A DNA stretch of 64,000 nt from Panopea generosa (Eukaryota > Mollusca > Bivalvia > Adapedonta > Hiatellidae). Where the stretch lies: NCBI GenBank assembly GCA_029582155.1, contig CM055895.1:45461044-45525043 (forward strand), written 5' to 3'. Shown here one piece after another: positions 1 through 64,000 of the stretch; within the stretch, counting starts at the first letter, position 1, and the number at the start of each line of letters is the position of its first letter. A program made the position numbers and the translations under genes. A model generated the notes under the pieces. The model was not told where the DNA came from and ran no database searches. It was given only the letters and a program-made list of their open reading frames with translations.

Positions 1-452
1 ATTTGAAATTAATTAGTGATATCACTTATTCGAATAAGTGATATCACTAATTCGTTGCAAATAGGTGATATGCCTAATTTGATTAAGTGATATCACTCAA
101 TTGAATAGATGATATCAATCATTTGAATAAGTGATATCACTTATTCCATTGATTGATATCACCTATTTGAATGAGTGATATCGCTTATTCCAAACAAATC
201 AGTGATATAACTTATTCGAATAGGTGATATTGCTTATTTGATTTATCAAGCAAGAAAAAACAGATGGATCCCTGCTTAAATGATTCAGCCGATATATGTT
301 ATCCAGCATTGGATATATGATACTCAGCCCCAAAAATGGTAAAACGGCACCCCATTCTAATGATGATATTACTTATTCGAATTGTTGGTATCACTTACTT
401 TTTTAAATAGGTGGTAAGCCTGTAACTTATTCCAACTTATTCCAATACTTAA
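1..452. repeat. Degenerate GTGATATCAC palindromic repeats (left block)
   Basis: The stretch is made of loosely spaced copies of the 10-bp palindrome GTGATATCAC joined by ATTCGAATAA-like spacers, which are themselves partly palindromic. Copies occur every 20-35 bp, with substitutions such as GTGATATTGC and GTGATATAAC. About 245-360 is free of the motif. No coding potential is seen. It may be an old satellite or the subterminal repeats of a DNA transposon. Confidence 0.8.
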
Positions 453-739
453 GCTGGGTGCGATTATCTCAGTTGGTTATGCATCTGACGATCAATCCAA
501 GGGTCGTGAGTTCGAATCCCCGCCCGGCAACAGTCTCCATGGTGATTTATACACAACATTGTGTCTGATTATCATTTGTCTTTCACCACGTATTCAAGTG
601 GGAAGGTTATCAGTTACTTGCAGAGATGGTGTGTGCTCGAGTACTGGTTAACCTTTCAGGATCCCAGGAAATAGTGGTTAGGTTAGCCCTTGATGCCATA
701 AAATGACGCTAAATATTCAATCAATCAATTCAATCAATT
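453..739 (+). mobile_element. tRNA-derived SINE
   Basis: The head resembles a tRNA: an A-box-like TATCTCAGTTGGTTA near 475 and a B-box-like GAGTTCGAATCCC near 510, with anticodon-arm-like sequence between them. A non-tRNA body follows, and the 3' end is a short tail of ATTCAATCAATC units. It sits inside the GTGATATCAC block and splits it in two. It is a Pol III-type retroposon, not a functional tRNA gene, because the acceptor stem does not pair. The family name is not known to me. Confidence 0.75.
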
Positions 740-1250
740 AGATATTAATATCACATATTTGAATAAATAATATAATCTATTTGAAATAAATGAATGAGTG
801 ATATCAACTATTTGGATAAGTGATATCACTCATTTTTCTAAAAGGTGATTATCACTTATTCAAAATGGGTGATGATTAAAATAATCATTTATTTGAATAA
901 GTGATATCATTTATATGGTTAAAAAGTAAAATGGTACCTCACATGTATCACCTATTTGAATAATTAATATCACTAATTCATTGATTTAGGTTATATCACT
1001 TATTTGAATAGGTGATATCAGTTATTATGGTTTAATAGTAAAATTATACCCAATAGTTATCACTTTTTGAATAAGTGATATCACTTATTCACTGATTTAG
1101 GTTACATTTCTTATTCATTTATGTGATATCAGTTGTTTTAAAAAAAGGTTATATCACCTATTCGAATATGTCATATAATTTTTAAAATAGGTGATATCAC
1201 TTATTTCAATAGGTGACATCACCTATTTGATTGGGATATATTAAAATATT
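740..1250. repeat. Degenerate GTGATATCAC palindromic repeats (right block)
   Basis: This continues the same palindromic repeat after the SINE, with many copies of GTGATATCAC and variants separated by TTATTTGAATA-like spacers. It ends about 50 bp before the 58-bp array. Confidence 0.8.
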
Positions 1251-1296
1251 TCCCACCAGGATATAAATATATTAATGGAACTGAAATGTTATTTTG

Positions 1297-2667
1297 TTAG
1301 TCTCAGTACTAACAAACAGTTGGAGGCTGATAGAGGTCATACTATGGATACTACTTAGCCTCAGTACTAATGAACTGTTAGAAGCTGATAGAGGCCATAT
1401 TGTGGATACTACTTAGTCTCAGTACTAATGAACTGTTAGAAGCTGATAGAGGCCATATTATGGATACTACTTAGCCTCAGTACTAATGGACTGTTAGAGG
1501 CTGATAAAGGTCATATACTGGAAACTACTTAGTCTCAGTAAAAATGAACTGTTAGAGGCTGATAGAGGCCATATTATGAATACTACTTAGCCTCAGTACT
1601 TATAGACTGTTAGAGGCTGATAGAGGTCATATTATGGATACTGCTTAGCCTCAGTACTAATGAACTGTTAGAGGCTGATAGAGGCCATATTATGTATACT
1701 GCTTAGCCTCAGTACTTATAGACTGTTAGAGACTGATAAACGCCATATTATGGATACTACTTAGCCTCAGTACTAATGAAATGTTAGAGGCTGATAGAGG
1801 CCATATTATGGATACTGCTTAGCCTCAGTACTTATAGACTGTTAGAGGCTGATAGAGGCCATATTATGGATACTGCTTAGCTTCAGTACTCATGAAATGT
1901 TAGAGGCTGATAGAGGCCATATTATGGATACTATATAGCCTCAGTACTAATAAACTGTTAGAGGCTGATAGAGGCCATATTATGGATACTGCTTAGCCTC
2001 AGTACTAATGAAATGTTAGAGGCTGATAGAGGCCATATTATGGATACTGCTTAGCCTCAGTACTTATAGACTGTTAGAGGCTGATAGAGGCCATATTATG
2101 GATACTGCTTAGCCTCATACTAATGAGATGTTAGAGGCTGATAGAGGCCATATTATGGATACTGCTTAGCCTCAGTACTAATGAAATGTTAGAGGCTGAT
2201 AATGGCCATATAATGGATACTATATAGCCTCAGTACTGATAAACTGTTAGAGGCTGATAGAGGCCATATTATGGATACTGCTTAGTCTCAGTACTAATGA
2301 ACTGTTAGAGGCTGATAGAGGCCATATTATGGATACTATATAGCCTCAGTACTAATGAAATGTTAGAGGTTGATAGAGGCCATATTATGGATACCGCTTA
2401 GCCTCAGTACTAATGAAATGTTAGAGGTTGATAGAGGCCATATTATGGATACCGCTTAGCCTCAGTACTAATGAAATGTTAGAGGCTGATAGAGGCCATA
2501 TTTGGGATACTATATAGCCTCAGTACTAATAAACTGTTAGAGGCTGATAGAGGCCATATTTTGGATACTATATAACCTCAGTACTAATGAACTTATAGAG
2601 GCTGATAGAGGCCATGCTATGGATACTTCTTAGCCTCAGTACTAACAAACCGTTAGAGGCTGATAGT
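1297..2667 (+). repeat. 58-bp tandem array (about 24 copies)
   Basis: The unit, read on the + strand, runs CAGTACTAATGAACTGTTAG, then AGGCTGATAGAGGCCATATT, then ATGGATACTGCTTAGCCT. Copies differ at a few positions (ACTGTT/ATGTTA, CTGCTT/CTATAT). The first and last copies are the most diverged, as expected at array edges. The unit is homologous to one half of the 116-bp monomer at 10,185-18,060, in the opposite orientation. No open frame persists. Confidence 0.95.
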
Positions 2668-3331
2668 AGTTAATACAGATCATTCTGTTTACATAAGGGC
2701 ATCAATTACATTCATTAACAGTTATATTAATAAGATGCTGTTTATTACAAGAAATTGTATGTTATGATTATGTTGTTCATATCATTTTACACATTATACT
2801 GTTATTTTTTAATTAAGGTCAAGCCATTGCCAACATGGAAAAGAAATGCCAAAAATATGAAGAAACATCTGAATAGACTGGCTAAAATGGTTTGTAACTA
2901 ATATTTACTAATCATATATGTCAGTGTTTAATCATTCAATGAAAACATTGCTCTGTCCGTTTTCATTTTGTACGTCTGGAAAGAAATGGAGAACAAGCAT
3001 ATTGTTGAATATATCACCAGTTTTGTATAATTATAATGGTTATAATTGCAATATGGACTAATTAATGATAACCTTTTATTTTCCCTTGCCCTTGTCATAC
3101 ATGTCATTTTTAAATGATTGACTTGATTATTGAATTGATGAAAATTAACATTCATTGTTCATCTTGTGCAATACCAGTAACTTTGTAATTGTTGATCAGA
3201 TTTTAATAACAGTTGGTATATCTCTATAGTGAGATAAGTTCCATTAATTATTAATATAAGTTTATTTTCATAAAAAAACCTTTCAGCTAGTGATATCAAG
3301 TCAACATTTATTTTTTGTTTCCTTTAAACAG
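2668..3331. other. Unique spacer with one doubtful exon
   Basis: AT-rich sequence between the 58-bp array and the first clear exon of the peptidase fossil. The stretch 2,818-2,889 (+) is open and basic (K/R/N-rich), follows an AG acceptor and ends before a weak GTTTGT donor. Its phase does not join the next exon in the peptidase frame, so I do not count it in the gene. Nothing else is recognisable. Confidence 0.4.
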
Positions 3332-6137
3332 ATATCACGTAATTCAGCAATGCCAAGGGCCCCACCAATGGCTTTCATCTACCTTCATGGAGTATTTAAA
3401 GCTACAGGTATTATTATATCAATAAGACAGTTTAATATAAAGACATGCTTAACATAGTTTTTATAAAAACACAATGCATGCATGACCAAATTCTAGCGTT
3501 AAGAAAATGAAAAAAATCAGGAATTTTATATGCTTTTCTTTGTATGAAAAACAATTAATACATATAAATCTCATTAAGTAAGAGAATCTCTATAAATGTT
3601 TTTAAAACCTTCTTTGTTTCTTCTTGAGTAATATAAAAAAACTATATTTGCATGGAGTCGGTGTTGCAGTGTTAGTATATTAGACCCAGGGTAGGAGAAT
3701 CTTACGATTGCTTCTTCCATAGCAAATTTGTTGTCCTTGAATAAGTCAGTCTGTATATGGTCAAAATTTAATGTTATTTTTGCTTATGTTACAAAAAGTA
3801 TATATTTTTATTTTCATGGTGTTGATGACCAGGGAGGCATATAGCTTTTGAACTGTAATGAAACTTGGTATACATCATCACCATCGTCTGAACACGTGCA
3901 TATTGTCTAGCTTTATTGCCAGATTATTATGTAAGGAGTTATGCCTCTGTATAGTGTAATTGCATTCCTCAATGGGTAGTCGTGTATTATAAACGCATTA
4001 AATGTTATTTATTTGTATTTCAATTCTTCAGTACAATTTTATATGAACTAAACCTACTGGTAGTATAAAAACATTATTATATTCCATTAGGGTTGTAAAT
4101 TTGTATTTTATGTTTCAACATAAGGTGTTAAATGCCTTTCTAAGGTGCCTAATGGTGGAGAGGAACACAGCGGGAGAAGGTCACATTTATGTACTGCCAT
4201 CTATCTGGCATCATTGTGGGAGGCTGGTTGTTCTGATGCTTGGTTATACCGAAGTGTAAGTAGTATTATACTCGATCAAACTGATTGCGTTTTGCTGTAA
4301 GTATCTTCCTACAACAGGTCAGCAAGTCTGATTCAAAATATGGAAAGACTGGTTTCAATAATTGGATCAGAAGAGTAGTTGATGGTCATCATTTTAAAGA
4401 AAAGTAAAGGATTGGTTAACCAGGTTTCATAATGAACCTAGACTTGGCGTGATGTGTCTGTTTACTTATTTTTTCACTGTTATGGTAAAACTCATAAATT
4501 GTAATCATATAATATTTTTTATTAAATTTTGTTGAATGCTTACCTTTATTTTGTTTTGACAAATCATGACATTGTGTACAATGCGTTTTACTTTGTATTT
4601 TTATTCTTGTTACATTATCAGGTAAAGATATCCATGTACAATTGGGTTTTCCTACCTGTGAATGTCAATGGAAACCACTGAGTGTTGATTGCTGCAGACG
4701 TCAACCAAAAAAACGTCAGCATTCTGGACTCAATGTCCTCAAAACCGAACAGGGTGCTGATTGAAAATGGAGGTATGAATTATATGCATATGAATAATAT
4801 TTCAGCAGCTGTTTGCTTTTAGTAAGTATATGTTGGTTGATTCTAATTAAAAGCACATATAGCCGACTTGTGTTTAACATTAAGTAAATTGCTTTACAGA
4901 ATGCAATTTTGTCATGTACCTTTTTAAGAGGTTAGCAATCTGAATGTTTATGTTTTTTTATGAAGTCATATTTACAAACAAAATGATTCTTTATTTTGGT
5001 AATATTTATCAACTTAAGGAGATTTATGAAAATAAGGGCTGATGCTACCGGTGAGTCCCTGGACTGGTATATTGGGTCACATACCAGCAGCAAGCAGAAA
5101 GACGGGTCAAGCTGTGGACCTTTTGTACTCCTTGTAGGTTGTTAAATCATGTCTCCCAGTATCAACTGCATTAAAGCTGTCATTATTTCATTTATTATAA
5201 ATTTGGTAATAATCAATAAATAGTTTATGTTAATTAACATATTAATATAAGGCAGATTGAAATTTAGCTTACTCAAATATCACTGAGCATCGAGCTTGAT
5301 TTGTAAGAAATTGTTTCACATTCGCTGTAAAAATTATTATTTTAACAAATAGAAGCAGTTTTACCAATGTTGACTGTATGTTTATTGTTTATATGTCGCC
5401 ATATAAACTTGCATAGGGTTTGCTTGGAATTGTTGTTTTCAACATAGCTTGACAAGTTGAAGCGAAACTTGCTGTAGATATATGGATCATTATGTATTGT
5501 CTTCCAGATGTTTCAGCATATACGTCATGTAATCATATAAGCATCACGCTGTTAATATATTTTGAGGTCCATTTGGCACCAGATGGGCTGTTGCTTAAAT
5601 GAATTGCTTTTTATTTTCATTAGACTTTACATTGTAATGCATCATTAAGGTCATTTAAAATATAATTGCAAAGCAGGTAAGGTAAATTAATTGAATGTTT
5701 GAAATTTTATAAGAAACAGTAAATGAGGTTTTAAATTTGCAACCAGTAAGAACATAATTATACTTAATATAATAACTACCAAATAAAACCATGTTTGAAA
5801 GAATCAGATTACATGCATTGTAATGTCTACTATACTTACTTAAGTTAATGGCTTATTTTAATATTTTTTCTAGAATGCAATGGCCTTAATGCATGGGTGT
5901 GACTTAAAAGGATTGACCAAACAAGACGGCATCAGCATGCGCAGTTATGTTGTTTACACACTTCTGCGTCATGCCACTGAACCACTGTCCCAGAAGACTA
6001 TTTAAAGGCTGGTGAAGCCAGGTCACAAAAAGCCCTGGATTTGTTGTGGAAACTGCGAAAAATGAATCCACTTCACATGTGCTGGGATAACGCAGGTCCC
6101 AAAGAAAGATTTTATATGCACTGTGTGCCACGTATAG
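3332..6137 (+). pseudogene. Ulp1-like (C48) cysteine peptidase with C-terminal PHD-like finger, broken
   Basis: Five exon-like blocks with splice signals carry the landmarks of the Ulp1/SENP fold. Block 1 (3,332-3,407) reads ...QWLSSTFMEYLKLQ, the usual N-terminal motif. Block 2 (4,145-4,255) ends ...DAWLYRS at a GTAAGT donor. Block 3 (4,622-4,772) reads VKISMYNWVFLPVN...GNH, then VLIAADV and SILDSM, giving the catalytic His and Asp. Block 4 (about 5,019-5,133) reads KQKDGSSCGPFVLL, giving the oxyanion-hole Gln and catalytic Cys. Block 5 (5,874-6,137) continues in phase as NAMALMHGCDL... and ends in a zinc-ligand series (CGNC, HFTC, CTVC). Defects: in-frame TGA at 4,679 just after the catalytic His (where Trp is usual), TAA at 6,003, TGA at 6,063 within the finger, a likely frame slip in block 2, and a phase mismatch between blocks 3 and 4. 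Ulp1 domains of this kind often ride on DNA transposons. The 60-bp satellite starts about 70 bp after the terminal stop. Confidence 0.75.
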
Positions 6138-6208
6138 TATTTTTGAACTTTTCCTTTATACATTTGTATTGTTGAATTTATTTGATTTTATGTCATCAAG
6201 GGCTAACA

Positions 6209-9200
6209 GATGTATACCATAACAGTTGTGTTCACTGAGGGTGACAGTGGTATGTAAGTTTGTAATAATATGTATACCATAACAGTTGTAAGTTTGACAT
6301 AATATGTATACTGTAATAGTTGTGTTCACTGAGGGTGACAGTGGTATGTAAGTTTGACATAATATGAATACCATAACAGTTGTGTTCACTGAGGGTGACC
6401 GTGGTATGTAAGTTTGTAATAATATGTATACCATAACAGTTGTAAGTTTGACATAATATGTATACTGTAATAGTTGTGTTCACTGTGGATGACAGTGGTA
6501 TTTAAGTTTGACATAATATGTATACTGTTATAGTTGTGTTCACTGTGGGTGACAGTGGTATTTAAGTTTGACATTATATGTATACCATAACAGTTGTGTT
6601 CACTGTGGGTGACAGTGGTATGTAAGTTTGACATAATATGTATACCATAACAGTTGTGTTCACTGTGGGTGACAGTGGTATGTAAGTTTGACATAATATG
6701 TATACTGTAATAGTTGTGTTCACTGAGGGTGACAGTGGTATGTAGGTTTGACATAATATGTATACCATAACAGTTGTGTTCACTGTGGGTGACAGTGGTA
6801 TGTAAGTTTGGCATAATATGTATACCATAACAGTTGTGTTCACTGAGGGTGACAGTGGTATGTAAGTTTGACATAATATGTATACCATAACAGTTGTGTT
6901 CACTGTGGGTGACAGTGGTATGTAAGTTTGACATAATATGTATACTGTAATAGTTGTGTTCACTGAGGGTGACAGTGGTATGTAAGTTTGACATAACATG
7001 TATACCATAACAGTTGTGTTCACTGTGGGTGACAGTGGTATGTTAGTTTGGCATAATATGTATACTGTAATAGTTGTGTTCACTGAGGGTGACAGTGGTA
7101 TGTAAGTTTGACATAATATGTATACCATAACAGTTGTGTTCACTGAGGGTGACAGTGGTATGTAGGTTTGACATAATATGTATACTGTAATAGTTGTGTT
7201 CACTGAGGGTGACGGTGGTATGTAAGTTTGACATAATATGTATACCATAATAGTTGTGTTCACTGAGGGTGACAGTGGTATGTAAGTTTGACATAATATG
7301 TATACCATAACAGTTGTGTTCACTGTGGGTGACAGTGGTATGTAAGTTTGACATAATATGTATACCATAACAGTTGTGTTCACTGAGGGTGACAGTGGTA
7401 TGTAAGTTTGACATAATATGTATACCGTAATCGTTGTGTTCACTGAGGGTGACAGTAGTATGTAGGTTTTGCATAATATGTATACCAAAATAGTTGTGTT
7501 CACTGAGGGTGACAGTGGTATGTACGTTTGACATAATATGTATACTGTAATAGTTGTGTTCACTGAGGGTGACAGTGGTATGTAAGTTTAACATAATATG
7601 TATACTGTAATAGTTGTGTTCACTGAGGGTGACAGTGGTATGTAAGTTTGACATAATATGTATACTGTAATAGTTGTGTTCACTTAGGGTGACAGTGATA
7701 TGTAGGTTTGGCATAATATGTACACTGTAATAGTTGTGTTCACTGAGGGTGACAGTGGTATGTAAGTTTGACACAATATGTATACCATAATAGTTGTGTT
7801 CACTGAGGGTGTCAGTGGTATGTAAGTTTGACATAATATGTATACTGTAATAGTTGTGTTCACTGAGGGTGACAGTGGTTTGTAAGTTTGACATAATATG
7901 TATACCATAATAGTTGTGTTCACTGAGGGTGACAGTGATATGTAGGTTTGGCATAATATGTATACCGTAATAGTTTTGTTCACTGAGGGTGACAGTGGTA
8001 TGTAAGTTTGACATAATATGTATACCATAATAGTTGTGTTCACTGAGGGTGACAGTGGTATGTAAATTTGACATAATATGTATAACATAATAGTTGTGTT
8101 CACTGTGGGTGACTGTGGTATGTAAGTTTGACATAATATGTATACTGTTAAATTTGTGTTCACTGAGGGTGACAGCGGTATGTAAGTTTGACATAATATG
8201 TATACCATAATAGTTGTGTTCACTGAGGGTGACAGTGGTTTGTAGGTTTGGTATAATATGTATACTGTAATAGTTGTGTTCACTGAGGGTGACAGTGGTA
8301 TGTAAGTTTGACATAATATGTATACCATAATAGTTGTGTTCACTGAGGGTGACAGTGGTATGTAGGTTTGGCATAATATGTATACTGTAATAGTTGTGTT
8401 GACTGAGGGTGACAGTGGTATGTAAGTTTGGCATAATATGTATACTGTTATAGTTGTGTTCACTAAGGGTGACAGTGATATGTAGGTTTGGCATAATATG
8501 TATACTGTAATAGTTGTTTTCACTGAGGATGACAGTGGTATGTAAGTTTGACACAATATGTATACCATAATAGTTGTGTTCACTGAGGGTGACAATGGTA
8601 TGTAAGTTTGACATAATATGTATACCATAATAGTTGTGTTCACTGTGGGTGACTGTGGTATGTAAGTTTGACATAATATGTTTACTGTAACAGTTGTGTT
8701 CACTGAGGGTGACAGTGGTATGTAAGTTTGACATAATATGTATACTATAACAGTTGTAAGTTTGACATAATATGTTTACTGTAATAGTTGTGTTCACTGA
8801 GGGTGACAGTGGTATGTATGTTTGACATAATATATATACCATAACAGTTGTGTTCACTGTGGGTGACAGTGGTATGTAAGTTTGACATAATATGTATACT
8901 GTAATAGTTGTGTTCACTGAGGGTGACAGTGGTATGTAGGTTTGATTTGACATAATATGTATACCATAACAGTTGTGTTCACTGTGGGTGACAGTGGTAT
9001 GTAAGTTTGGCATAATATGTATACTATAATCGTTGTGTTCACTGAGGGTGACAGTGGTATGTAAGTTTGGCATAATATGTATACTGTAATAGTTGTGTTC
9101 ACTGAGGGTGACAGTGGTATGTAAGTTTGACATAATATGTATACCATAACAGTTGTGTTCACTGAGGGTGACAGTGGTATGTAGGATTGGCATAATATGT

Positions 9201-9405
9201 ATACTGTAATAGTTGTGTTCACTGAGGGTGACAGTGGTATGTAATTTTGACATAATATGTATACCATAATAGTTGTGTTCACTGAGGGTGACAGTGGTAT
9301 GTAAGTTTGACATAATATTTATAACATAATAGTTGTGTTTACTGAGGGTGACAGTTGTTTGTAGGATTGGCATAATATGTATACTGTAATAGTTGTGTTC
9401 ACTGA
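6209..9405. repeat. 60-bp satellite array (about 53 copies)
   Basis: The unit runs GTAAGTTTGACATAATATGT, then ATACCATAACAGTTGTGTTC, then ACTGAGGGTGACAGTGGTAT. Monomers alternate mainly between ATACCATAA and ATACTGTAA variants. At least three monomers (near 6,281, 6,441 and 8,751) share the same roughly 25-30-bp internal deletion. Sixty bases equal 20 codons and the minus strand lacks stops in more than one frame, giving long periodic pseudo-proteins; I do not regard these as genes. Confidence 0.97.
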
Positions 9406-10184
9406 AAGCAGCAGCGATTTGTTTAAATTATTTTTGTAAGCTTAAATGAATTTCAACATCAAATATAACACCTATTTATGTTTCATTCATGATTTAAAAT
9501 TAAATAAATGAAATATTAATGCTCCCTACAGCTTATATGAAATTTCTTTGGACCAATAGGAAATCACTTACAGTATAAATAATCAAAGTGTGTGGCAATG
9601 GAATACAGTATCATTTTATATTATGTATAAGTTGTAAAATGTATTATTAAAATACTAGTTATACTCGTACTAATGATTGAAATGGTTGATTATTTAATTA
9701 TCACTTTTATGATTACTATTTGATTGTTTGTGAAGTGAAAATAATTATAATATACCATAAAAGCTACGGTAAATAAGGATGGTCATGATATTATGTTTAT
9801 CATGGAAATTGCTTTCAATATTCAATGTTTATACAGCAATACAAGCAATATTTATGTAAGTAATTTATAACTGTGTTGATTATTATTATACATCCTATAC
9901 ATTATGAACAAAGTTAATAAAACCCAAGTCTGCCTTTCCCTACTGGGTGTTCTAGCTGTTTCGTTATCATTTCCAACTTATTTAAAATAATTAAACTGTA
10001 ATAAAACTATTAAGTTATCCATTCATGCAAGATGAAATTATTCATTTGACAATGTGTTAAAATAACACTTAAGCACCACCACTGATCATACACGAAACTG
10101 ATCTACATGTGAAAATAGCCAAGAATCAACCTTATACAGTATATTTTTTAATGACGATTATCCACACATCAGATGTGCTGATCA
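9406..10184. other. AT-rich spacer between two satellites
   Basis: Unique AT-rich sequence. From about 10,150 it grades into diverged fragments of the 116-bp repeat (for example ATTGTGGCTCACAT). I see no exon, RNA gene or regulatory signal that I can support. Confidence 0.5.
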
Positions 10185-13100
10185 GTTCCATATTGTGGCT
10201 CACATCAGCCCCGATAGATATAAAACATACATCAAGTCTTCATAGTTCCGTAGTATGACTAACTTCAGCATAATTAGTTAAAGGCCATAAAGGTTAATCA
10301 GTTCCATATTGTGGCTCACATTGTGTATCGTTACTGAGACTGGTTAAAAATCATACTCTGTGTTATATACAGATATTCAATAGAGCCTCCGTAATGAGGA
10401 TAAGTTGTACGTATATTGTGGACCATGTCAGCCTCTAACTGTGTATCGTTACTGAGACTTGTTATAACTCAGAATTGTATTATACATATTTTCCATAGAG
10501 CCTCCGTAATGAGGCTAAGTTAGAGCCATATTGTGGACCATGTTAGCCTCTAACTGTGTATCGTTACTGAGACTGGTTATAACTCAGAATTGTATTATAT
10601 ATATTTTCCATAGAGCCTCCGAAATGAGGCTAGGTTGGACTCATATTGTGGACCATGTTAGCCTCTAACAGTGTATCGTTACTGAGACTGGTTATAACTC
10701 CAACTCTGAATTATACAGATATTCCATAGAGCCTGCGTTATGAGGCTAAGTTGGACCCATATTGTTGACCATGTAAGCCTCCAACAGTGTATCGTTACTG
10801 AGACTGATTAAAAGTCATACTCTGTGTTATACAGATATGCCATAGAGCCTGCGTAATGAGGCTAAGTTGGGCCCATATTGTGGACCATGTCAGCATCTAG
10901 CTGTGTATCGTTACTGACATTGGTTATAACTCGAACTCTGTGTTATACAGATATTCCATAGAGTCTCCGTAATGAGGCTAAGATGGACCCATATTGTGGA
11001 CCATGTCAGCCTCTAACTGTGTATCGTTACTGAGACTGGTTATAACTCGAACTCTGTGTTATACAGATATTACATAGAGCCTCCGTATTGAGGCTAAGTT
11101 GGACCCATATTGTGGACCATGTTAGCCTCCAACAGAGTATCGTTACTGAGACTGGTTAAAAGTCATACTCTGTGTTATACAGATATGCCATAGAGCCTGC
11201 ATAATGAGGCTAAGTTGGACCCATATTGTGGACCATGTTAGCCTCAAACAGTGTATCGTTACTGAGATTGGTTAAAAGTCATGCTCTGTGTTATACAGAT
11301 ATTCCATAAAGCCTCCGTATACGGCTAAGTTGGACCCATATTGTGGACAATGTAAGCCTCTAACAGTGTATCGTTACTGAGACTGGTTATAACTTGAACT
11401 CTGTGTTATACAGATATATTCCATAGAGCCTCCGTATTGAGGCTAAGTTGGACCCATATTTTGGACCATGTTAGCCTCCAACTGTGTATCGTTACTGAGA
11501 CTGGTTATAACTCCAACTCTGAATTATACAAATATTCCATAGAGCCTGCGTAATGAGGCTAAGTTGGACCCATATTGTGGACCATGTTAGCCTCCAACAG
11601 TGTATCGCTACTGAGACTGGTTAAAAGTCATACTCTGTGTTATACAGATATTCCATAGAGCCTCCGTATTGAGGCTAAGTTGGACCCATATTGTGGACCA
11701 TGTTAGCCTCTAACAGTGTATCGTTACTGAGACTGGTTATAATTCTGACTCAGTGTTATACAGATATTCCATAGAGCCTCCTAGTGAGGCTAAGTTGGAC
11801 CCATATTGTGAACCATTTCAACCTCTAACAGTGTATCGTAACTGGGACTGGTTAAAAGTCATACTCTGTGTTATACAGCTATTCCATAAGTTGGACCCAT
11901 ATTGTGGACCATGTCAGCCTCTTACTGTGTATCGTAACTGGGACTGGTTATAACTCGAACACTGTTTTATACAGATATTCCATAGAGCCTCCGTATTGAG
12001 GCTAAGTTGGACCCATATTGTGGACCATATCAGCCTCTAAAATTGTATCTTTAATGAGACTGGTTATAACTCCGACTCTGTGTTATACAGATATTCCATA
12101 GAGCCTCCATATTGAGGCTAAGTTGGACCCATATTTCGGGCCATGTCAGCCTCTAACAGTGTATCGTTACTGAGACTGGTTATAACTCCGAATCTGTGTT
12201 ATACAGATATTCCATAGAGCCTCCGTAATGAGGCTAAGTTGGACCCATATTGTGGACCATGTCAGCCTCTAACAGTGTATCGTTACTGAGACTGGTTATA
12301 ACTCCGACTCTGTGTTATACAGATATTCCATAGAGCCTCCGTATTGAGGCTAAGCTGGACCCATATTGTGGACCATGTCAGCCTCTAACAGTGTATCGTA
12401 ACTGGGACTGGTTAAAAGTCATACTCTGTGTTATATAGATATTCCATTGAGCCTGCGTAATGAGGCTAAGTTGGACCCATATTGTGGACCATGTCAGCTT
12501 CTAACAGTGTATCGTTACTGAGACTGGTTATAACTAGAACTCTGTGTTATACAGATATTCCATAGAGCCTCCGTATTGAGGCTAAGTTGGACCCATATTG
12601 TGGACCATGTTTGCCTCTAACAGTGTATCGTTACTGAGACTGGTTATAATTCTGACTCAGTGTTATACAGATATTCCATAGAACCTCCGTATTTAGGCTA
12701 AGTTGGACCCATATTGTGGACCATGTCAGCCTCTAACAGTGTATCGTAACTGGGACTGGTTAAAAGTCATACTATGTGCTATACAGATATTCCATAGAGC
12801 CTCCGTATTGAGGCTAAGTTGGACCCATATTGTGGACCATGTCAACTTCTAACAGTGTATCGTTATTGAGATTGGTTATAACTCGAACTCTGTGTTATAC
12901 AGATATTCCATAGAGACTCCGTAATGAGGCCAAGTTGGACCCATATTGTGGATCATGTCAGCCTCTAACAGTGTATCGTTACTGAAACTGGTTAAAACTC
13001 CGACTCTGTGTTATACAGATATTCCATAGAGCATCCGTAATGAGGCTAAGTTGGACCCATATTGTGGACCATGTCAGCCTCTAACAGTGTATCGTTACTG

Positions 13101-16100
13101 AGACTGGTTATAACTCGACCTCTGTGTTATACAGATATTCCATAGAGCCTCCGTAATGGACTAAATTTGACCCATATTATGGACCATGTCAGCCTCTAAC
13201 AGTGTATCGTTACTGGGACTGGTTATAACTCGAACACTGTTTTATACAGATATTCCATAGAGCCTCAGTATTGAGGCTAAGTTGGACCCATATTGTGGAC
13301 CATGTTAGCCTCTAACAGTGTATGGTTACTGAGACTGGGTATAACTCGAACTCTGTGTTATACAAATATTCCATAGAACTTCCGTATTGAGGCTAAGTTG
13401 GAACCATATTGTGGACCATGTTAGCCTCTAACAGTGTATCGTGACTGAGACTGGTTATAACTCCGACTCTGTGTTATACAAATATTCCGTAGAACCTCCG
13501 TATTGAGGCTAAGTTGGACCCATATTGTGGACCATGTCAGCCTCTAACAGTGTATCGTCACTGAGACTGGTTAAAACTCCGATTCTGTGTTATACAAATA
13601 TTCGATAGAGCCTCCATAATGAGGCTAAGTTTGACCCATATTGTGGACCATGTCAGCCTCTAACTGTGTATCGTTACTGAGTCTGGTTATAACTCGAACT
13701 CTGTTTTATACAGATATTCCATAGAGCATCCGTACTGAGGCTAAGTTGGACCCATATTGTGGACCATGTCAGCCTCTAACTGTGTATCGTTACTGAGACT
13801 GGTTATAATTCTGACTGTGTTATACAGATATTCCATAGAGCCTCCGTAATGAGGCTAAGTTGTACCCATATTGTGGACCATGTCAGCCTATAACAGTGTA
13901 TCGTTATTGAGAGTGGTTAAAACTCCGACTCTGTGTTATACAGATATTCCATAAAGCCTGCTTAATGAGGCTAAGTTGGACCCATATTGTGGACCGATAT
14001 TGTGGAACATGTCAGCCTCTAACAGTGTATCGTTACTGAGTCTGGATAAAACTCCGATTCTGTGTTATACAGATAATTCATAGAGCCTCCGTAATGAGGC
14101 AGTAAGTTGGACCCATATTGTGGACCATGTCAGCCTCAAACAGTGTATCGTTACTGAGACTGATTGTAACTCGACCTCTGTGTTATACATTTATTCCATG
14201 GAACCTCCGTATTGAGGCTAAGTTGGACCCATATTGTGGACCATGTCAGCCTCTAACAGTGTATCGTTACTGAGACTGGTTATAACTCGAATTCTGTGTT
14301 ATACAGATATTCCATAGAGCCTCCGTATTGAGGCTAAGTTGGACCCATATTGTGGACCATGTCAGCCTCTAACAGTGTATCGTTACTGGGACTGGTTAAA
14401 AGTCATACTCTGTGTTATACAGATATGCCATAGAGCCTGCGTAATGAGGCTAAGTTGGACCCATATTGTGGGCCATGTTAGCCTCTAACAGTGTATCGTT
14501 ACTGAGACTGGTTATAACTCCGACTCTGTGTTATACAGATATTCCAGAGAGCTTCCGTATTGAGGCTAAGTTGGACCCATATTGTGGACCATGTCAGCCT
14601 CTAACAGTGTATCGTAACTGGGACTGGTTAAAAGTCATACTCTGTGTTATATAGATATTCCATTGAGCCTGCGTAATGAGGCTAAGTTGGACCCATATTG
14701 TGGACCATGTCAGCTTCTAACAGTGTATCGTTACTGAGACTGGTTATAACTAGAACTCTGTGTTATACAGATATTCCATAGAGCCTCCGTATTGAGGCTA
14801 ACTTGGACCCATATTGTGGACCATGTTTGCCTCTAACAGTGTATCGTTACTGAGACTGGTTATAATTCTGACTCTGTGTTATACAGATATTCAATAGAAC
14901 CTCCGTATTTAGGCTAAGTTGGACCCATATTGTGGACCATGTTAGCCTCTAACAGTGTATCGTAACTGGGACTGGTTAAAAGTCATACTATGTGCTATAC
15001 AGATATTCCATAGAGCCTGCGTAATGAGGCTAAGTTGGACCTATATTGTGGGCCATGTTAGCCTCTAACAGTGTATCGTGACTGAGACTGGTTATAACTC
15101 CGACTCTGTGTTATACAGATATTCCATAGAGCCTCCGTATTGAGGCTAAGTTGGACCCATATTGTGGACCATGTCAACTTCTAACAGTGTATCGTTATTG
15201 AGATTGGTTATAACTCGAACTCTGTGTTATACAGATATTCCATAGAGCCTCCGTAATGAGGCCAAGTTGGACCCATATTGTGGATCATGTTAGCCTCTAA
15301 CAGTGTATCGTTACTGAAACTGGTTAAAACTCCGACTCTGTGTTATACAGATATTCCATAGAGCATCCGTAATGAGGCTAAGTTGGACCCATATTGTGGA
15401 CCATGTCAGCCTCTAACAGTGTATCGTTACTGAGACTGGTTATAACTCGACCTCTGTGTTATACAGATATTCCATAGAGCCTCCGTAATGGACTAAATTG
15501 GACCCATATTATGGACCATGTCAGCCTCTAACAGTGTATCGTTACTGGGACTGGTTATAACTCGAACACTGTTTTATACAGATATTCCATAGAGCCTCCG
15601 TATTGAGGCTAAGTTGGACCCATATTGTGGACCATGTTAGCCTCTAACAGTGTATGGTTACTGATACTGGGTATAACTCGAACTCTGTGTTATACAAATA
15701 TTCCATAGAACTTCCGTATTGAGGCTAAGTTGGAACCATATTGTGGACCATGTTAGCCTCTAACTGTGTATCGTTACTGAGACTGGTTATAACTCCGACT
15801 CTGTGTTATACAGATATTCCGTAGAACCTCCGTATTGAGGCTAAGTTGGACCCATATTGTGGACCATGTCAGCCTCTAACAGTGTATCGTCACTGAGACT
15901 GGTTAAAACTCCGATTCTGTGTCATACAAATATTCCATAGAGCCTCCATAATGAGGCTAAGTTGGACCCATATTGTGGACCATGTCAGCCTCTAACTGTG
16001 TATCGTTACTGAGACTGGTTATAACTCGAACTCTGTTTTATACAGATATTCCATAGAGCATCCGTAATGAGGCTAAGTTGTACCCATATTGTTGACCATG

Positions 16101-18060
16101 TCAGCCTATAACAGTGTATCGTTATTGAGAGTGGTTAAAACTCCGACTCTGTGTTATACAGATATTCCATAGAGCCTGTTTAATGAGGCTAAGTTGGACC
16201 CATATTGTGGACCGATATTGTGGAACATGTCAGCCTCTAACTGTGTATCGTTACTGAAACTGGTTATAATTCTGACTCTTGTGTTATACAGATATTCCAT
16301 AGAGCCTCCGTAAAAAGGCTAAATTGTACCCATATTGTGGACCATGTCAGCCTCTAACAGTGTATTGTTATTGGGACTGGTTAAAACTCCGACTCTGTGC
16401 TATACAGATATTCCATAGAGCATCCGTAATGAGGCTAAGTTGGACCCATATTGTGGACCATGTCAGCCTCTAACAGTGTATCGTAACTGGGACTGGTTAA
16501 AAGTCATACTTTGTGTTATACAGATATTCCATAGAGCCTCCGTATTGAGGCTAAGTTGGACCCATATTGTGGACCATGTTAGCCTCTAACAGTGTATCGT
16601 TACTGAGACTGGTTATAACTCCGACTCTTTGTTATACAGATATTCCATAGAACCTCCGTATTGAGGCTAAGTTGGACCCATATTGTGGACCATGTTAGCC
16701 TCTAACTGTGTATTGTTACTGAGACTGGCTATAACTCGAACTCTGTGTTATACAGATATTCCATAGAGCCTCCGTATTGAGGCTAAGTTGGACCCATATT
16801 GTGGACCATGTTAGCCTCTAACAGTGTATCGTTACTGAGACTGGTTATAACTCCGACTCTGTGTTATACAGATATTCCATAGAACCTCCGTATTGAGGCT
16901 AAGTTGGACCCATATTGTGGACCATGTCAGCCTCTAACAGTGTATCGTTACTGAGACTGGTTAAAACTCCGATTATGTGTTATACAAATATTCCATAGAG
17001 CCTCCGTAATGAGGCTAAGTTGTACCCATATTGTGGACCATGTCAGCCTCTAACTGTGTATTGTTACTGAGACTGGCTATAACTCGAACTCTGTGTTATA
17101 CAGATATTCCATAGAGCCTCCGTAATGAGGCTAAGTTGAACCCATATTGTGGACCATGTCAGCCTCTAACTGTGTATCGTTACTGAGACTGGTTATAAGT
17201 CATACTCTGTGTTATACAGATATTCCATAAATCTTCCGTAATGAGGCTAAGTTGGACCCATATTGTGGACCATGTCAGCCTCTAACTGTGTATCGTTAAT
17301 GAGACTGGTTAAAACTCAGACTCTGTGTCATACAGATATTCCATAGAACCTCCGTAATGAGGCTTAGTTGGACCGATATTGTGGACCATGTTAGCCTCTA
17401 ACTGTGTATCGTTACTGAGACTGGTTATAACTCCGACTCTGTGTTATACAGATATTCCATAAATCCTCCGTAATGAGGCTAAGTTGGACCCATATTGTGG
17501 ACCATGTCAGCCTCTAACTGTGTATCGTTACTGAGACTGGTTATAACTCAGACTCTGTGCTATACAGATATTCCATAGAACCTCCGTAATGAGGCTAAGT
17601 TGGACCCATATTGTGGACCATGTCAGCCTCTAACTGTGTATCGTTACTGAGACTGGTTATAACTCAGACTCTGTGCTATACAGATATTCCATAGAACCTC
17701 CGTAATGAGGCTAAGTTGGACCCATATTGTCGACCATGTCAGCCTCAAACAGTGTATCGTTACTGAGGCTGGTTATTACTCGAACTCTGTGTTATACAGA
17801 TATTCCATAGAACCTCCGTATTGAGGCTAAGTTGGACCCATATTGTGGACCATGTCAGTTTCTAACAGTGTATCGTTACTGAGACTGGTTATAACTCATA
17901 TATATTTTGTGTTGTACAGATATTCCATAGAGACTCCGTAATAAGGCGAAGTTATACCCGTATTGTGGACGATGCCATCCTCCAACTGTGTATTGTTGCT
18001 GAGACTGGTTATAACTCATACCCTGTGTTATATAGTTATTCTATTGATCCAACATAATAA
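10185..18060. repeat. 116-bp satellite array (about 66 copies)
   Basis: A typical monomer runs TATTCCATAGAGCCTCCGTA, ATGAGGCTAAGTTGGACCCA, TATTGTGGACCATGTCAGCC, TCTAACAGTGTATCGTTACT, GAGACTGGTTATAACTCCGA, then CTCTGTGTTATACAGA. It is dimeric in origin: the half holding CAGCCTCTAACAGTGTATCG is the reverse complement of the 58-bp unit at 1,297-2,667. Both edges (before 10,370 and after 17,880) are diverged. A block of about 1.6 kb starting near 12,430 is repeated near 14,647, so the array grew partly by multi-monomer duplication. Short open frames inside are by-products. Confidence 0.97.
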
Positions 18061-19033
18061 CTAAGGTACTGGTAGATTTCCAGTGCATGGCAAATGGACA
18101 CAAAACATGTTAGTGGTAGAGAAAATAAATAACACCAATCAATGATAACTTTGATTTCGAAGACTACTTTTTATTAAGTAATATACATGTTGTTATATAG
18201 CTCATTTGACAAAATGTTCAACAAAACATAAAACCATATATAATATTAATGAAACAAACATGTGATATTTGACTAATAGTAAATTTATGTTTACATTTAT
18301 CAAGCAATATACTGTGTAGCAATGTTATATAACAGCATCCAAATTAATTATGCAATGCAGCTATAACTAGTGGAAATATAAGTGCTGTATATTGTATTCT
18401 GGCATATCCACTTGCGGATTTTGATTATAATTGACGAAATTTCCTGTAGTTGAATGTTGTGATTGAGCTGCTCATTAGTGTATAACGGATCTGACATTGT
18501 GCTTTCTGATAGATGTTCATGAATTTTACATTGATTGTAATGATCGTCACCCGTCTAACTGACCACTCTTAATTCTTAACATCCATTTCATGCGTTTAGT
18601 ATGCTTTTGTTTAATATGCTTATATTTGCCATCAGATTATGGACAACTCCTTAAATGAATTATATTCCATTACTCAGAACAAAACATTCTACTTACAGAA
18701 TATTTTTATAATTTCAGTCTTTATCAGCTTTGTATTGAGACATCCATGCATAGATTTACGTGACATAGGACGATCACATAATAAAAGGAGAGCATTATAC
18801 ACTGAAGTTAACTCCAGTCCCTCATCCTGGTTGAGTGACGCCTCTCCTTGTTTCACATGATCATCCTATGTCACGCGATAGTATGCATGAATGATCTAGC
18901 ATAAAGCTGATGATCCATGACTATGTGATATGGTCGAAATATTCTGCAAGTCAAATGTTTTGTTATGAGTATTGGAAAATAGTTCATCGAATCCAGAGCA
19001 AGAGACCAACCTATATTGTTATATACAACTTAT
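18061..19033. other. Spacer with a short hairpin element
   Basis: AT-rich unique sequence between the satellite and the last exon of the KDZ-like gene. The only structure found is the inverted repeat at 18,759-18,875, listed separately. The short open frames here have no recognisable domain. Confidence 0.5.
18759..18875. repeat. Inverted repeat with about 34-bp arms
   Basis: The left arm, 18,759-18,792, begins CGTGACATAGGACGATCA and ends AAGGAGAG. The right arm, 18,842-18,875, is its reverse complement with several mismatches. The loop is about 49 bp. This is the size and shape of a small MITE-like hairpin. No target duplication was identified. Confidence 0.6.
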
Positions 19034-22000
19034 TTACCGTAACTTGGAATACACAGAAGACAGACGCTTAAACATGGACATATATTCAATTGGCAGATCT
19101 GGCTTGAGAAACGACAAGGAAACCATGCTGCGAAACCACAAAAATAATTTTAAATGGTTGGTGAAGTTATCTACATTCATGTATGACAGCATTGACTTGA
19201 GCTTTTCAAGAGTTGAGTTTCTCTGTTCTGCAATCTGCGTATTTAGGTCCTTGTATTGCATATACATATTTAGGTTAAACCCCAAATTACAGCCTGAAAA
19301 AGCAATGCCATTAAAAACATTTAACACATCTTTAACTTTAAAGAATAAGCCAAAATACCCTAATCTGAAAAAAAAATACTTTTTGAAATATTGTCCCCAT
19401 TTCTAGAATGAAAAACTGTTTGCGACTTCTTAAAATTCATACTAAATTTGTTATTTAACTGATTTGATGTTATTACTCACAAACGGAAATAATCAGTAAA
19501 ATTTCAATTATAGAATATCAATCTTATAAAGTTAACTTTATCACAAAAGAAAATGAGCTCATGTGACTGTAATCATTATTATATTAGTGGTAATAAAACA
19601 GTATAAACAGACATTACAGCTGATACTACCACTTACACTAGTACAGCCATATTATCATAAATAGTTATTGTATTCAAGGTATTAACAAACATTAAAATAA
19701 GAAGATACTTCACATTGCTCTGTGTTTAATTGTTTAATTGCTAAATGCTGACAATAAATAGGATCTATATTGAGAAAACTTATGCCTTAGAAAAGAAGTG
19801 TGGAACAAGTGACGTTTAGTTTTTATAAAAATCGCTACCAGTTCAAAATGAAAAAAGAAAGATTAATACTTAAAAAGTAAAGAGAGAAGGACAAATGGAT
19901 TTTTAACTAAACACAAATTATGAATACTTCGCACTTACCGACAGGGTTGCACCAATGGAATCTGTCCACAACAAACCATATGTCTCTAAAAAAGACTGGA
20001 TCTCTATTCAACGCATAATTGTGCAGATTGCAAGCATTGTCATACACAACAAGTTTTGGTGCTGAAAATGATTAAATCTTAAATTTGATTACCTTTTACA
20101 CATATAAAAATTTAAAAAATCATCTGAGTAGGTGTTTTTACGTTAATTTTCATGAAATGCTTTTAACAAATGAGGTTCTTATTGAAGGCAAAAAATTGTC
20201 AATAATAGTTCTCTTATGCATAAAATATAATGGTTACAATGTCAAAAATAAAGAATAAGCTACACAACAGTTTACAGTAACTTCATTCTTTTCCATTAAA
20301 TGTCTTGGTTGAATTTATTTCATTTTATGATGCTTACAACATTGTTTATACAAACTACAAAATGAAAAGGGATCAGATTAAACACTCTTATTAAGTTCAT
20401 TAATTTTCTTATAGTATGCTAAAATTTACAACTATCTAGGAATAAAGGCTGCATACTTCTTAGGTTCAATCTAAGGCATTAGATTATAAGTTCATTGTTG
20501 CCCGGTGCAAGAAGCTTTTAGATAATGTAACTTGCTTATACAGAAAATAAAAGTGCAAATTTTGAAGAAGATAGTTAAGTTTTTTTTTGTATGAATCGGT
20601 TAGCCAACAAACTAATCAAATATATTTAAAACTAAATAGCATTACCGGTATGGAATCTCGTCCTGAGTATTGAAAAAGGGACATTTGATGACTCAACATC
20701 TTCCATTAACTGGAACCCATAGCAAATCCCTGAAATAAAAATTATAATAAACAAGGTTAAGATGACCATTACATGCTTAACACAAACACTTTCAGAAGTT
20801 ATACTATTTATGTAAGTATTTGTAAATTATTTTTCAGCTGTACATTTCTAAGACTTCAATTCTGCAGTTAAAACCTATTATCTAGATTTATAAAAAAAGA
20901 AAGTTATGTATTATACCGGTACCTAACATATGAAAAAGTGAACCAAAATAATTAATTTCAAATTTAAACATTTAATGAGTATGTTTATGCCTTTGTTGAA
21001 AAAATAACAAAAGTAAGCAAAAATAATATACTCAACAGAAATAAAAAAAGTACCACTTATTCTATTACCAGGACTCTTTTCATATGTACTATAGTTAATC
21101 AATTGTTGATTCAGTAATTAACATCCTCTTAGCTTGATTATGTTAACAATATTTAACTGTGACATGGTGAAAATAACAACATTCATTGAATTTCTAATTT
21201 GATTATCAACACTATCACCATGCATACTAAGGTACTGAATAATATGCAAAGCAGATTATCATGTACGTGCAAACAGTGATCGATCCTACATGTTGCCTTA
21301 CATATAAGCGAACTGAAACTGATAAGTCGCATTAGTACTCAATCAATACTTAACAAAGAAGTTTATACAGATCTTAAAAATTAAAAGAAATAATACATTT
21401 TTGAGGTGTTAACCTATAACTTATTTTTAATAAATATATAAACATGATGAAAAATTAAAAGAATTGCTTCATACCTTCAATGAACCACTACTAACATCAA
21501 AATCTTGAACTATAAATGCAAGAAAATTGTCATCTACAGGAACAACTGTTTTATACCGACATAGACAACGTTTGTAGAAATCAACATCTTCAGATTGGCT
21601 TGAAGTGATAGTCATTGAAGATTGATTTTCAACAAATGTTTGGGTTGACCTACTAGAATCTGTTTTTTCTTCAGTACAGATTTTTTGGTTGTTGACTGTT
21701 TCTTTGAAACACTGCAATAAATAAAAAAAATATTACAATTATGCATAGTTTGCTCATCAGATTCCGAATACTGTATTTTATGTAATTTGATATGGTCACA
21801 TTAACATTATAAGATGGATTCATAGATTCCATTTTTAAAATGACCAACACAAACTAACCGTTGACAAGATAAGAAAAGATACAATCAGGATATGGTGTGC
21901 AAGACCATTTTGGAACAGTTGCTCTAAAACCGATTGTTTTACGGATGTGGTGTGCAAGACCATTTTGGAACAGTTGCTCTAAAACAGGTTGTTTTACAAT

Positions 22001-25000
22001 CTAATAGCATTGAAAGCTATATTCATTTATTTTGATAACTGTAAGGAATGTAGGGGGATGGTCCTCCCCGACCCTCTCACCCTTAGGATGGGGAGAATAA
22101 ATGGGTCACACAAATGTGTGGCTGAAAAAATTTAATGTACACATTTATCCAGAAATATAGTTGCTTTACAGACTATTTAAAATCTATTAGATTCATTTAT
22201 TCTATCAACACCTTCACATTTTTAAAAAAAATAAGACTTTTTTAAATTACCGGGTTCCGTTTTCTAGTTCCTTTACATGCAATTATGTCACATGGATACT
22301 CATCATTTATCACAAACGATTTCTTTACCAGCTCTGAAAATAATATGATATCAGTATATAACATTTGCCAAAAGCTTAAACCACACTGATTAAGCATGAA
22401 AGGAAAAATTGAAATAAAATTTTCTCGAATATGACTTCAATAATATCAAGATACCCATTTCATAAAAAGATATCAATAACATGAACTTTTTTAAATCAGG
22501 CTATGTACCAGTAAGTTATATATAAAGAATAAAATTTATTTTGTGAAGATAATTAAATATCCTGGGTAAATAATAATTATGGTAAAGTACAGTAATTCAA
22601 GGACTTTTAAAAATCAAGGGAGGTAACCCGAACGGTAATACTAAATAGGCGCGGAATAGAAATATCGTTGTCGGCACACGTTTACGATCGGATTTTCGGC
22701 GGATTTTCGAAGAAAATGGCGAAAATTTTTATTGACGAAAAAATATCGCAATAAAAAGTATTAGGGTCGGCGGTAATTATAAGGGTCGGTCGGGTTACCT
22801 GAACCAGACCTATTTTTTTATTTGGCCTTACTTAAATGTGCCAAGTAAAGAACAGTTGTCAATACCAAATGCAAACAAATGCCGACAATAACTGAAGTTG
22901 GAGCTTTGCGCATGTCTTCCCAGATTGTTATTATACGGGCATTCGCGGTAATAAGTAAACTGGTCATACCTTATACCGCAAGTCCATTTTTTTTTCAACC
23001 ATGTAAAGAATCGCGTCAATAATAAACAGTAATAAGGTCACTCAAGTATGCCGAGTAATGAACAGTTGCCGATACGAAATGCAAACAAATGCCGACTCTA
23101 ACGGAAGTTGGAGCTTTGCGCATGTCTTCCCAGATTGTATGGTGCCTTACCTGTTTTCGAGCGTCACCTGAAATCGATCACTTCTCAGAATTACGAATAT
23201 CGCGCACGCGTATATGAACTTCCTGCAGAAATGTAAATATTTACAACCAGAGGCCACAGTGTTATTGATCGTGAAAAAATACTCACAAACAATGCTTCCC
23301 ATACAGGTAACATCGTCATTTTGTTATACAAGCATGAAAAAACGTATTTCTCACTATTCCCATTTTAAGGTTGTCAAAAAAAACAGTTTAAAACTTATTT
23401 TTCTTTAAGAAACATTAATTCCAACGTCGTCTGCTGATAGTAAATATATGCAAGGTCAAGGTCAAGTAGTGACAGCCGGAAGTGAGAGCGCATCTCAAAA
23501 GATATTGAGGCTCTAGAGGAGAACCCTTCTTATAGATTTTTTTTGAAAACTGACATTGAAATTATCATAGGATTTTATGTTATAATATAATAGAACGTGG
23601 TTAATAGTTTAAAATGGCAGTTGTGGAATAAACTGAGGTGAACAAATAAAATGTAAACTAGTAAGAATATTGTCTAATTAAAAAATGTTTATATATTTTT
23701 TTTTTATCGTTCCCAGTTATTTCCAAAGAAACTGTCACAGACAAAGAAGTACAGAATATGGTCACCAACAGCTATGACAAGTGCTCTACAGTCAATAAGA
23801 GAGCAAAATATGTCTGTAAAAAAGGCCGCAATAGATCATAATGTGCCTGTGACAACACTAAGAGACAGAGTGGATGGTAGGATTTCAGAAGAAACAGTAA
23901 AATCTGGTCCTGATCCTCTGCTAACACAAGAAGAAGAAGCAAGACTGGTGAAACACATCACCTACATGGCCGAGCTTGGATTTGGTTTTACCAGAGCCCA
24001 AGTGTTAGAAATTGCATCAGATCTTGCAGTTCATATGGGGAAAAGAGACAAATCACAACATTTTAGTATGAAATGGTTTTATGGCTTTCTTAGTCGATGG
24101 CCTGAGTTGCACGTTGTTAAACCTAGGGGTCTTGCTTCTATCAGGGCACAGAGTGCGTCACCTGGAGTTGTCAATACGTATTTCAATGAACTGAAATCCA
24201 CCATGATTAAGTATGGTTTGCTTAACAAACCTGAAGCCATCTACAATTTAGACGAAAAGCGCATCTCAACGGAACACCGACCTCCAAATGTTGTTTCAGC
24301 ACGTGGCATTCCTGCACAAGCAATAACATCACCAAGAGCTGCCAACACAACTATTATTGGGTGTGGCAATGCATTAGGTCAGCAAATCCCACCATATTAT
24401 GTTTTTTGCAGGAAAGAGAATGAGAGATGAGTTGCTCAATGGAAGCTTACCTGGAACAGCTGGCATCGTGACAGACAAAGGATGGTCTACTTCTGCAGTT
24501 TTTGAAACTTACCTTAAAGAACATTTTCAAAAATATGTACGATCTTCTCCAGATAATCCAGTGCTTTTGTTATTCGATGGTCATGCCAGTCATCTAACAT
24601 TGTCTGTAATTGAATGGGCTAAACAAATAGGTATACATTTGTTCGTCTTCCCGCCCCATTGTTCTCACATCCTCCAACCTATGGATGTTGGATGCTTTGG
24701 ACCTTTGGAAAAGATATACAGTACAGAATCCCTGGCATACTTGAGAAAACACCCTGGACAAATCATCAATCGCCACAACATTTGTGAAATATCCAGTAAA
24801 GCTTATACTCATGCATTATCTCCAGAGAATCTTCGATCAGCTTTCCGTAAAGCTGGTGTTTATCCATGGAACCCACAAGCCATAATTCAGACAAAATTAA
24901 CACCGCATTCAATATTTGACATTGCTGTTGAGCCAGGCCACCCTGCTCCTGAAGATGTAAACCTGGGCCATTCTGCTCCTGCTGATTTAACCATGGACCA

Positions 25001-26669
25001 CCCTGCAGATGCTAACCCGGACCACCCTGCTCCTGCAGATACAAACACAAACAGCCAACATACACCTGAACATATAGATTCATCTCCATCTGCACAGCCT
25101 TCAGCATTGCACGCTATTGATGATGACCAAATCAATGGTGTTGGCATACATTGCAGGAACGAAGAGAATGGTCCAAATGCGGAAGAATTCTTTTCTTGTC
25201 TTAATATTGTTAGTGCCAAACAAAATAAAGGCAAGAAAAGAAAGTCATTACATCCAATCGTGTCTGGTCGAGCTATAACCGAAGAATCTGTAATATGCCA
25301 AATGAAAAAGTATAAACAAGAGAACCCTTCCAAACTTCATGTAAACAAAAAAACATGTAAACCAAAACCCAAAACAAAAAAAACGCAAAATAAATCAAAT
25401 TTGGACACCAAAAAGAACAAACAATATGACTCTCCACAACCTGGTCCATCCGCATTTTATGTTGAAGATTCCAACGAAGACGAGGATAGCAGTTCAACAG
25501 ATGATGAATCGTCTAAATGTTGTGTTTGCCACAGACATTCACCACCAACTTTAAGAGAGTGCACTGACGTAGTTATTGTGAAATGGTGTCAATGTGATAA
25601 ATGCCATCACTGGACCCATCTCAGATTTTGTTGTAAAGTTCGTACTGTAAGAAGGCACACAGAATTTATGTGCCCATGTTGTGAAACGTAATAGTTTATA
25701 TTAACAATATTGCAGATAGCCTAAACAGCTCTTTTCAGTTAGTGTTAACACATTTAAAAATGTTTATGAAGTTTAAATACATTGTTGTATTATATTTTGT
25801 GTATTAAATATTTCAAATATATTTACTTTTTTTAATAAATAATGTTTTTCTTTGGAAATAATCCTTCATTCATTCGTAAGGTAAGTGCTGTATTTTCTAC
25901 TTTCATTTATTTGCTCTTCGGCAACCCCGTGTCATTTCAGTGTTGACACATTACGTCATTCATTCATGTGCTCGAATTCAGGTGACGCCATTTTATTGGA
26001 GATTATTGGGGTCACCGTGATCTAACGTAAACGCACCGTGATATAACGGAATGTGAAAGCAGTGAGCATATATTTGTTACCTTTTGTGTAGATAATTACT
26101 ATTTAATGGTTAATTAACTGTTTTGTACAAGCATTAAGCGTCAACATCCAGTTTGTATTGAAATATTTAACGGCGATTCTTAAGTTGTCGAAAACCGGTG
26201 ACACCATCATATTTGAACGGGCATTCGCGGTAATAGGTATATCACGGTATTAGGTATACTGTATATATATCGTGGTGTTAGGTATACAAGGGATATACAC
26301 ACTAATTTGAGACTCGCAATCTTAAACTTTATTTTTCTCCATATAGAAAAAAGTATTTTTTGCATACGTCATATGAGTTCATTTATATTTTGCATATACC
26401 ATATGGGTACCCCCCACCCCACTCACAGAACTTCAAAAGCCAAACGACATATTATGTGACATTGACTGGGAGGGGTACCGTATTGAACAAGCAACAATAA
26501 ACTCACCATTTTCCCCGAAATGTTTACCCTTTGAGAGGCATACATAACACAAAGTATTCTCAACTTCGAACGACTGTCGTATTGCCTCTGCTTCTTCCAC
26601 TGTTGACACCCAGCAAGAAAACCCGTCGTTAAATGTTGGCGACCATAACGATTTCCAATTTACCGCCAT
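19034..26669 (-). CDS. KDZ-like transposase-derived protein, seven exons, 321 aa
   Basis: Exons on the minus strand, in order: 26,669-26,507; 22,333-22,251; 21,711-21,475; 21,234-21,219; 20,729-20,646; 20,061-19,939; 19,293-19,034. Every junction has AG acceptor and GT donor (GTGAGT, GTAATT, GTATGA, GTGATA, GTAATG, GTAAGT), and all phases agree, giving one 322-codon frame. The start ATG has a good context (ATAATGG). C-terminal signatures match the KDZ (Kyakuja-Dileera-Zisupton) type: MHG-ICYGF, then VVYDNACNLHNYALNRDP, then VVDRFHW followed by a Cys, then LNTQIAEQRNSTL. Where related proteins usually have a second His after the HW motif, this one has HWCNP, so a presumed metal or catalytic ligand is missing. 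The N-terminal 160 residues carry Cys pairs but no domain I can name. The fourth exon has only 16 nt and is the least certain part. It could be a domesticated gene or a decaying transposon copy. Confidence 0.65.
21894..22003. repeat. 55-bp tandem duplication, two copies
   Basis: The block beginning GGTGTGCAAGACCATTTTGG at 21,894 repeats almost exactly at 21,949. It lies within an intron of the KDZ-like gene. Confidence 0.9.
22621..22800. mobile_element. 180-bp MITE-like element
   Basis: The block starts AGGTAACCCGA and ends TCGGGTTACCT, an 11-bp perfect terminal inverted repeat. The interior is CG-richer than its surroundings and holds further inverted motifs (GGCGAAAAT, ATTTTCG). It lies in intron 1 of the KDZ-like gene. 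No target duplication could be fixed. Confidence 0.55.
22839..23138. repeat. 90-bp direct repeat, 210 bp apart
   Basis: The segment from about 22,839 to 22,928 (containing GGAGCTTTGCGCATGTCTTC) is repeated at 23,049-23,138 with few changes. A related phrase, GGGCATTCGCGGTAATA, occurs after the first copy near 22,939 and again beyond the pogo gene near 26,219. The repeats may belong to the termini of the inserted pogo-type element. Confidence 0.7.
23150..23380 (+). repeat. Interspersed repeat also found at 38.6 kb
   Basis: This stretch, containing CACTTCTCAGAATTACGAAT and ATCGCGCACGCG, matches 38,590-38,822 in the same orientation through a series of recognisable phrases. It lies immediately upstream of the pogo-like transposase. 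It may be the 5' part of that element family. Confidence 0.65.
23717..25691 (+). pseudogene. Pogo/Tigger-like DDE transposase, frameshifted
   Basis: The frame runs back past the first ATG (23,774) to a polypyrimidine-AG acceptor at 23,716, so the true start may be in an upstream exon. The N-terminus is a Psq-type helix-turn-helix (SVKKAAIDHNVPVTTLRDRV) followed by a CENP-B-like region. The catalytic core has Asp residues in YNLDEKR, LLFDGHASH and LQPMDVG; the last two are 35 residues apart. Near 24,402-24,407 a run of six T carries one extra base: the frame breaks after PYYVF and resumes as GKRMRDELLNG in the next frame. The C-terminus is a Pro/Asp-rich spacer, a Lys-rich stretch and a Cys/His-rich finger (CCVC, CDKCHHW, CPCC). 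An AATAAA lies at 25,834. The whole element sits in intron 1 of the oppositely oriented KDZ-like gene. Confidence 0.9.
25860..26432. other. Flank of the pogo element and start of host intron
   Basis: It holds repeated phrases ending in CGGTAATAGGTAT and GGTATTAGGTATAC (26,225-26,290) and GTGACGCCAT/GTGACACCAT, which look like remnants of element termini. No coding sequence is seen until exon 1 of the KDZ-like gene. Confidence 0.4.
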
Positions 26670-26814
26670 TATTGCAGTTAGCGGCTACCTCCTTTATAGA
26701 AGAGCAATTATTATCTCATGAATATTTAAATAAGCTGGTGACGCAGGGGGGCACTACCGATTCCCCTTTTCCGCTTACCCGTTGTTTAACGGTGCATATA
26801 TAATAGGGTAGGCC

Positions 26815-27245
26815 TAAATAGCGAAAATAACCTTATTTTCGCGAAAATAAGAAAAATTAGCGAAAAGAAGGCATATTTTTTTTATTTTAAATTCAAATTA
26901 ATTTTATCTTTGCTTTTTAAGAAGACCATATGAGTATACACGTATACCCGAACAATTAAAAAAAAATAACAAAATAAATGCGAAAATAAGCTGTTATATT
27001 TTTATTTTATATCTAAGATGTTTTTAACTTTCATTTTCATTAAAACTCTATCAATATACACTTATATGCGAAAAATAAATGATTTTGAACCAATAATAAA
27101 AAAATAACAGCGAATATAAAGTATGACTGCGTCGAAATTGGTTACGAAAATAACAAAATAAATGCGAAAATAAGCTGTAATATTTTTTATTTTATATCTT
27201 AGATGTTTTAAACTTTCATTTTCATAAAAACCCTATCAATATACA
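26815..27245 (-). repeat. 184-bp tandem array, left copy set
   Basis: AT-rich units containing AATAAATGCGAAAATAAGCTG recur about 183 bp apart (near 26,972 and 27,155), after a degenerate copy near 26,820. The same unit is present in the opposite orientation at 31,540-31,985. The end of the vertnin-like frame runs into its right edge. Confidence 0.85.
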
Positions 27246-27750
27246 CACATAGACTCAAACATAGATTTTGTGGTATCCGAATTGTTGTTCACTCTTTCTG
27301 AAGATGGAGACACGTTTTGGTATGTGGTTTCCGCATAATTGCACTCAAGATCATCGTCCGTATCGGTGTTTTCATGGTGCTGTTTCCTAGTCGTATCCAC
27401 AAGCGGCACGAACTGATTCGGAAACATTCTCTTTTTGCTTTCTTCGTCTTTGTGGAGTAATTGGTGTCTGGTTTGACTGTGTTTGTCCACATAATTGTAA
27501 TGCGACCATTTTCTGGATCAACAAATGGTGGCCGAAATGTAGTGTTTAAGGCTTGAAATGCTATGTGCTTACATCCGTTGATCGAAGGGTAGACGCAATC
27601 AAAGGGAAGGTCCAGAAGATTTGATAGCGCAATCATTCGCCACACGGATGAGTATGATCCCTGTTTTGCGCAGTCGACACAATCCTTGTCAAAGTCTGGA
27701 GATATCAGTTCAAGAGAAATCGAAAGTAAACTTTTCACCCCGTTGTGCAC
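27236..27750 (-). pseudogene. Vertnin-like domain fragment, frameshifted
   Basis: On the minus strand the first frame (27,750 down to about 27,490) reads ...DCAKQGSYSSVWRMIALSNL then DLPFDCVYPSINGC, an LN-F block, and ITIMW. The next frame carries KKRMFPNQFVPLVD. In vertnin-type and OTU-like proteins of invertebrates an SVYPxxN motif is followed by an LN..F block, an IMWT motif and PNHFVPL, so the order fits with one frame slip near 27,490. Further downstream the chain is polar (Asn/Ser/Asp-rich) and ends in the 184-bp array. Function is unknown, and family identity rests on motif order only. Confidence 0.45.
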
Positions 27751-27898
27751 CTCGCTGACAACCCGCTGTGGGCCTCGCTAACTCTATAACCGAATGTCTT
27801 CCGAATCTTATTTACCCCGTTTCAATGTTATAACAAACAGCGTCTGTATAATATAATTTTGGCGGCCATTTGCGACTTTATGCACATTCTGTATACAT
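27751..27898. other. Short spacer
   Basis: No feature recognised between the vertnin-like fragment and the diverged MITE. Confidence 0.4.
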
Positions 27899-28130
27899 GT
27901 TAACCCTTTATTCATAAGCATTTTCTTAAACTCTTCCAAATTGAAACTATTACCATAAATAATCACCTATCAGCAATAGGTTAATTATTTTTCATTTACC
28001 GGCAAAGTGGAAAACAGTGCATTGAAGAGTTCAGGTTACTTGCTACGTGCAATCTTTAATATTCCTACACTGTTTTTAAAGACCTTCTGTATTTGGTGTG
28101 AGAAAATGCTTATCTATGGAGTAATTAATG
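27899..28130 (+). mobile_element. Diverged copy of the 60.3-kb MITE
   Basis: It shares, in order, AACCCTTTA, CACCTATCAGCAAT, GTGGAAAACAGTGCA, GACCTTCTGT and TATCTATGGAGTAA with the elements at 60,337-60,570 and 61,628-61,835. It is the oldest of the three by divergence. Confidence 0.7.
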
Positions 28131-28250
28131 TGTTGACTTTGAAATATGCCATTTGCTAGTAGTGCTCAAAGAGTTAACCATCAAGCTTTAAAATTCAAAT
28201 TGAAAGTTAACGATTACAAATATCACCCCACCCTCCCTCCCCCATCAACC

Positions 28251-28400
28251 CCCTGGAGTATGAATACACAGCTTCTGACAGCTACTGTTTTTATCAGTTA
28301 ATCTGGTATTGAGAGCACTATCCCATATCATCCCTCAACCCCCTGGAGTGCGAATACACAGCTTCTGATTGCTACTGTTTTTACTAGTAATCTATCGGAC
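28251..28400. repeat. 90-bp direct repeat
   Basis: CCCTGGAGTATGAATACACA at 28,251 and CCCTGGAGTGCGAATACACA at 28,341 start two near-identical blocks sharing GCTTCTGA and GCTACTGTTTTTA. Confidence 0.8.
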
Positions 28401-28570
28401 AAAATCCCCATTTAAAGATATTTTTTAATTATGGCGCTTTTTAGGTACGAGCAATCTGCCGCAAGCTTCTTTACAAACATCACAATTTAATAACAATTCT
28501 TTAACATATTTTTAGTCTATTGTGTACCACTATGTGATACACCATGGGAGATTAGCGGTGGTTGGTCACA

Positions 28571-29943
28571 TTTTAATTTCAATTCAAATTTTATTGGCAA
28601 TTTCGGCAAACATTTGCCTTTGGCCATTTACAAAGTTTTTAAATAAATATGGCCAAGACACAATACACAACAAAATCATAAATATCATTCACATACAAGT
28701 TATGTACTAAGCTATAAACATATTGAATATAAGAAACAGTTACATTATATAGGGATTGTAAAGAAGTTTCATTATCAAATATTATTTACTTGTTCTAGTG
28801 CTAGTTTTCTTATCTTAAAAGCTTCAGATACATATTTTCCTATTTTTAAAATATTTTTCTTGTTTTTATTTGACATAATACTTGAAAATTTCTGAACTGT
28901 AGGCCAAGATGAACTATTTAAATATAATATTCTGATGCTATGGTATTTTGGGCAACATAGTAAAAAATGATATTCAGTTTCAACAACTTTCATGGAACAT
29001 AATTTACATAGCCTATTTTCTCTATCTATATTATTAAATCTTCCAAACTCAATTTCTAAATCGTGGGAGCTTAATCTAAGGCATGTTAACTGTTTTCTAA
29101 TGGCATTATTTTTTATAACATCTAAATAATCTTCAAAAATAAACTGTTTCTTGAAATTCCTAAAATATTCCAATTTAGGCAATTCTTCAATGCCAGTATT
29201 CCAACTCTGGATATACTGATCACGTATTCTTTGTCTAAACATGGGTAGATAATTTACGTCTGTATTAAAGTTTAACCATAGTTCACCAAGTCCTAGTCTA
29301 TCCAAATATTCCTTCACATTACTTGCCCAACATTTACCAGTGATAGATTCACATTGATCAATAAAAGATCTATATATAATAGAATTTGGGCTTTTCAAAA
29401 TCTTAGTCCAGAATTTTACTGCTCTCTCTTTAGCTATAATTGACAGTGGATATCTTCCTATTTCCCCTAATACAGCTAGATTTGAGGTTTGCTGACGAAC
29501 ATCTAAAATACGTTTGCAGAATTTGATATGAATTTTATCCACTTCCTTGAAATCATAGATACCCCAGACTTCCGCCCCATATAAGATAATAGGTACCACC
29601 ATCGAGTCAAAAAGGGATAACTTGGTTTTAATGTCGAGATTAAGTCTATCACAAACAGATAGTAAGTTGTTATAAGCCTTCAATATGCTTGTTCAGATAA
29701 CGCGTTCACAGCGTGTGTCATATTACCCGTGTGAGTGAATTTTATACCTAAATAACAAAACGTGTCAACAACTTCAATAGGTTCCCCGTTAACAAAAAAA
29801 TCAAAGTTATTAATTTCTTTTCTTTTCTCGAAGATACATATTTTTGTTTTATTAACATTTATTTTGAGACCCCATTTACGCGAATAGTTTGATATTTCAT
29901 TAAGCTGAGTCTGTATACATTTAATAATAGTTTCAAGTTTCAA
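28571..29943 (-). mobile_element. LINE, 5'-truncated (copy 1)
   Basis: Minus-strand frames 29,955-29,680 and 29,683-28,775 join across one frame break (NALSEQAY, then KAYNNLLSVC). They contain the post-catalytic part of a reverse transcriptase (WGLKINVNKTKICIF, then VVDTFCYLGIKF), the thumb and connection region (VVPIILYGAEVWG), and a C-terminal knuckle (NRLCKLC...EYHFLLCCP). The catalytic YADD part is missing. The 3' UTR includes TTTGCCTTTGGCCATTTACA and ends in a TTGAA-type tail near 28,571. The last 300 bases upstream of the tail are non-coding. Confidence 0.9.
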
Positions 29944-30600
29944 GTTTATTGGCATATCAGCAAAACATTGCCTATGGCCATTTACACATTCAAATTAATT
30001 TAAATATGGCATAGACATACAATTATATGAAATACAAACAAATACATACAATTATATGTAATACAATCAAATACATACATATCACATATTCAAACTGAAG
30101 CAGTCATGTTATTTATACATCTATAATTACAGAATCATTTATAATCATATCAATAATCAATCAAATTGTTTAAAGTTTCTTGCCTTAGCTTTTGAGCTTC
30201 GGTTATAAATTTTGCCAGATTACAAATACTTTTTTTATTCCTTGATGACATAATGTTTTTAAAACTATTAATATTTGGAAAAGCACTATGTTTAATATAT
30301 TTACTTCTGATTGTTCTATATGTAGGACAACATAATAGAAAATGATACTCCGATTCAACCAACCTCCCATTACATACTCTACAAAAACGATTTTCCCTTT
30401 GTACATTTGTGTATCTCCCAGTTTCAATTTCTAAATTATGCGCACTCAGTCTAAATCTTGTTAAATTTTTACGGTTTGTTTCATTTGGAATAAAATCCAA
30501 GTAAAATTCATATTCAAGACATGTTTTAAATTTTCTTAAATAGTCTAATTTGGGCATATTTTGAAGAGCTGTATTCCAATTTAATAATGTGGTGTACTAA
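29944..30600 (-). mobile_element. LINE, 5'-truncated (copy 2, same family)
   Basis: The frame 30,557-30,150 encodes the C-terminal part only (LSAHNLEIETGRYTNVQREN, CRVC, EYHFLLCCP), matching copy 1. Its 3' end (TTGGCATATCAGCAAAACAT, GGCCATTTACA) lies directly against the truncated 5' end of copy 1, in the same orientation. Confidence 0.88.
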
Positions 30601-31058
30601 TAAAATATTGCAAGGCTGACGAATACATTTTAATAACTTATTTATTCATAAACTTGCGTAGCTCAAGCTATGTTATAACGGTACCTGCCGATATATTAAT
30701 AATAAAAATGGTTGAACACTTTTAGAAGTTCCTATAACTCTTTAGTGTACTATACAAATATACAATTTAATGTATATAAATAACAATGTACGTGTGTACA
30801 GGGTTATATGGTTCACCACTAACAGTAAATACTACTGTGTAATGGTTTTAGGGAATGTCAATCGATGTTATTAGTATCAAGGGATGATGAATGGAATCGT
30901 AGATATATATTTAAATGTAAATTGTTTACTAAATTCATTTAAAAATAAGTCCTACCTCTTTATGAAATATAAACTACAGATATGTTTAAGGTACAAATAA
31001 AGAAATCTTGAATCTTGTTACAATAAGGTGAATTAATGTTCAAAGAGAATATTCTTAC
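30601..31058. other. AT-rich spacer
   Basis: No coding sequence or repeat recognised. Confidence 0.4.
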
Positions 31059-31124
31059 CTCACATAATATACAATCCGTCCTACAGTTAAGAGAACACAC
31101 GTTACAAGAGTATTTTTTAGACAT
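31059..31124 (-). CDS. Possible first exon, Cys-rich (PHD-like start)
   Basis: An ATG at 31,124 opens a 22-codon exon reading MSKKYSCNVCSLNCRTDCIL then CE, ending exactly at a GTAAGA donor (31,058-31,053). The CxxC spacing, followed by a late Cys, looks like the beginning of a PHD or similar zinc finger whose remainder would be in the next exon. On the same strand, 3.3 kb downstream past two LINEs, lies the vertnin-like fragment; both sit between the inverted 184-bp arrays, so they could be one gene. This link is inference. Confidence 0.35.
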
Positions 31125-31539
31125 TTTGAATGAACGAAATAGAACGCTCGAAAAATTGTAACTAGAATATATACTGATGAACATAATTGCAATTACTCAA
31201 ATGTTTAAAGAACAATTAAAGAACTATTTCTTTTATGATCACCTGAATTCATTGCCGCCTTTGAAGATCAGAAGCAAAGCGTATACCGGAGTCATCACAA
31301 TTTCTTAATTGATTGCTAATTGTAATCGGCGTACCCGATAAACATACACGTGCATTATATAAACAAATAATTAATCAAGGTGTGATAATCCAATCAAATA
31401 TGAACAAGTAAGAGGTAATATTCAATGAACGTATAGAATAAAATATTTAAGAATCATTTTAATTTCCCTTCTTACACATATTTCAATACTATATAATAAT
31501 TATTTTAACTTTGACGCAATAATATTTTGTTAACGTATA
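31125..31539. other. Upstream spacer of the Cys-rich exon
   Basis: AT-rich sequence with no recognised feature. It would contain the promoter if the Cys-rich exon is real, but no clear motif is visible. Confidence 0.35.
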
Positions 31540-31985
31540 ACATTTTTTATTATTGGTTCAAAATCATTTATTTTTCGTATATAAATGTATATTGATAGGG
31601 TTTTTATGAAAATGAAAGTTAAAAACAACCAAGATATAAAATAAAAATATTACAGCTTATTTTCGCATTTATTTTGTTATTTTCGTAACCAATTTCGACG
31701 CAGTTATATGTTATATTGGCTGTTATTTTTTTATTATTGGTTCAAAATCATTTATTTTTCGTATATAAATGTATATTGATAGGGTTTTTATGAAAATGAA
31801 AGTTAAAAACATCTAAGATATAAAATAAAAATATTACATCTTATTTTCGCATTTATTTTGTTATTTTCGTAACCAATTTCGACGCAGTTATATGTTATAT
31901 TCGCTGTTATTTTTTTTATTATTGGTTCAAAGTCATTTATTTTTCGTATATAAATGTATATTGATAGGGTTTTTATGAAATCTTA
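31540..31985 (+). repeat. 184-bp tandem array, right copy set (inverted)
   Basis: GGTTCAAAATCATTTATTTT starts units at about 31,555, 31,739 and 31,919 (the third is partial). Each contains CGTATATAAATGTATATTGA and CGCATTTATTTTGTTATTTT. The unit is the reverse complement of that at 26,815-27,245, so the two arrays form a long inverted pair around 4.3 kb. Confidence 0.9.
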
Positions 31986-32626
31986 TTCCCCGTTTAATGA
32001 ATTCATATCCTCATCTTGTAAATATAATTTCTAGAAAAAGAGTTAGTGAACAAAAATGTAATAAATTATCCACATTTCCGCGTGTCTCGTGTGCATTTGG
32101 AATGTATCAATAGTGTTAATATTTTATATTTATTCGAGATGCTATAAAGACACGTGACCGTACATTCTGGTTAACTCCCTTGTACCATTTGTTCAAGAAA
32201 CGGGTGTTGCGAAATCCCGTTACCGTGCAGAGATTATAGTTACCTCCCTTGTACCATTAGTTTATGGGAATCGAAAGTAGCAAAGTGGGAATTTCGGGGA
32301 AACGGGTGTTGTACTATATTACCGGGCTTTGTGGTTGGGATATACTGAAAGACGATTTCTAAGGTAAACATAACTTTATTATTATAACAAGAAATCACAA
32401 ATTCATTTTAAAGAACTGATAAACATGTCGAATGTTACGATAGTAGAGTACACAGCTGATATGGCGGGTAGAAATAATATTACTTACCAGTCCGTCACGA
32501 TAAATGAACATGACATGGGAATTATGGGCGTTTCTGTATTGACACAAGTCGTGCGGACAGCACGATTTATCCAACTACACCCATTGCCATTCAAATACAC
32601 CAAAATACACATCAAATACATGTTAG
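31986..32626. other. Spacer with CCCTTGTACCATT repeats
   Basis: CTCCCTTGTACCATT occurs at about 32,176 and 32,244, and again at 38,570, each near CGGGTGTTG- or GGTGCC-type sequence; these look like termini of small transposons. A 79-codon open frame at 32,425-32,664 has no recognisable domain and enters the inverted repeat, so I do not call it. Confidence 0.5.
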
Positions 32627-32797
32627 CTTACAGTTGGTGTATAATTATGCTCTTTAGAAAGTAACCTACTAGGAGAGAAATTTATGTAAGCGTAATACAA
32701 CACTGTACAATAAAAGTAAACGTTTATATGTTGAGATATGATCATTTACAAGGATGGATCCAGCCCCACCCCCCACTAAACTGTTATTTTGACAGTA

Positions 32798-32986
<189 letters not shown>

Positions 32987-32994
32987 ACCTGTCT

Positions 32995-33130
32995 ATCCAT
33001 CCATCCATCCATCCATCCATCCATCCATCCATCCATCCATCCATCCATCCATCCATCCATCCATCCATCCATCCATCCATCCATCCATCAATCCATCCAT
33101 CCATCCATCCATCCATCCATCCATCCATCC
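32995..33130. repeat. (ATCC)n microsatellite, about 34 copies
   Basis: A nearly pure run with one interruption (ATCA) near 33,088, directly after the TCTG run. Confidence 0.98.
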
Positions 33131-33300
33131 CAATGTAATATGTAACACTTCATTATTTATTATTATGTAACGTTGCACAAACGTCCGAGTTCACCCGTTA
33201 AAATTGTTTTATATAACTCCAATGGAATTTAATTGATTTGCAACGCTTGTTTTGTTATATAAATGGGATACGGATGTAACAGGACAAGAAAAATATGCAG

Positions 33301-33372
33301 CAAGACCGGAACTCGAACCTGGGACCTGTCGCTTACAGGGCAAATGCTCTACCGTCTGAGCTTACCGAACCA
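33301..33372 (-). mobile_element. tRNA-like unit 1 (SINE head)
   Basis: On the minus strand: AAGCTCAGACGGTAGAGCAT (A-box region), CCTGT...ACAGG (anticodon-arm-like) and CAGGTTCGAGTTCC (B box). A non-tRNA part, shared with the next two units, follows the same order each time (ACCTACTAGGAGAGAAATTT and CACAGTGTG-like). The acceptor stem is not convincing, so this is a SINE-type unit, not a tRNA gene. Confidence 0.7.
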
Positions 33373-33562
33373 CTTACATAAATTTCTCTCCTAGTAGGTT
33401 ACATTCACACTGTGACTTATTCCCTCACAAATTTGGAATTCGTCCTGAATCTCCATAGAGACCAGAGAATCATGTAAATTTTTTCTCTGGATATAATTTA
33501 TTATATAAGTCACAGGCCCCTGTTGGGCGCCAAATGTAAAAGGACGAGTAAATAAAAATGCA

Positions 33563-33634
33563 GCTAGTCCGGGACTCAAACATGGGAGCTTTCACTTACA
33601 GGGCGAATGCTCTACCATCTGAGCTAACCGAGTC
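33563..33634 (-). mobile_element. tRNA-like unit 2 (SINE head)
   Basis: Second copy, about 262 bp from the first, with the same order TTAGCTCAGATGGTAGAGCA ... TTTGAGTCCC. The spacer between units 1 and 2 includes TGTTGGGCGCCAAATGT. Confidence 0.7.
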
Positions 33635-33803
33635 GCTTACATAACTTTCTCTCCTAGTAGGTTATATATACACTTTGACATATTCCCTCACAAATTTGGA
33701 ATTTGTCCAGAATTTCCATAGAGACCAGAGAATCATGTTAATGTTTTCTCTGAATATAATTTATTAAACAAGTCACAGCCCCATGTTGGGAGAAAAATAT
33801 GCA

Positions 33804-33875
33804 GCCAGTCAGGGACTCAAACCCGGGACCCGTCGCTTACAGGGCAACTGCCCTACCGTCTGAGCTAACCGAAAC
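33804..33875 (-). mobile_element. tRNA-like unit 3 (SINE head)
   Basis: Third copy, about 241 bp from the second (TTAGCTCAGACGGTAGGGCA ... GGGTTTGAGTCCC). It abuts the right arm of the 67-bp inverted repeat. Confidence 0.7.
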
Positions 33876-34452
33876 GCTTACATAAATTTCTCTCCTAGTA
33901 GGTTACTTTCTAAAGAGCATAATTATACACCAACTGTAAGTAAGTCCATTGAAGTTACAGAGCTATGCCGGTTGAGATTTAATATATCTGCTGCCACAGT
34001 TGCCGGATTAATTTGAGATCAAGGATGGAAAACGCAGTCAACTTGTTCTTCTTTCCTCAGAGTTATGGACTATCCGGCCCTACGCAAATTTGGCCCCACT
34101 ACCACTCCGGCCCCTGGATAAAACGTCCTTGGTTTATCCGGCCCTATTTAGCATGGTTAATCCAGCCCAACTTTTATTTTATAAATTTTTATAATTTATT
34201 TTTTGGTATTTCTAATGAAAGAATAAAATACTGAATAATTATTATATAATTTGAAATGCACATATTAATTACTACGGGATTGTTATTGAAAAAATGACTC
34301 ATAACGGGAATTACATAGTACACATATAATAATCAATGATTGTTAATGAAAGTAACTGTAACTGGGGGATTAAATTGGACAAAACACACTTATGATTTAT
34401 AATTTAATTTAAAAAGAATGGCTATAGAAAATGAAATGAATATGATTATATA

Positions 34453-34454
<2 letters not shown>

Positions 34455-34509
<55 letters not shown>
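34455..34509. repeat. (TC)n microsatellite
   Basis: About 27 uninterrupted TC dinucleotides. Confidence 0.98.
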
Positions 34510-34514
<5 letters not shown>

Positions 34515-34879
34515 AGATCTATACAAGAAAAAGAAAAAAAAACAAAAAACCTATATTCAAATTTATCAAGTTATCTCAATATTTGTAATGTATGAAAAGA
34601 CATGTTAATTTATTTTGCATGATGTGCGACCAAATCATTAGGTTTATCTTTAATTAACGAAAAGCGGTACGTCTTTAATTTACAGTTTTTAAATATCAAA
34701 AGAGATGAATGCAAATTGATTTATATTGTGTCAATAATTGGGGTGTTTATTTATTTGTTTGCATATTGCCCGACGTAAATAATCAAGTTTAGATTTTAAT
34801 CTAACGCAAATTGATTTCATTATTTTAATAACTGGGATGTATAACAAGATACGAAAAAAGCAAAATTAAATAAATTTAA

Positions 34880-37034
34880 ACTAAAAGAGGGACAGCGATT
34901 AGAAAAAAAAATGCAAAAACTCAACCAAGACAATTCTGGAATTCAATTAAATATGCTATAAAAAAACAACAAGTGATGAAATAAATATAAATTACTTGTT
35001 CAATCATTTCAATTCATTATATGGAGAAAATAATGATACAGAAAACGTAGAAAATGACGATATACAAAATATTAGTGGTGATGATCTCGACTCACAAATA
35101 TTAGAATCAGAAATACGTACTGCAGTTTTTAAGCAAAATAATTTTAAATCACATGGACCTGATGAAATATCAGCAGAGGTAATAAAAGCGTCTTATGATA
35201 TTAACTCACCATTTCTTGTAACAATTTTTAACAGATTATTTGACAAATAGGAATACCCAGAAAGCTGGGGGTTAGGATATATTGTTCCCATATTCAAAGG
35301 TGGTGAGCCAAATGATGTGAAAAACTATCACGGTATAACATTAAACAACATTTTAGCTAAAATATACTCACAGATTCTTTTAAACCGTCTACTATATGGA
35401 CAGAAAAAAAATCAAAATGCCAATTCGGATTTCAAAAGGGCAAAAGTTCAGTAGATTTTGTATTTATTCTCCATTCAATTATCTCTAAGGTATTGAGTAC
35501 AGGTAAAAAATTATATAGCGTCTTTATTGACTATGCAGAATGTTAACTCAACACTTGGCGTGAAACAAGGGGATCCGAGCTCCTCTCTTTTATTTATGAT
35601 GTTCGTTAATGATATAATGGATCATATCAACACCGATCTTAACGGTATATTTGCTCTCGAAGAACTAAAACTATTTTTAATTTTATATGCGGATGACCAA
35701 ATTTTATTCGCAACATCTCCGGTTTCATTAGAACTTATGTTACATGACATTGAATTATATTGTAATGCATACGGACTGAAAATCAACACAAATAAAACTT
35801 AAGTAATGATATTTGCAAAGGGAAGACATACAAGTCACGATTTTTATCTGTGTAATGAATGTCTCGAAAGTGTTACGTCATTTAAATACTTAGGTGTTTA
35901 TTTTTTTTAAAAATGGTAACTTGCACAGAACCCAAAAATGTATTGCCGAACATGCGCCGAAAGCCATGTGCAGTCTATTTTCTATATTCAATCAATATGA
36001 TTTTAAAACAAATGAAAAATGTAAACTTTTTGACACTCTAGTTGTATCCATACTTAATTACTGTTCTGTGATATGGGGCAAAAATGAGGGAAATATCCAT
36101 GCTAAATTTTGTCGCAAAATTCTTATTATTAATCGATCCACAAACCTAGACGGTCTATGCGGAGAATTAGGGCGACTTCCTTTGAGAATAGTGAGGCGAA
36201 TAAATATGATTCGTTATTGAATTCGTATTTTAAAATTTGATAATAATTCTGTTGTCAAAAGAGTGTTTTCCATGTTAGAAAATGACACAAACAACAATGT
36301 AACGTACAATGACCTGAACTGGGCCTATCAGATTAAAAGTATTCTTGACAACCTAGGATTATCAAATATTTGGATAAATCAACTTACTTATGATATACAA
36401 TTTGATTCAATAAAACAAAGAATTATTGACCAATACCACCAAACTTGGTAAAGTAACATAAATAACTCGTCAATGCTTAGTACATACTGTCGTTTTAAAC
36501 ACTCATTTACTCTTGAATCATATCTCGATACCATACAAGAAAAGAAATTCAAAATTGATTTAAGTTGATTTAGATTATTGTCACATAATTTGGAAATAGA
36601 ACGCGGTCGCTATAACAACATACCTAGAAATGACAGACTATGCATATTTTGTAATTCAAATGTTGTCGAAAATGAATATCACTTTGTTAGTATGCCAATC
36701 ATACAGAGATCTTCGTAGAAAATATTTAAAACCATACTTCTGTAGCTGGCCTAACCTAAAAAATTTGATATAATAATGCTATCCATTTTAAATTTATCAA
36801 AACTTATTTACTTTTCAAATAAATTAAGACAAGAACTATTATAATATTTATGCTATCAAAGATAAAAGAAAAGTATTTACCAATGTTAACATATTGTAGA
36901 CATTAATACGCTTCTCTTTATTGAAGTTAATAAGTCTTATTCCATGTACCTATTATGAATTATACGTGTAGGCTAGAAGCACTGTAATTTTGCTTTATGC
37001 TGAATAAAAGTTGTTGTTGTTGTTGTTGTTGTAG
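34880..37034 (+). mobile_element. LINE remnant with reverse transcriptase (copy 3)
   Basis: Several broken + frames encode, in order: the RT fingers (FKSHGPDEISAEVIKASYD), then YIVPIFKGGEPNDVKNYHGI, then LGVKQGDPSSSLLFMMFVND, the catalytic LYADDQILFA near 35,685, YCNAYGLKINTNKT, SFKYLGVYF, and the C-terminal NDRLCIFC...ENEYHF knuckle near 36,630. The same family as copies 1 and 2 is shown by shared C-terminal motifs. Multiple frameshifts and stops make it dead. It ends in a (TTG)n tail at 37,010-37,034 after GAATAAAAG. Confidence 0.9.
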
Positions 37035-37566
37035 TATGAAAAACATGTTTATTTGTTTGCACAATGTGCGACGTCTGTATTGGCGTTTAGATATTTGTAA
37101 TCAATCTAATTTTCATTATAACGTCTTTGGTTTAGTCGTTTAAACGATACGCTTTCAACCAAAAGCAAATTGTTTTCTTTGTTCAAATAACATTTTGCAC
37201 AACTTACGACTCAAGTAATCAAGTTTACGTTTAATTTTAAAAACCGGTACGATCGTTTACTTAGTTGTTTAAACATTAAAAAAAAGCCCCGTATACTTGT
37301 TATTGCAATGTGCGACACAAATTATCAAGTTTAACGCTACCATGTAATGTGAGACGTCTGTATTGGCGTTCAAACTGATTTTCATTGTTAGTCTTTCGTT
37401 TAATCGTTTAAACGATACGCTTTCAATCAAACGCAAATTGTTTTCACTTCCATGTTTATTTCATGAATATTTTAATGATTAATAACTGCATCATATATTT
37501 TATGTATATAATAATTGTTATAAATGTATAAATATAATAAATAACACTGATATTGCTATATAAAAT
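37035..37566. other. AT-rich filler with internal repeats
   Basis: The phrases GTGCGACGTCTGTATTGGCG and TCGTTTAAACGATACGCTTT each occur twice or more (near 37,068, 37,137, 37,350 and 37,413), showing a diverged duplication of about 280 bp. Related GTGCGAC and AAACGCAAATTG phrases also occur before the LINE (34,625 and 34,800), so this filler belongs to the interrupted element. Confidence 0.5.
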
Positions 37567-37621
37567 AGAAATAAAAAGTGGGGCCGGATTAACCATGCTA
37601 AATGGGGCCGGATTATCCAGG

Positions 37622-38589
37622 TTCCCTTTCCTCAACCATACTTTTACCTTTCCTATCTTCTAATTACTTCCCATGCAAGTTTCCTGGATGTCTCACTATG
37701 TCTCATGGAGTGATTCACAAGGCAACGGACTGATTGATTATTTGATGATAATGTTTCATACATTAGGATAAAAGCAGGATAGCATCACATGACTCACATC
37801 GTATTGTGACCAATAGACATTGATTATGTCTGGCAATGTTCATGTCGTATCTTAACTTCCGCCCTGAGTGTACAAAACAATTAATATTGCAATTTGATGC
37901 CGAGTCCATTCAAAGTTGTCTAGAATACATATCCAGTGACACATCTACAGTAATATTAAGTCACTGGCATATCTAAACCACAAATTCCGCAGAACGATTC
38001 ACGAGGGATTATTTAGGTCTGTTTTGAAATGCAACTTAAGCGACATCAGTGGCGTAACTGACCCAAAGATGAAGTACAGGCCTACGAGGTACTGCGTGTT
38101 CTGGGAGTTTGCTTCACCAGGAAAAAAAATGGGATACCTTTCCTGCTTTCTGGTGGCATTCCGATGACATAGAAGTGAGATATATTGAATAATTATGTTT
38201 GTATTTTGTGTACTATCTTATTTACAAACAATTAATAGGTTCTAAATATGGTAAAAAAAACCCGGCATTTTCGAGAAAATGTGTACACCTAGGCGTTTTG
38301 GCGCAAAGGCAGCTACGCCACTGGTCATACATCTATAAAGAAAAGCAAGTTGATATCTGTTATCGATATTTCAAATATTGGTTCAGTATGCCCCTGTAAT
38401 CTGATGAGAGGAAATGAGAACGAATGTACCTTTTCTACATTATTCATTATTCAACATTACCATAAATCAACCTAGATATAAATACGTTTTTTATTACACC
38501 AGTTTACGAAAATTCAAATAAGCCAATAGTCGAGCGGTTTACTGGTATATTGTTAATATGTTAGTTACCTCCCTTGTACCATTACTTTA
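37622..38589. other. Spacer with a diverged duplicate of 44.5 kb
   Basis: The block 37,826-38,020 (GTCTGGCAATGTTCATGTCG, CTTCCGCC, TTAATATT) resembles 44,531-44,690 in the same orientation. A short open frame at 38,199-38,399 has no recognisable domain. Confidence 0.45.
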
Positions 38590-38822
38590 TATGGTGCCGC
38601 AACGACCTGAATTCGGTCACTTCTGAGAATTATGTATATCGCGCACGCGAATTTTAACTTCCTGCACAATTGGCAATATTTATAAATACCGGTAGTATTC
38701 ACGTGGTCATTGAATGCAATGACAAATATAATAAAAATAATGCTTCAGATACATGTTAGAAAGTCATTTTATGATACAGACCTGAAAAAATGTGTTTCTC
38801 ACTGTCCATTTTACAGTTATAA
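38590..38822 (+). repeat. Second copy of the 23.2-kb interspersed repeat
   Basis: It shares TGGTGCC, TCACTTCTGAGAATTATG, ATCGCGCACGCG, AACTTCCTGCA, TGCTTC and TTTCTCACT in order with 23,150-23,380. It begins just after CTCCCTTGTACCATT. It has no transposase nearby. Confidence 0.65.
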
Positions 38823-40270
38823 AACCTCGACAAACGCAAGGTTTGATGCAATACAGGCCACAGTCAAACGTTATAAAAGAAATTCTCGAATGCGTGTCCG
38901 AACCCTATATAAGGCCACTATAGAAATTTACTTTGTGCGCTGTCATATTAAAACGTCCGACCACGTGTTAAAAACATTAGCATTCGCCATAAAGAGGTCG
39001 CCATTGCTTTTCAAAATAGTGTCTTATAGGTTTGGGATGGTACTAAAACCAGGCTCCAGTTGACCGACCATTTTCCGGTTGCAATTAAAAGGCAACATTT
39101 TAATGCGGTGTGTGTAAATGATTGTGGCATATTAGTGCACTTATTTGAAATCATTTTGCAATGCCATTTGTATATTAAATGAAAAATATAATAAAAATAA
39201 TTAGGTCTTACATGTAACTAATCTCTTTTTTTTTGGATGATTTTTGACAATTCCTGCTGAGTTATTGTAAATCATTTTCAAATAGTCGTGTTTTTAATCA
39301 ACAATTACAAAGAATATTATGATATGCTGAACCCATAATAATGAAAATAATAGCACACTCAAGAAGCCACAATTGTTTATTTTGCTCGATACAAAGGGCA
39401 TATATTTTCTTCAAAAACAAAGCAGTTCAATTGGTGTAGTTTTACCGGTGTGGCGTTCAGCACGTTATAAGGATCAGACATATCGTTCAACGTTTACAAT
39501 TTTTTAAAAATACATTTATTTTAACTATTGTTTTTTTTATTAATATATCCACAAATTAGTTTTAAAAATATATTTTCACGATTATAAATTTTATAGAACA
39601 TTACAGTAAATATATATGAAAATATATAAGGTCAGTTTCAAGACATTTTTTACAGATATTTTCCTATTGAATATGCAAATGGATATGCATAATGATGGAG
39701 ATTTGTGAATTTAAACACCATACTTACTATTAAACACACCGCATTTGCCTTTAACCTACAGTCGGCGTTGATTGGATCAGCTTAAAGCTGATCGGGTTTT
39801 GGAATCACCCATGTATTTTGTACCCGGCGCGCGGTTTTTTTTTTTTTTATTATTTCTACATTCCTTGAAACAGTGCATCTTACACCATTAAACATCATAT
39901 TTGCTTACACCTTCACTCACTCTAAATGCCACCTCCTTTATAAGACCTAACCATTGGGTGCCTTTTAAAAGCAGCCAACTTGTTTTAAGAATGAGTTTGA
40001 AATTAGCACAGGACCACATGTTAAATGTAAAATAAGCAAATAGTTTAAAAGGTTTGTTATAAGAAGTGGATAAGAAGAGATGGCTATATAAGGATGCATT
40101 AATAAAGTATTAAATAAAACAAAATATTCCTCGGGGAAATAATCATATTACACAAGTTTAATTTAATTTGCTCAATATTTAATTTTCGGCCACCTGGCCT
40201 TAATAAAAAATAGAAAATTTAATATTGCAGCTTAGGTCCATTTTACTATAAATTGTTTTTCTATAATGAT
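38823..40270. other. Long spacer
   Basis: AT-rich sequence without recognisable gene or RNA. The + open frame 38,710-39,063 begins in the interspersed repeat and shows no domain. Confidence 0.4.
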
Positions 40271-40272
40271 GA

Positions 40273-40454
40273 CGTGACGTCACATCCTGTCTGAAGGTCG
40301 TGTTTACAGACACATAGTAGAGGAGAAATGGATATGGAAACAGGCAACACAATTCCCGCATGGTTGCAATGTTAAATATAACATCTTTAATTAATGTATA
40401 GTACGGGAAATGACGTAACGTCTTTTGACGTTGTCCATACAGGATGTGACGTCG
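40273..40454. repeat. Inverted repeat GACGTCACATCCTGT
   Basis: GTGACGTCACATCCTGT near 40,273 is matched by ACAGGATGTGACGTC near 40,440 in reverse complement. The left copy contains the palindrome TGACGTCA, a CRE-type site, but there is no gene start next to it. Confidence 0.6.
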
Positions 40455-40974
40455 GTTTGTCTATCCCAGAACCTGATATCCCCCGAATCAACCGGGAGAG
40501 CTGGGTCCGTTCTACAGACTAACATCGGCTCCAATTTTCCGAAAGTTTAAAACATGTGGATAAATGTTGACGTACACGTATTTATATTGTGAAGCCAGAC
40601 ACGATACTAATGCTAAGTCAGTCTTATAGCCTATCCATATCGGAATGATGTTCCAAGTCAACCCCCTCCCCAACATTCCAAACCCCTTTGCCGGATTGTG
40701 AACCCGATCATTTTCAGATGAATTCACGGATCCAACCAAATACATCGTTAATAATGTGTTCTGGCGACGGACACATTTCTTCCAAGTTTCCTCGAATACT
40801 ACAAATGCACTTTCACAATATTCAGTGATGTTGAGTGACGCAAAGTAATGTAAACTAATGGTTCACTCGGATACTAGTAGTTGTAACCCATTTTAGTTTC
40901 AGTTTTAAACAATCCTGCGCTCCATTTATGTAATGCGATACTGAAAGTACACTTTCAAGTAAGTTTCGATGGGC

Positions 40975-41520
40975 CCACGCAGGCATTCGTAAACTGGTTA
41001 ATCTGATTAATTACTGGTAATTCTGGAATTCTGGAAACGTCCACTTGTCCTTTATGAAACTGCCAATCATTGAACGGAGGAAAGTGAAATATAAAAAAGG
41101 GTTGTTGTTGTGAAAGAAAAAAAAGAAAAGGATATGTGAGAGAAAAACTTACTTCTCATTGTAGATTTTCAAAGACTAACATGTGTTGTCCATTATCATC
41201 ATGATGCTCACGGGTCGGTTTCACTTGAGATTTCCTCACCTGAAAATGTTCAATTTCCATCCAAATGTTAAATGACCATACAGAATTGATATCAGTTCAC
41301 ATTTTTACTTAGTGGTAAATCGAAACATGGAAAATGATCAATGAAAATGAAGTCAGTATAGCATTTGAAAAATTTGAGTTGAGGTTGTTCTCAAGTTGAG
41401 ATATTTAGTGAAACTGGGGCAATGCAGGGGTTTTTAAACTGATTAACTTCTGGTATTGAATTCTGTAATTATGGGGCAACATTTTTTCCTTTATGAAACT
41501 GTCAATCATTTCAACTAAAG
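40975..41520 (+). repeat. Two diverged copies of a roughly 430-bp unit
   Basis: The block GGCATTCGTAAACTGGTTAA...CCTTTATGAAACTGCCAATCA at 40,980-41,070 returns as TTTTTAAACTGATTAACTTC...CCTTTATGAAACTGTCAATCA at 41,430-41,510. A related piece (TTCTCATTGTAGATTTTCAA, 41,155) returns at 44,223 on the far side of the LINE. Confidence 0.65.
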
Positions 41521-41576
41521 TATGTGAGTTATATTTTCTTATTAGGTTATAATTAGCCGGGATACCCTAGTACTCA

Positions 41577-43975
41577 CTAGATAGATAGAATCTTTATTTC
41601 CTCCATAATTGGAGAGCATATAATAACATATATAAAAATTGCAGTAAATAATTACATATAAATGAACAATATACAATGAGTTACAAGTGAAGAATGAACA
41701 TACGATACGCCTAATATGATGTCATATTGTAAGAGTATTCATAACATGATGGATTTGTTAAAATAACTAAATAAATTATGATTTTATAAAAATCAGTATA
41801 GCTTTTTAACTGTCATATAGTGTACCTTACACTAATATAAGTGAAATAATAACATTGTCCATCTATAATAAATCTTACCGAAATAAAATGCAAGACCCAG
41901 TGATAGACTAATGACAACGATGAACCTTTTGTATCTTACCGAAAAGAAATTAATCATACACTGATTAACAAACAGTAAACATTAGCAGTATCGATAAAAG
42001 TTACTTTAACATACTGTGAAGTATCCCAATATTGAACAATAATATATCTTCAATCTGTTCAATGTCAGATAAATATTCATTAAGCCCGGAAAGCAGTGCA
42101 TAAATCTGATCTTTAGGCGTCTTTTTAATAAATGAATTAAATACCTGAAGACCACAAGTCGTTATTACTGCGTCCCAAAGCTTATTTCTTTCGACAGTGT
42201 TTGCAATACAAAAATGAACAATAGGTAGTACTAAATTATCTACAAGCGTATTACATTTGTTACATAGCTGTACAGCTGTAAACGATTGCAATTTACTTAG
42301 TAGTGACACTGCTGTAAAACATTGTGCTTTTACATACTGATTTTTCCTACTTAATTGCCATAGGAAGCAAGGCCTATTTATGCTAAACATATTCATGACA
42401 TATGATGGACCCATCTTGTCACTTAACCTCATTAACATTGTATTTGAGTAATGTATTAGCACTTTTTGTCTAAGAATATATTTCCATGCATACTTGGATG
42501 GAAATATTGCTGTTTTAGAATAATTAACCAAATAATTATATAGATCATACTTCGTTAATATTCTATAGATGTCAGGAATAAAACCTAATGTTTGTTTATC
42601 ATCACTAAGATATCTTAACAGACGATTAACAAATAATTGCTTAGCAATATACTTATTCGGGAGTCTGCATAATTGACCAAAGAATTATAGCTTCCTGTAG
42701 TCGATTTCCGTTTCAAGTGAAGTTACACCAATAGAGCTTAAAGCAAAATCCGTATTTACATATTGTGGGATATTTTGGATAAATTTTATACAGAATCTAT
42801 GTCCTCGTTCTAGTTGTATAATATTTGATTTGGTTAATGGATTCCATAATTCACAACCATATAGGGATTTTGGTATTATGATTGACTTATATATTGTTAA
42901 TGTTGTCAAGGGATTAAGACCATGCGGATGTAAGCCACTATTAATAAGACTTAAAAAAAGTCCACGTAACTTATTATTTGACTGTCGAATATGATCACTA
43001 ATACACATATATTTGTCACATATAATTCCTAGATGTGTATAATTTTCTGTTTCATGAATAATGTTACTAGATCCTAGTTTCCATGATCTGCAGTTTTTAT
43101 CAAAGTTATGTTTGGATTCATTAAAAACAACAATAGCACATTTTAATGGATTATAATCATATCTCCATTTTATGGAATATTTGTAGCAAATATCTAGCAT
43201 TTTGTCTAAACCTGACTTTGAATACGATACAAGAACCATATCATCCGCGACGGTAGGGGTACCAACCTTCAAGTTTAAAATACACAACCCAAGACTGCTA
43301 CTTTCTATGTCTCTTATCAGACCATCAATGAAAAGAAGATATAATATTGGTGAACTTTTACCCCCTTGTCTTGTTCCTTGAAGAACATTGAACCACTCAG
43401 AAATCGACCCTTGGTTTCGTACACAGCTTTGCATATTACGATACATATTAAAGAATGACATAAATATATAGTTTGTAACGCCGCTATCAAACAATTTGAG
43501 CATAAGTCCATTATGCCACACCCTATCAAAAGCTTGACGAGCATCTAAAAAGCAAACAAACACAAAACCTTGCTCTTGTGCTCTCTGCCATATAAAATAC
43601 ATTCTTTTAGTGCGAAGGAAGTCATCAAACAACCGAGTCCTTCCTGAAACCCCCCTTGTTGGTTACTTAAATTAGAAAGAAGTTTTTGTTTGGAACGTGA
43701 AAGAAATATATTTTCATATAGTTTAAGAGCAGTAGGAGTTAATGTGATTGCTCTATAATTATTGGGATCATCCTTACGTTTACCTCCGCCTTTATGTAAT
43801 GTTATAATGACGCCTTTGTTCATGTTTGGTGGAATGTAACTTGGGGACAGCATAGCTGTATACAGTTTTGCTAGTGTATTAATAACTATATTTCCGCCAA
43901 AAATGTAATGTTCGTAAGAAACATTATCGATCCCACTGGCTTTGCACCGGTTTCCTTTGATAGTATCTCATAATC
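41577..43975 (-). mobile_element. LINE of a second family, 5'-truncated
   Basis: The frames form one reverse transcriptase with two breaks. The N-terminal portion reads CKASGIDNVSYEHY and GVIITLHKGGGKRKDDPNNY then RAITLT. A frameshift near 43,560-43,600 separates it from FVCFLDARQAFDRVWHNGLM, then VLQGTRQGGKSSPILYLLFI, then the catalytic box as VADDMVL in place of YADD. An in-frame TAA at 42,685 interrupts ...YRKL / FFGQLCRLPNK. The frame then continues to 42,001 with a CNKC motif. The 3' end (GAGGAAATAAAGATTC) is followed by an ATCT-type tail at 41,577-41,590. It is truncated near 43,975. Confidence 0.9.
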
Positions 43976-46618
43976 CGCTCAGTGGCGAGTGTCATTTGAG
44001 CACAGTAAAGAAGCTATGCTGGCAAAATGTGTCATTAATTAATGCAAGTGTCTCGGATGTCTGTAGACACCACACTCGGTGACAATCTGAAAGTATTACA
44101 TAGGACCACATGAAACTGAAATATAAGAAAAATGTAATTATATTTTTCTGTGTTTTTGTTTAATGAGTATTATAAACTTTTTTTTTCAAAAGCAAGAATA
44201 TGTGATCAGAGACAAACCTTATTTCTCATTGCAGATTTTCAAAGACTACCATACGTTTATGTGTTGTCCATTTTTATTAAGATGCTCATTTTAATATCAG
44301 TTTCATACATATAACAGAATGATATCTTAATGACCTAGCTTTTATTAAAATTAAAAAAAGATCACATTAGACGTAAATGTATCATTTAATATAAAATGAC
44401 ACTAAAACGAACAAGGCAACATACAGTTTACGTGATCATGTTTTCATGTTAGGCTATATCGAATATGGCTCTTAAATGAATTTAAAAAAAACAACTAATT
44501 AATTTCATTTCACGAGCTAACATCCTTAATATGTCTGGAAATGTTCATTTCGTCTCTTTGCTTCCGCCGAGAGTGCATATGGCAGTTAATATTACAGTTA
44601 GTTGTAAAGAACGCTCAAAGCAGTCTGGAATGCATAGTTGTACAAATGATCCGCGAGGCATTATAAACGTTACATTTGGAATGCTTCTAAATGCAGATTG
44701 ACACGTCTCAGTTTCCTTTTTACGCGGGAGAAGGTTACAAATGCGTTATGGGATTGTGCTCGTATCTATTGGCCTACAGAGCAACAGGTCGATATCTAAT
44801 ATAATTATTGATATATATGAATTAATTATATAAGTGCCTTTAATACAATCATTGAATACTATCCGTGAGAAGAAGATATTGATTATGTCACGTTTTGGTG
44901 GATTTGACATACCAAGCCATCTTAATGATAATGAGACGCTTTTTATCAATTTTAAAAATAATTTAATTTTTAAAACATTTATAGCGATTTTTTCCTGATA
45001 CAATTTATATGGAACCAGTCTAAGATCAGGCTCCCCTGTCTGCTTGTCTTAGAAGTTTTGAGTCTTTAAGTATGCACATAAATATGTTGATTTTAAAAAC
45101 AGAAGCATAGTTAATGTTTTGCTGAAAAGCTGCATCATGCATCAATCAATAAAATTATTTTCTGTTCTGTACCGTTCCGTTCTGTGTTTTTTTTCCGTTC
45201 GTTTCTGTTATTTTATTACGTTATGGATTATTGTGAGTAAAATTAGTCTTTCCAAGAATCTGGACTGCGTTTATTCCGTTAAAAGTTTGATAACGTTGGC
45301 TCACATATTTTCCCGGACACTGATTCAACTTCATACTAGCACACAGTATGCGATAGTTAAGTGAACCAGGCATTAGACGTGTTTGCTGTTTAACGGTGCT
45401 AAACGCAGTTCTTATATCTCCCGAATCAGGTCTATTTACACCCAATGGAAAAGCAGGGAATGCCATGCCTGTCCCACAATTCATAGCTATTGAACGCTTA
45501 CTAAACTGTGACGTCATTCAAACTTTCATTTGAAGGAACTGACCAATGAACGTGCTAAAATGTGGCTTTTCCAACATTGCTATTTAACGGACCCAATCTG
45601 AAACTGGGTCCCCACTACAGATTATTGTTAAAACTAAGCTTGGTCGTTCTTGAAATAACGAATGAAGACAGTCATGTATTTTATGGTTGCCTAAAATAAA
45701 GACGATTGATTCAGACACGGTTTATAAATATTGCATTGGTAAAATCTAAATTAAATAAAAACAATTATTTCAAAGTTGAAAAAAAATTTTTTTGACGAGG
45801 ATAAGGACATGAAATAAATCTAAATGAATTTGAGACTTTTAAAATGGAATGCATTACTTTTAAATATCATAAAGGATGTATTCCTTGATTAACTTCGAAA
45901 ACCGAGCTAGGGAAGTATCACAGACGCAATTTATGGATAGCATCAAATAAATTAAGTACTAAATGATGTCAAATGCATGTAGCTCGTCAAATCCTGAATA
46001 TAATAATAATAATTTATATCTTGTTCAAGTAAATTGACTGTAAAAGGTCTAGTACAAAATTGTATTATTTTATTTTTATGTCTATTGACAATAAACAGTT
46101 TTCAATAAAACTTTTTCTTTTATAATGTCTGCATATCGAGTTGTGGTTCGATGCTCTCCATTATCATTTATGAAAATAAAGATATGTGAACCTTTTCTGA
46201 ATTTCAGACTGTCTGTGGAAAATATGCCAGACGACATTTTAAATCAAGGTAAGATGCACTATATTCAAATGTAGGATGTGCTTTATTAATATCGCTGTTT
46301 TTGTACGCTACGTCGGTCTATTCTGAATGTCAAGGCCAGGTCACATATATAGGCAATGTGTTCATTTCAAAGTCAATGATGCACTTCAGTAAAACGTAAC
46401 AAAAGGACCACCACTACCCAAACTTGTGTTTAGTTTATACTTATTTATTTTAGCTTTATTGCGATGAAAGCTCAGAGTTTATATAAACCGCTCTCGAGTC
46501 CGCTTCCTGGGTAGAACCAGTACTGAGTGTTGTTTATTGAGAGGCATCTGGTAACGTCTTGATGCTTAATCGTAACATCACAGTTTCAATGCAGAAAATG
46601 GCGACAGTACAGAAGCCC
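43976..46618. other. Long spacer with diverged repeats
   Basis: It contains the 44,223-44,310 repeat of the 41.2-kb unit and the 44,531-44,690 repeat of the 37.8-kb block. Near 46,490-46,540 there is a SINE tail fragment (CTGGGTAGAACCAGTACTGA) on the minus strand. No gene is supported; the short open frames lack domains and splice logic. Confidence 0.45.
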
Positions 46619-47746
46619 TGTGGCAACCTTTAGTGTAACAAAAATCCTGTGTGTTACAGTTGTTACAATAAGGGTTGATACCGCAACCCTTAGTGTAACA
46701 AAATCATTTTTTGTAACACTAGGGGTTGATACCGCAACCCTGAGTGTAACAAAAATGTGTTGTTACACTAAGGGGCGATATGTGACATATTGTTGCAATA
46801 TTTTACAAAATTTAGGAAATCTTCTCTATAGTATCCCTACATATTATTGCAAATTACACAATTTATACAATTTATTCGTTTAATACTAATATGTATTGTT
46901 TATGCAAGCGCATTGAAATTGGGGGGTGGGGTGGTGGAAGGGATATAGTGCTACCAATGTCCGTCCGCCGTACCGTTCGCCCATCCGTTTGTACGTCCGT
47001 TCTTCCGTACGTTACAATTTTCAGGTCAATGTCATTGTTACTAGAAATAGAAAATCGCTGTCAACGCTTACCGGCATTATTTTCCATCCGATGCAAGTTA
47101 CACAAATGGTCAGAACAGTGATACTTCGCATGCGTTTGTGATTCACGATTTTCGGCTCAAGGTCAATGTCATTAAGGGTTTCGGTTATAAATAACCCTTA
47201 ATGTAACAAAAATATACCTATCCCCGGAATAAAATTTTCTTCACCAAATCACATCCACATAAAATTCATTTTGTTACACTTAGTGTTGCGATTATAAACG
47301 ACCTTCAGTGTAACACAATCTATTATGTTACTTTCTTTATTACACCAAGGGTTGCGGTTATCAGCTTATTACTTGTGTAATAAATGAAAAAAGCCACATG
47401 AAACATGTCTTTAAGTGTTTTGAAACAGCCACATACTTTTTTCAACTGTTTTTCAACCGTCAAAAAAAATTACTAACCGTAAACCATAGCCACTTAACTA
47501 CCACTTCGTGTGTGTGGACGGACGAACATGGGTAACACTATATACCCCCATTTCATTGCAGGGATAAAAAAAAATCTAGTTGAAATAAAATTGTTACACT
47601 AAGTGAACCTGTTTTATAATCAAATGCCAATACATATACCAAACATACGCTTAGTGTAACAATTGTTACACTAAGGGTTGACACCTCAACCCTTAGTGTA
47701 ACAAAACCAATGTTGTTGTTTTTTTGTTACACTAAGGGTTGCCACA
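46619..47746. mobile_element. 1,128-bp non-autonomous DNA transposon with 6-bp target duplication
   Basis: The left end is TGTGGCAACCTTTAGTGTAA then CAAAAA; the right end is the reverse complement with one mismatch in 26 bp. AAGCCC flanks both sides (46,613-46,618 and 47,747-47,752). The motif CCCTTAGTGTAACAAAA and its reverse complement recur inside (about 46,660-46,770, 47,195-47,350 and 47,590-47,735), so subterminal and internal copies of the terminus are present. There is no transposase. A stretch at 46,955-47,010 is rich in GTCCGT and CCGTAC. Confidence 0.85.
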
Positions 47747-47967
47747 AAGCCCTGTTAATTGCATGTTGTTTTGTCTTCATTAAACATGTTTGTATCGTTG
47801 GGGGAAGTTGGGTTTATAGCTGATTAACCACAACTGTGACTATGGCGACTATAGCATTTCTGTATCTGTTGGTTTATATTTATATGCAATGCAAGTACTT
47901 CGAAAACTGTTTTAATTGTGTGCAAATCTTTACACAAACCAGATTATATTTTTCATCCGGTTTTGAT

Positions 47968-48115
47968 GGTAAGTGAAGACCTCAGAACGAATCTGAGTAG
48001 AACCACCAACATCCTCCGCTCTGTAACTGACAATTTGTCCAATATAAGTATTTTTGCCCGAGCTGTAATCGCACCCACGGCCTAAGCAGTGCTAGATAGT
48101 TAGGTGGTTTTGTGA
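47968..48115 (-). mobile_element. Degenerate SINE (family shared with 57.9 kb)
   Basis: GAAGACCTCAGAACGAATCT then GAGTAGAACCACC matches 57,870-57,905. On the minus strand a decayed tRNA-like head lies at the right end, near 48,060-48,115. Confidence 0.55.
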
Positions 48116-48266
48116 CAGCTGTTGAACCACTTAGCCACGGAAGCTCTTACACATTGTAAACTCCCTACAGATAAAACACGGAAATTATTTACGGGCAACT
48201 TATCTGTATTCGAAGTAGGTTTGCTGAGCTGGTATTGGATGCAGTATTGGTTGTATAAGGTTTTAT

Positions 48267-48268
<2 letters not shown>

Positions 48269-48306
<38 letters not shown>
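48269..48306. repeat. (TG)n microsatellite
   Basis: About 19 TG repeats. Confidence 0.97.
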
Positions 48307-48307
<1 letters not shown>

Positions 48308-49068
48308 GCCTACACGATTAAGCCGATAGTACGTGTAACGTTTGAGTCTTTCGGCATACCCTGGCCAAGTGGGTTGTCTAGCAGACAGGTACATATCGTG
48401 GTTCAATCCTTTATTGCATTTGCTAAATCAAGCATTGAAAAATCGCTCTCTTATTTACTATTGTTTTCCAATAAAAATCATATCCTTTCCTTGATAAAAC
48501 AAACCTTCTACCGGCAGACTGTCTCTTCATTTAAGATTTTAACTGAACTGCCTTGACCAATAAGAATAAATTGCCTCTAGAAACTTTCAAATTACAACCT
48601 GGCTTAATCAACTGTGACCCTAACTCTGACCAGTAGTTAAAGTTAGATAACATACCTTTCAATATACATTTACATAAATTAAAACAACAAGAGTTCACTA
48701 GCTTGGGAACTGACTAAGTTCAACTCAGCTGCACATTTCTCCTGCCTGAAAGAACTATTTAAGGAAGAAAGAGAAACAAAAATGGATGTGTGTATCTAAA
48801 CTAAAGCGAATTTCGAAATGATATTGTGTTCGTTTTTAAAAAGGTTTAATGTCATTTTCAAGTCAGAGTAAATATGTATAGAACCACTATCCTTTCGTAT
48901 GTAACTGACAAATTTATCATACGATTTTGGACCGAATTGAACTGAACACGACCTCAACAGTTAGAGGTCCTGAGATGAGTCCTTTGACCATTCGGTCACA
49001 GAGCATTCGTTATATTTATTAAACAAATTAAATTTGGAAATCATTGTATTGTTTCATACTATTCTAAT
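48307..49068. other. Upstream region of the RdRP-helicase gene
   Basis: The stretch directly before the main gene has no open frame of note and no obvious TATA box at a fixed distance. A polypyrimidine-like tract and AG acceptor end at 49,077, 11 bases before the start codon. This suggests that a 5'-UTR intron ends there and that the promoter lies further upstream. Confidence 0.4.
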
Positions 49069-49088
49069 CTATTACAGAATAAGCAGCA

Positions 49089-52000
49089 ATGGTGAATTTA
49101 GTTTTCTGCGGTCCAGGTGGGTCCGGAAAACACAAGCTTATTGACGAAATACGCAGGCGATGCAAACACAGATTAAAAAATCATCGAGACATTCTACACG
49201 TTGCAAGGAAAGTTCTTGATAGAAACAATATCAAATCCAGACAAGATTTTGAATGTAACGATCGGAAATACACAAGAATTATCCGGGAAATTATAGAGGA
49301 ACAATGTGCAGAAGAGGATTTGTACACTTCCGGTGAATTTATAACGGATAACTGTGTTATAAACGAACTTGTTATTGCAAGAAGATGTATTGGTGGTAAC
49401 ATAGTTGAAGATATCGTGGAAGGAAATGCGTTATTGGAAAGGTCTCTGTCAAGGTATAGATCGTCGCTGGTAGTACTAGTGGGGCCGTGCCACTATGTAC
49501 ATGATGACATGATGGGATTCAAACTTAAGCCTGAAGATTGGGACGCCAGGAAAAAGGCTTACACGTGTCTCTTTCATCAGTACAAGATACCGTACATAAA
49601 CGTTACAACTACTGAACTTACAGAACGATCTAACATTCTTTCAGAGGCTCTTGGGGGGAAACTTTCGCTGGAAACGTCACAGCTCGAGTTCTACAATCCA
49701 AAACTTAAGCCTGAAGACCAAGAGGTACAGACCACTTTTTCATTTTATCTACCGCGTCCGAAAAGAGAGCAAAGTATCTGTATTCCTACAATAAAGATTA
49801 CTGAGCATAAATACGAGCTAGATTGGACTGAATTCAAAAATGGTGAGACGAATCGATTTATAGCTCGACATGGACACGAACGCTTGTCTTGTCTAGAGTT
49901 TAACATAAATGTGCGTTCGTCGATTGCACAAAAGGTAATGCTCAACGGTATTACAATCAACGGCGATGTTTACTCGTTTATTGGATGCAGTTCCAACGGA
50001 CTTAAACGCCGAAAATGTTACATGTGGAAGGGTTCAAGTGACGACGTTAAGAGTATTCTACAAGGCAATGGCGACTTCGAACAAATAAAAACAGTATCAA
50101 AGCGCATGGCAAGAGTGGGTTTACTGTTTTCTGGCGTGAGTCTCACACGCGTTACAGTTGGTACTGATGATATTGTAAGTGCAGAGGATATCATGTTTAA
50201 TGGACAGAATTTTTCGGACGGATGTGGTGGTATTGGAACAGCATTGGCAAAGACTGTGTTTGAGCAAATTTGCGATTCTGGTCACGATGAGAACTACCTC
50301 CCTTCTGTATATCAAATACGATTTCAAGGTTATAAAGGAGTGTTAGCTTTAGATCGTGCATTGCCAAGTACAAAAATCCTTGTTCGACCATCAATGAAAA
50401 AATTCAGAACGGATCAACACTCATCGATCGGCGTATGCGGTTATTCCCGGGCGTACACATTTGGCCATTTGAACAAACAGTTCATTCTCTTGTTATCGGG
50501 TTTAGGTGTGCCAGATGATGTATTTGAACAAAAGCAAAAAGATCACCTTGAAATGATCGATAATATGAGGACGAATTCTGAAATAGCTATGAGAATGTTG
50601 CAAGCACACAATGAGTTTCATTTGGCCCTGTTGATAGCACGAGTTGGGTGCATTGAACTTTTACCCGAATATAACAAGACCGTAGTGATGAGATGTATCA
50701 GAAGGATCCAAGAAAAGATGATATCGAAGCTGACCAAACTCGATCTACTCATTCCCGAGTCTAGAAATCTCTTTGGTATATGTGACACTTCCGACACACT
50801 TGACTATGGGGAATGCTTTCTTCGTCTTACCGTTTCAGGAAAACCCATGACAGTCCGGGGACAAGTTGTGGTATGCAAAAATCCATCCTATCTTTTAGGT
50901 GACATAAGGGTACTGACGGCAGTTGATGATACAGATAAGGCAGGTTTATCTGAGCTGAATCATTTGGTTGACTGCATCGTATTTCCTAGTCGAGGAAAGC
51001 GCCCACACTCTGCTGAAATTGCTGGATCAGATTTAGATGGCGACCAGTATTTTGTGTCATGGGATACAGCTATTATTCCAAGGAAGACAAGGCCACCATA
51101 CGACTATCCCGGAGCAGTAGTAAAGGAACAAGGCAACATCACTCACCAGTCAATGCTGTCCTACTTTTCTAAGCAAAATGAAACGCAAAAAATGACTGGT
51201 AGAGTTGATAAATATTTCAACAAATGGGCTGATATTAAAAATGTCACCTGCACCGAATGTGAAAGACTAGGGCAATTGTTTTCAAGAATAGTAGATGCAA
51301 ATAAATCAGGGGAAGAGGTAGACATACCATTAGGTCTTGATCCAAGAGAAGTAAATGAATCGGATGGCGACCGTTATGTTTGGCAGCGTATGAAATCGAA
51401 TGCTATAGAGTTTGAAGAGAAATTGACCAAGAAAATAATAGACGAACGGGATAAACAGGATGAAATTTCAACAGAATTTGTCATGGAAATCGTCAGCAAG
51501 AAACATTCAAATATCACGGAATTTGAAAAATTTAAATTTTTTTGGTATCACGCAAGACGATTCAATCAATCTGAAGAAGACACGGTTGAAGTTATCGTAG
51601 AAAACGTTGCACATCATATAAACTTTGCAAGTTTCGGGATAGCCGAAAGAAGAGAGGTAATTGAAGTTGGCGTACCTGTAAAGTATGTCACGAATGCACT
51701 GAACACGTCATATATTCTTTCGGAAAATGACTTAAAACACTTTCAGATGGACAGTCCTTTAAACAATTGGTGCAGGTATGCTGCGTTGGAGGTTGAGTCT
51801 TTTGACTGGAGCCATTTGTATAAAACACTAACAACTAATGACAGAGCATTAGTTGTGCTTGGTTTACCCGACGACGTCATACTAGAACTGCAATTTTTGG
51901 AAAGGCTAGAGAAGGGAATAGAGCAAAATGTAAAGTCTGGAACAATTTCTTCTGTGTTTTACTCGAAACAATTCGATTACAAGTACAGGTATATTCTGGG

Positions 52001-54830
52001 CCCTGAGTATATACTTGACCTAACAGAAGACACTCTACAACTGTATCGTGATGGAAAGAAAAATCTAACATTCGTCTGGTTAAAGGCAACTGATCGGAAA
52101 ATGACAAAACGTCGATGGAATAAGCGCGTCTCAGATGAAGTCGTAAATTCACTTAGTGTCGATCTACAAAGGTTTGACAAAGGCATTTTAACCATGAGTA
52201 GACGTCATCCATTAATTAACAAAATGCCGTTCGTCCAAATAGAGATTTATGCACAGAACTTGGATGGAACTGTACCATACTGGGACACTTTTGACGTGAA
52301 TGACATACTTCCGGTTCCACAAGAAGTCGAAAAGGAGACCGAGACAGAAGAAGATATAAATAGAGATTTTGAGAGTTTATTTCCAAAATTAAGTTTTGAA
52401 GAAGATATTTCAGACGAAAACATTTTTAATGAAGAACTCCAAAATACAGCACAAGAAGGAAACCCTTTTTTGTTCAAATCTATACTGGATAAATGGCACA
52501 ACAGATATTCTTTTCCAGTAGATTCCGCAAGAATGTTCATTAAGTTGCTGGAAAATATTGCAGTTATGATAGTACCAGTAGTTCTCCCAGAAAACATTCA
52601 GATATTGTTAACAGAACTGACAGTTGAGATGGCATGTGTACTCAACAAAAGCGAAGTTGTCATTTCCGCAGCTAGTGCATTAAGCAAACTTCATCTAGAC
52701 GACGTTGTGTACCAACTTGTACGAAATCAAGTAGACACTGAAACCACGATAGAAGATTTTATTTGTACTATTGCACGTTGGGAACTGATTTGGAATATGA
52801 ATTCATCATTTGTGAAGTTGTTTCTTCAACAATTGTCATATGGAATGACGGAAGCTGAGTCACACCATCAGCAGACGAAGTACCTGCGATATTTTAGCAC
52901 TGTTCATGTATTGTCATTACTACAGGAAATGGACATGTACAAGGGAAAACTGCTACCGACAGAATCTCGACGTGATGGCACAGTTCATAATGAGCAAACA
53001 CAGACTTGTATTATGTACTTAAAGCTGGACAGAACAGCCGATGACGAATCCGGTACCATTGCATTTTATCGCACTCACGCGTTGGAGAACCGATCGCGGC
53101 TCTGTCAAGGACAATTCGTTGCAATTACCAGACAATGTGATTTAGAGGCTGTATGTCCGTCACATAAAGCCGTGTGCTGTGTTGGACAGATACAAACATT
53201 GCGCCCGGCTCCCTTCACCGTCATCATAAAGGTGGAAGGGGAAGTTCCGGAAATCATTCAAGCCTGTTTGAAGTCTGACGGATTCAGATATTGGAGATTA
53301 GACCTGATTGGCAATATAACGACGTTTGTCCGTGTTGTTGCTGCCTTGAAACACTTCACATGCGCACCAAAAACAGGTTCATTAATGTCATACATAAGTC
53401 ATCCACAAGGATTCAAGCAATCGTATACAATGCACACTGACTCAAATGACGATGGGGATTTCCCAGGTGTCGGATTCATTCATTCCGAAAATGAAATAGA
53501 TGTTGAAGGGTTAAACGAAAAACAGAAAGAAGCAGTGTATTTAGCTTTGGGGCGAAACATTTGTTTAATTCAAGGACCACCTGGAACGGGGAAAACAAAG
53601 GTTGCGTGTAATATTATAAAAGAGGTAGTCGGTATGAAAAAGTATAAAGGGGTGCTGATTGTAGCTGAGACAAATGTGGCGGTAGATAATATAACGCAAC
53701 GACTCCGCAACGACATGCTTGTCGTAAGATTGGGTTCAATGGAAGGAATAGCAAGTGACCTATATGACGTTTCCCTAGAAGGACAAGTTAAACTTATCGC
53801 CGACAGAGAAGCTAAGCGAACGAAAGTGCGTGATAAACACGGTGATACACACCGAAACACAAGACTGATCAATAAAGTGTTATCGGCAGCTGATGTCGTC
53901 CTCGCTACGTGTGCAGGTGCTGGTGAGCCAGCCCTTGAGTCATGCACATTCGAGTTTGTACTTGTGGATGAAGCAACACAGACGATGGAAACTACTTTAC
54001 TCTGCAGTTTAGCACACGGTGCCAAACATTTGGTGATGATTGGTGACCACAAGCAACTCGGTCCAACTATCAGTGGTACACCTGATGACGACGTTGTTGA
54101 AGGAATACCTGATGTCAGCGATCTGGCGCAATCACTGTTTCATAGGTTAATTGTCGTGAAAGAGATACCTAGTTGCTTTCTTGACACACAGCACAGAATG
54201 CACCCAGAGCTAATGAAATTTCCATCGACGGAGTTTTATGAAGATAAATTACAGGCGGCTGGATCTACATTGAACTCTCGAGTAATATTTCCGTGGCCTT
54301 GCACTAAACCGTATAGGCCTTTATGTTTCATAAATGTAGATGGCAAAGAAATGAAAAGAGGGACGTCGTATTGTAACTTGAAAGAGATCGAAGTGGTTCA
54401 GAAAGTGGTTGATGTGCTTTTAAAGGTACACGAGGAAATGTTCAGAGAATTTAGACTAGGCGTTAACCATATCGGAATATTGACTCTATACCAGGGTCAG
54501 GTGATGGAACTGAAGAAACGTGTTACGGATTCAGTAACTGTCAGCTCTGTAGATGGCTTTCAAGGTCAAGAGAAAGAAGTTATCATTGTTAGCACAGTGC
54601 GATGTAATGATCGAGCAATTGTCGGGTTTTCTGGTGACGCGAAACGAATCAATGTCTTACTCACCAGAGCGAAAAAGGGACTAATCGTGATTGGTAATGC
54701 GAAAACATTGGAAGGATCAGAACTGTGGAGCAGGTGGATTAATCAAGCACCAACACTATCGGTAACTGAAATAGCACCGGTATCAAAAGAAAGCACGCTC
54801 GTGAATGAGAGAAAAAAACACATTCGCTGA
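49089..54830 (+). CDS. RNA-dependent RNA polymerase fused to UPF1-like SF1 helicase, 1,913 aa
   Basis: One uninterrupted frame. Residues 1-200: a P-loop kinase-like domain (NadR/AAA_28 type) with GPGGSGKH, where Ser/Thr is usual at the last position, and DNCVINELV. Residues about 240-1,060: a cellular RdRP with FSDGCGGIG (376-383), QIRFQGYKG (409-417), RPSMKKF (433-439), a KNPSYLLGDIRVL stretch, and the catalytic triple-Asp DLDGD at 648-652. Residues about 1,070-1,300: an acidic then helical linker. Then a region resembling the UPF1 1B barrel, and a complete SF1 helicase: LNEKQKEAV (1475), GPPGTGKT (1496-1503), ETNVAVDNI, DEATQ (1627), GDHKQLGPT (1652), QHRMHP (1701), VDGFQGQE (1821) and NVLLTRAKK (1855). 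The role is expected to be second-strand RNA synthesis for small-RNA silencing, with the helicase clearing the template. In yeast the RdRP Rdp1 works with the separate helicase Hrr1; in worms EGO-1 is linked to ZNFX-1. The start codon has G at -3 and +4. The lack of coding introns suggests retroposition or transfer. All catalytic motifs of both enzymes are intact. Confidence 0.93.
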   Translation: MVNLVFCGPGGSGKHKLIDEIRRRCKHRLKNHRDILHVARKVLDRNNIKSRQDFECNDRKYTRIIREIIEEQCAEEDLYTSGEFITDNCVINELVIARRCIGGNIVEDIVEGNALLERSLSRYRSSLVVLVGPCHYVHDDMMGFKLKPEDWDARKKAYTCLFHQYKIPYINVTTTELTERSNILSEALGGKLSLETSQLEFYNPKLKPEDQEVQTTFSFYLPRPKREQSICIPTIKITEHKYELDWTEFKNGETNRFIARHGHERLSCLEFNINVRSSIAQKVMLNGITINGDVYSFIGCSSNGLKRRKCYMWKGSSDDVKSILQGNGDFEQIKTVSKRMARVGLLFSGVSLTRVTVGTDDIVSAEDIMFNGQNFSDGCGGIGTALAKTVFEQICDSGHDENYLPSVYQIRFQGYKGVLALDRALPSTKILVRPSMKKFRTDQHSSIGVCGYSRAYTFGHLNKQFILLLSGLGVPDDVFEQKQKDHLEMIDNMRTNSEIAMRMLQAHNEFHLALLIARVGCIELLPEYNKTVVMRCIRRIQEKMISKLTKLDLLIPESRNLFGICDTSDTLDYGECFLRLTVSGKPMTVRGQVVVCKNPSYLLGDIRVLTAVDDTDKAGLSELNHLVDCIVFPSRGKRPHSAEIAGSDLDGDQYFVSWDTAIIPRKTRPPYDYPGAVVKEQGNITHQSMLSYFSKQNETQKMTGRVDKYFNKWADIKNVTCTECERLGQLFSRIVDANKSGEEVDIPLGLDPREVNESDGDRYVWQRMKSNAIEFEEKLTKKIIDERDKQDEISTEFVMEIVSKKHSNITEFEKFKFFWYHARRFNQSEEDTVEVIVENVAHHINFASFGIAERREVIEVGVPVKYVTNALNTSYILSENDLKHFQMDSPLNNWCRYAALEVESFDWSHLYKTLTTNDRALVVLGLPDDVILELQFLERLEKGIEQNVKSGTISSVFYSKQFDYKYRYILGPEYILDLTEDTLQLYRDGKKNLTFVWLKATDRKMTKRRWNKRVSDEVVNSLSVDLQRFDKGILTMSRRHPLINKMPFVQIEIYAQNLDGTVPYWDTFDVNDILPVPQEVEKETETEEDINRDFESLFPKLSFEEDISDENIFNEELQNTAQEGNPFLFKSILDKWHNRYSFPVDSARMFIKLLENIAVMIVPVVLPENIQILLTELTVEMACVLNKSEVVISAASALSKLHLDDVVYQLVRNQVDTETTIEDFICTIARWELIWNMNSSFVKLFLQQLSYGMTEAESHHQQTKYLRYFSTVHVLSLLQEMDMYKGKLLPTESRRDGTVHNEQTQTCIMYLKLDRTADDESGTIAFYRTHALENRSRLCQGQFVAITRQCDLEAVCPSHKAVCCVGQIQTLRPAPFTVIIKVEGEVPEIIQACLKSDGFRYWRLDLIGNITTFVRVVAALKHFTCAPKTGSLMSYISHPQGFKQSYTMHTDSNDDGDFPGVGFIHSENEIDVEGLNEKQKEAVYLALGRNICLIQGPPGTGKTKVACNIIKEVVGMKKYKGVLIVAETNVAVDNITQRLRNDMLVVRLGSMEGIASDLYDVSLEGQVKLIADREAKRTKVRDKHGDTHRNTRLINKVLSAADVVLATCAGAGEPALESCTFEFVLVDEATQTMETTLLCSLAHGAKHLVMIGDHKQLGPTISGTPDDDVVEGIPDVSDLAQSLFHRLIVVKEIPSCFLDTQHRMHPELMKFPSTEFYEDKLQAAGSTLNSRVIFPWPCTKPYRPLCFINVDGKEMKRGTSYCNLKEIEVVQKVVDVLLKVHEEMFREFRLGVNHIGILTLYQGQVMELKKRVTDSVTVSSVDGFQGQEKEVIIVSTVRCNDRAIVGFSGDAKRINVLLTRAKKGLIVIGNAKTLEGSELWSRWINQAPTLSVTEIAPVSKESTLVNERKKHIR

Positions 54831-55175
54831 ATTATTATAAAATACACATGGATGTACATTTTCAACTTCAAATTGATTTATGATGAAAATAGTTTATACA
54901 GGAATCGATATCCATGTATCAAAATTGCGTGTAGAGGCAGATGAAAACAATAGTTACTTGGATATAAATGACAAATTCATTTGTGGATAAGTTTTAATTG
55001 ACACCTAAATAGGTTCTATATGAATTGAACACCTCGTCCTACGCGAATCCGGTGTGTTTGATATTGAAACAATAATTGCAGATTTAGTTGAACGCTTGTG
55101 AACTTGCGCATATGCTGCTCTGCTAACGTGATGTGACAATGACTATGGCAACCAATGTACGCAAACACAACCTGA

Positions 55176-55176
<1 letters not shown>
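54831..55176. other. 3' flank of the RdRP-helicase gene
   Basis: There is no canonical AATAAA in the first 300 bases; TATAAA at 54,836 is the nearest variant. No other feature is seen. Confidence 0.4.
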
Positions 55177-55250
<74 letters not shown>

Positions 55251-55388
55251 GTTTTTCTCTCTGTCTCTCTCTCTCTGTGTCTCTCTCTCTGTCTCTCTCT
55301 CTCTTTCTATTTCTCTCTCTCTCTGTCTCTCTCTCTCTTTCTATTTCTCTCTCTCTTTCTCTCTTTCCCTCTTTAGCCCTCTCTCTAT
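55177..55388. repeat. (GTCT)n followed by CT-rich microsatellite
   Basis: About 16 pure GTCT units are followed by about 145 bp of imperfect TC repeats with GT and TT interruptions. Open frames on both strands here are artefacts of the repeat. Confidence 0.97.
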
Positions 55389-55715
55389 ATATATGGATAT
55401 GGACTAAGAGTTCACATGTTGTACTCATTATATCCCACATTCTTTTTTAAAATGTCTTGGTATACTTTTGTATATGTTAAATAGTAATTCTGTAATTATC
55501 GGTGTAATTTTTCAATCACATTAAGTTGTGTGAATTGAATACTAATAACAAAAGTATTCCAGTTATATTGAGAACGAGAAAGATGTTAATTCTTTAATTG
55601 ACGGTATTTTTTGTATTTTTCATATTTCTATAATATTTTTACTTATGTATATGCGTACATTGCTGTGTATATTTTCTTATCATCTGGATGTGCGCCTGTG
55701 TATATGATACATCAG

Positions 55716-55925
55716 TGGGGCTCGTGGTCCAGTGGTTAAGCACCGAACCCATGATAGGAAGGTCGTGGGTTCGATCCTGTGCCACGGCTATGTGTGCTGT
55801 CCCTGAGCAAGGCACTTTTCCGCATATGCTTAGTACTGATTCTGATTAGAAAGAATTCTAGGGTGAGTTGCCTAAGTTGTAAAAACTTGTTTCATAATCA
55901 AAGTTAAATCAATAAGTAACTAACT
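55716..55925 (+). mobile_element. tRNA-derived SINE
   Basis: The head has CGTGGTCCAGTGGTTAAGCA (A-box region) and GTGGGTTCGATCC (B box). The body shares CTGAGCAAGGCACTTTTCCG and TTAGTACTG with the copies at 57.4, 60.6 and 63.7 kb. The tail includes AAATCAATAAGTAACTAACT. Confidence 0.85.
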
Positions 55926-56005
55926 ACATCACGTAAGGGGCGGGGGCATTTACGATGTGTATATGTGCTTATTATCAGGCATGGGGGTGAGGGAGTGCTA
56001 TTGTT

Positions 56006-56057
<52 letters not shown>

Positions 56058-57429
56058 TATTATTAGGAGGTTATTAGGCGCGCGTATGTGGTTATAATCA
56101 GGGAAGAGGTTGCGGCGTGTGCGCGCGCATTGGGTTATAATCAGACTAGAGGTTGAGGCGTGTGCGCTCACATGTAGCTATTATCAGACTAATGGTCGGG
56201 GCTTGTGTGCCCATATCTGTCGCCGGGTGAGGGAAAGGGTTAGTGCGATGTAGGTATTAGCTCATTATTAAACATACGTGCGTAGCAATTTTACACTGAC
56301 ATACCAAAATGTCCATTTGTAGCTGTATAGTTTAGATAAGAGAAATATTGTATCATTTATTCCGTAAGTATGTGTGTCTTTTTTGCATGCCCAACTTTCA
56401 GAACCATTCATAACTATATAGAAAATCAGGGACACAATTTAATTTAGTTCAAAGTCACACTCCTTAGTTTGTATTAAGGGCAATAAGGTGCTCTCGTTGT
56501 CTGTCTAGAGGCCATCAAAAGCAAGTATGCATTTAGGTCAGTTATTGTGAAAGTTGATATTTATGCGAAATGTAAGAGCACAGTTTTGTAGTTTTAACTA
56601 CTTCCATATAAAACGCATCACTATTGTGCACTCAGCACCTGTTGTCATATAATGTGTTGTTTTACGGCTGACTGGAAAATACTAAATAAATAATATGGTT
56701 TCCGTTAATACCTTGTTTACGTTTCGTAAATCCAATTTGATTTCATATACTTGCAGTATGATTCCTTTAAGTGAATTGCAGGGACAGTTTTGATAGATAA
56801 CTGGAATAGATGTCTTCAATCTGGGGACGCACATATTGAACATGTAAATGTTAACTGAAAGTTGATAGAGTTGTCTTAAAATAAAATATTGCAATAGATA
56901 CGAGTTTATCAGTTGGAAAAATATAAAACGTAGTTCGTTGCTGTCGTAGTATATTAAACGGCAGAATCGAACCATATTTATCAATCGGCATTCGCATTTT
57001 TTTTTAAATCTTACGTTATGCCACATTTGGAATATTGTCTTGTTGCTCAACAATTCAGGGGAATGTACTTCTGAACTCAAGAAATCTAATAGTAAAACTT
57101 TAAACAGTTTGACACACTGTCAAGTGACACTTTTCTGAATTAGATTGGATGGAATTTCCCGATAGAGATTGAGTTTAATAGTAATCGTAAAACGCATATT
57201 ATAAATAGAATTCCACCGTCTTATCATCGAGATTCGTTTAAGTGCAACATGCAATACATTCTCGAAAGACCTACTTCAGAAAACCGAAGCCAGACTGTGA
57301 ATTAATTAGAAAGTTTTTTTTTAAAATCGTATTCAAGGGCTTTTGAAATTCCATCCCCAACTTTATCAAATTATCAGATGGTATTTTACAGTATGAAAGT
57401 AAATATCTTCAATAGAGCAAATTATAGTA
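55926..57429. other. Spacer with a GTG/CGC-rich stretch and TA microsatellite
   Basis: 56,080-56,260 holds four or five loosely repeated phrases of about 50-60 bp (GTTATAATCAGG/ATTATCAGACTA, GAGGTTG, GCGTGTGCGC), also seen just before the TA run (55,960-56,000). A minus open frame at 56,682-57,080 shows no domain. No gene is supported. Confidence 0.5.
56009..56054. repeat. (TA)n microsatellite
   Basis: About 23 TA repeats, within the GTG/CGC-rich repeated stretch. Confidence 0.97.
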
Positions 57430-57612
57430 AACCAGTGTTTGAACATTGGACCTAGAATCGGAGGATCGAACCAACGCTTACGTGAAGTTTCCTTGAGCTA
57501 GACACTATCAGCATATACCTAGTACTGGTTCTACCATGGAAGAAAGGGGTGAAATTTGTCTAAGTTGTAAGAACTTGTTTACATTCGGTGTAAAATAAAT
57601 AAGTTTAAAACA
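57430..57612 (+). mobile_element. Degenerate SINE, same family as 55.7 kb
   Basis: It retains GGATCGAACC, CCTTGAGCTAGACACTATCA, TACCTAGTACTGGTTCTACC and AAGTTGTAAGAACTTGTTTA in the family order. The head has decayed. Confidence 0.75.
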
Positions 57613-57867
57613 AATAGCAGATCAACCTTGTCTACAATATTCTATATCGTTTTTTAGTATATATAACGTTCAATTGTAATACGTTCACTGTTAAACACAT
57701 GTTCTTGTTTAAATATTGTTGAGGACCTCAGTGAAGATTAGACTTTGGGTTCCCCTCCCACCCCCGGTTAAATCATGTCACTATTGTAAACTTTTTGTAA
57801 TGAGGTTTACCACCATTTTCAACACATTTCAGGTTATATATGGCATATCCAGTTTTTTTTTATGAAG

Positions 57868-58015
57868 GAAGACCTCAGAATGAATCTGAGTAGAACCACC
57901 GTTCTTCCGCAAGTACTCGTAAAAAGTGTGTTTGGAGCGAGCGGGACTCGAACTTTTAACAAAAGCTGTGAGAGAAAAATGATATTGAGACGTCGTCTAC
58001 GGCGGAACTCATTAT
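57868..58015 (-). mobile_element. SINE, minus orientation
   Basis: It shares GAAGACCTCAGAATGAATCT then GAGTAGAACCACC with 47,968-48,115. The tRNA-like head is at the right: GTTCGAGTCCCGCTCGCTCC on the minus strand, a good B box. Confidence 0.7.
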
Positions 58016-58418
58016 GAGTATTATAATTGGTACCATTATCATCATCAGCATTATTATTTTTTATTATTGTTACATCGTCATCAGCATCATCAACATTATA
58101 ATCATCGTACCTTCTTAATAAACTTCATTTAATAACATTTGACTTAACTTTTCGGTGCTCTTTGCAGTTTTACTCTAGCGATATATTCTTGTTTTACATA
58201 ATCTGACATTGACGAAGGTTTGTGGTTAAAGTTGTGGAATACACGAATATATTTTTATATACATATACATAAATACAATAGAACATTATACTTTCACCTG
58301 CGCGGCGTTGTCTGGCAGGTCCATAAACTATGTATGAGGTTTTTTATTTGTAAGGTGGATGTTATATCATATGCTTTTATGTAACGTTAAAAAGTAAACA
58401 TGACCGCTAACTGTCAGC

Positions 58419-58640
58419 GGGACGATGGTGTAGTGGATAGAGTGATGGTCGCTCATGTCAGTGGTTCCGGGTTCGATTCACGGCTCATATACTATTTACA
58501 GAAACTCGAAGCTTACTTTACACTCGGGCTAATCTAAATACGTGTAAGGAGGAATTATTGTTTCCATTGAATTATGAATAATATTGAATAAGTACAAGTA
58601 GAAATAAAGTTGCCCTTTTCCGCCATTGTAAGGACTTTAT
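58419..58640 (+). mobile_element. tRNA-derived SINE, distinct head
   Basis: GGACGATGGTGTAGTGGATA (A-box region) and CCGGGTTCGATTCACGGC (B box) form a tRNA-like head. The body runs through CACTCGGGCTAATCTAAATA to a TTGAATTATGAATAATATTG tail. Confidence 0.75.
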
Positions 58641-58984
58641 ATTGAAGTGATTTATTTAATCTTATCATGTGTGAAATAACAAGCTAGAGATATTGAACCA
58701 ATGAAGAACTTAAGCCCAAAAACCTGCTGTATATTCAGATTTTTTTTTACCATTGCTTACAATGGAGACAGCCCTATGGGAAATGTAATTGGTGTGTGTG
58801 ACGTAAACCATCAGTGATTACTTTGTCGTCACATGTTGTCGTCGTCCTTGTCTTTTCTGGTTGTCTTCATTCACTTTATAGTATCCTTTAATTTACTAAA
58901 TTTCAGCAACCAAGGACACAATACTATAGAATCAACCAACCCAATAGAATTGGTGTCATGTATGCAAACCGTCATAACAATCTA

Positions 58985-59272
58985 GATGGGTTGCACAGAG
59001 TGGATTAGTGGTCCAGTGGATAAAGCCTGTACTGCGAAACGCAGGTTTGATCCCTCGCTCCTCCAACTAAAAATACTTACCAGTCTTTCGAATGAGACTT
59101 TAACAAAAATCGAGGTCCCATGTGTCGGTGCCTTACACCGGACGTGTAAAAGAACCAGGGACGCTACAAAAGGGTCTTCTGTATCTGCACTATCCTCCAC
59201 AATTCTAAAATTGCTAATACTCTTCTGGAGGCGTCGCCAATATGGGAAACTGGTGGCGACGATAAATAATTG
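58985..59272 (+). mobile_element. tRNA-derived SINE with conserved mollusc-type body
   Basis: The head has TAGTGGTCCAGTGGATAAAG and GCAGGTTTGATCCC. The body includes CCTTACACCGGACGTGTAAA then AGAACCAGGG, a phrase typical of widespread invertebrate SINE cores. It ends GGCGACGATAAATAATTG. The open frames across it are accidental. Confidence 0.8.
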
Positions 59273-60336
59273 ATGTCATGTATGATCACAAATAATCAAA
59301 ATACCATATATATTGTCTCTAATTGTCGAAAGGGCATCTTTCTGAGAAATACCATCTGTTTTACCGGTGTGATTAAAGAAAAAAAGACAATTTGAAAATG
59401 TTTTATTAAAGATGTTTACCAAAAATTCCGAAAACAACAACACTGTTAATAATTTCTATATATGGAATTTCAGAGAGCGTCACTTAATTGTTTATATTGT
59501 TATAATATGTACGTTGTTGGGAAGAGTGATGTGATGGGGGAACGTGAGTAAAATCATTGAAACATTGCCAACAATATCATGCGACTCGTATTCCGCGGAT
59601 TGTTATGTGTAAACAGTGTGAAAGATTATTCTCGAAGTATCAGGATTGTTTTAATAAGAAATAATAGATATATGATTCCGAGAGAACTTAATAGGGGTTT
59701 TTTTTCAGATCGAAATATAAACATATTGTCAAATTAACATATTTATTATACATACTTTTTCGTGAAAAGCATCTCAATAATGAATTTAAAAGGAGCATGA
59801 ATAATAAAGTTTCAGTAAACAATTAAGATTTGTTGAATTTCATTGGGTGACATTACTACTGAAAACAAATGTGAGAAGATAGGTCACGTGGACACACGAA
59901 ATACGTCAGTAACCGCAAAATATGAGAAAATAAAATTACCAGCCTTTTCGTATAGATTATTATTGTCAAACTTGAGTCACTGATGTCTGTCGTCCTATTA
60001 CGACTATATTTGGTCACGTGTACTTTCACGCTTATCTCATTTTTATAATTTATCAAAGCTATCTCATACATATCGCACTCCGGTATTTCGTTTCCTGTGA
60101 CGACACTTTTAGCATTTTGCTTCTGTCACTAACGTGTTTTCACGTTTTGTGGTGTTATTTGTTAGAAGCTGGTCTGATATTTGTTTTTTGTCTTTTGATA
60201 TTTAAAGACGTTACTCTTCGAATTGGAGTCTATGGTTAGGGTAAGGGTTACCGTTATATTCTTGATGAATATCAAGTATCGAAAGACGAATATCAAACTA
60301 ATTTCACTTTTCGTCCGGCATTTGCCAGTACGGTTA
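59273..60336. other. AT-rich spacer
   Basis: No gene or repeat recognised. Small open frames near 59,856-60,239 on both strands have no domain. Confidence 0.4.
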
Positions 60337-60570
60337 GTTTAACCCTTTACTTCATATAGACGCCTTTGGACACCTCTAATATTGAAAGCATTAATTCACC
60401 ACCTATCAGCAATGGGTAAATTATGTTTTTATTAACTGACAGAGTGGAAAACAGTGCAGGAAGTGTTCAGATTGCTCGTTACGAGCAATCTGAACTCTTC
60501 CTGCACTGTTTTCAAAGGCCTTCTGTGATTGGTGCAGGAAAACACGTATCTGTGGAGTAAAGGGTTAAAC
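60337..60570. mobile_element. MITE with terminal repeats and internal cruciform
   Basis: The termini are GTTTAACCCTTTACTTCATA on the left and the matching inverted TGTGGAGTAAAGGGTTAAAC on the right. Inside, 60,447-60,479 and 60,481-60,513 are 33-bp inverted arms with one mismatch and a one-base spacer. Other copies are at 61,628 and 27,899. Confidence 0.85.
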
Positions 60571-60594
60571 TAATTTTCTTACTCCGATTGAGCA

Positions 60595-60775
60595 ACACAT
60601 TATTACAACTTATACAAATTACTCTCGAAGTCTTCCTGGGTAGAACCATATGCATGTGTGGAAAAAGTGTCTTGCTCAAGGACACCACACTGCACCACAG
60701 CTGCAGATGAAGATTGCACCCATGACCTTCCGATCCTAGGTTCGATGCACCGGACCACTGGACTACGCGCTCTAT
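60595..60775 (-). mobile_element. SINE, same family as 55.7 kb, minus
   Basis: Reading the minus strand: AGTCCAGTGGTCCGGTGCAT (A-box region), GGTCATGGGTGCAATC (decayed B box), CCTTGAGCAAGACACTTTTT, and a terminus rich in AAGTTGTAATAATGTG. Confidence 0.8.
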
Positions 60776-61627
60776 TTGTCTGTTCATTTGGTCGTACATG
60801 TCCAAGGTACTTTATTGGGCTGTTTGTCTGTATTGAATGCCATTGTTGGATTAGAACGGTATTATGTGGTTAAAAAAAGATTCAATTTCTGTACAGAATG
60901 TCATAGTGGAGTAATTCCACTTTTTTTCTTTTTTAACGCCTTTTCTTTTCCTTTGTTTAATAAAGTGTCATTAGGCTAAGATCTCCAGGTTTTGGATATT
61001 AGGTTAGGGTTAGGAAGTTATTTTTCTTTTTTTTTATAAAAAAAAAATATAAATATTTTTTAAGAGTATAAAAATAGGTCTGTCAAGCGTGAATTTCTTA
61101 AAGCGACTTCTCTGAAACCGAGATTTTTCAACAAATTGGATGTGAGTATTCTGACATGAGGTCCAAGTCATTACCTTTGGGTCAAATTTGGTTCCGCCCC
61201 GGGGGGTTATCAAAATTTAAAAAGTTTCTCTGACAGTGCAAAGTCTGGGATTTTTATATTTTGCATGTAGTAGTACTTAATCATTTTATGTCAGATTTGT
61301 CCATCCCATGACTCTAGGGGTCAATATTGGCATTTCCTAGTGGACTGTTTAACGCAGGGAAGAGTATATTTAAATACCTTCTTCCCAAGAACCGACAAGC
61401 CAAATTTGTAAGTTATTTGTATAAATGATCCCTACGTGCAGGGGTTTGAAGTTCGTTCTTATGACTGGGCTAGGGTCCTTTGGATCCCGAGTAAGGGGAC
61501 ATTTATTTTTTCATGGGAAAACTATCAGAAAATAGAAAATTTCGAGTTTTCTCATATATTTTAGGAATTATTTCAAACATCTCGATTTTTGGTCATTATT
61601 TAGTCATAACAGAGGGGAGATGGTCAT
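60776..61627. other. Spacer, probably part of an older repeat
   Basis: 61,140-61,520 contains CAAATTTGGTTCCGCCCCGG then GGGG and repeated phrases about values of the kind seen in common mollusc repeats (see 62,880-63,211). It may be the 5' half of the same element, interrupted by the second MITE. No gene is seen. Confidence 0.4.
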
Positions 61628-61835
61628 TTAACTCTTTACTTCATATAGACACCTTTGGACACCTCTAATATTGAAAGCATTAATTCACCACCTATCAGCA
61701 ATGGGTGAATTATGTTTATATTAACTGACAGAGTGGAAAACAGTGCAGGAAGTGTTCAGATTGCTCGTGCACTGTTTTCAATGGCCTTCTGTGATTTGTG
61801 CGGGAAAACGCGTATCTATGGAGTACAGGGTTAAA
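61628..61835. mobile_element. MITE, second copy
   Basis: It is nearly identical in sequence to 60,337-60,570 but lacks one arm of the internal palindrome: ATTGCTCGT is followed directly by GCACTGTTTTC, a deletion of about 22 bp. Confidence 0.85.
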
Positions 61836-61947
61836 GGGATTTAATGGGATTTTGAATTTTCAAAACTCGTTATAAGAACTCATGAGTCAGATTTATACAT
61901 CATGTTGTGTAAATTATTCATATAAGTAGCATTGTTGTTGTACGGTG

Positions 61948-62265
61948 TTTAGCATAGCGTTCGGTTATATCACGAAGGTGTCTTTTGACTAAGCGCTGTC
62001 ACACGGGGATATTATGCCACAGACACATGGTATGATACCACACCTAGTCTCGTATTATACTGACACACCGAGCCAGATCAGTTTAAAGGGCCAAAATATG
62101 CCAACATTAATGGGCAAAACACTGCACCACAAGCAGTAAATAAAACATACATTCTTTAAAGTGCATAATACTGCATTATAAGCAGCAAGAAAAATACAAA
62201 AAACATTAAAGTGAACAATAGTGTTTAGCATGGCGTTCGGTGATATTGCGAAGGTGCCTGTTGAA
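61948..62265. repeat. 44-bp direct repeat, 272 bp apart
   Basis: GTGTTTAGCATAGCGTTCGG at 61,948 and GTGTTTAGCATGGCGTTCGG at 62,220 begin two similar blocks of about 44 bp. Between them, GGGCAAAACACTGCACCACA and GTGCATAATACTGCATTATA, each followed by AGCAG, form a further short repeat. Confidence 0.65.
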
Positions 62266-62360
62266 TAAGTTACGTTTGCATGGGCGTCGGAGAGTTGCAA
62301 CTATTGTGTGTGTGGTGTGGGGTGGGTGGGGGGAGCAACCTGTGGAGAGAGTAAAATATA

Positions 62361-62470
62361 TATTTTTTTTTTGGGGGGGGGGGGGGCAAAGTATATGCTG
62401 GCCCCTCCGACCTGAATATTTGGGGGACCGCCCCCTTCCCCCTTCCCCCCGCCCCACCCTGACTCCTACG
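62361..62470. repeat. T/G and C-rich low-complexity stretch
   Basis: A T run is followed by a run of about 16 G, then a strongly C-rich strand (CCGCCCCCTTCCCCC type). It has G-quadruplex-forming composition. Open frames here are artefacts. Confidence 0.8.
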
Positions 62471-62879
62471 CCTATGGTTTTTTAAAATAAAGGAGATAGA
62501 GCTCATTGTGGCCCAGTAAGTTCTTCAGAAGAAGGTTTTTTACATTTCAGAGTTTTACCCATTTTGGCTCTCTACAGACCCTTTTGTGGATATTAAATCG
62601 TCTTTAAAAGAAGCAATCTCAACTAGTTTGACTACACAATGCTTAGATCATCAATATGATTTGAATAATACCAAAGTGGATGAAAAGTCCCTTTACTGGG
62701 CCTCAATGTATCTTAGTATTTTTAGAACAAACTTGAAACCTCTACTCAAAGGGATCATTTATCAAATATAAACTCATTTGGATGGTTGATTCTTGAGAAA
62801 AAGATTTTTGAAATTTCACATTTTTTAATGAATGTTTCCCATGTTAAACTGATAAGTCCCTGGGGCGAAGTCAATTTTG

Positions 62880-63211
62880 ATTATGGAGTCATGGCTTGAA
62901 AAGACCTGAGAGAAAGTGATCAGGTGATAGTACGTGCAAAATATAAAAGCACCAGACCTTGTACTGTTAGAGAAGAAAACCTGATAAACCACTGGGGCTG
63001 GGCTAACTTTGACCCTATGGTCATGATTTGAAAAAAAAGTAATTGAAAGAGCTTAATGTAAAAATGAATCAAACCAAATTTGGTGAAAATCTGCCAAGCG
63101 GTTTCTGTGAAGAGGTCGTTTGAAACAAAAGTTAACGACGAAAGGGCGACGGATAACAGACACAGAGCGATCGCAAAAGCTCACCTGTGAACCTTCGGTT
63201 CAGGTGAGTTA
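62880..63211 (+). repeat. Interspersed repeat ending in a CTCACCTG hairpin
   Basis: The stretch AAATTTGGTGAAAATCTGCC, AACGACGAAAGGGCGACGGA, GAGCGATCGCAAAAG and the terminal CTCACCTGTGAACCTTCGGT then TCAGGTGAG resembles a repeat that is very common in bivalve genomes. The end can fold into a stem of about 12 bp. Its 5' limit is uncertain. Confidence 0.65.
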
Positions 63212-63659
63212 AACACCAACAATTTATCAAAGTATATATGCCTTTATATAACTGCGAAAATAGATCAATCAACATACAGAATAGACACATGTAGGTTATT
63301 TTTTAGAACTTTTTTGGGGGGTGGGTGGGGTAGGGGTTCTGACAAAACGGCAAAAAAAACACATTATGTTGTGGAATGTTCTCGAATGCATTTTTCAGTA
63401 AATTTCAGAAAATATTTTTTGTATGTTAATCAATCCCACGTTAACAAATAATGTTGTGTCGGTTATTTTAACAGGATGTGGTTTGCCACGTGCTATGTAG
63501 ATACTAGTTCTTTCTTCGCTCCAAATCTGTTTGTTTTTTTTAAAATAGTTTAAAACGCAGTGGTTTCTCTCCTTCGATGTGCTACTGGTCAATGTCTAAC
63601 ACACGAGATATTGCGATTTTCGTTATCACTGCACGGTTAATTTAGTTTAAACTTATATA
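63212..63659. other. AT-rich spacer
   Basis: A G-run (63,315-63,335) is the only notable feature. No gene is recognised. Confidence 0.4.
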
Positions 63660-63852
63660 TTTTACGTCGATTGAGAAACAATCTCTTACAACTTAGACAA
63701 ATCACGCTCGATGTCTTCCAGGGTAAAACCAGTACTAAGTATATGACGAAAGAGCGTCTTGCTCGAGGACACCACACATAGCCGTGGCGGAGGATCGAAC
63801 CAACGACCCTCCGATCACGAGTCTGTTGCTCTACCACTGGATCGCTTGCTCA
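63660..63852 (-). mobile_element. SINE, same family as 55.7 kb, minus
   Basis: On the minus strand: GCGATCCAGTGGTAGAGCAA (A-box region), GGTCGTTGGTTCGATCC (B box), GCCACGGCTATGTGTGGTGT, CCTCGAGCAAGACGCTCTTT and TTAGTACTGGTTTTACCCTG. It is the best-preserved minus copy. Confidence 0.85.
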
Positions 63853-64000
63853 AAGCAATGCACGGTTCGTGAATACACAATACTACTCTAAATTCATCGG
63901 CGGAGTACCGAAGTGGGGGGATGGGGTGGGGGCAAGAGAGGATTTCGGAATACGCTGATAGGGGTATGATAAAACTGTGGATATATTATACATCAAATGC

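Follow-up and report, generated by a model that had tools for sequence, protein, structure and literature searches.

Within the window (the whole analysed stretch of 64,000 nucleotides of the Panopea generosa genome), a gene on the forward strand (49089..54830, +) codes for 1913 residues in a single frame, along which Pfam, motifs, fold comparison and relatives place, one after another, a kinase-like domain, an RNA-dependent RNA polymerase (RdRP) and a UPF1-like helicase. On balance, the product is probably a three-part chain of one old fusion family, whose most likely role is making complementary RNA for silencing. The RdRP-helicase fusion is real, old, widespread and already in print for two lineages (amphioxus BL02069 and fungal Fgrdrp5); new here are the triple architecture, which was not found in the open-access literature, the single RdRP match in the genome, the correction of a ZNFX1/Hrr1 assignment, and the evidence for a single origin and joint inheritance of the fused parts.

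The frame (49089-54830, +, in the window's reading-frame list) runs uninterrupted for 1913 codons from an ATG start, a length for which the chance of staying open is ~2e-59 with independent bases of the window's composition. It very probably represents the whole protein rather than two neighbours joined, since three relatives (P0001, P0002 and P0003) align over 99-100% of the query length and Met1 is near-invariant across the 64 aligned rows. A splice-acceptor-like stretch with a CAG end (49060..49077, +), read from the sequence 11 bases 5' of the start codon, may mark where a 5' UTR intron stops.

The RdRP domain (PF05183, residues 275-750; 49911..51338, +) scores 364.8 bits against a cut-off of 23.8 (Pfam, E 1.2e-108), has RNA-dependent RNA polymerase 2 (7eu0, 208 bits) as its PDB sequence match, and carries the DbDGD motif of eukaryotic RdRPs as DLDGD (residues 648-652; 51030..51044, +). 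The gene thus encodes a cellular RdRP with an intact catalytic motif, for which RNA synthesis would be the predicted activity. Residues 751-1096 (51339..52376, +), whose columns are conserved within the family, are probably the C-terminal polymerase part, and between polymerase and helicase the AF2 model (mean pLDDT of 89 over residues 1097-1913) has an all-helical stretch at residues ~1106-1287 (52404..52949, +). The helicase itself (residues ~1307-1892; 53007..54764, +) is, by Pfam, PDB matches and the AF2 model, of the UPF1-like SF1 type: strands that are presumably 1B-like precede what we take to be RecA-like domains, the fold is UPF1-like, AAA_12 matches residues 1679-1872 (Pfam, E 6.9e-54), and AAA_11 (E 5.9e-42) matches two stretches upstream of it, the best one being 1576-1661. 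The strings that we read as helicase motifs I, Ia, II, III, IV, V and VI are all present, among them GPPGTGKT (motif I, residues 1496-1503; 53574..53597, +), VDEATQ (motif II, residues 1626-1631; 53964..53981, +) and RINVLLTRAKKG (motif VI, residues 1853-1864; 54645..54680, +). The first-pass annotation, which had described an intact eukaryotic RdRP followed by a complete SF1 helicase in one frame and had proposed a Pfam search as a check, was therefore right about these two parts (PF05183, AAA_11 and AAA_12 all match), yet it missed the third domain at residues 1-224.

It had also called the helicase UPF1/Hrr1/ZNFX1-like, of which the UPF1 likeness holds (216 bits in the PDB sequence matches, and the fold), whereas ZNFX1 as the nearest relative does not (115 bits, with Sen1 in between at 167). 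Judged by sequence comparison, the helicase is nearer to UPF1, Sen1 and IGHMBP2 than to ZNFX1, the IGHMBP2-family helicase model of NCBIfam scoring 274.7, below its cut-off of 348.9, and other helicase models being weaker still. A ZNFX1/Hrr1 identity is unsupported, given those bit scores and a separate ZNFX1 in the same genome; an AU test in which the fusions and the genome's own ZNFX1-like loci were held together did not reject that arrangement (p 0.194, 42-row tree). The window helicase also falls outside the UPF1 rows of a 65-row helicase tree, and differs from UPF1, Sen1 and IGHMBP2 by the fused polymerase, the preceding helical stretch and the lack of a CH-domain match (PF09416 before the helicase is absent from the 24 Pfam families matched at E up to 1). 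An RdRP acting with an SF1 helicase is known from S. pombe Rdp1-Hrr1 and C. elegans ZNFX-1, but those are separate proteins, while the polymerase and helicase of the window are one chain, and the fusion is not to be invoked as direct evidence that an RdRP and ZNFX1/Hrr1 are partners. Dictyostelium RdRPs are likewise natural fusions of RdRP and helicase, differing in that theirs is a Dicer-type SF2 helicase situated at the N-terminus.

The N-terminal P-loop kinase-like domain (residues 1-224; 49089..49760, +) has, by fold comparison, the NadR/thymidylate-kinase fold at an identity of ~13% to NadR ribosylnicotinamide kinase and thymidylate kinases. Unlike in those enzymes, the motif positions are partly changed in the bivalve domains, and in the window gene the domain is eroded, or partly degenerate: its Walker A position (49110-49133, +) reads GPGGSGKH and so departs from GxxxxGK[ST], which is present in 49 of the 64 aligned rows. 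Among 118 strict fusions (117 listed plus the window gene) the domain is found in 75 and undetected in 43, calls that depend on a score and position filter (an unfiltered loose profile also caught helicase P-loops) and in which a missing domain may simply mean an incomplete sequence. Because those 43 include fungi and amphioxus, the domain seems to be dispensable for the core function; its presence as a label requires two changes inside the fusion group of the 59-row RdRP tree. It may be a regulatory module that binds nucleotides, with weak catalysis or none in bivalves. Neither the kinase-like domain nor the triple architecture was found described in the literature covered, which was open-access with few subscription papers, and the domain, with motifs intact in many members and eroded in bivalves, is the unexplained part of the protein that comes with testable predictions.

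The first-pass annotation had discussed the fusion for this animal and had proposed searching related genomes for the same architecture; uniqueness is ruled out by that very architecture in many listed relatives, found in named animals, a diatom and fungi. Three protein searches (the best 120 of 794, of 187 and of 880 matches) listed 354 different proteins, and 117 of the 234 listed by the first two have an RdRP followed by a near-complete helicase (a span of at least 300 residues and at least 100 bits, C-terminal to the RdRP), with loose window-built profiles giving RdRP plus helicase in 127 of the 234. Fusion holders among the matches listed are bivalves, cnidarians, sponges, a rotifer, amphioxus, a crinoid, diatoms and fungi. 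The triple form is seen, among those matches, in the molluscs Mercenaria, Mya, Dreissena and three Mytilus, in the cnidarians Actinostola and Hydractinia, and in Ephydatia, Oopsacas, Adineta and the diatom Seminavis, while the named fusions without a detected kinase-like domain include those of Branchiostoma belcheri, Anneissia, Aspergillus, Ascochyta, Agrocybe and Volvox. All three domains are also carried by a Trinity ORF from eukprot (P0098, 1814 aa, labelled complete), which puts the junction inside a single transcript contig of another eukaryote.

Whether these chains go back to one fusion or to several was approached through separate trees of the two domains. In the careful RdRP tree of 59 rows, whose fusion group was named after a quick tree of 103 rows had been seen, a branch supported at 100/100 separates 40 fusion-group rows from 19 stand-alone RdRPs (plants, Sycon sponges, mites, Nematostella, amphioxus, an amphipod, fungi and two unnamed rows); in both trees spans below 380 were dropped, unnamed rows were sampled and rows were labelled by loose domain criteria. 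Eight of the 40 (P0101, P0105, P0108, P0128, P0132, P0142, P0155 and P0208) are without a near-complete helicase, which represents either losses or cut records or gene models. The window RdRP sits with P0005 at 95/95 among bivalve rows, and the earlier suggestion of a probable mollusc is supported, since its neighbours are Mercenaria, Mya, Dreissena and Mytilus, alongside a sea anemone and some unnamed rows. On the helicase side, a branch at 81/84 sets the 35 fusion helicases of the 65-row tree apart, and the support for all fusion helicases being on one side is 46 with 98 rows, 81/84 with 65 and 82/91 with 42, in trees for which three rows were excluded because of their length and others were sampled, long-branch and redundant rows having been removed for the 65-row one. 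Fungal and Volvox fusion helicases are on the other-helicase side of the 98-row tree when it is midpoint-rooted, as are the rotifer, amphioxus and crinoid ones in the 65-row tree. For 40 fusions, the RdRP and helicase trees have 22 of 37 splits in common (at most 3 in 2000 label shuffles). Since the RdRPs form one group and the two trees agree, the likeliest history appears to be one old eukaryotic fusion inherited as a unit, with moderate support from the helicase.

The RdRPs of two diatoms and one environmental row (P0100, P0105 and P0108) are nested among animal rows at 98/98, which may reflect transfer between animals and stramenopiles; Pinzon et al. place stramenopile and fungal sequences inside a metazoan (beta) group (PMC6396948). 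In the RdRP tree as in the helicase tree, the fusion of the sea anemone Actinostola (P0008) is found among bivalve rows and apart from Hydractinia, the other named cnidarian with the triple form, for which placement transfer, paralogy and contamination are alternative explanations.

As for the rest of the genome, an exon-by-exon search (1.47 Gb in 39 contigs) returned one PF05183 match, the 49089-54830 gene (two candidates were scored), whereas Piwi-domain exons were matched 13 times at three places, one Ago2-like and two Piwi-like, no further Argonaute class being seen in this Piwi-domain exon search of the genome. As Piwi-domain genes were recovered exon by exon, an RdRP broken up by introns, had there been a second one, would probably have shown up as well. 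A lone RdRP match fused to its own helicase makes for a single-gene test of a broader question: do animal RdRPs outside nematodes feed silencing? AAA_12 has 46 genome matches, with the window gene as the best one. L017, the one row compared with ZNFX1 out of five own-genome ZNFX1-like tree rows, scores 701 bits to it, and it is on this ground that ZNFX1 is regarded as separate from the fusion here; the other four rows group with L017 at 100/100 in the 42-row helicase tree, in which the five own-genome AAA_12 loci do not join the fusion helicases, and an expansion of the ZNFX1 class in this genome is likely. The nine other complete AAA_12 matches (L012-L020; contigs C1, C14 and C18) are single frames of 841-2129 residues.

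In the proposed mechanism, the RdRP would copy single-stranded RNA into complementary RNA, which would either feed Dicer and Argonaute or directly supply antisense RNA, with the Ago2-like place and the two Piwi-like places in the genome counted as candidate recipients of the products. The helicase, for its part, would clear proteins and structure from the template, or else peel off the product. UPF1 moves 5' to 3', and as a helicase of that direction would run with the polymerase only on the nascent strand, product peeling would be the favoured geometry, provided that the polarity is UPF1-like. The enzymatic activity, the RNA substrates and the place in silencing are all things that we infer.

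The nearest functional parallel comes from the fungus Fusarium graminearum, whose Fgrdrp5 is described as having RdRP, DEXDc and AAA (PF13087) in one chain, and upon the deletion of which reads of 21-25 nt 5'-U ex-siRNAs went down by ~32% and ascospore discharge fell to 47.6% (PMC11237814). Its likeness to the window protein lies in an RdRP followed by a helicase with the PF13087 domain, and it is placed with the family by this described layout; it differs in that the accessible text describes no N-terminal kinase-like domain and its authors call the helicase DEAD-like (PMC11237814). Because the ex-siRNAs lowered by the deletion are Dicer-dependent, at least one protein of the described layout feeds silencing, and this small-RNA phenotype in a fungus makes function comparable across a very old family. 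Counted against a silencing role are three sets of published observations. Deleting Fgrdrp5 costs the fungus less ex-siRNA than deleting either of two further RdRPs, for which the losses are ~70% and 80% (PMC11237814). For the amphioxus RdRP genes, the authors consider that an active enzyme may not be made at all, and otherwise suggest, as speculation, a function apart from RNAi (PMC6396948). A survey that lists RdRPs for Bivalvia and for several further groups of animals, and found none in the dog whelk, detected no small RNAs of viral origin in two RdRP-bearing animals, a sponge and a sea anemone (PMC6085071). Amphioxus BL02069 has, like the window protein, an RdRP plus AAA_12 according to the Fig 1B legend (PMC6396948). 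Its counterpart in the present dataset would be P0107 of B. belcheri, which falls among the fusions in the RdRP tree and in the helicase tree alike and, unlike the window protein, has no detected kinase-like domain.

A more elaborate version of the silencing role, held as a tentative and rather unlikely one, would see a single RdRP-helicase lineage in which the kinase-like domain licenses RNA copying, acting on an RNA 5' end or a nucleotide signal, and the helicase strips the product, so that single-stranded antisense RNA would be made without a separate helicase; its holders would be sponges, cnidarians, bivalves, a rotifer and diatoms.

UPF1 and Sen1 have roles in RNA surveillance and termination, and the helicase being closest to these two lends weight to a somewhat unlikely alternative, in which the fused RdRP-helicase works outside RNAi, in RNA surveillance or as an antiviral polymerase/sensor (in the surveillance version, for example, a UPF1-like helicase would recognise aberrant RNA, which the RdRP would copy or mark). 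The amphioxus speculation and the sponge and anemone result cited above point the same way, as does the restriction of Piwi-domain exons to three genome places, Ago2-like and Piwi-like; the drop in Dicer-dependent ex-siRNAs in the Fgrdrp5 deletion speaks against it.

Horizontal or mobile acquisition without an established host role is quite improbable. It would fit a coding region in one frame, where the matched Piwi-domain exons code for ~45-80 residues each, as well as the patchy distribution, the diatom rows nested inside animal rows, and some relatives on contigs that barely exceed the coding length (P0002, 1899 aa in 6516 bp; P0012, 1924 aa in 7141 bp). However, ZNFX1 and other SF1 helicases of this genome also occupy long single frames, for which reason a coding region in a single long exon is nothing unusual in it, the window gene keeps company with bivalves in both domain trees, and a scan of viral contigs with a single-protein query found no relative. 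A mobile-element framing was likewise dropped, none of the repeats of at least 24 bases within 46500-57500 flanking the gene on both sides; those present are simple repeats at ~55150-56206 and small families at 46619-48914. That two neighbouring genes were joined by the assembly or the gene model has next to no probability and is rejected, the frame having no stop, many unrelated genomes and contigs, and also a transcriptome ORF, sharing the domain order, the RdRP and helicase trees being congruent, and nothing having been found in its favour.

A scan of the window against Rfam at gathering scores yielded no match. At 46619-47746, a motif around AACCCTTAGTGTAACAAAA recurs in direct and inverted copies, with inverted ends ~1.1 kb apart, and this is perhaps a short transposon. 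Two overlapping frames of a transposon of the Tc5/pogo type (HTH_psq and HTH_Tnp_Tc5, then DDE_1) lie at 23774-25691 (+), and a reverse transcriptase match (RVT_1, E 4.3e-17) at 42685-43632 (-) is probably a retroelement remnant. Strong GC skew is seen at 6001-10000, and long open frames at 6386-9373 (-) are built of a repeated unit around 'SNLHTTVTLSEHNYYGIHIM'.
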